NCBI GenBank assembly: GCA_031841125.1
Contig: JAJSSI010000010.1
Coordinates: 1 to 64,000, forward strand
Reading direction: 5' to 3'
From: Acanthococcus lagerstroemiae
Lineage: Eukaryota; Arthropoda; Insecta; Hemiptera; Eriococcidae
Length of the DNA stretch: 64,000 nt
The notes beneath the pieces were generated by a model. That model made no database searches, was not told the DNA's origin, and was given only the letters and a program-made list of their open reading frames with translations. The stretch's first letter is position 1. Each line of letters opens with the position of its first letter. Shown piece after piece: positions 1-64,000 of this stretch. The position numbers and the translations under genes were made by a program.

Positions 1-1012
1 CACTAAAAACACATGTAAAAATAGTGGCTGCGCAGAGTTATGGACTGCCTGTGCGTAGATCTCACCACAGCAGTGTAAATTTACGTAGGGGTGACGTAGC
101 TGCAGCTCCACTACTTCTTTACTCCACTCGAGGGGGAATTTTGGGACTTCGTGTATTCGTTGCGTAGTTGTGTAAAGCCTCGTATACACAATACACTTAG
201 CGAATGTGTTGGCAAACGCGTTCGGCCGAATACGTTCGGCGTTCGTTGTTCGTTCATCATGAATTCGCGGCTTCCGTTTACACTTGACGAACCGAACATG
301 TTTGTGGCTGGTCGCCATGGTCCGCTGGTAAAAAAAAACAAGCAGCCAGTTTGCTTCGTCCTTATGTCTGGTGACGAGTTGATGATAATTGCGAGCGCGG
401 CCTGTATCGTCATGGAGGAAGAAGCCAAAAAAAAAGCAAAGAAGACGACGGCGTTGGTGGGTTACAACGGCGTTGGTGGGTTACGTCTCTCTTCAAAAGC
501 AGGGCTCGGTACTGCGGAACCAGCCTAATGCAGGATCTCAAACGGAAGAACCAATATAGGCTGTTTGAGAACTTTTGCCGAATGAATCCAACTGATTTCG
601 AGTATTTACTCAATTTAATTGGACCTCAAATCAGTAAAGAAGATACACGTTTCAGAGAAAGTATACCTGCGGCAGAAAGATTACTGGTCACATTAAGATT
701 TTTGGCTTCGGGAGATTCATATACAAGTTTGATGTACACCTTTAAAATTTCAGTCACTGATTTCCCGAATTGTTCCTGAAGTGTGCGCCGCTCTAATTGG
801 AAACCTCAAAGAATATGTAAAGGTTAGTACACATATTTTATTTCTTTTTTCGATTGCTGAGTTTACAGTGCATAATAATGTATAGGCCTCTACGTTCTAT
901 GTACTATGTTTACCACTTGAAAATAAAACAAAAAGAAAAAAACGTAATCATTCCTTTTTTATAATACCAAAATGATCCGTGAACTATACCATCGAATCCT
1001 CTGAAAAAGTGG

Positions 1013-1711
1013 TTATGTGTTGCGACAAGTTGGTGAGAACACTGGGGTGTTTGACAAGTTGGTGACAGGAGTGCAATATGCTAGTGAAGACACTGCGTGA
1101 GTAGGCACATTGCTCGCTGAAAAAGTATCCACTGCAGGCGCAGGATTGACTTGAGTGAACTGTAGTAATTGAGAATAGTGCGAATCAGAAAGTGAGGGTG
1201 AAGGTGATGAGAGAGGAGTTGAGTGTGGACCGTGTGATGTTACTACAGACAAAGGTGAAGAAAAAGCACTGAATGAAGGAGAAGTGACTACTGATGCGTG
1301 ATGGTGTGTATTTTTCTCATACCGCCCCATGTCAGCGTTGAAAAGAATATCGCCAATGAGATGTTCAATCACACTTCTTGTGTATGAGCTGTATTTCCTA
1401 TGCTTTGCCGCAATATGCTCTCCATATATTGCACTATCATCTTTTGGTACATTTTGTTTCTGCACGGCATCTTTTAGTATGCTGTAAGCCTCATCAGCTC
1501 TGCTCCTGGAAGACTGACTGACGCTGCTACGCTTCTTGAGAGATCGAAAATGTTTTTCCCTTTGTGTATTTTCTGGTTGCGCTACTTCTCCTTCCGTCGA
1601 CAAGGCTTCGTCCACACTACCCAGGTCATTAGGAGCTTCCTCATCATTACGATTGTCCAGAATTATCTCCTGTTGGTCATTGTCGCTTTCATTTTGTCCG
1701 TGTACCAAATC
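1013..1711 (-). CDS. MADF/BESS protein, last exon (Harbinger partner)
   Basis: Open 231-codon frame starting at an acceptor (TTTGTAG at about 1712-1718) rather than an ATG, so this is a terminal exon. The central part has the BESS-like pattern DDSAIYGEHIAAKHRKY followed by VIEHLIGDILFNADMG; the rest is low-complexity, Ser/Pro-rich. Harbinger elements commonly encode a second Myb/MADF-type DNA-binding protein that brings the transposase to DNA. This one lies inside the transposase intron of element A on the opposite strand. The upstream exon with the MADF domain itself is not visible. It is probably non-functional along with its element. Confidence 0.65.
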   Translation of the reverse strand, partial: DLVHGQNESDNDQQEIILDNRNDEEAPNDLGSVDEALSTEGEVAQPENTQREKHFRSLKKRSSVSQSSRSRADEAYSILKDAVQKQNVPKDDSAIYGEHIAAKHRKYSSYTRSVIEHLIGDILFNADMGRYEKNTHHHASVVTSPSFSAFSSPLSVVTSHGPHSTPLSSPSPSLSDSHYSQLLQFTQVNPAPAVDTFSASNVPTHAVSSLAYCTPVTNLSNTPVFSPTCRNT

Positions 1712-1770
1712 CTACAAACATATTCATGCACTATTATTATTCTTAGGCCTATCATTACTTGTATTGTTGT

Positions 1771-1805
1771 ATTATTATTATTATTATTATTACTATTATT
1801 ATTAT
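1771..1805. repeat. (ATT)n microsatellite
   Basis: About 35 bases of near-perfect ATT repeat with one interruption, between the MADF exon and the second transposase exon. Confidence 0.9.
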
Positions 1806-2258
1806 GTTTTTTGGTAAAAAGAAGCGTAGTGATAGAGGAGTTGAGAGAATTTCAATTTATTTCTAGATGCCTTCAACTGAAGATGAATGGTTACAAGTAG
1901 CCGAGCAGTTTGAACTTCAATGGAATTTTCCACACTGTTGCGGCGCTATGGATGGTAAACACTGTGTAATAGCGGCAGTGACTACTTCATCTATAAACAA
2001 TATTTCAGTATTGTGTTGTTGGGTATTGCAGATGCTGATTACTGCTTTTTGTTTGCTGATGTAGGTTGTCAAGGGAGAATATCCGACGGAGGGGTGTTCA
2101 AAAATACTCTTTTTTGGAAAAAGTTACACAATAATGAACTGAAATTACCTGCTGTACGACCTTTAGGTGAGAGGCAAATGAAAATTCCATATGTATTTGT
2201 GGGAGATGACAGCGCTTCCACAATACTGCGTGTACGTTTTTCCACTGGGTTGCGAAGG

Positions 2259-2288
2259 GACTTTGCGTATTTGTTGCGTAGTTGCGTA
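2259..2288 (+). repeat. Direct repeat copy, possible MITE insertion in Harbinger A
   Basis: This stretch, reading GTTGCGTAGTTGCGTAA at its right end, matches 149-178 at the window start with about four mismatches. A further internal repeat, TTTTTCCACTGGGTTGCGAA (from about 2230) versus TTTTTCCACTAGGTTACAAA (from about 2320), brackets it. The block interrupts the transposase frame just after GDDS and may be a small non-autonomous element. Confidence 0.4.
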
Positions 2289-2699
2289 ACCACAGTGCTG
2301 CAACAAAACTGCGTATTCGTTTTTCCACTAGGTTACAAATATCATTTCACTCATTGGCCACACATGCCATCCACTGGCTTTTGGAATACAGAAACACGTA
2401 TTATCTATACATACATATTATTCGCACCTACATACAATAATTATTTATATATAATACCTACAGTTATTATTAATTGTACATACAATAGTTACATATACAT
2501 GGTTCTTGCTACATATGATCTGCACATTCATGGCAAACATGGAAGTGCCATTTACATTCAGAGAGACGTTGAGTTAATCTCTATTGAAACAAGCAGAGAA
2601 GACACAGTGGAAATAATCATGATCAACTTGGAGCACTGCACAGTCTCATAAATATCACGAAAGAAGAACTTTACTGTCTTCTTTGCGCCATTGTTGGCG

Positions 2700-2800
2700 T
2701 TTTCTGGGACATTCTCGTTGCTGTCGTGGGGGACATCCTTGTTAGTGACCTGGGCTGGGACATTCTTGTTGCTGTCCTGGGGGAAACGACCGATTATCCT
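2700..2800 (+). repeat. Short minisatellite
   Basis: About three degenerate units of GGGACATTCTTGTTGCTGTC-like sequence. The minus strand reads as repeated DSN(K/E)NVP peptides, but I see no supporting gene. Confidence 0.5.
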
Positions 2801-2939
2801 CTGACAATATGTCATACATGACAGTATACACGATGTACAGTATGAATTGTCTGTATTCGTGCGCTCTCCAGAATGCAGGGTGCTCGTTGAAATTCGCAAG
2901 GGTATTATTTTTGCAATTCAAGCATCCGTTCATTTATAA

Positions 2940-4600
2940 CAATCACATTTTGTGCAGTCATCAAGCTCTATAATAACCCGCAATTTTTCCAAGAAATGTT
3001 TCCATCAGCCTCTTCACAACTCCTATGAAGCAATTAATTTATAGTTTTAAAAAACACCAAAATTTTGAAGTGAAGATTGACGGGAAATACAGATGATTAC
3101 GGCACCAATCGTGTCAACAATTCATCCACGTAATTTTATTCATAATACTGCTGTGACAAGTGCTATACAATGCTTTGGTGTCTGCACTAATGAACGGAGA
3201 AGAAAGGAGAGAGTCTCATCAGTTGTACTTCAAGAAATCAACTTTCTACTAGGTCTAGCGAAGTGAAAATAATGTGGCTTTGATTGTAAGAAGCAGAAAT
3301 GCTAATGGAAGATACTCTTTTATACTTAAGTTTTTCAGTATCTTAATTATTAAACTAAGCTGATTTCATCAGTTAGTGAAGGAGATGATGACGAATCATC
3401 AATGATTGTATAGAAAAGCAATAAGAATATTTTTCTAGCACAGGAAATGCGGAAATACAAGTGAAATTAAAATTTTGTATTTTTTACCAGAATATTTCTT
3501 CATCATTGAGTGATGCGTCATTTGCTTTACCAGAATATACCTATATTGAAACACAGGATGTGGGACAAAGTTCGGGAAATCAATCACAGCATACTTATTA
3601 CATATCACTTTAAGAAGACAAATACTCACCGAGGTATATCATATGCATCGAGTTTAAAACAACTTTTGAAACAAAATCAAATTTTTCTAATGGAATTTGT
3701 GATAGAGGACACGTGGAGTTGTCCTTTGTGTCATCCGTGTCCTTACAAAAATCAGATACTGATCTGCAAGTGATAAGTAAAAATTATTAATGGTTAAAAG
3801 GAAGAGAATAACGAGAGAAAGAGCGAGAGAGATAGAGAGAAAGGTGAAACACACCCCTAACAAATAATACAAGAAATAAGAGAAGTGGTGTGGTGAGACA
3901 TATGGCAATGCAAGCGAGCCTATATGACCCCTATGACATCGCCCCCCCCTTGAAACTACATTTCGGGCATCGCACCAGTGCCAAGGGGAACGCTTCGGGG
4001 CCGAACCCAAGCCCCCATTTCTCTATGCCGGAATGGTGCGCGCATTCTGCCAGGGCCACCATGCGGTTCCCTACTGAGCGAGGTCCACCCTCCCAGAGCG
4101 CTTGCCTGGAATTAAGGTCCACCACGGCCAGATGTGCTGCCTCTTTTTCTTCCCTCACCCATCATGTGGGTACGAGGAGTGTAAATATGAATAAATTAAA
4201 AGCATGCAGGTATTTGTACGATGCCCATTAGTTGTATCTTCTTTGTGGTAACGGTGCGGCCTGGATAATGAAAGTGCTTAAAACCTGGTCGGCATTTCTC
4301 GTATGTATACAAAATGCATTCTAGTATACTTATTTGGGGATTCTAAATGATTTTAATTCACTCATTTCGTGGAAATTACGCGTGAAAATAGTGGTGCAGG
4401 CAAAGCCAAAAGCAATTCTTACGCTTATTATTAATTTGCATCCTATATGAAAAAATCCACCTTCTGCTAAGTAATTCAGTTATGTAGTTCATACCTTTTT
4501 TCTGTGTGGCCTTCAAATGGGAAACATATGCGTCCTGCGAGTCTACTGCCTCTGATTTTACATTTACTGCAGCTGAAAAAACCCGAATGTAGTTTCATCT
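2940..4600. other. No recognisable gene
   Basis: AT-rich sequence with no coding block I can support. It holds a purine-rich run at about 3800-3845 and an unusually GC-rich island at about 3931-4165 that may be a fragment of an LTR or other repeat. The open frames across the island match nothing I know. Confidence 0.5.
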
Positions 4601-4613
4601 CCAACAGAAATGC

Positions 4614-4985
4614 TCAAGCAGCAACATCAGCTAACAAGCAGGTCAGTTTGAACGCATATTTTCGCCCATGAATTTCAATTCCATCAAATAAAAACGGCAA
4701 AATTTGATCAATGAAATCTTTCAGAAATTCAGCTGGGCACGGTGGATCCTTTAAGCCTTTGTTCAGTGCTATCAAAAATACTGGCCCGGTTCCCATGCAG
4801 CCAAGAATTGGCCAAAATTTCATTGGACTTGAATGAAACAGCAGAAGTCCGTCTATATGAAATGTTAATCCAATTTCAGCTACATCACGGTCATATAGTA
4901 GGGTGCTATTTGATAGTAACGCACGTTTGACCCCTGGAAAGAGAGATTCGTTCTCTATTGCAGATTTCCGTTTGTCTATTGACTA
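4614..4985 (-). pseudogene. CACTA-like transposase fragment
   Basis: On the minus strand the sequence reads continuously through LTFHIDGLLLFHSSPMKFWP and ILGCMGTGPVFLIALNKG. This is the same pattern as the larger copy at about 18.98-22.48 kb (INIDGLPLF then GFWPILG). It is the conserved core of an EnSpm/CACTA-like transposase of invertebrates. Only the core remains; both ends are lost. The relation between the two copies is visible in the sequence, while the superfamily name comes from family knowledge. Confidence 0.6.
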
Positions 4986-5207
4986 CTCGTCATTTCTTTA
5001 ATACTCCACAATAACCGAGTTTCAGAGAAACTTACGGAGGAGCAGAAAGACGCGATGCTCGAAATTCTTTAAAAGTTTCAAACGAGTCAGAACATGGGTG
5101 AAAAGTTTTTAATCGTAGGCGGTTTTGTCACACTACAGGATCGATGTGCATAATTTATTTGGATCTTAGGATTAATTTCAGGAAGATATTACAAATTTAT
5201 TTATTTA

Positions 5208-8200
5208 TTACTGATTAAAATATGCATTGATGAATGCCGTTTTAATTGCATACCCTCGATTTGTTTCTGGCAATGCTACTACGTCGGGCTGATCTGGTTC
5301 TTCTTGTATGTCTGTTGGCATTGGATACTTCAACTCCATGATGATATTGTGCAAAATGGCACATGCACTTATCACTTTTAACGTGGTGTCTATTTTCAGA
5401 GCCAGTTTCTTCGTTAGGCATGGAAATCTTCGTTTCAGTATACCAAATGTTCTGTAAAAAAAAAAAATCAAGTTCTGATGTTAAATCGTTGCTAGGTATA
5501 ACTTGAGAATCAGTGAAAGGGAAATTATGTTTCGATTTTCGAGTCCCTAACAGCGCAAATAAACATGTTCGACAAGGAGCTGAAAAGAAACACCATTATC
5601 ATCTGCGGTTTAAAAGAAGATGATTATGAAAACTACGAGATGTCTAACCTGTTTATCAACGATTTGAAACTTAACTTGACAGAAGATAAGATAGAATACG
5701 GTAAAAGACTAGGCAGAAAATCAGAAAACTCACGACCCATGTTAATAAAATTCAACAATTTGAGACACAAGCTAGGCGTACTAAAACTTGATACGTATTG
5801 GTTATCGCTTATCAGTGGTAGCTTGCAAGCGTAGGCACGATTGTACAGTTGGGTAGTTTGAGTTGAGTTTAGTTAGTTGTAATAAACGTTCAACCGAATA
5901 ATGTGGTATTAATTTCATGTTCCAACCGGGAACATCAAAACTAAAGAAAACGCTACGCGAACTCGGGTTATCAGCCGCACAAGATTTTACTAAAGACAAA
6001 CTAAAAATTAGAAAAGACGTGGTCCCCAAAATGCAGGAAACGAAGAAAGGTAAATTCGCGGTTATTAGAGGCACTAAGCTGATAATAGAAGATTGGAACG
6101 CATCAAAGCGTAACTAACAGGCAACTGTTAAGTCTAAAAACAAAAATGCAAAAAGGACTCATGCCCAGAATGTCCAGTCTACATGGGCAATTATGGCCAA
6201 GACGTAATCACGAATCTCAACAAGAAGACAAAGGAAATTAAGATTAACAAGGTCAAAATAGCTACCATGAACATTCGCTCACTTAAGCACAACGAAAGTC
6301 TAATCAAACTAGAAGCAGCCTTTAGTGAGAAGGAAATGCCTTTCTTGCAGCCCCGTTTAACGACTCCCCGTACGAACCCCGTGAAATCCGCAAATGTGAA
6401 GAAGGGACCAGAGAAGTATGCAGTTGAGTTAAGTAGAAAAGAAAGCCAAAGACCCACCCGCTCAGAAGAAGGACAAAGAAAAACAGTCACCTTTCAACTA
6501 CGTTGCGAGTTGTGATTTGTGCTCGATTATACCTCAATTCTGCGGCACTGTTCGGATTTAATAGAGGTGTAAACATGTACTTGGTCTGAGCATATCCACT
6601 ATCTCCCAATAAAATACCTGCAACATAGTTTAACATCAGCTCATATGTAAGTATAACTCATTAACATTTCCACTATTTTATCACAGTAATTGTTTACCTG
6701 GTAATGCTCCCGTTTCAAGTTTTAATTTCACCCCTGAATTATCAAAAATTTGGCTATCATGCACAGATCCCGGCCAACGTGTAATGATGTCGTAGATTTT
6801 GTAGATTGGTCCACATACGACCTGTACGTTTAATGAGAACCGCCCCTTTCGACTCCGATACCGTTCGCCTATTTCACTGCTGGGGCACTGCAGTGGTATA
6901 TGCGTGCAATCTATGCATCCAATGACCCCAAGAAACCGTTTTATCCGGTAAAATTCGCGTCTTACTGGTTGCAGGTCTTGTGGGAAGTGGACGAAGTGAC
7001 TTAGGTGTTTGCACAGTGCCGCTGATACTCTTTTGACAATGCGGCTGATAGTGCTCTGGTGAACTCCGAAAATATCCGCGTTTACAACCTGCAAAATAGC
7101 AAAGCAAAACATATTAACAACGTGGGTCTCCTGCATTACTTGCCTGGTTATAAAGTTGGCATTAAGGAGAAAAAGGTGACGATAAGAAGTGTAACAGGAC
7201 TTACTTGAAAATGTCCATAAGTGTAGAACCAAAGTGCACACAAGAGTTGGAGCACGGGAGGAACAGGAGCACCTTTGCTGGTATGAACCTGTAAATCATT
7301 TATTACCAAAGGTAATAAATGATTGATGACATCTTCTTTCCTGAAACTAACAGGATAGTAGTTATACAGTGTGGATACGAACGTTCGCCCCGACACCAAG
7401 TAGCCCGGAAGGAGGTGAGAAATAAATCTACTTATGTGTACCTAACCTAACCTTTTTTTTTACTTTTTTTTTTTATTTATTGACCCCATCGCTGCCGACG
7501 GGCGACGAATGGGTGCGACTTGGCCGCCCCCAACCATTTTAAGGGGGTTAGTGGCCAAGCCACATGTCTTTAATGACATAATTTTACAATGCATTTATAC
7601 AGTTACTTTATCTTGTGGGTTGCCCCCCCCCATACTGACTTCCGCTTACCTATTAGGTCTTGGCTTCCATCAGTGGGGGGAGGCTTACAATGACTAATAG
7701 TCTAATCTAACTGCGTGTTATTCTCTCTTCTCTTTGCATCCTTCCTGTTACCATTTACTTCCTCTCCTCTGGAACAGTGTCCCTCATGGGGTCATTGGAA
7801 CCCATGCCCTACATCCCCCAGCAGACCAACATGTTCGGCGGCATATCAGTCCGCCAGGGGCGTCAGACAAATGAGGGTCTCTTCTTTGCGGTGTTCCTTC
7901 TTCTTCCAGCTCTTGATTCTTTCTTTATCCTTGTTGTTGTTGTTGTTGTTGTTGTCCTTGTCCACCTCTTACATCCTCTCCTCGGGAATTTATCCGTCTT
8001 CAGGTCATCGGAACTCGTGCCCTACATCCCCCAGCAGACCAACATGTACGACGGCATATCGGCCCGCCAGGAGCGTCAGACGACGAGGGTTGCGTCCTCT
8101 GTGAAGCGGGGATTCTCCTTCTTCCACAGGGCCAGCATAGTCGCCCGCATGAACTTCCTGTGCGCGTTCCCAAATTCATCCCAATCACCTGGTCGGCTCT

Positions 8201-11200
8201 CGCTCCATAGCTCGCAGAATCGGAACACATGCAACGGCGTCTCATCACCAACACCACAGGGACATGTGCTGCTCTCCCAGCGCCCCCGACGATGCAGATA
8301 GGATGCAAAGCATCCGTGTCCCGAGAGCGCCTGGCCAAGGAAGAAGTCCATCTTCTCTCCCTTAGCGCTTTCTAATCTTCCTTTTACATGTGGGAACAGC
8401 GACATGGTCCACTGTGCCACTGTTGTGTTGGTGATCCACTGCCTCTGCCATTCGACGAGTGTTGCCTCTCAAAACACCCGTTTCGCTTCCTGGATGCCTA
8501 CGGTCCCATCAATGCGGGGTAGATGTTTCCAGTCCTCCACCGGAATTTTGTTCCTCACCAAGTGCATCACACTTCTTTCCACTGTCTGGAGGTCCAGTGG
8601 AGGCTCCGCATTGATGATGGCTGCCCCCTCAGTACTGACGGTTTGGTATAGCCGGCTGCTGATGATATCGCAGCGTCTCTTTATCCGATCAATCTCGCGT
8701 TTGTACCTTACTCCCTGCACTCGGTGGTAGTACAGGGAGGAGCAATAGAAGAACTGGCTGTAGATACAGCCGGTCATCATTATTTTCCTTACTCTCTGGC
8801 TATATTCGAACATCCACTGGCACAGTTGAGTCAGTATTGGCAATGTTTTTTCACATTTCTCCCTCGTGTATTTCACGTGGGGCAGCCATGTCTCCTCTCG
8901 GTCCAGGATGACACCGAGGTACTTCATCTGCGACTGTAGGGGGACTGTCTCATTTCCGACTTGGAGCTCCAGTGGCCCAGTGTCCCTGGGGCCTGGCTGG
9001 CGGCTCGGAATGTCATTGTACAGCATTATCTCTGTCTTCAGCAGGTTCAATGACAGCTTGAGCTCCCCCAATAGTTCTTCCACTCGGATCACGGCTCTTC
9101 GTGCTCGTTCTTGGACACCGGGCATTGTGCTGTCGCCAACCACCAGGAGGGTGTCGTCTGCATAACACACCACCTCTCCCGGCAGCTGTCGGATGATCCG
9201 ATCATAGTATGTTCCACAGGGTTGGGCCCAGCACCAAACCCTGTGGACACCCTCTTTCTAGCCATCTGCTTTCTTGTTGATATCTCACTGTTCAGTCCTT
9301 GAAGTATGACCAGAAACATCTTGCTAGGTATCCTGGAGCTCCTGCGTTCTGTAGTGCCCTCATTATTGAGCGCCATCTGACGTTATAAAACGCTCCTCTG
9401 ATATAGAGGGACACTACAGCAGTCGCATCATGGTGAACTCTGCTCCTCATGACTGTCCCCAAGGCAGCATGGATGGCTTTCTCAGTGTTCGTCCCTCTTC
9501 TGAAGCCATGCTGCCTTGCATCCAGGAATTGTTCCTCCTCTAGGGTTGACTGGAGGTGCTGGTTCAGCACTCTCTCCAGCACCTTTCCCATGGTGCACAG
9601 CAGAGTGATGGGTCGGTATGCGTCCACGGTGCTGCTGTCCTTGCCTGGCTTGGGAATGAACACTACTCTCCCATCTCTCCATCGCTTCGGAAAGTAGCCT
9701 AAAGCCAGGCAGGCAGTGTACAGTCTTGGCAGCACCATTGGGTGCTCTCGGTGCAATATCTTCAACGTCTTATGATTTATTCTGTCATCACCGGGAGCAT
9801 TCCTGTTGTTGAGCTTCTTCACTATCCAACTCACCATCCCTGCTGTGACCTTCGGAGCGGGACCAGCTGTAGTGCCGATTTCATCCCACCCTCCGGCATT
9901 GTCTGGACTGAATTTTGCTTCTAGCAGCAGTTTGGCGGATTCTGCTTCATTTCTGCATCTCCCTCCACCAGGACGTCTGAGCAACGGAATAACCCTACAT
10001 TGGCCTTCAGTCGCCTTCTTCAGTGCCAAGTGGGGCTTTCCCCAGGCGTCCTTTTGGGAGCAGAATCTCCGCTAGGCAGCCATCTTCTCGGTTTTCATCT
10101 CCTTTCTGTACTGCTGCCTGACGTGTCTCCTTATTTCGTCCAGTACCAATTGCCGGAGGGGGGTGTTGTCCTCCTGCGTTCTTTTTGCAATCCCCCGCAG
10201 CATTAGCTTCATTGTCTGAAGCTGGGGGGTCCACCACTGCAGCTTCCTGCTACGGATCACCTGCCGACTGGAGTTAGCCACAGCCACCTGTAGTCTGCCG
10301 GTCAGGCCGTCGATGTACTGGTCGATTTCTTCCACCCTGCTGATTTGCCTGACTGGTTCGATGTCCATTCTTCGTATCTCCTCCTGCAATTTCTTTGGAC
10401 AGGTTATGGTAGACGGGTCCTTCCGTACTCCTCTTCCTTGGTTCGTCTCTCTGATTATAATCTGTATGAGCAGGTGATACGTAAGCGAGTCCTCATTGTG
10501 CAGGACTCGCACTTCTGGCGCGACTCCTCGGCTGCTGATATAGTCATTCACGCCAGTGGTGTCCCCTCGTCTCCACGTTATCTCCGGGGGATTGCGCAGG
10601 CTTAGTCCACTGGTAACGAGGAAGTCTTCAAACACTGCTCCCCGTTTGTTGGTAGTGTAACCCTGCAGCAGTGCCGTCCTGCAGTTGAAATCTCCCAGCA
10701 CCACCACAGGGCCCTCGATGGAATTTAGCATCTCTGTTGCGTTTTCGATTGTAGTTTCTATATTTTCGTTCGGGGAGCAGTATATGGCAACCATTGTTGT
10801 CCCCGCGGTCTTTACGGCTACCACATCTAGAAAGATGTTGGGTAGGGGCGTATGGTAAACATCCGCCCGGACAAGAATGGCTGCCCTCCCACTGACTGTC
10901 GGGTTCCATCCTGGGGCACTGATCCTGCCTCTCGTTACCAGTGGCTCCATCAGCGCTACAGCATTGTAGTTCCCTGCAAGGGCAACCTGCTGGACATGGT
11001 CCATTGCTGCCCTTGCATGGTTTGTGTTGGCATATAACACTCTTGTGGTACTAGCCATCACTCGTCCATTCTCTCAGCAGTGGCTGCGTGTGCAGTCTCT
11101 GTTGTTTGGTCTTTAGGCAGCTCCTCCGATCTGCTGCTTGTCGGAAGCATTTTGGCTTTCAGATTCCGCAGTGATATGCAGGCTCTGTCCCCCATTCTGT

Positions 11201-11512
11201 GCTCGGTGCTCCTATAGAGGTACCTTGGCAGCCCCGCGAGTTTTGCCCTTCTGTTATAGTCGGTACAATCCACACATGTTCCCTGCTGTAGTATGGGTAT
11301 TTCTGCTGCCTCCAGCCAGCAGTGTTTTTCCTTGTGCCCCAGCTGGTGGCATCGGCTGCAACCTAACCTAACCTAACCTAATATTACCGGAAACGATAGA
11401 CGAACTGTGTATCGTCATATGCCTCCATCGGATTCAAATAATCTTTCAACACACCTCTTGGAACTTGCTGGTGCAAATTGAGTAATTGTTGGAGATTATG
11501 TAGAGCATCCAT
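5208..11512 (-). CDS. PIF/Harbinger (HARBI1-like) transposase, five exons, intact frame
   Basis: Five minus-strand exons join with matching phases into 340 aa plus stop: 11388-11512, 7205-7340, 7088-6698, 6617-6491 and 5451-5208. All boundaries have GT and AG; the first junction rejoins a codon inside YRFRKEDVINHLLPLV. Catalytic residues sit at D146 (GCIDCTH), D197 (PGSVHDSQIF) and E259 (RNVVERTFGILKRRF), and LLGDSGYA is present. The protein has the usual length for the family, and I see no stop or frameshift. Intron 1 is about 4 kb because a LINE sits in it. Intron 4 is about 1 kb and holds another LINE. A MADF-like remnant lies upstream at 12.3-12.46 kb. It could be an element that still makes transposase or a domesticated HARBI1-type gene; terminal repeats were not found. 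Confidence 0.85.
5484..6480 (+). mobile_element. LINE fragment inside Harbinger intron 4
   Basis: Plus-strand remnants of a non-LTR retrotransposon. An ORF1-like part at 5565-5785 begins KRNTIIICGLKE and continues at about 5943-6110 with AAQDFTKDKLKIRKDVVPKM, the pattern of an ORF1 C-terminal end. KIATMNIRSL at about 6250-6290 resembles the start of the ORF2 endonuclease. From about 6340 to 6480 the peptide no longer matches. The two ORF1 pieces are separated by a 148-bp insertion. The LINE lies wholly in an intron of the Harbinger gene and is on the opposite strand. Confidence 0.65.
5789..5936 (+). mobile_element. 148-bp insertion with 6-bp target duplication (solo-LTR-like)
   Basis: Flanked by AAAACT at 5783-5788 and again at 5937-5942. 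It starts with TG and contains AATAAA near 5881, so it looks like a solo LTR or short non-autonomous element. Removing it restores the LINE ORF1 frame across the junction, which supports the boundaries. Confidence 0.65.
7441..7452 (-). repeat. (TTAGG)n tract next to LINE poly(A)
   Basis: CCTAACCTAACC on the plus strand directly abuts the T-run that is the 3' poly(A) tail of the minus-strand LINE. TTAGG is the usual insect telomere repeat. See the matching tract at 11361-11381. Confidence 0.8.
7790..8081 (+). repeat. Direct duplication of about 79 bp in the LINE 3' UTR
   Basis: 7790-7868 and 8003-8081 are near-identical (core CTACATCCCCCAGCAGACC). They are separated by about 130 bp that include a GTT-repeat at 7932-7952. 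It is probably a duplicated 3' UTR segment. Confidence 0.85.
8076..11061 (-). pseudogene. R1-clade ORF2 (endonuclease and reverse transcriptase), broken
   Basis: The N-terminal AP-endonuclease part begins TRVLYANTNHARAAMDHVQQ and has VVLGDFNCRTALL. The reverse transcriptase follows, with WRDGRVVFIPKPGKD, YRPITLLCTMGKVLERVLN and ADARQHGFRRGT-type motifs and the catalytic YADD in VVCYADDTLLVV. The C-terminal end has SGHGCFASYLHRRG and a CPCGVGDETPLHVFRFC zinc-type motif typical of the clade. Two in-frame stops (about 10072 and 8469) and a frameshift between WNI and YADD near 9210 break the frame, so it is inactive, although most of the protein is preserved. Confidence 0.85.
11058..11360 (-). 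pseudogene. LINE ORF1 C-terminal end with CCHC knuckle
   Basis: The minus strand reads CSRCHQLGHKEKHCW, a Gag-type CCHC zinc knuckle, from the truncated 5' edge of the LINE. It continues to a stop at 11058, overlapping the start of ORF2. The rest of ORF1 is absent because of 5' truncation. Confidence 0.75.
11361..11381 (-). repeat. (TTAGG)4 tract at LINE 5' junction
   Basis: Four CCTAA units on the plus strand at 11362-11381, between the truncated LINE and the splice donor of Harbinger exon 1. Confidence 0.85.
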
Positions 11513-12299
11513 GTTGTGTAACAAAAACGATAATTATAGTTCAGCGAGAAAGCAAATTACACAAGAATTAGAAACAACAAAAAATTTACAACACAATTAA
11601 AACAACAACGGTAAAAATAGTTCAACAAGAATAGGAAATCACACAAGAGACAAAAAATAACAATAGCATAATAATCACATGTCACAAAAATTACACCAAT
11701 AAAGCAAATAGTATCTGCAAAGGGCTGCGAATGTAATCAAATTTTCATCCTCAAGGTACCTATGGAACTACCTTAAGATTTTCCTTACATTTTTTCCTTG
11801 AATCAAATAAGGTGATTTTTAGCATACCTTTCCTTAAAAAAACTCCTTGAGGAGCACCTTTACTATTTTTTTCCTTAAGGAAAATAGGAGCATACGGCCC
11901 TCAATTTCGAGGGCTTCGCATGCGTGGCAAACGTATCGCAAGGGAGCTACGAATCAGTGGAGTTTCAACTATGCAGGATCTACACGGCCTAGCTGCATGT
12001 TAGAGGTGCGAGAAATAGTGGCCTTGCAACTATTCTGCAGCTACGCGAATTTACGCAAGGTTGCTGCACCTTAGAGGTGCGAATGATTGTGAAGCTGCAA
12101 CGTCTACACGACACGTATATTTACTTGAATGTATTTATGAGTGTAGTAGTGAAGTGTGGAGCTGCCCCTAAACAGCCATAAGTTTGCAGCACCCAAAATG
12201 TTCAACGGGTGAAAAGTATGTAAGCACCTATTAATTTATTTGAATAAAATATTTATGAGAATATATATTTTTTATCAAGAGTGTATTGATATGATTTGT
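11513..12299. other. No gene; repeat-like upstream region of Harbinger B
   Basis: 11700-11890 is rich in CCTTAAGG-like and CTCAAGG-like short inverted motifs. 11890-12110 is more GC-rich with repeated GCTACG/TACGC words, suggesting a small non-autonomous element. I could not fix terminal repeats. Confidence 0.35.
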
Positions 12300-12460
12300 T
12301 TACCATTTCCATAGCCACATTCGGCAGCAATCTCGGCCAGTAGGTCATTCCGACGCTTGACATTTTTGTATTCCTTGTGGGACGGATCGTATAAAATCCC
12401 ATTTTTTTAAACAGCTTCTATCAGCAGCTCTTCTTTCAAAAAATTAAAACTAGTATTATT
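12300..12460 (-). pseudogene. MADF-domain fragment
   Basis: The minus strand reads LYDPSHKEYKNVKRRNDLLA then EIAAECG, a good MADF-domain pattern, preceded by KEELLIEAV and an in-frame stop. MADF proteins are partners of Harbinger transposases, and this fragment lies just upstream of Harbinger gene B on the same strand. It is probably its decayed second gene. Confidence 0.6.
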
Positions 12461-12749
12461 TTGTGAAAAGATGAAACAAGTGCAACAAGTTACAGATAAT
12501 TATGTTCTTGTAATTTACTTACTGATACCATTACCACATCATTCTCCATCTCAGCTAAATCCATATTGATACTATACATGATTCATATAATTATTATTCG
12601 TTAAACAAAGTACATTAATAATATTTTAAAATTAAAAAACTACAGCTGATAAGCACGCGATAGTATAATTAATATCCTGTCGGTTCGCATGCATATGTTG
12701 TCCAGTTGCGATGCGATGTTTTAAAAAAATCGCATCGCATTGCATCACA

Positions 12750-13007
12750 TTAATGTGTGACGGGCCTCAGTGTAAGCCATCTTACAGAAACTTGCTTTGG
12801 AATTTTTATCACTGGCAAATCCAACTTACTCTGTATGGAAGAAAAATCCTGTTCCCAATTAGGGTAATTATGAATAAAATTATCTAAAGCTATAATAAAC
12901 TCAGCTGTTTCATGACTGACGGAAAAAAACTCTCTAGAGAAACTAAGAAACCTTTTTGGGTTTTCGCATGCGCAATTCCAACACCCCTCGTGCGATAATC
13001 CCCCCAA
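12750..13007 (-). pseudogene. hAT-like transposase fragment
   Basis: An 85-codon open frame ends with KQVSVRWLTLRPV, resembling the (K/R)x(I/V)SxRWLTL segment of hAT-derived proteins. Nothing else of the protein is preserved. Weak call. Confidence 0.35.
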
Positions 13008-13089
13008 AAAATTAAAAAACTAAATTAACAAAAAAAAAAAACGAAAAAAAAACGTACGGTAATACAAATCAATTAATCATTAACAAACT

Positions 13090-13830
13090 TCGACATTTTT
13101 CAAACTTAGTACGTCCAAGTGACTTGGTGAAAACATCAGCGATATTTTCATGAGTGCTTATTTTAACAATAGCCAGTTATTTCAACTCAACTAAATCATT
13201 GACAAAATGAAGTGCGACGTTGACATTCTTTGATCGCTTGGTGAAGTTTCCATTTTTGGCAAGAGCCACAGCTCCCGAATTGTCTTCAAATACTTCGACT
13301 TCCATCAAGTCCTTCTTGCTGTCGAAACCAAAATCCTGAAGAATTCCTTTTATGAACATGACTTCTTTGACAGCATTAGCGAGAGCACGTGTTGATGCTC
13401 GTGTAACAGACTTCTGCTTCACTGACTTCCACAGTATCGCGTTTCCAAAAATTCGAATTATAAATCCGGTTGTTGATTTACAATCTACGTGTCACCTGCC
13501 CAGTCTGAATCCACATAGACTTCCAAAACATGGCTAACATGACATTTATAATACATACAAATGTTCCTTGAGTGATAAAGATAAATCAAAGTACGTAATG
13601 CCAAACAAAAAAAGGTCTGAGTACTACAATTTTGGAATCTACTCAGATAGTTGACTGAATATGCTATATCTGGCCGAGTGCCTTGCGAGATATACAATAA
13701 CGAGCCGATTAAGTTACGATAGTTAAGGCTTTCATTAACCTCGCCTCGTTCAAGTTTAAGATTCATCTCTAATGGAGTGTGTTTAATATTCAGGTGATGA
13801 TTTCGCAGGACTTGTAAGCAGTTGCACACT
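13090..13830 (-). pseudogene. Ty1/copia pol remnant (RT end and RNase H)
   Basis: Minus-strand pieces read YRNLIGSLLYISQGTRPDIA, then YVDSDWAGD, TTGFI-like and KSVKQKSVTRASTRA, then VFTKSLG. This is the order of a copia RNase H region, but with frameshifts and changes (for example ASTRA where ASTEA is usual). A matching integrase end lies at 17724-18010 on the same strand. The intervening reverse transcriptase is lost, so a deletion or replacement occurred between them. Confidence 0.7.
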
Positions 13831-14052
13831 GCAATTAGGCGTGGTAAGTTGATGAGAGCGAGCAGGTGATCCTCTCAGCCAATGACTTGAGTGACAACCA
13901 GCATCAGTCCCTGCAACATAAATGAAATCGCGCACTACATGATTACAGAGTCTTGTTAATAGGGAGCACAGACAATGCAGCTTGACCCTAGGAGACAGTT
14001 CAGGAGTGGGTAGGGGCACTAATGTGTAATAGTGTCGTATAGTGAAAGTTAC

Positions 14053-14690
14053 CTCGTGAAGTTGAGGCAGAACGTGCAGGCGCCATTGCATCCAATGTGG
14101 CTGTTAATTTGAGAATAGCATCGGCCATATCAGCCATCTGTCTGGCCTGGTTCGCAATTTCAACTTCTAACTTTGCCAACGATGCAGTCAGATCTTTGCT
14201 GAGATTTGTCAGTGCATCAGGGATTATGCGTTCGCCAACTGTAGCTCTTTCGCGGTACGATGCGACGTGGTATGGTGTGCTTGTACTGCCGCTGTCTGCA
14301 GTACTGTGAGGTGTTACATATCTGGCGAAGTATGGATGTGGTAATTTTTGTTTCACTGTGCTACTGTGAACAAGAAAGACCATAGTTATTAGTCATGATG
14401 TTGCTAACACGTGTGTGTGCACCTGTCGAATGCATTCAACAATGAAATCTGAATGGGATGCTGTACGTACCTTTCCCGACCGATATCCAGAAGCTCAATA
14501 CTGGAGGGTGCGTGAGAGTGCAGCGAGTCATTCAGTGTACTGGTCGTGTCATCAAGACGATTAGTTGGAGTATCAGGTGGGTGTTTGGGACCTGTGCTTC
14601 TCTGTTCGGCGTTACCAGTAGGAGGCAGTGATCCCACATTCAATGCCGGTGGACATGAATCGATAAACTCGTTGGCTTCCTCCACTGTGT
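14053..14690 (-). CDS. Unrecognised two-exon coiled-coil protein segment
   Basis: Two minus-strand exons, 14471-14690 and 14053-14363, have good acceptor and donor sites and matching phase 2, joining RER to SSTVKQKLPHPYF. The second exon has a heptad-rich helix (LTNLSKDLTASLAKLEVEIA and onwards). Further exons on both sides are likely but not found. It resembles in style the accessory ORFs of CACTA-like elements (compare the coiled coil at about 18820-18930), but I do not recognise a family. Confidence 0.45.
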
Positions 14691-15189
14691 CTAGAAAGCA
14701 AGGAAAAAAAGGAATTAAAATAGTGGCACACACGCGCACCCCATTCCTCAGCCAGGCTCAGTTGTAGGGCGTTATCACAGCATGGTCACATTGTGTTAAC
14801 TGCATAGATCGGAGGTACAAGAAGACAACAAAGAGAGAATCTTACCGGCAGTTGAGTTTCAAAGTACCTTTCGAGTAACGGACGAACTCGTGAATGCCGT
14901 TTTAGCGGAGTTGGCGCCGCATTTGTCGGAGGATATCAAAAAGCCTCCATTTCAAAGAAATTGAAAGTAAGTGGAACGAATTCTTGGGATAAATGCACTC
15001 GCGAGTGATTCTTCATAATCAATGCCTCATTATTGTGTTGATTATTCTGTGTATTGAAAAAGTAGAACGCTTAAAATATTCTACAATCTATATTGTAGGT
15101 TCTTATAACATTACAGTTCATTGCATCAGGCAGTTACTAGAGGGAACTATTTCATAACATCAAACTTCAAACTTCCTTATGAACTCCCC

Positions 15190-15500
15190 CGTTGCTGACC
15201 ACCTTGGGAACTCCTCCGTTGCTTACCACCTTGTGAACTCCTTCAGTGGTAACCTTCTGAAGGGTACCATCAGGTAGACCACAAATTCCATTGGTTTCTC
15301 AGCATTGACATCAGTCTTCTTCTTTCTCTGAGATGGATGTGTGGGACAGTCAACCCTCTGCTTTGCTGTTCTCAGAAATCTGTATATGATGTTGTGAATT
15401 TTGTCTTCTGGTTTGAGAACTGACCATTTAGTAGATCTTTGTCCAACAGGCGATTGAATTTCTTTGAGACCGTCGTATGACAAAATTGTCACTGCAACTA
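15190..15500 (-). other. Unrecognised open frame
   Basis: An 89-codon minus-strand frame (15223-15492) starts MTILSYDGLKEIQSPVGQRS, has a basic middle (PSQRKKKTD), and ends near two short near-repeats of GAACTCC(C/T)CCGTTGC-type sequence at 15180-15240. Function unknown; it may be a transposon remnant. Confidence 0.25.
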
Positions 15501-15959
15501 ATCCGTGATTACAATTAGGTCAGTAAAAAATGCATTGAAAAACAATTTCTAAGACTTGAACGTCTATGCCTGAATACTGACAAATGATGTAGGAACATCT
15601 TCTTACAAGTATGATTGGGTGAGATTCAATCAGTGGTACGTAAGTACAAGAGTTATTGAATTATTCAACTCAAATTATATATTGAAAAATTGAAAATTGA
15701 AAAATGGTATACTTTGTTGCCAACTGACCTAAGCTCGTGTTTAGCAACGGCACTAAATTACACTTTTTCTTCCTACAATTACTTATAAACAATGAGGCAT
15801 ACGTTGCGCAATGATCGATATAATGGCTAAATACAAAAATCATACAAAAATAAAGAACAGGTACCTTTGCAATACATGGTCAAAAACGTTGGAGCAATGT
15901 TTATAGTATTAAATAGGATCGGTAAGTATACACTCTGGTAGCCTATGGGTCCATCATAA

Positions 15960-17330
15960 TGTGCAAACTCAAAACTTTAATCTGAAAAACACGAAGAAAA
16001 GAAAATTGTTCAGTAAATACATAAATAACACAGAGTGTGTACACGTATCCTCACTCGTTAAGAAATTGAAATAACTTGCCTGTGTGTATCTTCCAGAAAC
16101 CTCCATTGATCATTCTGTACATAAGATGATCCTCTAATGAAATTAAGTTTGCAAAAGCTGGAGCAGTATTATTGTAATACTGAAGAATCGTAGTAGCTCA
16201 CACGCTGTGTTGATTATAGTTTTGCAAACTGAAACTGGTGGAAAATGCGAAGAAATGAAAATTGTTCAGTAAATACATAAATGGACGCTGTTCAATGAAA
16301 GGGAACCAATCCACATAATTTGTAAACAAAATGATGAGTTATTAGTATTGTTGGAAAGAATGTAAAACGTACAATTTTTTTAAATTGGGCTCCCAATTAA
16401 AAAATGTGAAAAGCTTATTTATCAGTAAACGCAATGCCATATAGTTTTTCTATATGGCTCTTGAACTTCGAATCATGTAAAAGCAGATTTTGTGGGTAGG
16501 TTCCCTTTTGTTGAACAGCATCCAAATAGCCCAGAGTGTGTACACGTATCCTCACTCGTTAAGAAATTTAAAACTTGCCTGGTGGGTCTTCTGGGAACCA
16601 CAATCAATCGTTCTGTACATAAGATGATCCTCTGATGAAATAAAGTTTGCAAAAGCCGGAGCAGTATTCTTGTAATACTGAAGTATTGTGGTAGCCCACA
16701 CGTCGTGTTGATTAGTTTTGCGAACTGAAACCGCTGGAAAATGCGAAGAAATGAAAATAAATTGTTCAGTAAATACCTACTTAAATAGCACAGTGTGTGT
16801 ACACGCATCCGCACTTGTCAAGAAATTGAAATGACTTGCCTGGTGAGTATCTCCCAGAAACCTTGATCAATAGTTTGCAAAAGCCGGAGCATATTACTGT
16901 AATACTGAAGTATCGTGGCAGTCCACACGCCGTTGATTATAGTTTTGCAAACTGAAACCACTAGAAAATGCGAAGAAACGAAAATTATTCAGTAAATACG
17001 TAAATAGCACAGAGTGTGTACACCTATCCTCACTCTTGAAACTGAAATAACTTGCCTGCAGATCTTTGACACATTCGAGGAACCTTGATCGATCGTTCTG
17101 TACAAGATGATCATCTACACATTTCTTCGTGTTTTCTAGCGGTTTCAGTTTGCAAAACTATAGGTAATTGACACGTGGTGTGTGGGCTACCACAATACTT
17201 CAGTATTACAGTAATACTGCTCTGGCTTTTGCTAGCTTTATTTCATTAGAGGATCATCTTGTGTACAGAATGATTGATCCTTTGCTCCTGCTTTTGCAAT
17301 CTTTATTTCAAAATTCTTCGGCATAAATGA
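15960..17330. repeat. Family of about 250-bp repeats with an inverted terminal copy
   Basis: Plus-orientation copies start at about 16031, 16531, 16795 and 17010, each opening near CAGAGTGTGTACACGTATCC. A tail of another copy lies at 15965-16030. Each has GTTTGCAAAAGC(T/C)GGAGCA, the short palindromic CAGTATT(A)nTAATACTG region and GAAATGAAAATTGTTCAGTA. At about 17110-17290 the same words appear reverse-complemented, giving a hairpin-capable arrangement. No coding potential. Confidence 0.8.
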
Positions 17331-17723
17331 TAGGAAACAAACATGTGGTATGGCAGTCCTCGTTTGTTAAAAAGTTCAAACTTACCTTTGTGTTTTCAAT
17401 GCAGTGTCGATCTCTATACAATGACCAATCTCTATACAATCACAATGACAATGAACATTACCATTTTTAAAGAATTGAAACACAACGCTAAACAGCTTCC
17501 ATAGGTATTCCATAAATACTGGTAATTTAATTCAACATGAATACGCCTCAATGGAGCACACGCACATTATTATTGTTAATGTAACTGGAGTGGGGATCAT
17601 ATATGAAGCGCATTAGCATTCCTATTATCGCTGCGTCGTAACAGCATCTTGGGTAATCATTTTTGGGTCTCATTTAGTTTGACATGAACGCCATCTACTT
17701 TGAAGCCCAACTTTTTGGAAAAA

Positions 17724-18010
17724 CTAAATTAGTGACGCGAAAAGTGCACTCAAGACGTACTTGTGACTGCGCTTCATTAATGTATTTTGCCGATTGGGTA
17801 CTTGATATCCAACTTCAGTATAGCCAACCAATTTTCCTTTTTTGGCCTTGTCATCTTGAGTTGTCCTCTTTACATCAGGTATTCTCACAAACACCTTTGA
17901 CACATACATTTTTAGATTTTTAACGCTTGGTTTTCTACCCATAAATATCTCAAACGGTTCTCTTTGCTCCAAAGTTGAACGATTCAGTAAGCGATTTCCA
18001 ATAGAAAGAG
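17724..18010 (-). pseudogene. Ty1/copia integrase C-terminal remnant
   Basis: The minus-strand frame reads RSTLEQREPFEIFMGRKPSV then KNLKMYVSKVFVRIPD and KAKKGKLVGYTEVGYQV, the pattern after the copia integrase core (KTP..WxGxKPxxxxL, then GYxxxxKGYR). It lies on the same strand as the RNase H remnant at 13.1-13.8 kb and is probably the same insertion. Confidence 0.65.
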
Positions 18011-19593
18011 ATTGAGAAAATTGAGTCAGCAGCCTGGAAACTGTAAGAAATGTAGGTCCTGAAGGCAAGATCCCCTTGTTTCTCTGTTGTCTATTATTCT
18101 GTTAGGGAGGTGGGGGTAGAAGTAGGAGGCATACCGAGAGGAGTTGGGGGACAGGGAGAGGAGAGGGAGAGATATACAGAGAGAGACATACAGACAGACA
18201 CACATATGTTGTGCACCATTTATGTATAATTCTACTCTTTTAGACCTAAAATGTTCCAATTAGCATTAAAAAAATGTTATATTGGTGCATGTGAAATTAC
18301 CTTCCAACATAGAGTATACGGTCGTGCTTCTTAATAAAGAAATGAAAACTTGTTCATTATTACTGTCATTGTCTGAAGCAGGAGGCACTTTGAAGGTCAA
18401 ATGAAGTAGCAAATAGGGAGCCCAATGCTGGCCTCCAGAATCTGGATCAAAGGAATACAGGAACTGACACTGAAAAAGAGGGGATATTGTCTACAAAATA
18501 TCAAATTCTACTCACAAATTCTTGAAAAATATCTTCATTGTACTCCACTCTGTCTTTCGAGATTTTCTTGTCGAATGATAACACAGCAGCTTTGCTTTAG
18601 AGAGGGAAACCCAATACCTTAACCAGTTTGTAGGTGACTGGTGTTTGAAACCTACTTTCAGTAATGCAGTCTGTATCAGGCTGATTGGCGATTGGTGTAC
18701 TAGCCGGAACAGTACTACTGTGGAACGATGTGTTCCTTGGAGATGCTGAAAGACATGTGACAGTAGAGCATTCTCGTTATTTGCATTTGTAAATAAATTT
18801 GTAAGCATACTAAATCTCACTGCTTACTTTCATGCTTTTTCAATAATGTAGCTACAGTTGCTGAAAGTTCAGTTAGAGTTTCTGTCAGCTTCTTCAAAGT
18901 GTTATCTACTTGCAAAAACATATACATAATGCGAGTTTCGGCTGGGTTAGCCCTTACATCGGACTCAGTGAATAACGAATCATAGGAAATTTGAATGATG
19001 CACGGCTGTACAACACAGTGCCGCATCCGTATCCAATAATTGTACCACCTTCCTTCCTATTGGCAATGTCACTTGTTCCCCACATACCCGACATTTGGAG
19101 CAGCAGTTGTATCTAGAATGTCCTTTTATACCAGTCACATACGTCATTGCTGGAGCATCCATGATCATTTTCTCTACTACAAAACAATAGACAACATCTC
19201 TTAATACAACACTTTTCATGCGAAGCTCCTTTGCCTCCTCAATGAAATCATGTAGAAAGTCGTTGGAGCATATTGGCTTGCCTTCATAAAGGCCTATCAA
19301 AAATACTGGATATTGATCGATGCTGCCCAAAATGGGCCAGAAACCCATTCAATTAGTTTGGCAAAACAAAGGCAAACCATCAATGTTTATAGTCAATCTT
19401 AATTCATTTTCAGATGTATGAAAGAGATCAATGCCTAGTATATTCAAATAATTTTGAATACCAAAGTATACTACTTTCCCAGGAGGGACAACGCGCACAG
19501 TATGTGGAATTGAAGGGGGTCGCAAAGTACGACAGTCAACAGGTAACCTCTCAATGAGGTCTGCGGTGAGTTCCCGCATCCATTGCAATAGAG

Positions 19594-21903
19594 CAGTGTT
19601 TTTCAACCTTTTTGAGGCTGCGGCACATTTTGGATCCCATAAATTCATTGCGGCACACCAAGTCAAAAATATATATTCAAAATTCTTTAAAATATTCTAA
19701 ATCTAAAAATTTAAATCAAGAGAAATCTGTACTAAACAGAAAATCTTCTAATGCGAAATTTGAGCCTGAGATTTCATACATAATTCTGTAATATGTGGCC
19801 TAGTTTTCGATAAACAAACGCGCAATTCATTTTCGACTGACTGAAGGCGCCCCCGCATTTTACTTTTTATATTTGTTAGAGCTGAAAAACCCTGTTCACA
19901 GAGATAGGAGTTGGAAAAAGGAAGTAGAATTGCAAACGCTTTTTGGCAAATTTCAGGATATTCTCGAGAAGCATCAATCCAAAATTTGTCAAATGGCACT
20001 TCTTTGAATTTCAAGTACAGCGTGCGATTGTTCTTCAGCGAGCAAAGTTCTTCTTCTTCACGAAGCTCCAAACTATGCAACTTGGTTACAGATATGTTGA
20101 ACGGATCTCAAACCCAGTCGTGGTCCTTTATATTTAAACTGGGAAAATAGGTAGTAATTTTCACGCCAAGCAAAGTAATGGAGTCAAGTATCAGTGATGA
20201 AAGGTGCGCATCAACTTTGAGTTTCGTGGTACGGGGGAACATTGCTAAATTTCCTTGAGTCACCCTACCTTTCCAAAGATGCAATTTTTCCTTAAACGCC
20301 ATCATTTTGTCAGAGGATGTCATAATATTTTCGTTTCTGTCTTGCATGCTCGTGTTTAATTTATTAATATGCTCAAATAAGTCTGTCAAGAAGGCTACCT
20401 TCATCCACCAGAAGTCATCTTCGACAAAATCGAGCTTGCTTTCTTCCAATATTATAAATGTAAGAACTTCCTCTCATAATTCATAAAGGCGCGACAGTGC
20501 ACGTCCTCTTGACAACCATCGGACGGTGCTGTAGAAGAGCAATCTTATATGATCAGCTTCCATACCTTCACAGAGTTGTCCAAATAATCGTGACCTCAGT
20601 GCACCCTTCTTAATGAAATTGATGACTTCCACCACCTGATCCATAACAATTTTCAATTCGTGTATACAAGTGATGCTGCAACCAGCGCTTCTCTGTAAAT
20701 GAAGCAATAAGTACTGATAATTTTCGGATTTTCCTTCTTTACTAACGTAATAAAACCACAGATAGAGCCAGTTATTGAAGGCGCTCCGTTAATACAAACT
20801 CCAACACATGTTTCCCACGACAAATGCATTGATTTCAGATATTTGTCCATACATGCAAAAATATCTTCACCTCTCGTTGTTTCTGGAAGTTCTTTGCAAC
20901 ATAGGAACTCTTCCACAATACTGTCCTCGCAAATCATATGGATGAAAGCCAAAAGTTGTGCTTTTCCACTTATGTCTGTGGACTCGTCTACTAGCAGAGC
21001 AAAGAGGGAAGCATTTTGTAATTTCTAGCTCACTTGTTCTTCAATATCAGCAGACATGACTGCAATGCGTCTACCAATGGTATTGTCTGACAACAGAATT
21101 TTCGACACCTCTGTTGCTGCCTCTTTACCAAAGAAGATTTCCACAATTTCACGACATGCTGGCAACACCAACTCTTCTGCAGCTGTATGCGCCTTCATTT
21201 TTTTGGCAACTAACTCCGCTACTACAAAACTTGCCTCTTGCGCTTTGTCTGAGACTGTGGCTATCTTCTTAGATTTCACGGCTTGTTGAGTTTGTGACTT
21301 CAATAAACGTTGAAAGTACACGATGTCTCTTTGCTCATCAAATGAACATGCTTGCTTGAAAGATGTCGTTTTAGCTTACTCGGGTTCATAGCCTCGTTAG
21401 ATGAAACTTCTCCGCATACAAGACACAAAGGGCGAGGATTACTTTCATCACCAGACCAATGAAAACCAAATTTTAAGTAGTCTTCCTTATATTAACGCAG
21501 CACTTTCTATTTCTTCCAGGGGGGCTCGGTATCACATGGCGTATCACAGCACGTAGGTTGACATAAAAATGTATCCATTGTATGGAAAAAATAACACGTA
21601 ATCTCGTAATGTAATGTGAACGGATCGAAGAGTAACACAGTAACTGAGAAAGAAATTGTAATGAACGTAGGACGTCCTTATGATGAAGTGTTTCTTATCT
21701 ACTTTAATTTTTATGGACATGTTCACGCAAGCTTTCATTCTCCTTCAATGTATTCATGATAATAGTATGGTTTATTCTTTATTACAAAGTAATATTTTCC
21801 TAGTATATTTTGTAATTTGTATGAACATGATTAATTTTGCGGCACACTTCAAGGGGGCTCACGGCACACCAGTGTGCCGCGGCATACCAGTTGACAAACG
21901 CTG
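19594..21903 (-). mobile_element. Complete hAT element with 8-bp target duplication
   Basis: The terminal inverted repeats are CAGTGTTTTTCAACC at the left and, reversed, CAGCGTTTGTCAACT at the right. The exact 8-bp duplication CAATAGAG lies at 19586-19593 and 21904-21911. Both TIR spacing and an 8-bp duplication are hAT hallmarks. The element is 2310 bp, is inserted in the CACTA-like transposase, and carries one broken transposase gene. Confidence 0.93.
19748..21400 (-). pseudogene. hAT transposase (ZBED5/SCAND3-like), broken
   Basis: The minus strand reads from SKKIATVSDKAQEASFVVAE through a stop near 21027, LFALLVDESTDISGKAQLLA (first catalytic region), RGEDIFACMDKYL, GVCINGAPSITGS (usually DGAPxMxG), TVRWLSRGRALSRLYEL then a stop. 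It continues through FWIDASREYPEICQKAFAIL to the C-terminal dimerisation signature SNSYLCEQGFSALTNIKSKM and RGRLQSVENELRV. An N-terminal BED-type finger appears decayed near 21.4-21.5 kb. At least two stops and changed motif residues make it inactive. Confidence 0.85.
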
Positions 21904-21985
21904 CAATAGAGCATTTTGGCCACCGTTACGTATGCCGTTTACAATGAAAATAGTGTGCAGTTCATGAAGTTTCTGTTGGTCATAA

Positions 21986-22381
21986 CAAGGTGTCTACAGG
22001 TTTGGAAAATTTGGAAAGTTTGGAAAAAGTCAGGAATTTGAAAAGTAGGTCAGGAAGTTTGGAAATAGTCAGGAAATTGAACAATATTTTTAAGAAGTTT
22101 GGAATTTTTCATCTCCTTGGTAAAGTTTTACAGAATGAAATACTTGAAGAAATATAATTCATAACTTAGTTCATCGCTTTGTTTGTTTTTATGTATATTT
22201 GTGAACACCTTCCTAATACTTTCACCCAAAAATCAACTTAAAATTTCAGTTCATTTTAACCATAGCGTCTAGTAGTATAAACATAAATATATACTGTCTA
22301 TATACTGTAAAGGTAGGAAGAGAAAGAAAAAGTTTGGAAAAAGTCAGGAATTTATATTTTTCCATTCTTGTAGACACCTTG
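21986..22381. mobile_element. MITE, CAAGGTGTCTACA family, copy 1
   Basis: TIR CAAGGTGTCTACAGG at the left; the reversed right end is CAAGGTGTCTACAAG. ATAA is present on both sides. Internal sequence is rich in the repeated words TTTGGAAAA and GTCAGGAA. It is inserted in the CACTA-like coding region. A full second copy is at 37007-37377 and a partial one at 24091-24209. Confidence 0.85.
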
Positions 22382-22559
22382 ATAAGGCATGTTAGGGGCA
22401 ACAACAACGGGTTCAGGAGAACGGCATTCCATATCCATCACTTCATCATCAATTATGCTGTCTACATAGCAGTCGGCAGCTTGGTTTCAGGAGCATTATT
22501 GTTGTATATGGAGAAACATTTTTTTCAGTCAAGTCAACCCTAGCATTTGAAGGTGCAGA

Positions 22560-23230
22560 CAGTGAAGATAATGCTTCAGAGTTTTGGCGCAACCACTATT
22601 TAATTTTTAAAGCAGCATCCTCCTGTGCCGCTACCTGTACAAAATGTGCTCCATAATAGATTGTCGAACTTCTTTCTGAATTTCAGTTTGGCAACTGCCA
22701 CCTCTTTTTTCTTTTGCCGTCTCTCCAGGTAAGAAACATGAATGCACTATATTCTAAAGACGTGTGCAACCTGCGAAAAATATTGGTATTAGTCAAAGTG
22801 AGTCAAAAAGATAATGCTACAGTGTAAATTTCGTCATGTAATAATTACCAAATCCAACGATTGAATAAAATGTTTTAGGGCAAACAATAACTAATGTTCC
22901 ATTGATCTTCCTGACCAAATATTGACAAACTAATCACTTTTGACACACTGAATTCACTCTACGGTTACTCTGATTTCTCGGGTCGTATAGTACAATGAAT
23001 CTGCTCACTACAGCACTTTGTTTGGCAGCATTTGCTTTTGAATGAATCAATTCAAAAAATGCTGGAACAATATTTGTCATTGATGGATTAACAAACTTCA
23101 AATTTATTAATGAATCATAATAAACATGAAAATCGTTATTATTAGGAACAGACTACTTACCATTCACATCTTCCAGTGTCAATAAATTCGCAGAACAGAT
23201 AGTATGATTTACATGTTAGCAAGCATTCGT
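22560..23230. other. No gene identified
   Basis: AT-rich. The minus strand near 22670-22740 has a basic KKKEVAVAKLKF-like stretch that could be an N-terminal exon of the CACTA-like transposase, but no boundaries can be supported. Confidence 0.3.
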
Positions 23231-23240
23231 TGGTCTCTTA

Positions 23241-23704
23241 GACCTTGAACACGGGTTGGGTGTTGAGCAAGCAGTAAGCAATGAGCGTTGAGGCGCTATG
23301 ATTTACGTCTCCCAGGTGTTGTGGCTGGTGCAGCCATGGGATGAGAGAGAGGGCAGGTAATCATGTCTACAAGGAAACTACTGTATTAATAATAATGATT
23401 ATTATTTTAAATAATAAATTGAAAAAAATTCTGCAGACTATTTTCAAGAACAGAAATTTGCTGTACCTAGCATAATAATTGATAACAATAAAAACACTGG
23501 AAACGCTCAGCGCTGACGCTCAAATATCAAAAGTTTTTGATATTGAGCGCAACTGTCAGCGACGATAGTTTCTTCCGCTCTACCAACGCTCTGCCAATGC
23601 TCTGCCAATGCTCGACTCGGGTCCAGTTTTATGTGATTTTGATATTCTGAGCGGTAACGCGCACTGCTTACCGCTCGCTCAACGCTCAACCCGTGTTCAA
23701 GGCC
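23241..23704. mobile_element. Harbinger-type MITE with TTA duplication
   Basis: Long imperfect TIRs: the left begins GACCTTGAACACGGGTTG and the reversed right end GGCCTTGAACACGGGTTG, with similarity for about 45 bp. TTA flanks both ends (23238-23240 and 23705-23707), the usual 3-bp target of PIF/Harbinger elements. The interior is AT-rich and non-coding. Confidence 0.8.
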
Positions 23705-24090
23705 TTAAACGCTTCTGTCGAATTCCGAGCTGTCATTTTTTGATTTTTGATCCAGTTTCCCTTATCCAGTCTTCTTTTGTTAACCTCTCTCGTTAACAAC
23801 TGGTGAAATATTAGTATCTTCATTGATATCTGTCTGTAACAATATTCCTATATGAAACACAGATTCTCAAATTGAAACGTACCTCAAATTAAAAATGACT
23901 TACCATTTTAAGAATATCCGCAGATGAAATTCAAAAGTGAAATAACAGAACACAAAATTATTAAAAATGACGATTGATAAAATCAGTGTTGTTGATGCAC
24001 ATAACACGTTTTGAAAAATCAGAATTGATCAAGATTCAACTTCTTTTTTTTTTTACTTTTCGATGTGACGGAGTACTTTCTTTGTTTTTT

Positions 24091-24209
24091 TCCAAACTTC
24101 TTAAAAATATTGTTGAATTTCCTGACTATTTACAAACTTCCTGACCTACTTTTCAAATTCCTGACTTTTTTCCAAACTTTCCAAATTTTCCAAACCTGTA
24201 GACACCTTG
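24091..24209. mobile_element. MITE, CAAGGTGTCTACA family, truncated copy
   Basis: Reverse-oriented end of the family: AAATTTTCCAAACCTGTAGA leading to the terminal CACCTTG at 24209, with the same GTCAGGAA/TTTGGAAA words. The other end is missing. Confidence 0.75.
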
Positions 24210-24414
24210 CAGTTGGATCTTTCACAATTTTTGCCCCCCTCCCCCCAGGATAAACTCTTCAGTACGTCCCTGCCTATAAATTTGACTTTATATAGGACTG
24301 CGAAAAGGCTCGCCTTATGCAGGAACATGCAATCAGCTCAGCAAATCGTAAAACTGCCAAATTAGTCTACTATGCTATATGGCACAAATAATGAAGAAGA
24401 ACAAATTGCAATTC

Positions 24415-24666
24415 AGGAGCTCACCTCCAAAGTGACCTAACTGCAAAATTTTAGTTTTGAGAAGAACAAACAAAACACTTTATAAGCAAAACAGTAAATT
24501 AGGTAATGGTTTTTTAAAGGTAGGTATCAATAAGTTCAATCTTCAAGGAAAATTTGTTGTTCTTGTTTTTGCAAAGTATGCTCCTAGCGCGGCAAGACAG
24601 CGTTTTGAAAACAAAAACTTAAGAAATCATAACGTTGCAGTTAGGTCACTTTGGAAGCATGCTCCT
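24415..24666. mobile_element. Small MITE (252 bp)
   Basis: Ends carry the inverted pair CCAAAGTGACCTAACTGCAA (from 24427) and TTGCAGTTAGGTCACTTTGG (to about 24654), extending outward to AGGAGC and GCTCCT. The open frame across it is an accident of the repeat. Confidence 0.75.
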
Positions 24667-24761
24667 CAGCTATTGAAAATTGGAACAAAAGTTTTTACTT
24701 CCAGCTTTGTTATTTTTTAGTTCAATTCATCGTTCCTAGTCATTCATATAATCAACATCAC

Positions 24762-25175
24762 TTAACCTATAGAAGAATTTTGAGAAAATACTTGACTTAC
24801 TTGACCCTGTAGACACCCTGACCTGTTGTCGTTGATAAGTTCCTTACTTATTGGCACTGCATTACTGGGAAGAAGTCCAGCCCGTGGCTCACATAGATAA
24901 CGTTTCGGTGTGACCTTCTCCCGCTTCTGTAAAATTACAAACCGCGTACGATTCGCTCCACATAGGAGTGCAGCAGGTACAAATTGATTCCGGTTTTGTC
25001 TGGAACATGTGTCTGAATAGAAGATAACGTGCTCCACAGAGGCAGGTAATGACTCCAAGTATGCTAATAAGCAGGATGCTATTCTCAGTACTTCCTTTTT
25101 TTTCCCCTCAGTTTTATCGTAGACGTTGCAAATACCAGAAAATGAAAGAAAAGGTGAATATTCCAACTTCAACAT
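24762..25175 (-). pseudogene. Transposon-protein fragment with SDTCSRQNRNQF motif
   Basis: A 137-codon frame reads LRIASCLLAYLESLPASVEH then VIFYSDTCSRQNRNQFV. The 'ySD(t/g)CxxQNRN' pattern preceded by a helix is widespread in insect transposon-derived proteins that I cannot assign to a named superfamily. The N-terminal part and the true C-terminal end are missing. Confidence 0.4.
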
Positions 25176-25423
25176 TCTTCTTGATTAGGATAATTAAAAT
25201 ATAACCCCCTCATCCCTCCCTCCATTCCATATCCTCCTAATGAGTTACGAGTCAAAAAGTGATAATTATTTCCCAGTTGTGTTTTCTGGAACTTCTAAAA
25301 TCTTTTCTTTTTCTGTCTCTGTCTCCTCTTCTTTTTCTCTTTTTCCGAATTTTCTCTCTTTTTCCCGCTGTTTTTGTACAAAAATCTGCCGCCCAAGGCA
25401 CTTGCCTAATATGCCTATTCATA

Positions 25424-25642
25424 GGCGCCCGCAGAGGGTAGCGGAGGTAGCAACCGCTATCTCATAAGCTATTCATTAAAAAAAAATTTTTTTGTGCATT
25501 ATTAGGTTTTTCAGCTATTAGCCCGTGACTCATGCCCATGTAACTGTTCACTAATCTCAATTCAAATACAAAAATCAGGGTTTTAATTATGGTCGTCAGC
25601 ATTTACTCTTGCTACCCACCAAAAAATTCTGCGGGCGGCCAT
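25424..25642. mobile_element. Probable MITE (TIR GGCGCCCGCAGA)
   Basis: TTCATAGGCGCCCGCAGA at the left pairs with TCTGCGGGCGGCCATGAA at the right, and GGTAGC/GCTACC lies just inside. Target duplication unclear. Confidence 0.55.
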
Positions 25643-26358
25643 GAACATGGATTCGAATTCGATTTAAAAAATTGAGTAATTAGCACACGCGCCGACGCCG
25701 AAGCTCGCCGAAACATTTTTCGCCCCAAAAAAGACGTAGTGTATTCACTCGTCGCTTATATGATTATGATTATAATAAAATAATTAGCATCACAGGAAAA
25801 ACCGGTATTACATGACATAACATAATAGAGTGTTGAAAGTACCTGCTGTGCTTTCGTCATTGAGTGCGTAGTAGCCTGACATCTCGCGACTTATTGCATC
25901 ACTTTGTATGATGCGCGCGTTCAAAATTATGATTGCATCATTCGGTCACTTTTACGTATTGTAAATCACCTAACTGAAAATTGCGCTACACCACTATGAA
26001 AGCACGAAATAATCGATAAATCGATTATAAGTATTTTATTTTTGAATTCTTTTCGTCTATTGTAAGTTATTTTTCATAAAAAAATTTCAGATCGTTCATA
26101 AAATAATTAGGCGGGCCAAAAAATTTTTGGAAGGGCCTGGCCCACCCAGACCCGCCCAATGGTTCCGCCACTGGCGTAACTAAAGGGGAACAAGGGTAAA
26201 CTGAGGGTAACAAATGGTTAACTTTTCCGCCGCGTGTAACTAGAGGGTAACGCTCCATACATCGAATACCTAATCAGGAAATTGAAAGTACAATTACAAA
26301 ACATAGAAAGAGAAATCTACAAAATATGTAACAATCATGAATCTGAGTAATTACTTAC

Positions 26359-26547
26359 TATGAAATTTTCAGCCCACTGATAGGAAAAAATATTCTCGCT
26401 TATTAACTGAGCTTGGATGTCACCTTGTTTACCATTATATTCATCTGCATCATAATCCAACAGTTGTTCTTCTGTGTCCATTTTTTGTGAACGACTTCCT
26501 GCATCATTTAACTGAGCAGCCTTGCGAATATTACAGGCAATATCCAT
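26359..26547 (-). CDS. Unrecognised first exon
   Basis: ATG at 26547 opens a 63-codon frame (MDIACNIRKAAQLNDAGSRS, then an acidic middle) ending at a strong donor GTAAGTAA in phase 0. It looks like a genuine first coding exon, host or transposon. The next exon downstream on the minus strand was not found. Confidence 0.35.
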
Positions 26548-27683
26548 TGTTATGCTGTGTACTTATTTGTAATTGGTTTATTCCCCGTTTCTCTATTTCT
26601 TGGGGAATAACTATTTTCAAGTTTTTGCCAGTATGTCGAACTTTTAATTCTATGCAACACAATGTGAATAGTATACTAATTGGCCGTTGTGTATAAACTT
26701 TACATTAAATAAGACTAAGAAAATATCTCAAAAAACGACTCCGGCCGTCTACTTTCAGGCTTATACCATTTTAGATATTCTTTACGAGCTCCTAGAAGTC
26801 ACCCTTATTTTTGAAAAGCTGTATATGAGACATATTGTTGTGATGGTTGATACAAATATCAAAGGCAGTGTATATATGTCCTACAATATCCATAAAACCC
26901 TTATTATCAAGGAAATTGAACGGCCGTCCATGTACGCGCACGAGTTTAATAATTCCGTCTAATACTGTGTTCCATGACATTAAAACTAACCGAGTTTTTC
27001 GTGAGTAATACTTAGAAGTGACTGGAATGAGTGTAAGTGGCTTATGTTTCTATCACCAGAACTGGATTACGCGATTGATGTTTTCAGTGGGCGTGGTACA
27101 GCCTAAGCCTCGATTCTTTTCTTCTTGGTATCAGTATATTCGGCATACTTTTTCGGGTGCTTACTTCTAACATGTTTTTCTAAATTTAATGCTTGATTAC
27201 CGTATTAAGCATACAGAGAAAACAAATAATTCACGACTGATTTTCATTTGATTATAAGAGAGGTATGCGACTATGATACATATTAGGTCCTAGTAGTATT
27301 AGCGTCACTCCATACCACTTTTCTGTCCCCTCCCCTAGCCCCATAGAGTCCACCATTCGATGTATATGCTATGTGTAGGTAGATACTATATTTGGTTGGT
27401 CCGTTTTCGTGTTATATTTTTTTCGACACCAACATCACTTCAGATCCATATTACCAAATATTACTGCAATTCCTACAAATTGAAACTTTGTTCTCTGTTA
27501 GTAAGGGTACAACTTACAACTAACCTTACTACCTTACATAGGTATGAGAAAGTCAGTCAAATGCCTCTGACCACCCTCTGGCAAAAATACAGGCTTTAAC
27601 TTCTGGGGACTATATAAATTATAAATATAACTACAATCAGGCCAAATTATCGTTTATCTTCTGACTGTCTTGGCAATCAGACG

Positions 27684-27985
27684 ATGGATTCACCTTGCTG
27701 TGATGTTACTAACCAAAAACGCTCTTATCAGGGCGTATAGCCGTTTGTGAAAATTCAAAACTTGAGAGAAGGTGCTTTGTATACAGTGAAAAAGATATTT
27801 TCATTCATGAGTAAGTGGAACAGTAAGATTCAGTGGGCATGTGTCTTAGATGGTGTCAACATTGTGCTGCTACCTCGCATCGTTAAAGATTTCAGTGATG
27901 AGCAGAAGTTGGCCGAGTTTTATGAAACTGTACTTGTGCACTCGAACAAATATTCAGGAAAACTAACTGGAGTAACAAAGGGATT
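27684..27985 (+). pseudogene. Decayed second copy of the 41.3-kb viral-type gene
   Basis: It starts MDSPCCDVT like the intact gene at 41274-41762 (MDSPCCEIR). It has a stop, then VKIQNLREGALYTVKKIFSF, SKWNSKIQWACVLDGVNIVL and DEQKLAEF, closely matching that protein. Homology ends abruptly near 27965 where an RTE LINE begins. It shows that more than one copy of the virus-like element reached this genome. Confidence 0.75.
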
Positions 27986-28860
27986 CTGATCGGGGGCGAG
28001 AGGTTAAACAACCTACGGTTCGCGGATGATGTCGTACTAATAGCAGATCAAATCACAGAGCTAGAACAAATGACCAACGAACTAAATGAACTAGGTAAAC
28101 ATGCAGGACTTACCATGAATATGAATAATACTAAAATTCTCTCCAAAGACGCGGAGACTGACTTTATAAAAATAGACAATCAAACAATAGAAAAAGTGAC
28201 AGAAATAATTTATCTCGGACAAATAATAACTTTTAATAGGGGAACTTAAAAAGAGGTTAATAGAAGAATTACTCTAACGTGGAAAAAATACTGGTCTCTA
28301 AAGCAAATTTTTAAAGGACCATTTATAAATTACCATAAAAGTCAGATTTTTAACTCCTGCATAGTACCTACCTTAACCTACGGATCCCCAACCTGGTCTC
28401 TTACAAAAAAAAAAAAAACTGCTAAAAGAATCGAAACAACCCAGAATGCTATAGAAAGATCAATGATGAACAGAAAACTAAAGAATATAATACGAACCAA
28501 AACTATAAAAACAAAATTAAAAAACAACCTTACTCTGATTCATTTAATAAGAAGAAACAAATGGAACTGGGCGGGACACGTAGGGAGAATGAACGACAAT
28601 AGATGGACATACAAAACAACTTTTTGGTACTTAACACATGAGGAACGCAAAAAAGGAGGACAGAAAATTAGATGGGAAGATGACTTTAACAAATAAACTA
28701 TACAACAGAATAACTTTTGACAAGAACGAATGGGAACGACTGCGTGAATCCTTCGCCCAATGCTGGGCCAGCAGATACTATAATATACGTAAACATACCT
28801 GAAATGTAGAAACATATGTACTTATGTAAACGCGCTAATATAGGAATTAATAATAATAAT
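27986..28860 (+). pseudogene. RTE-clade LINE, 3' end
   Basis: The reading starts at the reverse transcriptase end, GGERLNNLRFADDVVLIAD (FADD catalytic motif), passes TPTLTYG-like VPTLTYGSPTWSL and reaches RNKWNWAGHVGRMNDNRW and KKGGQKIRWEDDF, the typical RTE C-terminal end. A stop near 28248 and a later frame change show decay. The 3' end has TAATAATAAT, as RTE tails do. It is 5'-truncated and inserted into the viral-type gene copy. Confidence 0.8.
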
Positions 28861-28999
28861 ACTAGAATTTGTCGATATGACCTATACGGATGTTTAACAT
28901 TTTTTGGTAGACTCCCACTATCACCCGGACGCTTGACTAAGTCCAATTTCTGTGTCTATGAAAGTACAAAGGAAAGAAGAAAAGACGAATATAATTTTC

Positions 29000-31220
29000 G
29001 ATAAATGTTTTTGTTGCAAATAAAACTATAAAAAAGAGGAACATACCATAACGAGCAAACATGCTTTGTAGTTTCCATTCCTGCCAACCAATTTTGTAAT
29101 TTTCTTTCCAACAGAAACCACCAAAACGTGTGACGCGGATAATGATTTCTTAAAGGTATATCCAACATTTTATTGCTAACATTATTTGTCGTGGTCGGTA
29201 CAGGACAACTGATTATCCCAGCAACCATATCGATCCACAGCCGATGGACTATACTTACAATTTGCGCGCCAATGTCATTTTCTGTAGCCACAACAATAAG
29301 GGTCTCTTTCGTATGATCTTCCCCAGAGGAGAGATTTTTTTTATTACATTTAATTCATTTTGCAAAGGTTCTCCCACGAATTCTGTTCCAACCGCCGCAT
29401 AGGCACATGTCAGAGGTATTTCATTACTAGTCAAGCACATCGATCGTGTAGTTCTAATTATACTCGTAACTCCAAAAAGGGAATTTTTCTGGAGAGAAAA
29501 AATTAAACAACCATAATTTTTTGTGAAAGTTGTAAGGGAATCAATAAATTTTGACGCCGAAAGTTTTAATAAGCGGAAACCGCAGTCGGAGTCGAAAAAG
29601 TAATTTTTTCATTTAACTGTTTTTTTTTTTTTTTTTTTTTTTCTGAAAAATTTACTCTTTGGGGTTACGAGTAATTAGAACGGCACGATAGATATGATGA
29701 ATAATCATAGAAGGAATACTCATATTTTACCACTTGAACAGGTCCAATGTGACCAATAACTATTTTGAGGCCATTTTCTTCACTTATACAGCATTGTGAA
29801 GCAAGTTTTCTTGGATAAAACACATTTCACTATTTCGAATGTCAAATCTTTGACCGTGTCTCCCTCTACAAATAGCAAGAAGTTGATCTGAAATAAAAAC
29901 AGTCCATATTCAGCTCTTCACATTACACTTATTTAGATGTTATAGTGAGTGTAGAGTTATGTACTCACAACTTCTTTCTTGAAAACCTTATCTTTGACAT
30001 TCGGTTCAAATATTCAATTAATACCTTATAATCTTTCAATGGAAGATCGTCATTTCCGTCAAAAATGTTTCCCTCGAGTACAGATGGAGGCAGCCATTTA
30101 AATTGAGCCAGAACCATTGAAATACTTCGCAGCTTCTTATAAATTGAGTCTAGCTTTGTATTCGAGGTCACTAATGAGACATCATCAGTCTTCGAGTTGG
30201 CAATATAATCCAATAAAAAGAGATATTAAAACAAATAATCTTCTATGAATGTGCTGCTCAATACTGCACTCTGCAATGGATTTGAGACGCAATTCTTTTT
30301 GGACCAGTATTTTTACACCCTACAAACAGTGAAAAATTAAGAATAATAATAAAAAATGAATAAATAAAACCAAGTAAGTCACTATTCTCGACTGGATCCT
30401 TATTATTACTTGTAGATGTTGCATTAGTATTCTGTGAGCCAACCTGCAGTACTAGATTGGTATTTGGTGAGCCAACATGTAGTGGTGAACTGTTACTGCA
30501 TTGTTGTTGTGACCAGACGTATGCGCGGCTATAAGAAGAAGAAAAAAATGGTTGAATAAGTTTTTGAAAAAATACATGCTAGTACTTTCTAAATGGCCTT
30601 CTTTATAAAGCTATTTTGACGAAAGCTATTTCTACTTCTAAGAAAGTAGAAAGCTATTATTCTTGTCCCATGAAAACATTTACAAGAAGTCTTTTCCACA
30701 ATTTCAGGCACGAAGAATAAAACTAAAAGAAGACGAAATTTTCTTACTAGTTGATTTTGTATTTTTTGCAATCCCAAGTTTCAATACTTTGTTTGGCTTC
30801 CTCTTCTTTTTTCGCAATCCGATCTTGATTACCTACGTGAATTTAAAATTTTTGACGTGAGAATTCACTATGAAGACATCCTGATCCATTTAAGAGGGAG
30901 AATAGGAGACAAACCTAGACTTCGCGCGAAAGAAATAAATTCTTTATGCAACCGTTCAGAAAATGCAGAGGAAAATGGTTACTAAACTAAGTGGGCTACC
31001 AATCTCCAATTCGATATTTGCAGCACAAAGCCAGAGTATTTTAGATCATATCACAAAAATATAAGTACTGTCAGTAGAGGCTGATGAAGAGGATGTCGCA
31101 TTCTGATACGAGTATCTTTTATTAGGAGTATGGTTTCTTTTCTTTTGCTTTGTAGAGGATGAGTGTTCAGCGGCACTGCTCTCCCTTTCAGCCTTCTTTA
31201 CCAGCTTCTCGGCTTGATCC
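29000..31220 (-). pseudogene. Unrecognised multi-exon gene, decayed
   Basis: Several minus-strand exon-like blocks. 31217 starts MDQAEKLVKKAERESSAAEH in a Lys/Ser-rich block. 30400-30530 has SPNTNLVLQVGSQNTN. After an acceptor near 30320 comes GVKILVQKELRLKSI. 29965-30213 has LAQFKWLPPSVLEGNIFDGN. 29255-29440 and 28956-29291 have LTCAYAAVGTEFVGEPLQNE and YPRHTFWWFLLERKLQNWLA in two frames. The blocks share orientation and spacing suggestive of one gene. I do not recognise it; it may be a transposon or viral remnant. Confidence 0.35.
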
Positions 31221-31245
31221 ATTGTTTCTACGATTGAAAATAATA

Positions 31246-31746
31246 ACAGTCGACGCTTGATAATTCAAAGCTCCATAATTCGAAAATCTTGATAATTCGT
31301 ACTAAACCTCCGGTCCCTTGAGAGAATCGCTATAATTCGAACAAAATCAATGCATTTTGGTCCCCTCGATAATTCGAAATAATTTTTCTCGAAAAACGCT
31401 CGGTAATTTGTTCAACAACCGCTCGTCGGCTCTGTAATTCGTATGTCGGTGGTCGGTCTACCCTCTTGCCAGCAGTTAGGTGTGCATGAGAACTTGTTTG
31501 TTTGTGCAATAAGCATGAATTGGTATATTGTAGGTGGGTTTTCGTACTAATATGTGTACATTTTTTCCTTCAGTATGTATGTATTTCTTTTTCTAACTGC
31601 ACGTCATACCATTCCATATTGAATCTCGAAACATGTGTAAAAATTTTTTTCCTCGTTGCCCTGCGAACATTCGATAATTCGAAAATCGTGATCATTCGTA
31701 TAATTCCTCTGGTCCCCTGAGTTTCGAATTATCGAGCGTCGACTGT
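31246..31746. mobile_element. pogo/Tigger-like MITE (501 bp)
   Basis: The ends ACAGTCGACGCTTGATAATT and, reversed, ACAGTCGACGCTCGATAATT form strong TIRs, with repeated GATAATTCGAA words just inside. This resembles pogo/Tigger terminal repeats; the target should be TA, which is only partly visible. Confidence 0.75.
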
Positions 31747-32166
31747 AAAGGAGAACCGGGCATTTAGGAAGCGCAAACGCGCATTGCTCGAAAACGAACC
31801 GGTCCAATTGAATGAAAATTTGTGGTCATATACTTACATATTTATTCTAACATTTCCCAAAGTTTCGAGTTATTCTGATGTAGTGTTTCCGAGATATCGA
31901 TAAATAAGTAAAGGTAGTCAAAATTGGACCTTCAAAAAAAGTGCGGGCATATAGGACCATCTATACCGGGCATATAGGACTTCGTTTAAAAAAATGCAGA
32001 AACATATTTATTCAAGTTTTAAAGAACATTTAAGCGGGTGGAGTGTATCGTCATTAGGATTCACAAATCCCATTACCGTCGCCTTGCTCATCATTCCCAT
32101 CAACTTGTCATCCAGATTTGTATCTGAAGAATCAGCTGAGTATGGGTCGCCTCCGGTACGTTTAAT

Positions 32167-32507
32167 TTAATTTTTCTGCTTTGAGAACTTCACTTTCACT
32201 TCCTTCTTCATATTTTGGTACTTCCCTTTCAGTTGCTTTGCAGTTCTGTGCTGATCCTCAGAGTGAAGTAAATTGTTAAATTCATTTGTAATTTTCTCCC
32301 ACGTTTGTTTCTCTCTAGTTGGCAAATATTGATTAATTAGCTTAATACAGTTGCATTTTACATTAAATTATTTATAATATAAATTTAATGAACTTACCTA
32401 TTTGTAGTCGAATCTGTCTCTCTATTTTCGATGATATGTTTATATCTCTCGATGAAGTCGATCAAATCCTTCTCGCTTTCTTTCGTCCAGTTCACTCTTT
32501 TAGCCAT
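32167..32507 (-). CDS. Small Myb/SANT-like DNA-binding protein, two exons
   Basis: Exons 32398-32507 and 32167-32314 join in phase 2 to 85 aa. The first has MAKRVNWTKESEKDLIDFIE, the second TWEKITNEFNNLLHSEDQHR and QLKGKYQNMKKEVK: three helices in the order of Myb/SANT-like DNA-binding domains found in insect transposon accessory proteins. Donor GTAAGT and acceptor AACTAG are good. No catalytic partner is adjacent, so the target and role are unknown. Confidence 0.6.
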
Positions 32508-32888
32508 TGTTTGTTTTCAATTTATTTTGCGAGAACAATTTGAACGAATTAAAATCACCAACATACAAATTAATTTCCTCCAATATTATCTGTTATATTC
32601 CCGCTTCGCTGCTGTTCGCGGTGTATCCAGAATTTTATAGAAATATTATTAGCTTTTGGCAAATTCTTCACACTTTTTCAAGCTCACGCTTCAGTTATCT
32701 AACGTTCCACTAACTTTTGTTTGTACAAACAAATTCCTCTGTTACCTAGAACAGCTAGTTAACCTACAGTTGACTAACTGGGTGATTAACTATGAATGGT
32801 ACAATTGGCCCTTAAGCCTTCAATACTGACAAACTGGTTCTGTTACCCTTTGTCTTATCTATCTTTGCTTTGTAACAAACCTCACATA

Positions 32889-33740
32889 CAGTGGCTCGAA
32901 AAAGTATTCGGACACCCTCTAAATTTCAAGTGTTGCCATTTATCGTGCGCAAAAACAGAGGCAAAATGAGAAATATTGACTTGAATTTTTTTATTGGTGC
33001 TAAGAATATATTTAAAAGGAAAGGTAACTTCAATAATTAAAAATTTTAATACAAAACAAAAGCTGTGACAACGGAACATGTAAACGAAAAAATATTCGGA
33101 CACTCGCAAAAATATTCGGACACATGTATGCTAATACAACAAATGAGCTTCTAATATTTTGTGGGATATCCCCGGCTAACCATAACACTTTGCAGACGTT
33201 TCGGCATGTTCATTACATATTTTTCCGTCGTTTCTGCTGTAATTTTAGCCCACTCGTCCTTCAACCGAGTTCGCAATTCCGCAATATTTGCAATACGGAT
33301 CATATGAACCCGGCGATCAAGCTCCTCCCAGAGGTTCTCAATAGGGTTCATGTCTGGGGACTGGGGAGGTGGATGGAGGACTTTCGGAACATTGTACAAG
33401 AGCCATTCTTGTACCAGGCGTGACTTATGTTTCGGATCATTGTCCTCATAATACTTGAATGTATGTTCAATTCCTAATTTTGCCGCACTTTGCCGCAAAT
33501 TCGATTTCAGGATTTCCAAATATCGCTCCTTATTCAAAATCTCATCGTTGAAGACCAGCTCCCCAACTCCGCGAGCAGACATGCAGCCCCATACCATGCA
33601 CGAGCCCCCACCATGCTTGACAGTGCCTTGCAAATGTTGTGGTTTCAATTGTGTTCGGTCGTCGCACCAACGTACTTACGCACTCCGAAAGCGTATCCAT
33701 AATTCAATTTCAGGGGGTTTCCTGAAATACTGTTGTTGAT
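32889..33740 (-). mobile_element. Tc1-type element, 5' truncated
   Basis: The terminal sequence CAGTGGCTCGAAAAAGTATT at 32889 follows a TA (32887-32888), the standard Tc1 target. The other terminal repeat was not found, and the transposase gene lacks its N-terminal part. Confidence 0.8.
33151..33740 (-). pseudogene. Tc1 transposase C-terminal part
   Basis: It reads GTVKHGGGSCMVWGCMSARG, YYEDNDPKHKSRLVQEWL with the catalytic Asp, and PPPQSPDMNPIENLWEELDR with the catalytic Glu. This is the DD34E layout of Tc1-type transposases, which excise DNA at TA sites. It is open for about 165 codons. Upstream there is an in-frame stop (after RFRSA) and loss of the N-terminal DNA-binding half. Confidence 0.9.
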
Positions 33741-33749
33741 GGGGAGGTC

Positions 33750-34880
33750 GGAGGATTACCTGATAATACATATACAGTCTCATAAATTGTACGCTATCAT
33801 GTATGCCAATGTGCAATGTCTCTCAGTCTGCAGGAAGTGGGTGTGTTACCATTCCCCGGTTTACGCCTGTAGCTGACGCCCTGAGCCTACCATGCGCTTT
33901 CGGTTGAAATATGGGAAACAAACTGCAGACATTGGTGTCAACTTAGGACACAATTTTCCTCCATAGTGATGGGATGCACTATACACATCACAAGGGTCAT
34001 AAACTAATTCACAAAAATAACTGATGTTGAATGTATACCAAAAACATGTATTATATAACAAGGGTATCAACAACATTTAATATGTCACAAAGCATCAACA
34101 TTACGAAAGGGATTAGAATCATATCTCAGTGGTACGTGCTTATCACCATACACTTAGACAAAATTAATGAACGGCAATGATCACCTATCACATTACATCA
34201 TACTGGTACGGGTTACAGCAGTGAAGGTGCCCCGTTAAATGCAGGACAAGCCCGTTCTCGTGACCCGACAGATATGATAAAAACATTATTTACCCAAGGA
34301 CACTCGACATAGTAAAGTAACTTACAACTGGCTTATATAAACTAACTTACAAGTACATGAACACAAGAGTTTCAAATATTACAGCGCATTCAAAACGGAA
34401 CGAACATTTCAACTTATACATACAGGAGTACATATGTTTCACATACTAAAGCAACGTATAGGAACTAAGAGTTCATCTTATACTTAAAAGGAAAACATAA
34501 GCCTCACATCCTACAGCACCGTCATTAAGAAACTATCAATTTACTTTATAATTACATAAACGCATGAGTTGTATATGAGTGACGAGCCGTCACATATCAA
34601 TGCAATTCTCTCTTCCACAATGCTGATTCACACTATACTCGGGTCGGCTCTTACATGTAGACATAATTTTCGAAGTCTCTGCTGATTATAAACAGGCACG
34701 GAGGAGGAAGATCGTGTATCTCACAGTTTTTTCACCTTTGTTGATTCTCTACCTATCGGTGATACAGTTCCCCCATATTAAAGATCTAGTCCCGTCAGTC
34801 ACCACGGATATACTCATGAGAAAAATTTGTAGATGGTTCTGAAACACCCACTTCATACTACCCTGTTATCCGTCGTGATT
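33750..34880. other. No gene identified
   Basis: Moderately AT-rich sequence without supported coding blocks. It borders the primase-like gene whose last codons end at 34883. Confidence 0.4.
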
Positions 34881-34882
34881 CC

Positions 34883-35705
34883 CTACTGGGCAACGGTGGA
34901 AATTCCCTGTTTATAGTCATATACATGTCGTAAGGACAAGTCGGCCATACATTGAATTTCAATGATGGATGACACGACGGATGAAGACTGATCCTCTTTC
35001 ACGCTAATATTATTATTCCGGTGTCTGCGATGATGAAAGGGACACGTTATCCCGCGAACAAGGTGTGAGACGGTATACTCCTGGTGATGATTTAATAAAT
35101 ACGACTGACTACTTTGAAATGAACCGTAGGTGTTGACAAGATGTCTATGTAATTCACTGGACATTGTTAATGGACCATGTGTACGACCTTGCGGATGACG
35201 CCGTGCCGTCACCATTGAGCTATCACCTAATTGACGCAGGGTCTGTTCAACTTCTTCTGCTACCTGCATTAATGCAACATCTTCAGCCGATGGTTCATCC
35301 TCTTCCACATTGTTTATTGATTCACATGCCGACTTGACAACGGCGTGTGTGGGATTCAGTAGGATCGAGTCCCCGTCGATATTCACTATACTGCTAATGG
35401 TCCCCCAGGTGGTAGTTCGTACATGTATGAGAGAGTGGAGAAACAGTTCCTCCATGGATGGCGACCCAACAAGACTATGCGAGGTGATCATAAAGGTTCT
35501 ACATGATCCTACTTTGTGACAGTATACTAATCGCATATTTCTGCCACGATGATAGACCCGTGTATCTACAATTTCTCGAATACTGGGCGGCAACGATTTT
35601 ATAAATTTTGACAGAATATCCATTGAAGCAAAGATTATGCCAGGAAATACAATGTGATACGACTTCTTCTCGTCCGTGGAACTATTTTTTAGAACATATA
35701 CACAT
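34883..35705 (-). CDS. Primase-like protein, C-terminal exon (UL52/PrimPol type)
   Basis: An open minus-strand exon after an acceptor at 35706. It reads KKSYHIVFPGIIF, then IREIVDTRVYHRGRNMRLVY CHKVG (17 residues later a FLHSLI segment), and near the end a CPFHHRRHRNNN motif. The order 'K-S-H-I ... (V/I)D-x-x-VY-x-x-x-R-x-x-R ... K-x-G' followed by a Cys/His-rich end is the pattern of the second half of archaeo-eukaryotic primases such as PrimPol and herpesvirus UL52. The catalytic Asp-x-Asp half should lie upstream but was not recognised. Neighbouring minus-strand genes to 41.1 kb are also split by introns. Motif-level call only. Confidence 0.5.
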
Positions 35706-36010
35706 CTGGCGGGTTCCAGGGCATAGTATCACAGTAGGATCTGCTAGATGTATTGTCCTATTTATGTACTGAAGCCCCCTATTTTGTTTCTTGATTATTG
35801 TTATCATGTGAGTTTGACGAATATCAGTAGTATGATGCATTTACCCATATGTCCGATTTGTGATCCTATTTCTGTAATGACCGACCCGTGACAGCACCAG
35901 TACCACGATTGACCTTTCTACCGCCAGTGCATGTTCATTGACGCAGAGCCACTTACATTCATGTTGACACTCACCACCGGACTATTTGAACCTGCACCTT
36001 ATACAACTTC

Positions 36011-36493
36011 CTACGATTCGAGCGTTTCTCTATGTGACTGCAGCAAGTTTGAAGACAACGGTTTAAAAAATACATCGAGGAAACTACAATAATACCGGCA
36101 ATAGTGCCCACCATGTTCAACCCTGTATTCGTGTATCGTTGACGTGTCGAGGGTGCGATTGTAGGCCTCCTCCAGTAGAATTCCCAGTATGTGTACACGT
36201 TCGTCCTCTTCCAGCGTCGACATACACTGGGCTGCGTCCTCTTCGTCATGAGTGCATAGGGACAATAATACGATCCGGGTACTTTCCAGATTCACTGTTC
36301 GATGAATATTACCATACTGGATTGGAAAACAATCACTCAAATGTAGCAGCTCTTCGCGTAGGTGAGGTTCCCACCTGTGATAGGCGTCTCCTGCGTGAGC
36401 CAACAGGATGGGATGATGGTTTGGATGAAACTCCGATAACGAGGATACACTAATGGTTGACATTTCGTACACACCCTCCCAAGACGATCTCAT
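36011..36493 (-). CDS. Unrecognised ORF (160 codons)
   Basis: It starts MRSSWEGVYEMSTISVSSLS; the middle is acidic and Glu-rich. Over the last 130 bases an alternative frame encodes a hydrophobic segment, VGTIAGIIVVSSMYF, with a short basic tail, so the real protein may end as a single-pass membrane protein after a frameshift or splice. Position and strand put it in the primase-like cluster. Function unknown. Confidence 0.35.
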   Translation of the reverse strand: MRSSWEGVYEMSTISVSSLSEFHPNHHPILLAHAGDAYHRWEPHLREELLHLSDCFPIQYGNIHRTVNLESTRIVLLSLCTHDEEDAAQCMSTLEEDERVHILGILLEEAYNRTLDTSTIHEYRVEHGGHYCRYYCSFLDVFFKPLSSNLLQSHRETLES

Positions 36494-36663
36494 ATAATGT
36501 AAGATGACCTTAAAGACTCGTTTGGTAAGGCAATAGTACAGGAAGTGACCCTGTGAGTTCGAAATAAACTATCGAGTTTAGCAATCAGTTGTATATTCGG
36601 CATGCCCGGAACCGCCGATGGCCTCGCTGTGGTAGATCGTCGCATCACCTTCACCGGTGTGTG

Positions 36664-39100
36664 CTAACTCCGGGTCGCAGCATGAGCTAAACAAAGAGCC
36701 GACAAATTGACTGCCCCCCGCAGATCAGGCGACATCTCTAAAATACTAGATGTTTTGCGACAAGATTCTCGAACCTGTAGCCGTCTCAGAAACCTGGCAA
36801 ACAGGATGTTTGAGTCATACCATATGGTACAGGTCTTCATGACTCCGTTCGAACATTGGGGATAATTCTGTACCACAGCAAAGTACAACTCCTGCAGCTG
36901 AACTTGTAGGATGTAACCCATTTTAATATACAGGTCCTTCGCCAATTCTTTAATACGCACCACTATGCCAATGACCACATATCCCTCATGCTGATACTTA
37001 CTATCACATGGTGTCTACAGGTTTGGAAAATTTGGAAAGTTTGGAAAAAGTCAGGAATTTGAAAAGTAGGTCAGGAAATTTGTAAATAGTCAGGAAATTC
37101 AACAATATTTTTAAGAAGTTTGGAAAAAAACAAAGAATGAACTCATGGAAAATTTTTTTCGTCGTTTAATTTTACTTCAGCATTTCCTAGAGTCGTATTC
37201 TACAAATAAAATGCTTTCACCCAAAAACCAACTTCAAATTTCAGTTCATTTTAACCATTGCGTCTGGTAGTATAAACATAAATGTATACTGTCTATACTG
37301 TAAAGGTTTAAAGAAGAGAAAAAAAAAGTTTGGAAAAAGTCAGGAATTTATATTTTTCCATTCTTGTAGACACCTTGTATCATGTAGCCACTGATTTGTT
37401 CCAAATACATAGGGAATACATTTGTATCCTCCGAGGGAGCGATATACTGCTGAGGGATGACAGTCGTATTCGAAGCCGGCAATGAAAAACTCATCCAACC
37501 ACATTGTGTACAGTCTAAGATTACAACTTCTTGGATTTACAGTCTTACCAAGGACAACAAAGTAGTTTGCATGCAGATTCAAAATGTCATCGACATTGCA
37601 CGTCTTGCTTTTTATATCGCGTTGGTAATTCCGTCTCCAGGGCTTCTCTTGTGTTCACCACACAGGCAGGCCAGTGCGACACAATTCTTCTGTAACACCA
37701 ATTACATTACCATTTACGTCCTCCGTTCATACTAACACTAGTCACAATTATGTTGACATGGCAGTACAAGACGCATGTCTTCATCCGGTGTGAAATATTA
37801 GAATGATACTATACTTAACCTATTGCTGGAACAGGACATTGATTGTCAGGGCCCACGTTGTGCCCACGCATCATGCGACGTCCCCATGGCGACACGTTTT
37901 TGGGAGCAGCAATGTCTCGTTGATCACTAGTCAATTCATCTACAAATGACAAAATAATATAGTGATTCACAGTGTTACCATCGAGCTGCTCCTGCTACAA
38001 TGTGATGATGACTTACTAATTCCTGAATCGATGCTCAACGAATTCCGTAGACATTGAACGGGCTGGGCTGTTTCTGTAACAAACACACTTCATTATTCTT
38101 CCAGTCCCATGCGTCTACTGCCTAACTATCTTCTCCTGTGCTCTATTCAGTTACCTAAGTTATGAGTTGACCGCGGTGTTTTAACATTAGTGACCGGATA
38201 GGTAAGGCAACGTTGTGTTGTCCCTACTGCTATATCCCTATTCTGTATATTCTGTACCGGCGACTTGTGTCTCGTCAAGCTCTCGTGGTGAATCAGAATG
38301 TCGCCAACCGCACCTTCATCTCTTGTGGTCACCGTTACAACAGGTCGACCATAGACCGGTTCACCATCATGCATGTTGTCATTATCTACAATGTTTCAAT
38401 TCACTGTAGTATTTCTGTACGTACAATATCAATGAAGCTTTCACGTACATTTGTACTTGATTTACCTGCATTCTGAAATTCCGTGTCTTCTTCTTCAGCG
38501 ATTGCACTGGACTGCGCATTATTAGCATTTTCGTCATTTCCTGAAATACACGTACAATTATCAGATGTACGAGCAGTATATCATCATATCCTTGAATACT
38601 AACGCCCTCATTCGATTTCATTCATCTTGTGTAATATCTTCTCGCACCTCTTAATTCCGACATATGGTGATATCTCTCGATTTAGTACACTGCCTCGGGC
38701 CCTCTTATTCAATTCGTATGTTCCTGTGCTACCAAAGTAGCCTATGATCTATGTACTTCGCTCTTCAATTCCTACCTGCCAGATAGTCTGCATCGTCAGT
38801 CACGTAACGTCTCTCTGCCTGAAGTTCATGTCGTTGCATGGTCTCCTCCCACCAATGCTCCTTGGGCATATTGCTGTGCGAAAGTTGGGAATCGGCGACA
38901 TCGGCCATCACCGGATCACTTGCCGGTATGGCAGTACACGATTCCGTATTGTCGTCATCTGTAAAACATATATCAATGCTGTATCTTGCCGCTAGTCCGT
39001 TGACGACAACTCAGAACTAGGCACTGCAAATCATTACCACTACAGTGAGAGTGTTCGCGGTCTTCCTCCGCAAATCCTCGTTCAGGTTCGCTTGCGTCAT
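36664..39100 (-). pseudogene. Seven-exon gene of unknown function, interrupted by a MITE
   Basis: Exons 39038-39100, 38776-38958, 38466-38540, 38155-38385, 38017-38073, 37820-37939 and 36664-37647 all have GT/AG ends, and every intron falls in phase 1, so the frame is continuous. The N-terminal exons are acidic and Ser/Asn-rich (GNDENANNAQSSAIAEEEDT). The last exon holds a folded-looking part (LHANYFVVLGKTVNPRSCNL, LARFLRR-like FARFLRRLQV). The MITE at 37007-37377 cuts the last exon; without it and one 5-bp duplication the frame reads straight through. Upstream exons before 39100 are likely. I do not recognise a family. Confidence 0.55.
37007..37377. mobile_element. MITE, CAAGGTGTCTACA family, copy 2
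   Basis: Left end CATGGTGTCTACAGG; right end reversed CAAGGTGTCTACAAG. It is flanked by TATCA at 37002-37006 and 37378-37382, a 5-bp target duplication. Same internal words as the copy at 21986-22381. Inserted in the coding exon of the gene above. Confidence 0.88.
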
Positions 39101-39515
39101 CTATAATGTACAACGACATGTATCAGTCCTATAATTGTGTCATCTACTGTAAACATGTCACACATTTGACACATCTGCATTACCTTCACTTGTTTGTCAG
39201 TCAGTCTGTCCCGTGCAGTCGTCGCTAGTAGTTGTTACGGCTGCCGAACTCATCTTCACATCCAAGAGTAGTTGTAACAACTGGTCAGCTTCATCCACCC
39301 CCTGTTGACATAGGACTATCTTAGTCGCTGAAACATATTAAACGTAACATTATTGTTGTTGTCGGACTACATTCAACTTCTTTGACTTCATGAACCGGAC
39401 TGCATCATTATAATTAGTTAGTACACGGCTCGGAGATCTGCTGTCACTCATTCATCACTACACCACACCTAACCTAGTACTCCTACATGACAGTGTGATG
39501 CTGTAACAGCACGTC

Positions 39516-40014
39516 TCACCCATTATCAGTATCCATTACAGTGCCTCCATCTTTCCGATTCGCACCGTTATCGTTATCATTGTCACTGCCCTCCACTTCC
39601 CAAACAGGTCGCCTTTTCCGACATTTGGCTGGTGGTCTAGGAGCACTGGCCGCTGCATCAGTCGTTTCCTCATCAATATCGCAGTCCTCGTTTCGCACCC
39701 CTACAGCAGGCCGTCGCTTCCTCGGAGCTCTCCGACGACGTTTTCGCATGGCGTCCAGCTTGCACTGTTCATCAGCACCGAGGGTCCTCCATGACACCAG
39801 TTTGAGAACCTTCCACCACTCTGATGAATTGTATTCGCCGTACCCTATCAGGGGCAGACCGCTACCTGAATAGTGTTCTCCCAGTATTTGTATGCCAGTG
39901 GGAGTACTCCAAAATGGAAATCAGTGTCCGACCAGCCGTTCCGCTGTCGGATCCTCGGGATAGTGCGACGCCCGCTGTAGTTCATGCTTAATGCGATAGG
40001 AGTGACCGTTCATC
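39516..40014 (-). CDS. Unrecognised basic protein region
   Basis: Minus-strand frames overlap here. One (about 39850-39990) starts MNYSGRRTIPRIRQRNGWSD and runs to a possible donor GTAGCG. The other runs to a stop at 39516 with WRTLGADEQCKLDAMRKRRR, a Lys/Arg-rich nuclear-localisation-like stretch and an acidic tail. They may be exons of one gene or overlapping genes; I cannot decide. Same strand as the primase-like cluster. Confidence 0.35.
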
Positions 40015-40152
40015 CTAAAAGATCACATAACACGTCACTAGCAATCCTATTCAGTCATGTAGCCAGGTATCCTACCCTGACTTCTTATTTCTACATGCAC
40101 CCATACTACACCTACTGTTTACTTTAGTTTCTCCAAATAGACAAAATAACAC

Positions 40153-41060
40153 TTATGGAATTTGACAGCAATGACAGACTACTCTTATGGTGTGGTCCTC
40201 GTAATCTAAGAGTGCAATTGACGGAGGCTTGGCTGCCAAATTATTCCAGTCGATTTGCCACGTTAGTTCGGGAAGGTCATAGCCCTCATCAGCGGGACCA
40301 CCCGGGTACCATTCAATTCGCGTATCGTACAGCAGCGGATTCCAATGCTTAGCCACGACATTGTAATATGTCGCACGTCGAATCCGCTCGGCTGCGGCTG
40401 GCCCTCCGAGTACTGCCATTAGACGCTCCGGGGCCGGCGGGACGGCATCAGTTTGAAACTCCCCCTTTATGGCAGAGACGGTCGACGGCACATTCCAAAT
40501 TCGTTAGGTTGCAATGTGTAGGTCAGCTTCACCTGACTTAGTCGACAGCCTTCTCCGATTTGCGTTAACGCCTCCTTCGCTTGCGTCATAATCGTGCTTG
40601 AGATATCGTTCAAATGATCCAGTTGATCATGTATCCGCCCTACAGAATGTACACCCACTTATTACTTTTCATATTCTTACATGTCATACATTTATGAAGG
40701 AACAACACTAACCCGGAGCCGCGCCTAAATTCAGTTCTGCACGCGAAGCTTCTAGTGTCGCGATTAACATGCTGTAGTACTCGATTTCAACATTAATTTT
40801 TTTTTCAATTATGCGGGTCATGCTGTCAACTGGCTCGTGGACGATAGGACTTGGTGGATCAAAATCTACAACACATCATGATCTCGTCTTACTTCCTTCT
40901 TAGAACTACTAAAATGAAAATTTTTTTTCATACTAATCATGTATCATACCTTCGGAGGCGTCAGTGATCTGTGCGCCGGCAATATGCAATTGCATGAGCA
41001 CGGGTACTGACTGCATTGCTATCTCTCCCTCCGCATCCGACTCACCCTCTTCTGTTGTTA
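40153..41060 (-). CDS. Unrecognised multi-exon gene
   Basis: Exons 40950-41060 (acidic, TTEEGESDAEGEIAMQS), 40713-40865 (PPSPIVHEPVDSMTRIIEKK) and 40153-40639 join in phase 1, like the neighbouring gene. In the last exon the frame must change near 40505 to reach the open stretch with VSAIKGEFQTDAVPPAPERL, WYPGGPADEGYDLPELTWQI and CHCCQIP. That is either a sequence-level frameshift or an unseen small intron. Family unknown. Confidence 0.4.
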
Positions 41061-41273
41061 CTGGTACAACACTATAGCATATGAGTAGTAATTGGGTCAC
41101 TTGGGTACACATCACAGACTATGCCAAGTGCCAGTGGTAAGTCATGCGTGCGCATCCAAGGTGGCCCGTGGGAAAAAATTTTTCTACTACTAATATGATG
41201 ACGTCGTGCACTATAATTAATTTTTTTCATAAAATATGACTTATAATAATATGTACACTTATACTTAGATTTT

Positions 41274-41762
41274 TTATCCGCAGACATCTTCGTCACCCTC
41301 GGGCGCTGCTAGATACTTACTTTTTTCCACATAGTTGGTCATATTATAAATTTCCCCATACTGCATTAAGCACATACAAGGTTCTGTGTATTTCAGATCA
41401 AAAAATCTACACTTGCACTCTTGACACAACTCAATACAGAAACAACCTCCGTGAGTAGCCTGAGGTAAAATAATTGTAGGGAACTCATATCCACCTTTCT
41501 CAGCCTTCTGCATGCCTGTGTACATTAAGAAATGAGTAGACTCGCGAAACTCTGTCAACTTTTTCTCATCATTGAATTCCTTAATGAAACGTGGTGGGAG
41601 TACAATTTTTACATCATCCAAGACGCACGCATACTGATCCTGACCATTCCACTTACTCTTGAACGAAAATATCTCTTTCACTGTATACAAAACACGTTCT
41701 CTCAAGTTCTGGATCTTCACAAAAGGTATAGTAGAACGAATTTCACAGCAAGGAGAATCCAT
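41274..41762 (-). CDS. Putative viral replication accessory protein (SSB-like)
   Basis: ATG at 41762 opens 162 aa without introns. PFVKIQNLRERVLYTVKEIF, a charged SKWNGQDQYACVL and KIVLPPRFIKEF make the alternating pattern of a beta-rich, OB-like protein. Short proteins of this kind (a 'KI..L....Y.V' start and 'LPPR(F/Y)') accompany virus-derived genes in insect genomes, but I cannot name the family, so the SSB label is a guess from shape. The C-terminal end is Cys-rich (CFCIELCQECKCRFFD). Two TATA-like boxes lie upstream, and the leader shares CTGTGGAC(T/C)TCACAGTG with the 60.8-kb gene. A decayed copy is at 27684. Confidence 0.5.
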   Translation of the reverse strand: MDSPCCEIRSTIPFVKIQNLRERVLYTVKEIFSFKSKWNGQDQYACVLDDVKIVLPPRFIKEFNDEKKLTEFRESTHFLMYTGMQKAEKGGYEFPTIILPQATHGGCFCIELCQECKCRFFDLKYTEPCMCLMQYGEIYNMTNYVEKSKYLAAPEGDEDVCG

Positions 41763-41856
41763 TATCCGCAAGCACGTCTGAACACTGTGAAGTCCACAGT
41801 AAGAATGAGGAGACTGTCTGAGAGTACCCCTATTTATAGATATCTACATATTGCCT

Positions 41857-41874
41857 TCATTTATACTTTTTTGC
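41857..41874 (-). promoter_or_regulatory. TATA cassette of the 41.3-kb gene
   Basis: The minus strand reads GCAAAAAAGTATAAATGAAG, matching TGAAAAAGTATAAATAGAAG at 60750 and the box at 42667-42688. A second box (CTATAAATAG) lies nearer the gene at about 41829-41838. Confidence 0.65.
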
Positions 41875-41945
41875 ACTTCCCCCACCACCATTTTTATTCT
41901 AAGGCAAAAAGTGGTGTTAGCTTACACGACCTACAGTACTTATCA

Positions 41946-42596
41946 CTATTCGGTCTCAACCCATTCATCCTTGAATTTGAAATGTACCTGGATCATCTCG
42001 TCTGAAATGTAAACTATATTCACAACCTCCAAACGATCATCGAGTAAGATTTCGTAGAATCTGAGCGGGTCGACGACAAACTCAGTCTGAGTCAAGTTCA
42101 GTCTTTTGGCAAAACCGTACTTCTCAGCTATATAGGATTCTGTAAATTTGTAACAGGCCTGAGTAATACCCTTAGCTAAGTAGTAGAAGTTTACATCTTT
42201 TAAATTCTCATCGTTTAAAATTTCTGTATATCTACAATCATCTGTAACATATTCTGTAATAACCCCATTCGCACATAGATTTAATTCGTCAACAAACTCT
42301 GTCATATTCTCCGGCTTATGCCGTAATACACGTTGTTCGATAGCAGTAATTAATTCTGCTTTACGCATTTTACTAAAACTAGGGATTTTTAATTCTCGTG
42401 CCGTATCTTTCAGATTCTTTACTCGTAATTTCCTTGTATCTCGATAAAGATGTTCTTGATACGTACCATACTGCCTATCACCCGGGGGACTATCTGGTTC
42501 CTGATGTATTTCTGAGACTTGTTCAATTTGATTATTTTTTTTCATACTAACAGACTGGGTGCTATCAATATCAACTCGTGTTGTATCTTGAGACAT
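41946..42596 (-). CDS. SAP/Rho-N-like DNA-binding protein
   Basis: I chose ATG at 42596 (MSQDTTRVDIDSTQ) because it is the first ATG after the TATA box at about 42670; 216 aa. Residues of about 58-92 read LRVKNLKDTARELKIPSFSK then MRKAELITAIEQRV, a helix-extended-helix SAP/Rho-N pattern that binds DNA or RNA. The C-terminal half is acidic with repeated 'FYEILLDD/YTEILNDE' segments suggesting an internal duplication. A similar N-terminal module opens the 60.9-kb protein, and their promoters match. Likely an early nuclear protein of the element; the exact role is unknown. Confidence 0.6.
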   Translation of the reverse strand: MSQDTTRVDIDSTQSVSMKKNNQIEQVSEIHQEPDSPPGDRQYGTYQEHLYRDTRKLRVKNLKDTARELKIPSFSKMRKAELITAIEQRVLRHKPENMTEFVDELNLCANGVITEYVTDDCRYTEILNDENLKDVNFYYLAKGITQACYKFTESYIAEKYGFAKRLNLTQTEFVVDPLRFYEILLDDRLEVVNIVYISDEMIQVHFKFKDEWVETE

Positions 42597-42629
42597 TGTT
42601 AAGCAACATACACATGTGTTCACTATGAC

Positions 42630-42690
42630 AAGCACAGCAAGAGTGATTATACTAGGTAGAGCTACCTATATTTATACTTTTTCAGAGGTA
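42630..42690 (-). promoter_or_regulatory. Early-type promoter (TATA plus initiator region)
   Basis: The minus strand reads CTCTGAAAAAGTATAAATA followed by CCTAGTATAATCACTCTTGC. Both blocks recur at the same spacing in the plus-strand promoter at 60744-60800, so the two promoters are inverted copies or share strict sequence requirements. Confidence 0.85.
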
Positions 42691-42954
42691 GAACAGTCCC
42701 TAGACCACGCCCGCCACGCATCTTCCTTTATTGCTGATCATGGGACTGCGATGTACTGTGTTTACCTATGTACTGTGTATTTCTTTCACAGAATTTTAGT
42801 TTCTTATAACGCACTGCAGAAACACAAAGCATAAGAGAGCAGTTATCCGTACACTCACATAGCTATAAGTCAACTCATTATACCCTTTTTGATTTATAAT
42901 TTCTCGTCTACACAACTCGGATGTTTGTACATAGAACAATGTAGTCTTCAATAC

Positions 42955-43161
42955 TCAACCAATTAGTAATCTTCTATCGCGATGTATTTTATGTAAAATT
43001 GGTGTTAAAATCTTCCCAGTTTGTTTAATTCTCCTATGAAATCGCCGACGATCTAACGCTATACGCATCCATGGACCCTTCCGAGCTTCACGTGCCGCGT
43101 CGTAGAAATCACACATAAAAATTACCGTCGCGGTATCGGCAAAAGTCACACGCTTCCCCAT
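42955..43161 (-). CDS. GADD34/PPP1R15-like small protein (PP1/eIF2-alpha cofactor type)
   Basis: Intronless 68-aa protein, ATG at 43161. Residues 4-7 are RVTF, a canonical RVxF docking site for protein phosphatase 1. Residues 28-45 read KGPWMRIALDRRRFHRRI, closely following the GPW...A.DR.RF.(R/K)RI signature by which GADD34/CReP-type proteins engage PP1 and eIF2-alpha; a basic HR..R tail follows. Host versions are far longer; compact versions like this are known from some large DNA viruses, where they keep eIF2-alpha dephosphorylated during infection. A TATAAATA box lies about 90 bases upstream (43255-43263) and the neighbours are viral-type genes. The frame is intact. Role is by similarity only. 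Confidence 0.75.
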   Translation of the reverse strand: MGKRVTFADTATVIFMCDFYDAAREARKGPWMRIALDRRRFHRRIKQTGKILTPILHKIHRDRRLLIG

Positions 43162-43254
43162 ACTTTTAATTCAGCGGCGCGACAACGTGAATATAACGTA
43201 CAATATTCGGAAAATGTCACTGAGAGAGTGTGTGTGTATTAGTGCACGCACCTT

Positions 43255-43263
43255 GTATTTATA
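43255..43263 (-). promoter_or_regulatory. TATA box of the GADD34-like gene
   Basis: The minus strand reads GTATAAATAC, 92 bases before the ATG. It is preceded by CTCTCAGTGTAATA, and a second CTCTCAGTGACATT lies in the leader. Confidence 0.55.
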
Positions 43264-43649
43264 CTATTACACTGAGAGTATTCTCGTCGACATCACGATC
43301 AGCTGCGCGCGCATACATCTCGTGACGTGTTTGCAACTGGTAGTTGATTCACCCAAACCTTCGACCATACATATTACATGGACTGCTAATACTGATAAGA
43401 ATTTGAAGCCAAACATTGCAGTCGGCCACTTGTGAAAAAGCGTACCTTCATTTGGTATCTTTGATTTACGTTGGAACCTTCGACCATGGTTGAAGGTTGG
43501 AACTGGGAAGAAATTTTTAATTTTAAGTGAAGGTGAAAATTAATAACATTCTTAAAATAATTGCAATCGAATTTCGTCCGTTTTGTACTACATTAATAAT
43601 TTATCCTTCATCTGAATCATAAGTACTCCTAATGTAGATTCTTGTGAAA

Positions 43650-43920
43650 ATGTATTTTCCTCACTCAATGGGGACAAAGATGAATATTGATACTGGCAAG
43701 TACAAGATTCTTGAAGTAGCTGAGATTAATGAAGTACGACTGCACTGTAAGATTACAATACCTAAGTTATTACTGTATGAAGGACTGAAGGTAATATTAC
43801 GTACTAATCAAGTTCCTTTCCGTTTCTCTGTAGGTTGAAGTTATCATCATCAATACTCTAAGAGGAAAATACGCTACGTCTCTCAAGAATTTTCAGCATT
43901 ATGGGTTTGCCTCGATATGA
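43650..43920 (+). CDS. Putative small spliced gene (75 aa)
   Basis: ATG at 43650. Exon 1 is 43650-43790 and exon 2 is 43834-43920. The 43-base intron has GTAATA, a branch-like TACTAAT, a pyrimidine run and TAG, and joins GLK to VEVIIINTLRGKYATSLKNF in phase 0. The peptide has an alternating hydrophobic pattern (beta-rich, TGKYKILEVAEINEVRLHCK). No family recognised. It lies between the viral-type cluster and the P-type gene and is transcribed away from the former. Confidence 0.4.
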
Positions 43921-44148
43921 AGTACGTGCTATCTTAGTATGGCCGGTCAATCTATTAATGTACAATAGACCTACGTGTTGAAGTGATCTTGAATAATATA
44001 GGCAAGCTATTTTTCAAAGAGTTGTATTAGATACTTTTGTAGTTTCAGTTATTTTGCCTGCCTTCAAAGAATAGATATGTAAGTCGAAAGATGTATTTGT
44101 ATTTCACACACACTAAAAGAAAACAATAAGTACCGACAATAATTCGTT

Positions 44149-47100
44149 TTATTGGTGTAGAAAAATTGGTTGCTTCTTTGAAGAGTGTCTAATATCTTTC
44201 TCAACGGTCGAGATTCTCTTGCAAGCATATCTGATTTTTAGTTGAATGTATAGCTGCATTATCAGGGTAACGGTGTGGGTATCCAATCGATGTGTAAAAC
44301 CGCAATCTTCCAAGTGTTCGAGTATTTCCCATTCGACTTGCTCCATGTTCCTCGTGTTTGGGTGAAGAAGCTTTTCTTCGTTCATCCTGAATTGCTTCTC
44401 CACCTCAGAGCACATTTCCACGATTATTTTCGCCGGGATCGTCAACTTTCCCCGATTCTTCAAATCAATCAGATCAGACGTATTTGTAGGATCTTTCAGT
44501 TTCATGATCTTTTCCAAAGTAGCCATTTTTTTATCTTGAAGTTTCCTGACCAAGAACCCTGCCAAGTACGCGACGACATCCGCATCGTACTCCTCGTTTT
44601 TACTGAGGACTATATTGTCAGAATTACCAATCTCGTCAAAGTCTCCATCAAAATCTTCGACGCGGACTGCGTCCAGTACGTCGTCACTGACAACTTCTGT
44701 GAATAGGCTACCGGCGCCACTCTTTCTTTTATTAATTGTTGAGGATACTGTAAGGATTTTGGTATCATCACTACTACAGTTGGAACCTGTAGATGTCCTT
44801 AATTCATGATGAACAAGTAATCGCTTGAATGTTGATTTAAATTGTTCTGCGTTTGGGTTATTATTACAACCACCACGAGACCTTGCAGCCGAGAACCATG
44901 TCTCCAGATGGTCTTGACATAACTTATACGGCAGAAGGTATTTCAAACCGTAAGCTTGTAAGGACAGAAATAATGGAATTAAATTAGTCAACGAAACAAT
45001 AAAGCCAAGGAACCCGGTTTTCCTTCTGTGCTCAAGAGCCATTTTTCTTTCTCACTTTTCCCAATGCAGGAATTTTCGTTCTTCGATATTGTCCTCCTTG
45101 ATCTCCTCACCATCATTTGCATCTGGCTCACCTCCGGTTTTCTTCTTGGCACGTTCCTTGGGAGGATTTTCAACTATTTTTAATCCGCGGATGTATTCCA
45201 TCGCTTCGTCGCACCATGCTTTACATTTAGGTAGGTTCTTCGAGCTGACTGGAACGTCATAAGCCACTTTTTTGGAAAATACACTTCGACAATTCAAGAT
45301 GTCAAACATGTGATCAAACTGAATACAATATTCGGCTGTGCCCTCACATGAAGCGAATTTTTCAAACCCTTTTTTCTTGGCATGTAGGAGGGCTGCTGCT
45401 ACCGATGAACTGAGGGTTTGAGCTGCGAGTCTAACTCTCATTTTATTTTCTCGCCACTGTATGTGGCGCTTCGTCAGCCGAGGAGCACTATACAGTTCTC
45501 TTGTTTGATTCAAGTAGAACAATTCTTTGATATCTACAAATTTGATTCCTCTATTTTCCTTATCGACTAGAACATAATCACCGAGTGTATTCCGCACTAG
45601 TTTGAGGGCATGAGGTGGATCCAGGAAGAGGAACACTTTCTCGTCTTTATGACATGGATGCGGAAACCAAGGTCGGAAGTCGGGACCAAGTTCCAAATTC
45701 GCACCAAGTAGTTTGAAGCATGCTAAATTGGTAGATAAACCGTCGAATGTAACTGACCTAACAACTATATCCGCATCGTCTACAAGCTGTAGAGCCGTTT
45801 CCACTAAACGACTCAGATTGTCTGCTTCTAAACTGTTCACCAGGAAGTAAGCAATTGGAAGCTTCCATTTGCCATTCAGGCAGACTAACATAAAGACCAT
45901 CGCCTTTTTGGCAAGAGGTATACTGTCCAAGTCGGAGTAACCAAAACCTAAATCTTCATAACCGTGATATTGTCCGTTTCGGTATGTTATTTCACTCCGA
46001 ATGTCGATTTCGTCCATCATGAAACCGGCGATAATTCTAGTAGGAGAGTCCTTAGCTTTTGCCTTCAGTGCTGACAGCGCTTCCTGGCAAAATCCTGGTT
46101 CCCCATCAATTCGTGCATACCAGTTTCTAATAGTTGATGTGTGCGGCAACAGATACTGAAACTCCTCTCGAACATAATTATAGGATCGAGGGGAGTAAAA
46201 ATGGAGCGTCAGCGCGAATTTCCGTAGTTCCTTACTGTATTTGGCCTTGGCAACCATTTTTTTGCGTATCACAAGTTGAAGTAATGTTTCTGGTAAATCA
46301 TCCTGTGAAACATGGAAATAAATCAATAGGATTCCGATAAATAAATCACATTTTATTACATGATAAACTTCACAATTTCAGTGAACTTGAATATTCACCC
46401 ACAGGGTGAGCACAGATATTTCACCTTTTATAGGCTTCTTTGTAGGTAAGAAGGTGATTTTATTGGAGCTTATACTTGACATTTTGAAATATTAAAAAAA
46501 ATTTAAATTATAGGTCACAGTTTGTCCCCACTCCACTTAAATATATACCCATCTAGGGTGAGCACAATACACCAGGTAGGTAGATTAAAACTTAGATTTA
46601 AGAGATATTTTACTATTTGCAGGCTTCTTTGTAGGGAAGAAAGGGATTTTGTAGGCACGTATACTTGACATTTGAAATATTTATGAAAATCAAAATTGGA
46701 GAGAGGTACGTACATGAAAACACAGATACTTTCGAGGATAAGTTTCAGGAACTCACGTTCAATGTACGAGCCACACCATCTGGAATCCGATATTCTTCCG
46801 GGCACTTCGAACGCAAATGTTCAATCAGTTCTTTCATTGTTAGAACCTTCTCCCGCAGTCGACGATTGTCCTGTTGCAAACACCGAATCTTACGGACGCA
46901 CTCGGCAACAGTTTCTTGACCGTATTTCAAGTTCAATCGAGCTCGGCGAGGAGACGCCATGTCAGGAGTACGTAATTTCATAAATGATGGTCGATCCCGG
47001 AGGTATGCTTTTAAAGATGGAGAACACGTCGAATCTGCATCTATACAAAGAATTTTACAATATTACTGTACACATCGCGCGCTAAACAGGCAAACGCAAA

Positions 47101-48620
47101 TGAACAAAGTCATTTCAAACATTTCGTATTCCTATATGAGAATTTATAACTTTGGAAACATTTCATGATCATCTTACAGGATTGTGTTTTATCTTTTCTT
47201 TTATCTTGCCTTCCAATGCAGAACTCGTAAGCCGTTGACGGGGTTTCTGTTCCATTTTCTACTTCAGGAGATACTGTGCGCTGTAGCGTTGGCGTGGCCG
47301 GTAATAAATATTCGGGCTCATCTTGAGCATGCACTGTAGTAGGAACATGCCGTTCAACATCTAAGTTACAATGAAAGGAATACATTTTAACGACAGTTCT
47401 TTCAACTGAAGGTTTCCCAAGCCTTGCATGAAAAACTTCTCACTTTCTGAAGGAACATTCTGCTCCAAACGTTGTTTGCAAACAGTTTCATGTTTCTTAC
47501 GATTCACTTTCCTTGTAAACTTTTTATCGCAATAAACGCAACCCTACAAGAGGAAGACAGAATACACCTCTGTTACACGAAAGCAATGAAAGTAATGTGT
47601 ACAGCTATGGACTGAGACTGAAATCTGCATACGTACAAATATTTGTTGATGTTGGGCATTAGCTGTTTTGTTTGTTACATGAGTTGCCATCTCGTTTTCG
47701 TGCATTTTCCACTTATGTTTTCGACATCCTTCCTTAGAAACAAACGTTCTCGAGCAATGAGGACACTGAAACTTTGTATTCTGCTCTCCACGGAAAGAAA
47801 AATAGATAATTATTATTTATGAAATACTGAGAAAGTATGTTACATTTAAATACAGTACGACACTTGGAGGCTCACTAGTCACCTTAATCACTACAAAGGA
47901 ATGTTTTCTTCTTTTATGTCGCAGCAGGCCGGAAGCAACCGTAAATTTCCTTGAACATTTTTCGCACTTATGTACTTTCTGAAAAAGTTAGATAAAGTTA
48001 GTGTATGAATATATGCGGCTACACATTTCCGTAATATCCGGTATATCCCACAAATAAATTCGAATTCTTGAAAATCGATAGTGCAACTTCGACGTAGTGT
48101 ACATAGTAGGCATAAATACAACATAATTATTAGGTATTTAAGTTATTTATAAAAATAAAGAAATCGCATTTATGACTGAATAGGATACCGTTCACCATCT
48201 TCCTCAGTAGTCAGTAACCCTCCTCTTTTCAGTGAAGTTGACGTTCACTTGCCTCACAATGCAGGTTTCCGAGATTCAAAGTAGGATGGAAGTATGATTC
48301 AAGGAAAAATGATGAATCGGTTTTCAAAACTGTGAATTGTATCGTATTCAGCCTTCAAAATACTTCCATGTACCGTATTAACTTTTTTCTTATAACTGTA
48401 CGAACCTTAGGATTGCTTCCCACAAACTTGCAGCATTTCAGGTGTTGAATTAAGCGTTTTCTCGATTTCATCTGCTTAGCGCAAGAGGAACATTCCTAAA
48501 TGAATGAGAAAGGATGGAAAAGTATGAATAATTGAGTTCATTAATACTGTTATGGATAAGTCATATTATCACGTACGATCAAGTTTTAATACTTACAAAT
48601 AATTCTTCAACAGCTTCCAT
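44149..48620 (-). CDS. C2H2 zinc-finger / P-element-type transposase gene, eight exons
   Basis: Exons 48597-48620, 48406-48495, 47883-47978, 47637-47780, 47444-47543, 47178-47360, 46757-47040 and 44149-46302 join with consistent phases, about 1023 aa. Exons 2-5 carry four fingers: CSSCAKQMK...H...CC, CEKCSRKFTVASGLLRHKRRKH, CPHCSRTF...H....H and CVYCDKKF...H....C. Exon 7 has a leucine-zipper-like IRCLQQDNRRLREKVLTMKE. Exon 8 is P-superfamily: FMMDEIDIRSEI (Asp), VTFDGLSTNLACFKLLG, FLDPPHALKLVRN, KTGFLGF, QDHLETWFSAARSRGG. One in-frame TGA (45052-45054) splits exon 8. AATAAA overlaps the final stop. P-type transposases normally bind DNA by a THAP domain; fingers here are unusual. No terminal repeats found. 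Confidence 0.85.
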
Positions 48621-48639
48621 TTATCCGAAGATTCACTAT

Positions 48640-51600
48640 CCTGATATTAGAATTCCTTCTCGAATATACGAATAATCATACGATTTAATAATTATAATAT
48701 TTCTATTAATAATTATTCCCTTTGTAATAAATCAGAATAAATCCCGCTTTTATTCTTAATTCTTATCAGTGACATGAGAGGCAAGGTACGCTTTTTCACA
48801 AGTTGCCTCCTGACAATTAGCAGTCCATGTAATATGTATGGTCGAAGACCCAAACGCAAATAATTTTGTGCACTTCTGGTGACGGTGTGCCGTAGACACG
48901 ATATGGAAAAGGTTTCTACTATTCGGTATTTTAGGTCTTTTTTCTTCAACATTTCCAGCAGAGCGTTAATGTAACCTGCGTCTCATGGTTGAAAGCCTAA
49001 ATTATGAATTAGTAAACACCTAAATTATTTTATACTTTTATCTACGCACCAAAAAATTGAATCTGTAAAATAAATATGAGTGAACATATTTTTTCACACG
49101 AAAATGTGAAACTGGTTTGACATTGGTACGCGCTTTCATGTATGTGTTGGAAAAATTCTGTTATCACTGGAATCTAATTTGACAAGATCGTGAAAGCATA
49201 CTCCGTCCATGTACCTGTACATTTTATGTGTTACTCAGTGAAGTTTAAATTGCATCAGACCTCAGGCGGTATGTATATCTCTACTCGGTTGTATTTCTTA
49301 ATACAGGGTGATGAGGATTTGTTACTGATTGTTTCTCTCTGTTCATAGATGACCGACTTCACACGTTATTTGTCTCTGGTGATGGGCGAAATGAAAACTG
49401 AATTCCGACTCGCGAAAGGGAAAAAACGTAAGTTTTCCACTTGTCTCATTACAACGACCGTTTTAATACTGTAATTAGTTACCGTGATTGTTGACATGTA
49501 ATGATTCTCTCTCTCTCTCTCTGTTCACAGTCTAACATAGGTGTTGTGTCTTTCAAAGAGTATAGAATATTCTCCACGTTGTTATGATTCTCGAATTGGT
49601 CGTAACTCAGTGAAAAGTAAGTTGTCCTATTCAAACTGTTACATTGTGTTATGAGACGATCCTTTGTACAAATTATACTTCATACCGAATGACTGTGTAC
49701 TAATTTCTGTTTAATAGCAGTTGATCTACGCTCATAAGCATTGAACCAATCAACTTGTATAGGAAGACCACCGTTTTGCTAGTAGTACACATCCAGTTTA
49801 ATAATATTTTATTTTATCAGAACTCGTAAAACGTTACGTTAATCAATAATTAGTGTTTGTGACAAGGGAAATAGAATTAGGAAGTGAGCTTTTAACCTGA
49901 ATTCACGTTGGAAACTTGTTTGAGAATACTACAAATAAATTCTGAACCATAAAGTCGTTTATCGCTTACTTTCTCATTATAAAATATGTACCTTTGAATT
50001 TTCTCTTACCTCGCTGATAAAGACGATGAAATCATCTCTACCTACAACTACCGTTTATAAAAATGTACCATTAACTCACTCCTTCATTATTTTTAAGTAA
50101 ACTGACAAAGTGTCGAACATATTTCAGTTTCTGAGACTTATTTCTCAACATCCAAACCCCCTGATCGAATATGAAAATTTATTATTATTAAGTAACTAAT
50201 GAACAAACCGAAAAAAAAAATTTCTATGAAACCTGAAAGGTTATTTTTACGTTTTAGTAGTCAACCGTATTGGTACCGATTCTTTAGTCAACTTTAATAA
50301 AAATGTATTGTGATACAACGATCTGTACGTCTCTTGAAAACTCCGTTGTGATTTTATTGTATTGCAACGTTGAACTCGTACACAGTGTGTTCTGAGTTAT
50401 CGATCTGTTCTTATGACGGTAATGTAGTATAGCTACATCAGTATTTTTAAATAAAAACGAAGAAAAATCTAATCTTAAATAATAAAATATAAAATAGTTA
50501 CAGGAACAAGTTTTAAAAATGTGAGTAAAACACGATACAACGATATAAAAAACTGAGTACCTAACCTAATCATGTAAAATTTTTGTGCACATACTCGTGT
50601 GTCGACTTGGTTGTTTTCAATTCAGCGCTAATTCAACTTCAAAAAAACCTATTTTTCACATCCCTTAATCCTTCACTGATATCATTCCTAACACTGCTCT
50701 AACGTTATTTATTCGTATAATTGAGAACCATCTAGAAACTTGTCTTGTACTGTACCAAGAAAACGGCAGAGCTGAAGATGTTTCATAAGTCCTAACTTCA
50801 CCACTACGAGTATGCATACCAAAAATCAAAAAATTTATTTTTAAGTATTACATGATGAAAATATATGAACCTTGTACTTGATTCGGAGTGAACATTAAAA
50901 ATCGTACATAATACGAATGAAATGAGTTTCCAACGCGAATTCAAGTTTTGATCAAATTGTAACGAGATATTGTCTTCAACCGTGTATCATTCTCAAATGG
51001 ATCGTTGAAAAAGAAATTATTTGAGTGTCATACGATTTTTTCAGAACTGTACTGTATAACGTAATTTCGTACTTCATGGTTCCCCTAAAAACGGGATACG
51101 GTATAGAAGTATCCCATGAGAGATCGGTCAATGCATACCATGTTATCCAATAAAAACAACGTTTTCCTTACACGAATACAAAACTATTTTATAATTTTTT
51201 GACGGTACCTTGTTGCCATTATGAAACAAAAATTTAAAAGTAAATGTACACATATAATATTTCATACGAAAATGATAAATTTTACTCTAAGGAAAAAATT
51301 GAAGTAGCCGTTCTGTCCACCAAAGGACAAACACGATAGTGAACATATTGAATACTAAATCAAACAAATATATAACTCTACAGTCTCTTACGAATTTGAT
51401 GAGGAATTCAAAACTGTGGGAAGTAATGTACTTTTACATTATTATTATTTGTAACCGTAGTTAATGTCCTGGCCAATTATACGTTTATCCGAATGTATTT
51501 TTCTCATCTGCATTACACGCTCGCTCCATCGAATGACCACGAAGTTTCAACGTATTATTACTGTAGTGAATCATTTGTATTTTAGAATCTCTTTACTTTC

Positions 51601-52679
51601 ATAAGTCTTATAATTGTAATACTCGGATAAGGAAAATGTACTAAATAAAATTGTCCCGCAATGACGAAACGTTGTAACCAATTTGTCGAACGTATTTTTC
51701 CCTTGTGACAACGTGAAACAGAGATAATTTATGCTATGAAAACGAGAATTCCTGATAACAGTCAACAGACTCACCCATCACAGAGAAGCTTTGGATAAAT
51801 TTTACTACAACACTCGTTCTGTCAGCTGTCATGAAGATCCTTAAAAATATGTAGTTAAGGTCTGGAGCTGTTTACCATTTTGTACTGAAGTGTGACTCAT
51901 ACTTTATTTGTGATGTCATAAGACAAGCTCAGACTTGTCGTTAGTTCCCCGACATAGTGGCGCCAGTGTATCTTACGTGACATGCTAAAGTGAAAATGAG
52001 AAAGGACTACCGCGTTCTGTATTTTAGGTCTTTTTTCTTCATCGTTTCCAGCAAAGCGCTAATGTATCCCATGTCTCATGGTTGAAAGCCTAAATTATGA
52101 AAATGTAAACACCTTTTCCGATATGAATGTAAACATAGAATATGAAATTATTTGAAGTAGACCCATCCGGAATTTTAATAAATATTAAATTATATTGTGC
52201 TCTATACATCCACCACCGTAAAAAATACGAATTTCATTCGACACTGAGAACTCGAATTATGCCATGTGAATCTAATTTGACATTTTCGTGAAAACATACT
52301 ACGTTCCTGTCGGTAAGTATTTTCGTGTTCGCTTTTATAATATACTGGAGAATAAGTAATTTTTGAAAGTGACGAGGATTTTTTTGTTTGTTTAGAACAC
52401 GCTGATTTACTTCAGAAAAGAACCTGAATTCGGAAACTGAGCACTAGTAACTGAATGAAAAGAAAACGTAAGTACGGGTCGTAGAACGGCGTATAAAAAA
52501 CTACCGAAATATTTACGTATTATAATTAGTGAATAATACCAAAAATTTCTGTGAATGTAGACGTCCAGTTCCGTAGTCGGGTTTTATTTACGTTGGAGAA
52601 ACGCGATGCTGTATCTGAATTGATTTACCGTAGTATAAATGTTCATTTTCATAATCGACACCACCTGTTGCGAGATGTA
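48640..52679. repeat. Non-coding region with a diverged direct repeat
   Basis: 48926-49020 and 52019-52113 are near-identical (GTATTTTAGGTCTTTTTTCT ... CTCATGGTTGAAAGCCTAAA). Weaker similarity continues to about 49440 and 52480, where each copy has an acceptor-like and a GTAAGT donor-like site on the plus strand around a very short frame. I see no supported gene; it could be a non-coding transcript or a replication or packaging region. Confidence 0.5.
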
Positions 52680-52684
52680 TGCTC
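52680..52684. repeat. Copia target duplication (TGCTC), left
   Basis: TGCTC here equals TGCTC at 57207-57211, a 5-bp duplication flanking the copia element. Confidence 0.85.
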
Positions 52685-52901
52685 TCTTAAATTCACATAA
52701 TGAAAACTCGCGAAAATGAAAACAAAGTACTTTTAATGACAAACGGAATACATCTTGTACCGAATTAAAAAAAAAAATTCTATCAGACTAAAAGATAAGT
52801 CTCTAGTAAAAGGTGCGTACAAACTGTAGTAACAACATAATCTTAAGGCATGTGTACACTGAACAACTTAAATGTATATGATAGCATTCCTAAACTCAAC
52901 A
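52685..52901 (-). repeat. Copia 3' LTR
   Basis: 217 bp, nearly identical to 56988-57206. On the sense (minus) strand it begins TGTTGAGTTTAGG. The inner edge is preceded by the purine tract AGCAAGAGAAGG (52902-52913). Confidence 0.92.
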
Positions 52902-52968
52902 CCTTCTCTTGCTGAAAAATACATTTAAAAAAAAAAAAAAACTTACAAAAAAAAACTTCTTTAAAAAG

Positions 52969-55900
52969 TTAACAATTTTGCTGTAAACCAATCTTTTCGC
53001 AAAGAGCGTAGAGCCTTACTCGCTCCAAGGGCTTTGTCAACATATCAGCTAGTTGATCCTCTGACATAACATAGCTGACGCGAATATCACCATTAGACAC
53101 CAATTCTTGAATGTACATATGACGTCGGTGAATATGTTTGGTTCGACGATGCATAACCGGATTTTCAGCTAACTTTAAAGCGGCAGCATTGTCCATGAGA
53201 AGGGTAGGCACAAACTTCCTACCAACCAGACTTTTCAGCATTTCAGTTAGCCAAACTGCCTCCTTCCCTGCTTCACTTGCAGCTACTATTTCTGCCTCTG
53301 TTGTGGAGAGCGCAATTGACATCTGGCGTTGACTCAGCCAGGAGACTGCACCTGCTGCATACTTTATTATAATTCCAGTAGTTGATCTTGCTGTTGTTTG
53401 ACAACCACCAAAGTCTGCGTCGCTGTAGCACTCAAGTTCTTTTGACCTCATGCTGTATCTAATACCAAAATCCGCAGTTCCTTTGACATATTGAAGTACT
53501 CTCTTAGCACGCGCAATATCTTCATTGGCAGGGTTTTCTAGGCTTCTCGAGAGCACGCCAATACTGTAGGCTAAATCTGGTCTAGTTCCAGTCATAAGAT
53601 ACATGAGTGACCCGACTACTTGTCGATATGGAAATGCCTTCTCTTGTTCCTTTTTAGATTGTTCCACATTGGTTCCTTTCAGCATAGGAGTGCAAATTGG
53701 TCTGCTATCATTGAATCCAAACTTACTCAGCATTTTCTTGGCATACCCTTTCTGAGTTATTGTAATTCCGTCATTTGTTTTCTTGATTTCAAGACCCAGA
53801 TAGTAGTTTGCTTCCTTTGATACTATCTTGAATTCTTGTCTCAACTTGTTAAGAAAACAATCTAGGACCTTCTGATCTGAATACGCTATTAAACCATCAT
53901 CGACGTACATGGTAAGCAACATCTTTTCGCCATTTTCTTCGTAAGTGAATAAACAAGGGTCGGCTTTGCTCATTTTGAAACTCTCTTTTTTCAAAAAGTC
54001 GCCAAACCGCTCACTCCAACAACGAGGCGCCTGCTTTAATCCATACAGACTTTTAATGAGCTTACAGACCTTTCCTTTTTCTCCTTCAAAACCTTCTGGC
54101 TTCTGCATATAGAGTTCTTCCTTGAGCTCTCCATAAAGAAAAGCAGTGGATACATCAAATTGAGTCAACTTCATGTTCTCACTAGCGGCAACTCCTATAA
54201 CGCATCTAACAGTGGCCAAACGTATAACAGGACTAAACGTTTGATCATAGTCAACTCCTTCACATTGACTGAAACCTTTTACAACCAAACGAGCTTTAAA
54301 TCTATCAACGCTTCCATCTGGATTGGTTTTAACTCTGTAGACCCATTTACATGGAAGAGCCTTGCAGCCTTTTGGTAAAGCCACTTCCTCCCAAGTATTG
54401 TTTTCTTTTAGTGACTTTAGTTCACTTTCCATCGCTTTTTGCCATTCACTTTTCTCGCTTCCTGAAATGGCTTGTTCAAACGTTGTAGGCGTCTCAATTT
54501 CGGCAAAACAAACATATTCATCTAGATAACTGGGTTGTTTGAGTGCAGTTCCTGTTTGAGTTCTTGTCCTAGGCCCACTGTTCTCTCCCAATTTTTCTGG
54601 ATCATCGCTTTCTGACTCATCTGAACTTTCTATATTCTTGGGTTCTTCTGAGTTCTTTTCTACCACAGATTCTTTATTGATATTTTGTGGTTGAATCAGA
54701 AGTTCTACTTTGGCTTTACAATCTTTCAGCGTTTCTTGAAACATCACATCCCTGGATAGGTAGACTTCTCTTTCTTCTGGAACATAGATTCGATAGCGCT
54801 GATCACCATCATATCCAACCAACACTCCTTTCTTGGCTTTTGCATCCATTTTTCTCCTTTTCTTGTCCGGAATATGGAAGTAGGCTGTTGAACCAATTAT
54901 TCTCAAGTGTTTGATTCTTGGTGTTTTCCCCAACCATGACTCATATGGTGATTTACTTTCTTCCGAAGACTTTGCGGTTCTGTTGAGAACATAGACTGCA
55001 GTTTGCATTAGCTCAGCCCATATTTCATCTGGATACTCAATGTCTTTATTTGAATACTTGAAGGTGCGCGCCATTTCTACAACTGTTCTGTTTTCACGCT
55101 CGGCCTTCCCATTCTGTTGCGGAGTGTAGGGTGCTGTGGTATGCTTTTCTACACCAAAATCCTTGAGAATTGCATCCACTTCTCTGTTGACAAATTCTCC
55201 ACCGCCATCACTGACCAATTCTTTCACAGAATGTCCTATGTTCTTAGCATGGGCGAGAACTGCTTTCATGCAATCTTTAACTTCAGATTTTTCTTTCATC
55301 ACAAAGCCATAGCGAAATTTGGTATAAGCATCTTTGAAGATAACAAAATACTTATAACCAGAGAAGGATTCATCAAACGGTCCTATAACATCTGTTGATA
55401 GGATTTCTCCTGGTTTGCTGGCTTTTCGATTTGTACCAAAAGGCAATCTACAGCTCTTACCATATATGCAGTCTTCGCATATTTTGTCATCAAGTTTTAC
55501 TTTCATGTTCAACTCATGTTCTAACTTCTGTTTCACATGTTTCTTGTTTTGATGACCCCAGCGTTCATGGTACAGCTGTAGCATGTCTATTGTTGCGTTC
55601 ACACTTTCTACTTGCGGTGTTACAACAAAATCAGCTTTATACAAGCTACCTTGATTCTTTCTGGTTCCGGTGATCATTATTTTGTCATCAATTTTGAAAA
55701 CACACTTAGTAGCTGAAGATTCAAATGTGCTACCCGGATTTCTATCATGAGCGGCCAGTGGTGAAAACAAATTCCGCGAAATCTTGGGAACATACCAAAC
55801 ATCCTTGAGTTCCAATACCTTTTCTTCTCCTCGGATTGCAGATTGAATCTGAATTGTTCCGCAACCAACAGCTTGAAGATATTCAGTACCAGCAGCCTTC

Positions 55901-56922
55901 ACTTTGTAGCTCTTTGGTAGTTCGCGAAAATCGATGAAATGATCCTTACAGTTGGTGATGTGTCGAGTGGCACCATTATCTATCCACCATGATGAATCAT
56001 TTTCGGTTACCTCGGAATTGTTGCAGCAGATTGTAAGAAGAGCAACTTTCTTCATTTCAGAGGAATTGGCAACATTACTTACAGCACCTTTCTTCTTGGC
56101 CTCTGATTCTGCCCTTGTTGGTCGACCATCTTTAATCCACTGTTCACATCTGCGGATCCAGTGACCCTGCTTTCCACAATACTTGCATCCTTGATCACTA
56201 GATGGGTTTGAATTCAATGGCTTAGCTCTGAAGTCTCTCTTCTTATGATTGGATTTTGCAGCCAGCAGCGCTTCAGACTCTCCTGTTGATGGCGGTACAA
56301 ATCCTCGTTCAAAGATAACCAACTGATTAACTAGGTCATCCATCGTTTCCTTTTCGTCATCTTTCAGCATCTGCCACGAAGACTTGAAAGTATCAAACGC
56401 ACTAGGTAAAATACTGAGCATTTTACATACAATCATAAGCTCTGGTAACTTCGCTAAGTTCTTCTCTGTAAGCCCGACATTAAGATCATGCCAGATACTT
56501 CTTAACTTGGCAGCATGCGTAGCAACATCGGCACCATTCATCCACTTGAACTCAAAAATACTCGACATAAGGGAGAACAACTGATCCTTGGCGCTAGCTT
56601 CAAAAAGTACCTTCAACTCGTTCCATAATTCAAACGCTGTCTCCTTATCCATGACTTTGACGTAAACTTCTTCTGACATTGCGCCAGTCATGATACTCTT
56701 GGCGAAAGAATTAGCTTTTCTGTACAGATCAACGGCTGCCTTGTGCTCTTTCTTTTGATCAGGTGAAGCATCATTAGCAATATCAACGGGTTTTGTTAAC
56801 TTACCGTCGATTACATCTAACGTGCCTTCATGGAAGTCGAGAGCGTCTCGAATTCTTCGTCTCCAAACCGGCCAATCTGACTTGCCTTGCAACGGCTTGA
56901 TAACAATTCTTGGCGACTCCAT
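52969..56922 (-). CDS. Copia Gag-Pol polyprotein
   Basis: 1317 aa from ATG at 56922 (MESPRIVIKPLQGKSDWPVW); the frame is open 41 codons further into the LTR, but this ATG opens the Gag domain. Order: Gag, CCHC knuckle CKYCGKQGHWIRRC (about residues 246-259), protease WWIDNGATRH (about 313), integrase HHCC-type HERWGHQNKKH...C..C, catalytic core with DVIGPF, LVSDGGGEFVN and PYTPQQNGKAERENRT, RT with WVYRVKTNPDGSVDRFKARL and the catalytic YVDDGLI, and RNase H with YSDADFGG and ALSTTEAEIVA. No stop or frameshift. The protease site is DNGA where DSGA or DTGA is usual; the remaining catalytic motifs look normal. Confidence 0.95.
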   Translation of the reverse strand: MESPRIVIKPLQGKSDWPVWRRRIRDALDFHEGTLDVIDGKLTKPVDIANDASPDQKKEHKAAVDLYRKANSFAKSIMTGAMSEEVYVKVMDKETAFELWNELKVLFEASAKDQLFSLMSSIFEFKWMNGADVATHAAKLRSIWHDLNVGLTEKNLAKLPELMIVCKMLSILPSAFDTFKSSWQMLKDDEKETMDDLVNQLVIFERGFVPPSTGESEALLAAKSNHKKRDFRAKPLNSNPSSDQGCKYCGKQGHWIRRCEQWIKDGRPTRAESEAKKKGAVSNVANSSEMKKVALLTICCNNSEVTENDSSWWIDNGATRHITNCKDHFIDFRELPKSYKVKAAGTEYLQAVGCGTIQIQSAIRGEEKVLELKDVWYVPKISRNLFSPLAAHDRNPGSTFESSATKCVFKIDDKIMITGTRKNQGSLYKADFVVTPQVESVNATIDMLQLYHERWGHQNKKHVKQKLEHELNMKVKLDDKICEDCIYGKSCRLPFGTNRKASKPGEILSTDVIGPFDESFSGYKYFVIFKDAYTKFRYGFVMKEKSEVKDCMKAVLAHAKNIGHSVKELVSDGGGEFVNREVDAILKDFGVEKHTTAPYTPQQNGKAERENRTVVEMARTFKYSNKDIEYPDEIWAELMQTAVYVLNRTAKSSEESKSPYESWLGKTPRIKHLRIIGSTAYFHIPDKKRRKMDAKAKKGVLVGYDGDQRYRIYVPEEREVYLSRDVMFQETLKDCKAKVELLIQPQNINKESVVEKNSEEPKNIESSDESESDDPEKLGENSGPRTRTQTGTALKQPSYLDEYVCFAEIETPTTFEQAISGSEKSEWQKAMESELKSLKENNTWEEVALPKGCKALPCKWVYRVKTNPDGSVDRFKARLVVKGFSQCEGVDYDQTFSPVIRLATVRCVIGVAASENMKLTQFDVSTAFLYGELKEELYMQKPEGFEGEKGKVCKLIKSLYGLKQAPRCWSERFGDFLKKESFKMSKADPCLFTYEENGEKMLLTMYVDDGLIAYSDQKVLDCFLNKLRQEFKIVSKEANYYLGLEIKKTNDGITITQKGYAKKMLSKFGFNDSRPICTPMLKGTNVEQSKKEQEKAFPYRQVVGSLMYLMTGTRPDLAYSIGVLSRSLENPANEDIARAKRVLQYVKGTADFGIRYSMRSKELECYSDADFGGCQTTARSTTGIIIKYAAGAVSWLSQRQMSIALSTTEAEIVAASEAGKEAVWLTEMLKSLVGRKFVPTLLMDNAAALKLAENPVMHRRTKHIHRRHMYIQELVSNGDIRVSYVMSEDQLADMLTKPLERVRLYALCEKIGLQQNC

Positions 56923-56973
56923 TTCAGCCTCATTACCGCAACTCTGATTGTCGCGCAGTGCGGAAGCGTAACA

Positions 56974-56987
56974 CTGGTCCCATAACC
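56974..56987 (-). promoter_or_regulatory. Copia primer-binding site (half initiator tRNA type)
   Basis: The sense strand reads GGTTATGGGACCAG directly after the 5' LTR. This is nearly the site by which Drosophila copia primes from an internal fragment of initiator methionine tRNA. Confidence 0.75.
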
Positions 56988-57206
56988 TCTTAAATTCACA
57001 TAATGAAAACTCGCGAAAATGAAAACAAAGTACTTTTAATGACAAACGGAATACATCTTGTACCGAATTAAAAAAAAAAATTTTATCAGACTAAAAGATA
57101 AGTCTCTAGTAAAAGGTGCGTACAAACTGTAGTAACAACATAATCTTAAGGCATGTGTACACTGAACAACTTAAATGTATATATGATAGCATTCCTAAAC
57201 TCAACA
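56988..57206 (-). repeat. Copia 5' LTR
   Basis: 219 bp; the sense strand runs TGTTGAG to TTTAAGA. It holds the promoter in this family and contains extra codons in frame with Gag-Pol. Target duplication TGCTC follows at 57207-57211. Confidence 0.92.
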
Positions 57207-57211
57207 TGCTC

Positions 57212-60050
57212 ATGCTACTTCAGTGAGTGTTTCCGATCGTGTATGTAACGTTAGTAACAAACTGAATTTTCTCATTTACCGAACATTGTAGTAACAAAAT
57301 AGACTTTTTTATCACTACTATATGGTGTCCACTCTCTCTCTAATTTGTGCAGTAGCTCGGATCTGAACATGAACTGAGTAACCATACTCACACTTATAAG
57401 TAGCTTAGTCTGAACTGAATACGACGGTTTTTACATTTTCGACTGTATAGGAATGATGCTTGAAAATCTTTGAGACGATTTCTAGATACTCATTTTGTAG
57501 TATTTACCAACTGAACACGTCTAGGTTTCCTTGGGTTTCTTATTCTAAGAATGTGTGATGAAATCCCAATTCGCGAGTGACGTTCCCAACCAATTTTGTA
57601 GAAGTACCATACCATTTTCAAATATGATGAGATGGATAATTGTAATCGTACTAAAGTAGTTTTTAGGCTCTTGAATCTACAGAAACGACAACTAATGAGT
57701 CAAAACAACGTTTTTACTTTCTTAAAATTATAAATCATAATTCAGACGGTTGTACATCGCAGAACACGAATAAAAAAATCTTCATTAATACCCATACGGT
57801 AGGGGTGTACCCCGGCCTTATGTAATAACACCTGGTATTATTAGTTGTATATAGTACGACATGAACTGAAACAAACAAAAATAATAATAATTATAATAAA
57901 ATATTAGACACTTGTATCTCTCTAGATGGTTTCAGATCTATATTAATTTGTATGGTGAAAACGTGTTTTCAAAATGTTCATAACCAGAAAAATAGGAAGA
58001 CATGAAACTATTCCAACCAAGGAAAAATTTCTCGTAACCGCTCGAAACGAAGACGAACCTGATCATTGAAGGTCACCCACTAAGACGTAATATTATAGAA
58101 AATCTAGACTGATTCATTTTTTTTTTTGTATACAGAGACGTTAGGTCTGTGATACTTATTATTAAAGTGTGGATTCTCTAGCATTTACCAAATCACAGGT
58201 TGGGGACTCGGAAATTTTTTTATTTTGCCGATTTTAGACGTATATTCCTACATAGAACGAAAATGATTTACATCTCACGATTCATTTAGCGATGGACGCC
58301 TCAGATTTACACAAGAAAAACATCTTGCAGGGGTTCGGAGGTTTTTTTTTGCATGTATTTGCTAAATACTGTCAAAAATGTAATTTTCAGGGTCAAAAAA
58401 TCTGCACTCTGCTTATTATATTTACGAGATATCTATACGTTAAATTTAAAAACATCATTTTTTGATTGTTGAACGGACCAATTTTACACAACGAGTGTTT
58501 AATGAAACAAAATTGCCACTCGCGACGCACTGTACGATCGATCAAAAGCAGTTTTTTGAAAAAATTAAAAAAAATGAAGGTACTTACATCCATAATAATA
58601 TACTGTTGTATTATTGTCGGGTATGGGAATCTCATTCCCTATGGTTACAGGATAATTCGGTAAATTCTAAAAGGGCAAAAGAAATTACATACCTATGAGT
58701 CTCGTGTAAATTTAATATAAAAAAAAAATAAAAATAAAAAAAAATACCTTAGTACTGTAAAAAAGACGAAAATAAATAATAGGTACTTACATTGTTGGTT
58801 CCTGTAGACATTTTTGGCAAAAATTGAAATGAACTATATAGCGAACTTTCGAAAAACGAACACAAAAAACTTTCAGAACTTATAGGTTCGATTGCAAATC
58901 GTGGTCTGATCGATCGGCATCGGTTCGAGTTGGAATTAGGCAGCGGATTTGGGCTTATCAGTTTCCATAGTGTAGGGATTTCTGTCGACTCAGCTAAAAA
59001 ATGGTCCCGCCAGCGTCCATAAAATAGACGGAAATGTGTAGGCGAGTTGGAACATTTGTACCATGATTCTGAACCTGAGGCTCACGTAAGGTATAAACCG
59101 AATCTCTTTCTTGGTGTACGACAATTTATCAGGCAGAATTCTGTACTAACACGCAAAACGCGGATTGTTTAGGCTTCTACTGGCTCCAATTATACTCGAA
59201 CTGCTGAATTTCTCATTACTACACAAGTCCAATTTGAGACCTGACCAACTCAAAAATTCAACAGACATTCCTCGAAACAGTTACCAATCTGGTAATTTCA
59301 AAGCATCTTGAGAGGTAGTCATTCTTTTTTTCCGCTCTCAGTGTATTCGTCATAATATACTCAAATTATTTTTCCCTCTATTTTTACACGTTTTTTCAAG
59401 TGTTCATGATTCATAAATTACCACTATGTTGTACACACTCTCAAAATTTTATGGGACAAAGTCAATAATGTAGGGTGGCTGGTGTTTTCAATGTTCACAG
59501 GTGATATTACGGACTTTGACCATCTACGTCACGAATCACACATAAACCTATTTCACTCATTTCAAAAACATCTTGAGAGGTCTTTGTAATATATGTACAC
59601 GATTTAGATACGTTTTCTACAGATCTCAGATTCATTTCATTTCTCTACCTATCAGATTTTAATTGAGTATACAGTCCAGTCTTTTGTTTTGAACTATGGA
59701 AATTATTCTACCCATATCTGGGTTATAAATCTCGAAAAATAATAACAATCACATACACCTGCAACCGTGGTTAGCTTGAGCCAATGACTCATCTCATCGA
59801 ACAAGTCCAAGCTTGTCTTATGACATCACAATGAATCATAATACCTAATATGTTCTATTTTCATCACACCCATCGTCCCTTACAACCGGTACATCTTTTC
59901 TGACATAGCCGTAATTATATTAGGTTGACGACGTATTTTGAAGGTACTGCAATTTTATTCAAACGGTTGTCGTCGAATGTAGATAAAATTCCTCACGAAG
60001 ACGATTGGTAAAATAATGCGTCACAGTAGATAAAATCGTAAACGGCTACA
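57212..60050. other. No gene identified
   Basis: AT-rich, no supported coding. 59801-59830 is a 28/30 inverted match to 51909-51938. Poly-A/T-rich patches lie at 58115-58130 and 58725-58745. Confidence 0.5.
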
Positions 60051-60054
60051 CCAC

Positions 60055-60235
60055 CACAGGGAAAAAATACATAGGGTAGTAGAAATGACGAGCGACACAC
60101 GCATACAGTCACCGAAAAAAAAAAAAATAGCACCGTGAAGAAGAAAAAAAAACGAAGCCGAGAGTGAATGACGGTTGAACGGAGAAAAAAATACATAGGG
60201 CAGCAGAAATGACGGACGACACACGCATACATGAA
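60055..60235 (+). repeat. Tandem-like 50-bp repeat upstream of right-arm promoters
   Basis: AAAAAATACATAGGGTAGTA and AAAAAATACATAGGGCAGCA begin two copies of about 50 bp (about 60061-60110 and 60185-60233), each ending CGACACACGCATACA. They may be upstream control elements or terminal-region repeats of the virus-like element. Confidence 0.65.
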
Positions 60236-60407
60236 CCTGAGGAAAAGTACAGTATGCTTCTAAAATCCGTCACCAAGTCTGAAATAGTAAACTGTATGTC
60301 GTCTTCATTAGCTATCAATCAAACTTTCACGATTTCTATGTACAGTATTATGGATGGGTGCGCGCGCAGAAGGGGGCGTGGCCTAGTCCCCCAGGGAGAC
60401 CGAACGT

Positions 60408-60600
60408 CTCTGAAAAAGTATATATAGAACCCCGCTCACACGTATTCCTCATTGCTCTTGCGACTGTTGATCTAGACGAACCTCTGTTGGTGACATCTGG
60501 TAAACCTTGCATTGGCGCCTTACTGCGATTTTTCTTGCGATTTTCTTGCGATTTTCTGCATTCACTGTTTACGGCTTGTGAAAGTGTTTTGTAAGATTGT
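60408..60600 (+). promoter_or_regulatory. Upstream duplicate promoter and leader
   Basis: CTCTGAAAAAGTATATATAG at 60408 and the leader with TTTTTCTTGCGATTTTCTTG repeat the layout found 330 bp downstream (60744-60900). No ORF of the 60.9-kb type follows here, so this is either a second start site for the same gene or the remnant of a duplicated gene. Confidence 0.6.
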
Positions 60601-60743
60601 TGAAAGACTGGTATTATATATTGAAAGAGTGCGAGTCATTAGGACATTAGGTTGATATAATAGTAAGGGGTACTTGAGAGCTTATAGGTAGATATTAAAA
60701 AATCTTTTGGGTATTTTATGGTAGTGGTGGGGGTAATAAGCTG

Positions 60744-60810
60744 TCTCTGAAAAAGTATAAATAGAAGTGTGGTTACCTAGTATAATCACTCTTGCTGTGG
60801 ACCTCACAGT
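60744..60810 (+). promoter_or_regulatory. Early-type promoter of the 60.9-kb gene
   Basis: TCTCTGAAAAAGTATAAATA, then CCTAGTATAATCACTCTTGC and CTGTGGACCTCACAGTG. Parts are shared with the minus-strand promoters at 42630-42690 and 41778-41874. Confidence 0.85.
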
Positions 60811-60899
60811 GAACACATGTCTTTTGCGGAAGCTCTGTTCATTGATTGATTGTTTACTGCGAATTATTACTGCGATTTTTCTTGCGATTATTACTTGCG

Positions 60900-61964
60900 A
60901 TGGCTCAAGCGTATGTTGATTTTATCAACCATCATCCTTTAATGGATAGGAGCGTGAAAGAATTATGTGTTTTAGGTAAGGTACATAAGATACCTTATTA
61001 TTATAGGTTAACTAAAAAACAGTTGGTGTATGCTCTTACCAACACTGTACAGAATTTAGATTTAAGTACTAACACCAAAAAAAGTGAAAAAACTGTAAAT
61101 AGTAATTATAAGTTAGCTGATATATTTCCATTTAAGTTTAGTTTATTCCCTAGAAATAAGAAATTGAGCCAGTGGGCAAAACCTGGCCTGTGTAAATATT
61201 TAGATCAGATTAATGCTAGTCCTGTAGTTTTAAGTCATACTAACACCAAAAAAAATGAAAAAACTGTAAATAGTAATTATAAGTTAGCTGATATATTTCC
61301 ATTTAAGGTTAGTTTATTCACTAGAAATAAGAAATTGAGCCAGTGGGAAAAACCTGGCTTGAAGAGTTATATCGAGAAACTTGAAGCTGAGATTGAAAGT
61401 GAACCTGTAGAAGAGTGTGTGAACAGTGAATTGATTGAAAAAACTAAAGAGAGTGATGAAGTGGTGCAGAATTTAAACACAAACAAGGATGTGAGTGATT
61501 TAAACATTGGTTTGGAAACCGAATTAGCGCTAGGAGACGAGTTTAGTTTTGAATTATCGACTAGCGAGTTGGATTTCGACGATATTTTGAAAGAGTTGAA
61601 CCTTATGACTGGGGTGCCGCTACCAGTGTCATATGAGAGTGAGTTGGATTCTCTCCTGAATGAGTTGGGAGGTATGGAGGAACCTGTCAATGAGCCGTGT
61701 GAGATGTTGTTGGGAGATATTTTCCCATTTGACAACAGTGTTTTTGTTCGTGCCCGTCCCTCTAGATGGAGTCGCCCTGGCTTACATAAGTATATGAGAC
61801 GTTTACAGGTAAGTGAACCCGATCCCATGTTGAATGAGTATGTTACGCGTCGTCCTACTCGTCCCTTACCTCTCGAACGGTATGTGCTCCCGCGTTTCGG
61901 CCCGTTTCTCCCGTCGCCTGTCCATCCGCCTGTAACCGCTGCTCCTCTTCCACCCCCCCGGTGA
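60900..61964 (+). CDS. SAP-like protein with three-fold DIFPF repeat
   Basis: I chose ATG at 60900 (MAQAYVDFINHHPLMDRSVK); 354 aa. The N-terminal ~45 residues, KELCVLGKVHKIPYYYRLTK then KQLVYAL, form a SAP/Rho-N-like helix pair, as in the 42.6-kb protein. Then comes a module with YKLADIFPF...F.RNKKLSQW.KPGL..Y, present twice nearly identically (about 61069-61200 and 61240-61375) and a third time, diverged, near 61710-61810 (LLGDIFPFDNSVFVRARPSR W.RPGL). The linker is acidic and the C-terminal end Pro/Arg-rich. It ends 22 bases before the polymerase ATG. Role unknown; I infer a DNA- or packaging-associated early protein. Confidence 0.6.
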   Translation: MAQAYVDFINHHPLMDRSVKELCVLGKVHKIPYYYRLTKKQLVYALTNTVQNLDLSTNTKKSEKTVNSNYKLADIFPFKFSLFPRNKKLSQWAKPGLCKYLDQINASPVVLSHTNTKKNEKTVNSNYKLADIFPFKVSLFTRNKKLSQWEKPGLKSYIEKLEAEIESEPVEECVNSELIEKTKESDEVVQNLNTNKDVSDLNIGLETELALGDEFSFELSTSELDFDDILKELNLMTGVPLPVSYESELDSLLNELGGMEEPVNEPCEMLLGDIFPFDNSVFVRARPSRWSRPGLHKYMRRLQVSEPDPMLNEYVTRRPTRPLPLERYVLPRFGPFLPSPVHPPVTAAPLPPPR

Positions 61965-61986
61965 GACTAACAGTGTAGAGGTTGAG

Positions 61987-64000
61987 ATGGACCCATTCTT
62001 GGCAGAATTATTAGGCATCCCCTATCCACCGGTATCGCGTCAGACTTTGTTAGAGGAAGATTTGTACTTGAGTGACGAGACTGACAGTGAGGAAGAAGAG
62101 GATGGAGATGACGACGATAATAATGATGATGACGGCGACAATAATGACGATGATGACCAGAATGATGACGACCCTTCCGGACAGGGGAACATTGACGGAC
62201 AGGGAAACATTGACGGAGATGACAATGATGACGGAGGACGCCCTGATATTCTCGCGCAGTTGGTAAGTGATTTAAATCTCGACAAAGAATCCGATGACGT
62301 TTACTACGGTAGAGGGGCGCCACTCTTAAAGTATGTAGACGTTATCGAATTGTCTAGTCGACAGATTGCAAAGTTTAAAACGAGAATGAATCAGTATAAG
62401 ATGGTGTTTAAGAGTAACCTTCCGCCTATGAAGAAAGAGGATTTAGTAACGGCCGCGTTAGAGGAAATGATGACGTATGCGAAATATCGGGCCCAGGACA
62501 GCGGAGGTGACCATATCAATCTCATTGTTGAGAATGTGAAATTTTTCAACGCGATATCGTCTGGTTTCGGAACATCTGAGCACGTTCGTAAACTTCAAGA
62601 AAAACTTTTCCAAATTTTGTCTTCGGATGAGAGTGTAGATATTCTGAAGTGTGTGTTTAGTGTCCACGCCGTCAACTTACCCAAGGGGCAGGGCCGTTCG
62701 AAAATAGTGAACCTTACCAAGGATAAACGAACTAAACAGTGTATAGTTAGGATTAATAATAGTGACAATCTGTGTGGACCGAGGGCTATAGTAGTTGGTC
62801 TTACCTACCACACGAATAATATACTAGGTCGTCAGCTAACCCCTTCGCAAATTAAACAAATTCGTATAGGGCGACACATTCAGACTGAGCTGGCTGAGGA
62901 ACTGTGTAACCAGTTGGTCGACTATAATTTAGAGGCTTTCACCTTGGAAGATTTGAGGAATGTCGAGGAGATGTTGGATATTCAGATCAACGTTATTTGC
63001 GCTGAATCGTTCAACAGTCTCATTTACAGAGGAGAGGATCGTCCTATTCGTGTATATTTGTACAAGCAAGGTAATCACTTTGATTGTGTGTCAAAGGTAA
63101 ATCAATTCTTTGGATCGGTTTATTTTTGTAACGATTGCTTTACGCCGTACAATAACCTGAATGGACACGTATGCAAGAGGAAGAAAGATAATTGTAAAGT
63201 GTGTAGTGGCCATGCGCATGAAGAGTCGACTGTCAGACGGATTTTGTGTATAGTATGCAAAAGATACTGTATGAATAGCGAGTGCCTGGTAAAACATAGG
63301 AGAGAAGTGTGCCCGGTCGAGTATAAATGTGAGACGTGTAATAAAATCATCAAGAGGACCAGGAGACACGTTTGTGGGTATGGAAAATGTCGCAACTGCT
63401 TGCAGATTGTCCATTTTGATACGCATAAATGCTTTATGCTCCAGCGCCCCTCGAAAGGTGGACGATGCACGTCAGCTTGTAGGACTTGCCAGCCTGATGA
63501 AACAGAAGAGGTGAACCCAGACTGTACTTATACCGAGAAGTACATTTTCTTTGACTACGAAACTGACCAGTCTTCAGGTGTCCACGTTCCAAACATGATT
63601 ATTGCCCACGATTTTGAAGGGAATGTGTACAGGTTCGATACAAACGACGAGTTTTGTTCGTGGCTCATCGACCGTTCTCATAAGGGTTATACAGCAATCG
63701 CGCACTATGCGAAAGGTTACGACACACATTTCATCCTCCAATACTGCGTGAAGAACAGTATTCGCCCGTATACAGTGTACAATGGGTCTAAAATTATGCT
63801 CTTAGAAATAAATCACTTGAAATTGAAAATTATAGACTCGCATAACTTTCTACAAATTCCTCTCTCGAAGTTCCCCTCTACTTTTGGTCTTGACGAGTTA
63901 AAGAAGGGTCACTTTCCACATCTTGCAAATACCAGCGCCAATGCAATGTATGTTGGTCCCCTTCTGTCGAAAGAGATGTACTGTTACGAGACTATGATGC
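61987..64000 (+). CDS. Protein-primed family B DNA polymerase, N-terminal 671 aa (runs off window)
   Basis: ATG at 61987; open to the window end. Residues 30-80 are an Asp/Asn-rich acidic tract. Residues 250-370 look like an OTU-type cysteine protease: SDNLCGPRAIVVGL (Cys263) and QGNHFDCV (His364). Residues 380-503 hold many CxxC/H pairs (zinc-binding). From 518 the exonuclease domain of the organellar/viral DNA polymerase B group starts: Exo I FFDYETD (D523, E525), Exo II AHYAKGYDTHFIL (D579), and IDSHNFLQIPLSKFPSTFGL. Polymerase palm motifs should lie beyond the window. This arrangement is typical of Polinton/Maverick and adintovirus-type elements; the product copies the element DNA. Confidence 0.88.
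   Translation, partial: MDPFLAELLGIPYPPVSRQTLLEEDLYLSDETDSEEEEDGDDDDNNDDDGDNNDDDDQNDDDPSGQGNIDGQGNIDGDDNDDGGRPDILAQLVSDLNLDKESDDVYYGRGAPLLKYVDVIELSSRQIAKFKTRMNQYKMVFKSNLPPMKKEDLVTAALEEMMTYAKYRAQDSGGDHINLIVENVKFFNAISSGFGTSEHVRKLQEKLFQILSSDESVDILKCVFSVHAVNLPKGQGRSKIVNLTKDKRTKQCIVRINNSDNLCGPRAIVVGLTYHTNNILGRQLTPSQIKQIRIGRHIQTELAEELCNQLVDYNLEAFTLEDLRNVEEMLDIQINVICAESFNSLIYRGEDRPIRVYLYKQGNHFDCVSKVNQFFGSVYFCNDCFTPYNNLNGHVCKRKKDNCKVCSGHAHEESTVRRILCIVCKRYCMNSECLVKHRREVCPVEYKCETCNKIIKRTRRHVCGYGKCRNCLQIVHFDTHKCFMLQRPSKGGRCTSACRTCQPDETEEVNPDCTYTEKYIFFDYETDQSSGVHVPNMIIAHDFEGNVYRFDTNDEFCSWLIDRSHKGYTAIAHYAKGYDTHFILQYCVKNSIRPYTVYNGSKIMLLEINHLKLKIIDSHNFLQIPLSKFPSTFGLDELKKGHFPHLANTSANAMYVGPLLSKEMYCYETMM

Follow-up and report, generated by a model that had tools for sequence, protein, structure and literature searches.

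A predicted stand-alone GADD34-like core carried by Polinton/adintovirus-type elements in the genome of the hemipteran Acanthococcus lagerstroemiae

The genome of A. lagerstroemiae carries a family of short genes whose predicted products resemble the C-terminal core of the PPP1R15 proteins GADD34 and CReP and which lie on virus-like integrating elements. The starting point was a 68-codon frame in the window, the whole stretch of 64,000 nucleotides analysed here (positions 1-64000 of contig C10). We consider it likely, with a probability of about 0.8, that this frame is a stand-alone viral PPP1R15 core on Polinton/adintovirus-type elements that recruits PP1 to eIF2α. The first-pass annotation had proposed an element-borne antagonist of translation shutoff, and we infer the same role for the window protein. 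Beyond that proposal, the gene proved to be a multicopy family distributed over three element groups. The copy in the window is C-terminally altered, and two insertions, one a P element and one copia-like, interrupt the element that carries it.

The frame is real and well beyond chance. It is open on the minus strand from ATG to stop over 68 codons, and the plus strand is interrupted by stops. The two motifs of the original description are in place: RVTF occupies residues 4-7 and is followed 21 residues later by GPWMRIALDRRRFHRRI, starting at residue 29. The window copy also carries LTPIL as the downstream LxxxL, and GPWxxxAxDRxRFxxRI plus LxxxL is what we take to be the published eIF2α-binding segment of the PPP1R15 core. 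A profile search, named beforehand as able to refute the GADD34/CReP assignment, returned PPP1R15 matches. The window protein scored 28.9 bits (E=1.1e-6) with Pfam PF10488 (PP1c_bdg), whose cut-off is 26.1 bits, and a phmmer comparison with PDB sequences recovered GADD34 (PPP1R15A, 7.8e-8), CReP (PPP1R15B, 2.1e-5) and DP71L (2.6e-5). Residues V13-I14 align with V564-H565 of GADD34, described in the available text of PMC10743859 as the second PP1 contact after RVxF; the histidine is absent from the window protein.

A six-frame search of the insect's own genome (658,055,089 bases in 438 contigs) gave 65 matching rows, and all 65 candidates were scored. The window's type, group A, comprises 25 near-full copies that are 68-100% identical to the window copy (68-94% for the other 24), and a further 12 group A pieces span only residues 37-40 to 63-68. 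Group B accounts for 16 rows at 15 loci and group C for 8 rows. The remaining four rows are a likely host exon, two remnants (L058 and L059) and a second short match within a group A locus. Proteins from intact frames are 80-85 aa long in group A, mostly 92 aa in group B and 80 aa in group C. Representatives from the genome matched PF10488 with E-values of 2.8e-7 (L003), 1.9e-8 (L026), 1.5e-8 (L030), 1.2e-10 (L042) and 1.4e-6 (L044); one group A copy, L009, remained under the cut-off with 24.9 bits (1.9e-5). Most group B loci share 96-99.8% identity with L030 over about 3 kb, which suggests a recent spread; L042 is 77% identical over 689 nt. Nine sequences, taken from the three groups and from the host exon, were aligned, and V5, F7, W31, A35, D37, R40, F41, I45, L52, L56, H60 and R61 are invariant among them; GPW is replaced by SIW in group C.

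The carriers can be assigned to the Polinton/adintovirus type, as PolB, an rve integrase, an A32-type ATPase and a double-jelly-roll (DJR) capsid gene occur in groups A, B and C; the virus-like element of the first description is thus confirmed. For group B, we found the integrase (3.6e-10, L030), the ATPase (2.9e-10), the capsid (5e-63) and PolB (6e-25, L051), together with a trace match to the adenain-type protease family Peptidase_C5 (0.005, 17 bits, below the cut-off of 21.3). Stretches of two copies put the group B element at about 17 kb, and a comparison of the outer parts of two separate copies revealed a 214-nt inverted repeat (82%). The corresponding group A genes gave 6.8e-9 for the Pox_A32 ATPase, 3.9e-50 for the capsid and 3.4e-14 for the integrase (L052); the integrase at L056 scored 3.5e-13. 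The part of PolB available from L056 matched organellar/viral (protein-primed) type-B polymerases at 1.6e-42, and the group A PolB part is 70% identical to the group C PolB over 528 residues. In group C, integrase (1.3e-13, L055), ATPase (5e-9), capsid (1.5e-34) and PolB (4.7e-47, L055) are likewise present. The distance to the GADD34-like gene is about 2 kb for the capsid gene of group C and 1.5-3 kb for PolB of group A.

The immediate surroundings, about 3 kb per locus, were read for 25/25 group A, 15/15 group B and 2/8 group C loci, 3/12 pieces, the host exon and the two remnants, using 20 element proteins as queries against the stretches around the genome matches. An element gene lies within about 1.6 kb in all 45 group A, B, C and piece loci read, a count that is partly circular because the queries were drawn from the same loci and the copies share flanks by descent; the weight of the context evidence thus rests on the core genes in the longer stretches. 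At this distance each of the 25 group A loci has an accessory gene (ACC1, F3 or SAP), and two have PolB itself. PolB and the SAP ORF adjoin the gene in the three pieces read out of 12. An integrase is nearby in 14 of the 15 group B loci, with an accessory gene in the remaining one, L042, and accessory genes stand beside the gene in both group C loci read out of the 8 rows. No element gene was found in the 9.8 kb upstream of the group C copy L054, and no viral gene in the surroundings of the remnants L058 and L059.

Could the frame simply derive from the host's PPP1R15, as one of its exons or as a retrocopy? The mammalian PPP1R15 core is encoded on a separate exon according to the accessible part of PMC4394352, and a lone core frame could accordingly be such an exon. 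We regard this origin as very improbable, since the likely host exon lies elsewhere. At L047 (C7:1645389), on another contig, the core is preceded by TTTTATTTTTAG|GTTCGT, a canonical splice acceptor, no viral genes occur over 13.1 kb (the 3.3-kb locus plus 9.8 kb upstream), and the window protein is 39% identical to its product. The finding that would have refuted the first-pass annotation, a longer host PPP1R15 exon containing this frame, is thus absent. In addition, the window frame begins with an ATG of its own, three codons downstream of an in-frame stop, and element genes adjoin all 25 group A copies.

The phylogeny points in the same direction. The tree was built from 60 rows and 71 columns with seven rows of group A, three of group B and two of group C. 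L047 falls into a separate clade (100/97) with apparent exon read-throughs of other sources, for instance P0002, and groups A (98/96), B (95/86) and C (100/95) lie outside this clade. The branch holding all three groups and six database proteins is weak (85/74), so that one capture and several captures fit the tree alike. Group C clusters with the database protein P0040 (99/93), indicating that its type is not confined to this genome.

Relatives outside the genome came from a profile search of the protein database; of its 330 candidates, 48 had E ≤ 0.01. Hymenopteran PF10488 proteins obtained with the same profile comprise a 71-aa Bracon brevicornis entry called 'Protein DP71L' (P0022), a 153-aa protein of Odontomachus brunneus (P0015) and a partial protein of Cotesia congregata (P0045), which was excluded from the tree because of its short length of 41 aa. 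In the tree, the Bracon and Odontomachus proteins lie with the cellular exons and are hence probably host cores, the former apparently named after the virus protein. The single-sequence search with the window protein (P0001) among 5.8 billion proteins returned no relative, nor was one found among viral contigs by single-protein search (P0001, P0049, P0041) or by motif pattern. PolB and the 34.9-kb ORF likewise gave no match to viral contigs, and the SAP ORF gave one, limited to Rho_N (L001), on a contig where inspection by eye suggested capsid-, ATPase- and recombinase-like ORFs. As a separate observation, P0041, P0048, P0049, P0026, P0030 and P0040 are short PPP1R15-core-like proteins from database contigs of up to 31.6 kb; they look unlike cellular exons and may be further virus-borne copies.

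The features of the window's own element are compiled in Table 1.

Table 1. Features in and around the window's element (window positions unless a contig is named)
Feature	Position	Strand	Remarks
Zone where similarity to other copies stops	41072..41192		ten loci at 41072-41084, twelve at 41192
Accessory ORF F3 (KIQNLRE family)	41274..41771	-	beside the gene in 5/25 group A loci (window included) and 2/2 group C loci read
229-aa ORF with Rho_N/SAP-type domain	41946..42635	-	PF07498 2.9e-7
68-aa GADD34/PPP1R15-core-like gene	42955..43161	-	group A copy; C-terminus altered after residue 63
TATAAA	43258..43263	-	first base 102 nt 5′ of ATG; GTATAAATA context also before both SAP-like ORFs
P element	43351..48855		32-nt inverted repeats 43359-43390/48816-48847; two long transposase-like ORFs
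Viral element resumes past P element	48848..50189		95% to L003 over 1288 nt, 92% to L005 over 1353 nt
Sequence of other group A element type	51809..52684		94% over 895 nt to L007; adjoins copia-like insertion
Copia-like retrotransposon inside element sequence	52684..57216	-	232-nt end repeats, 97% identical; 1358-aa ORF
Promoter-like stretch	60745..60820	+	84% over 76 nt to stretch before 229-aa SAP-type ORF
SAP/Rho_N-like ORF upstream of PolB	60900..61964	+	Rho_N 0.0074, under cut-off
Type-B DNA polymerase (PolB)	61936..64000	+	PF03175 1.7e-7; open at window end, frame runs to C10:65943

The zone in which similarity to the other copies stops is the probable left end of the element, approximate to the base. 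Just upstream of the gene sits the P element, flanked by an 8-bp duplication of its target, ACCCAAAC (43351-43358 and 48848-48855). The window protein is shorter than its nearest intact relatives of 80-85 aa: its C-terminus is different past residue 63, and the usual final 20 or so residues are missing. From its last 25 or so codons into the adjoining DNA, the gene region matches an inverted copy at C10:66768-67909 over 1142 nt with 99.7% identity; this copy repeats the gene's 3′ end together with most of the SAP ORF. Because of this inverted duplication we take the window copy to be rearranged, which would fit the unusual residues at its C-terminus. Beyond the inverted copy, integrase, phospholipase and capsid-side genes follow on the other strand, the integrase-to-capsid part at C10:68-74 kb. 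We rejected an interpretation of the 41.9-43.0 kb block as a terminal inverted repeat belonging to a single, simple element, as this block is the inverted duplication flanking PolB.

Several further features of the window and of the group A elements deserve mention in their own right. The 3′ part of the 229-aa SAP/Rho_N ORF (41954-42120) shares 88.8% DNA identity with a stretch of PolB (L056:1271-1440), and the ORF reads as a chimeric gene. A decayed F3 copy at 27678-27986 on the plus strand, with 52% protein identity over 103 columns and one stop, indicates that the window contains more element debris. The ORFs at 34.9-40.9 kb were rejected as part of the virus: similarity to the other copies ends at 41.07-41.19 kb, and they had no convincing match in the fetched loci. 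A 281-aa frame among them (34886-35728, minus strand) weakly resembles part of the poxvirus D5 primase (best E 0.17), although no Pfam family passed its cut-off and the protein database gave no match; together with the ORFs up to 40.9 kb it is possibly the remnant of another virus. Group A elements carry a phospholipase A2-like domain (PF08398) at L052:5535-6365 (1.3e-11) and L056:7326-8201 (1.4e-11), a kind of domain that occurs in parvovirus capsids. Between the ATPase and capsid genes of a group A element on C6 (L052:2261-2798, plus strand) lies a homologue of the TATA-binding protein (TBP), a 154-aa frame matching Pfam TBP at 1.3e-21 and PDB TBP at 6.8e-28; this copy looks broken because the first TBP repeat, identified by eye, lies just upstream in another frame. 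TATAAA or TATATA occurs within 220 nt upstream of the GADD34-like gene in 20/25 group A, 2/2 group C and 0/15 group B loci, which is weak evidence because AT-rich DNA often gives such words, the copies are not independent and the counts come without a chance control. The TBP homologue and the TATA-type stretches suggest a virus-encoded TBP.

Conservation of a captured gene may merely reflect recent multiplication of its carrier, the gene itself being dead cargo by now. The near-identity of most group B loci to L030 and the internal stops in 4 of 25 group A copies are in line with this possibility, as are the two transposons in the window element and the lack of significance for several pairwise selection estimates. 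Over the 59-60-codon core, however, dN/dS was 0.31 between L026 and L012 (p=0.003) and 0.41 between L042 and L030 (p=0.03); the values for L026-L003 (0.32, p=0.002) and L026-L002 (0.33, p=0.003) are not independent of the L026-L012 comparison. Four pairs were non-significant: L042-L041 (0.50, p=0.14), L003-L012 (0.46, p=0.37), L002-L012 (0.49, p=0.31) and L002-L003 (0.27, p=0.07). Whole-frame ratios reached 2.0 for L019-L012 and 0.80 for L002-L012. Pooled pN/pS was 0.50 for 20 of the 25 group A copies (L014, L020, L021, L024 and L025, which are cut short, were dropped), 0.43 for the 15 copies left when L002-L005 and L026 were also taken out, and 0.42 for 12 of 15 group B loci (without the frame-shifted L038, L043 and L049). 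These are signs, partly significant, of purifying selection between diverged copies. Moreover, 21 of the 25 group A copies are stop-free within the match and the motif residues are kept across three diverged groups, and we consider dead cargo unlikely.

The protein would most likely act as DP71L and ICP34.5 do, bringing PP1 to eIF2α and keeping translation on. In this scheme, RVTF would dock host PP1, and the GPWxxxAxDRxRFxxRI helix and the LxPxL segment would hold phosphorylated eIF2α. G-actin would probably be the third partner of the complex, as established for mammalian PPP1R15 in the accessible part of PMC4394352. The complex would strip the phosphate from eIF2α, and translation of viral proteins could continue where host stress kinases would otherwise stop it. 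The stress kinases acting on eIF2α in insects are PERK and GCN2. A profile of the nine aligned sequences matched GADD34 (7.7e-18), CReP (6.8e-13) and DP71L (1.5e-11), and L52xxxL56 aligns with the LSAVL stretch of DP71L, which is critical to function according to the available text of PMC5618007. A comparison of predicted structures had been proposed at the outset as a check. A model of the window protein, computed from a 35-row alignment of this protein and 34 of the 48 profile matches, has helices at 16-27, 30-35, 38-56 and 58-66 (pLDDT 78, pTM 0.37). Searched with Foldseek, it gave 0 matches in the PDB and two in BFVD, both weak (E 0.065 and 0.094) and both viral: an ICP34.5 from a herpesvirus and a shearwaterpox protein.

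A PP1-targeting protein might also have another target or effect, for instance by diverting PP1 from host substrates or competing with host PPP1R15 and so lowering eIF2α phosphatase activity. The 68-aa copy with its altered C-terminus could bind PP1 yet lack full activity, and the GPW motif is changed in group C. Conservation is, however, not restricted to RVxF: the substrate-binding residues W31, A35, D37, R40, F41, I45, L52 and L56 are invariant too in the aligned sequences of the three groups and the host exon, which makes such a diverted role quite unlikely.

Short PPP1R15 proteins are a kind already known from viruses. The first-pass annotation had named them for some large DNA viruses, and the accessible sources bear this out for herpesviruses and African swine fever virus (ASFV; PMC5618007), coGV (PMC4394352) and baculoviruses (PMC5704228). 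ASFV DP71L (short form, 71-72 aa) and the C-terminal domain of HSV-1 ICP34.5 are likewise stand-alone or nearly stand-alone PPP1R15 cores with an RVxF and an eIF2α-binding segment, and in the available text of PMC5618007 both recruit PP1, which dephosphorylates eIF2α. In contrast to these genes, which sit in large DNA viruses of vertebrates, the gene described here lies in integrating, multicopy elements of the Polinton/adintovirus type. By description, the baculovirus protein coGV-gp036 (UniProt Q1A4R0) is a similar case of a captured PPP1R15 core in an insect DNA virus (parts of PMC4394352 and PMC5704228); the baculovirus gene is described as most likely lepidopteran in origin, and the accessible part of PMC5704228 mentions Polintons and this gene separately.

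With Polintons/Mavericks and adintoviruses the present elements share PolB, the rve integrase, the DJR capsid and the A32/FtsK-type ATPase; the trace of an adenain-type protease and the inverted repeats near the ends may be further common features. Drosophila-associated adintovirus 1 has 14.5 kb and twelve proteins, and none of those named in the available text of PMC8363768 is PPP1R15. By comparison, the groups in A. lagerstroemiae carry PPP1R15, and group A adds the phospholipase A2-like gene and the TBP homologue. A search of open-access full texts gave no report of a GADD34/PPP1R15-like gene in Polintons, Mavericks or adintoviruses, in agreement with the first-pass annotation.

The gene makes it testable whether Polintons are infecting viruses or transposons that only jump. 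Its presence argues for infection since it would be useful in an infected cell, has no obvious use for jumping, has been kept in three groups and bears signs of purifying selection. The gene suggests that the elements had to overcome the shutdown of cellular protein synthesis as ordinary viruses do. With somewhat better than even confidence, we propose that insect Polintons/adintoviruses are small integrating DNA viruses that have kept PPP1R15 in at least three lineages because phosphorylation of eIF2α is a real antiviral barrier in insects, which are not known to possess PKR. Since the spread of group B appears to be recent, expression and activity of the gene can be tested in the living host. 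If the proposal is true, this would be the first antagonist of the integrated stress response in the Polinton/adintovirus class and would provide independent evidence that the elements cause true infections beyond mere transposition. It would also mark eIF2α phosphorylation as an antiviral response of insects.
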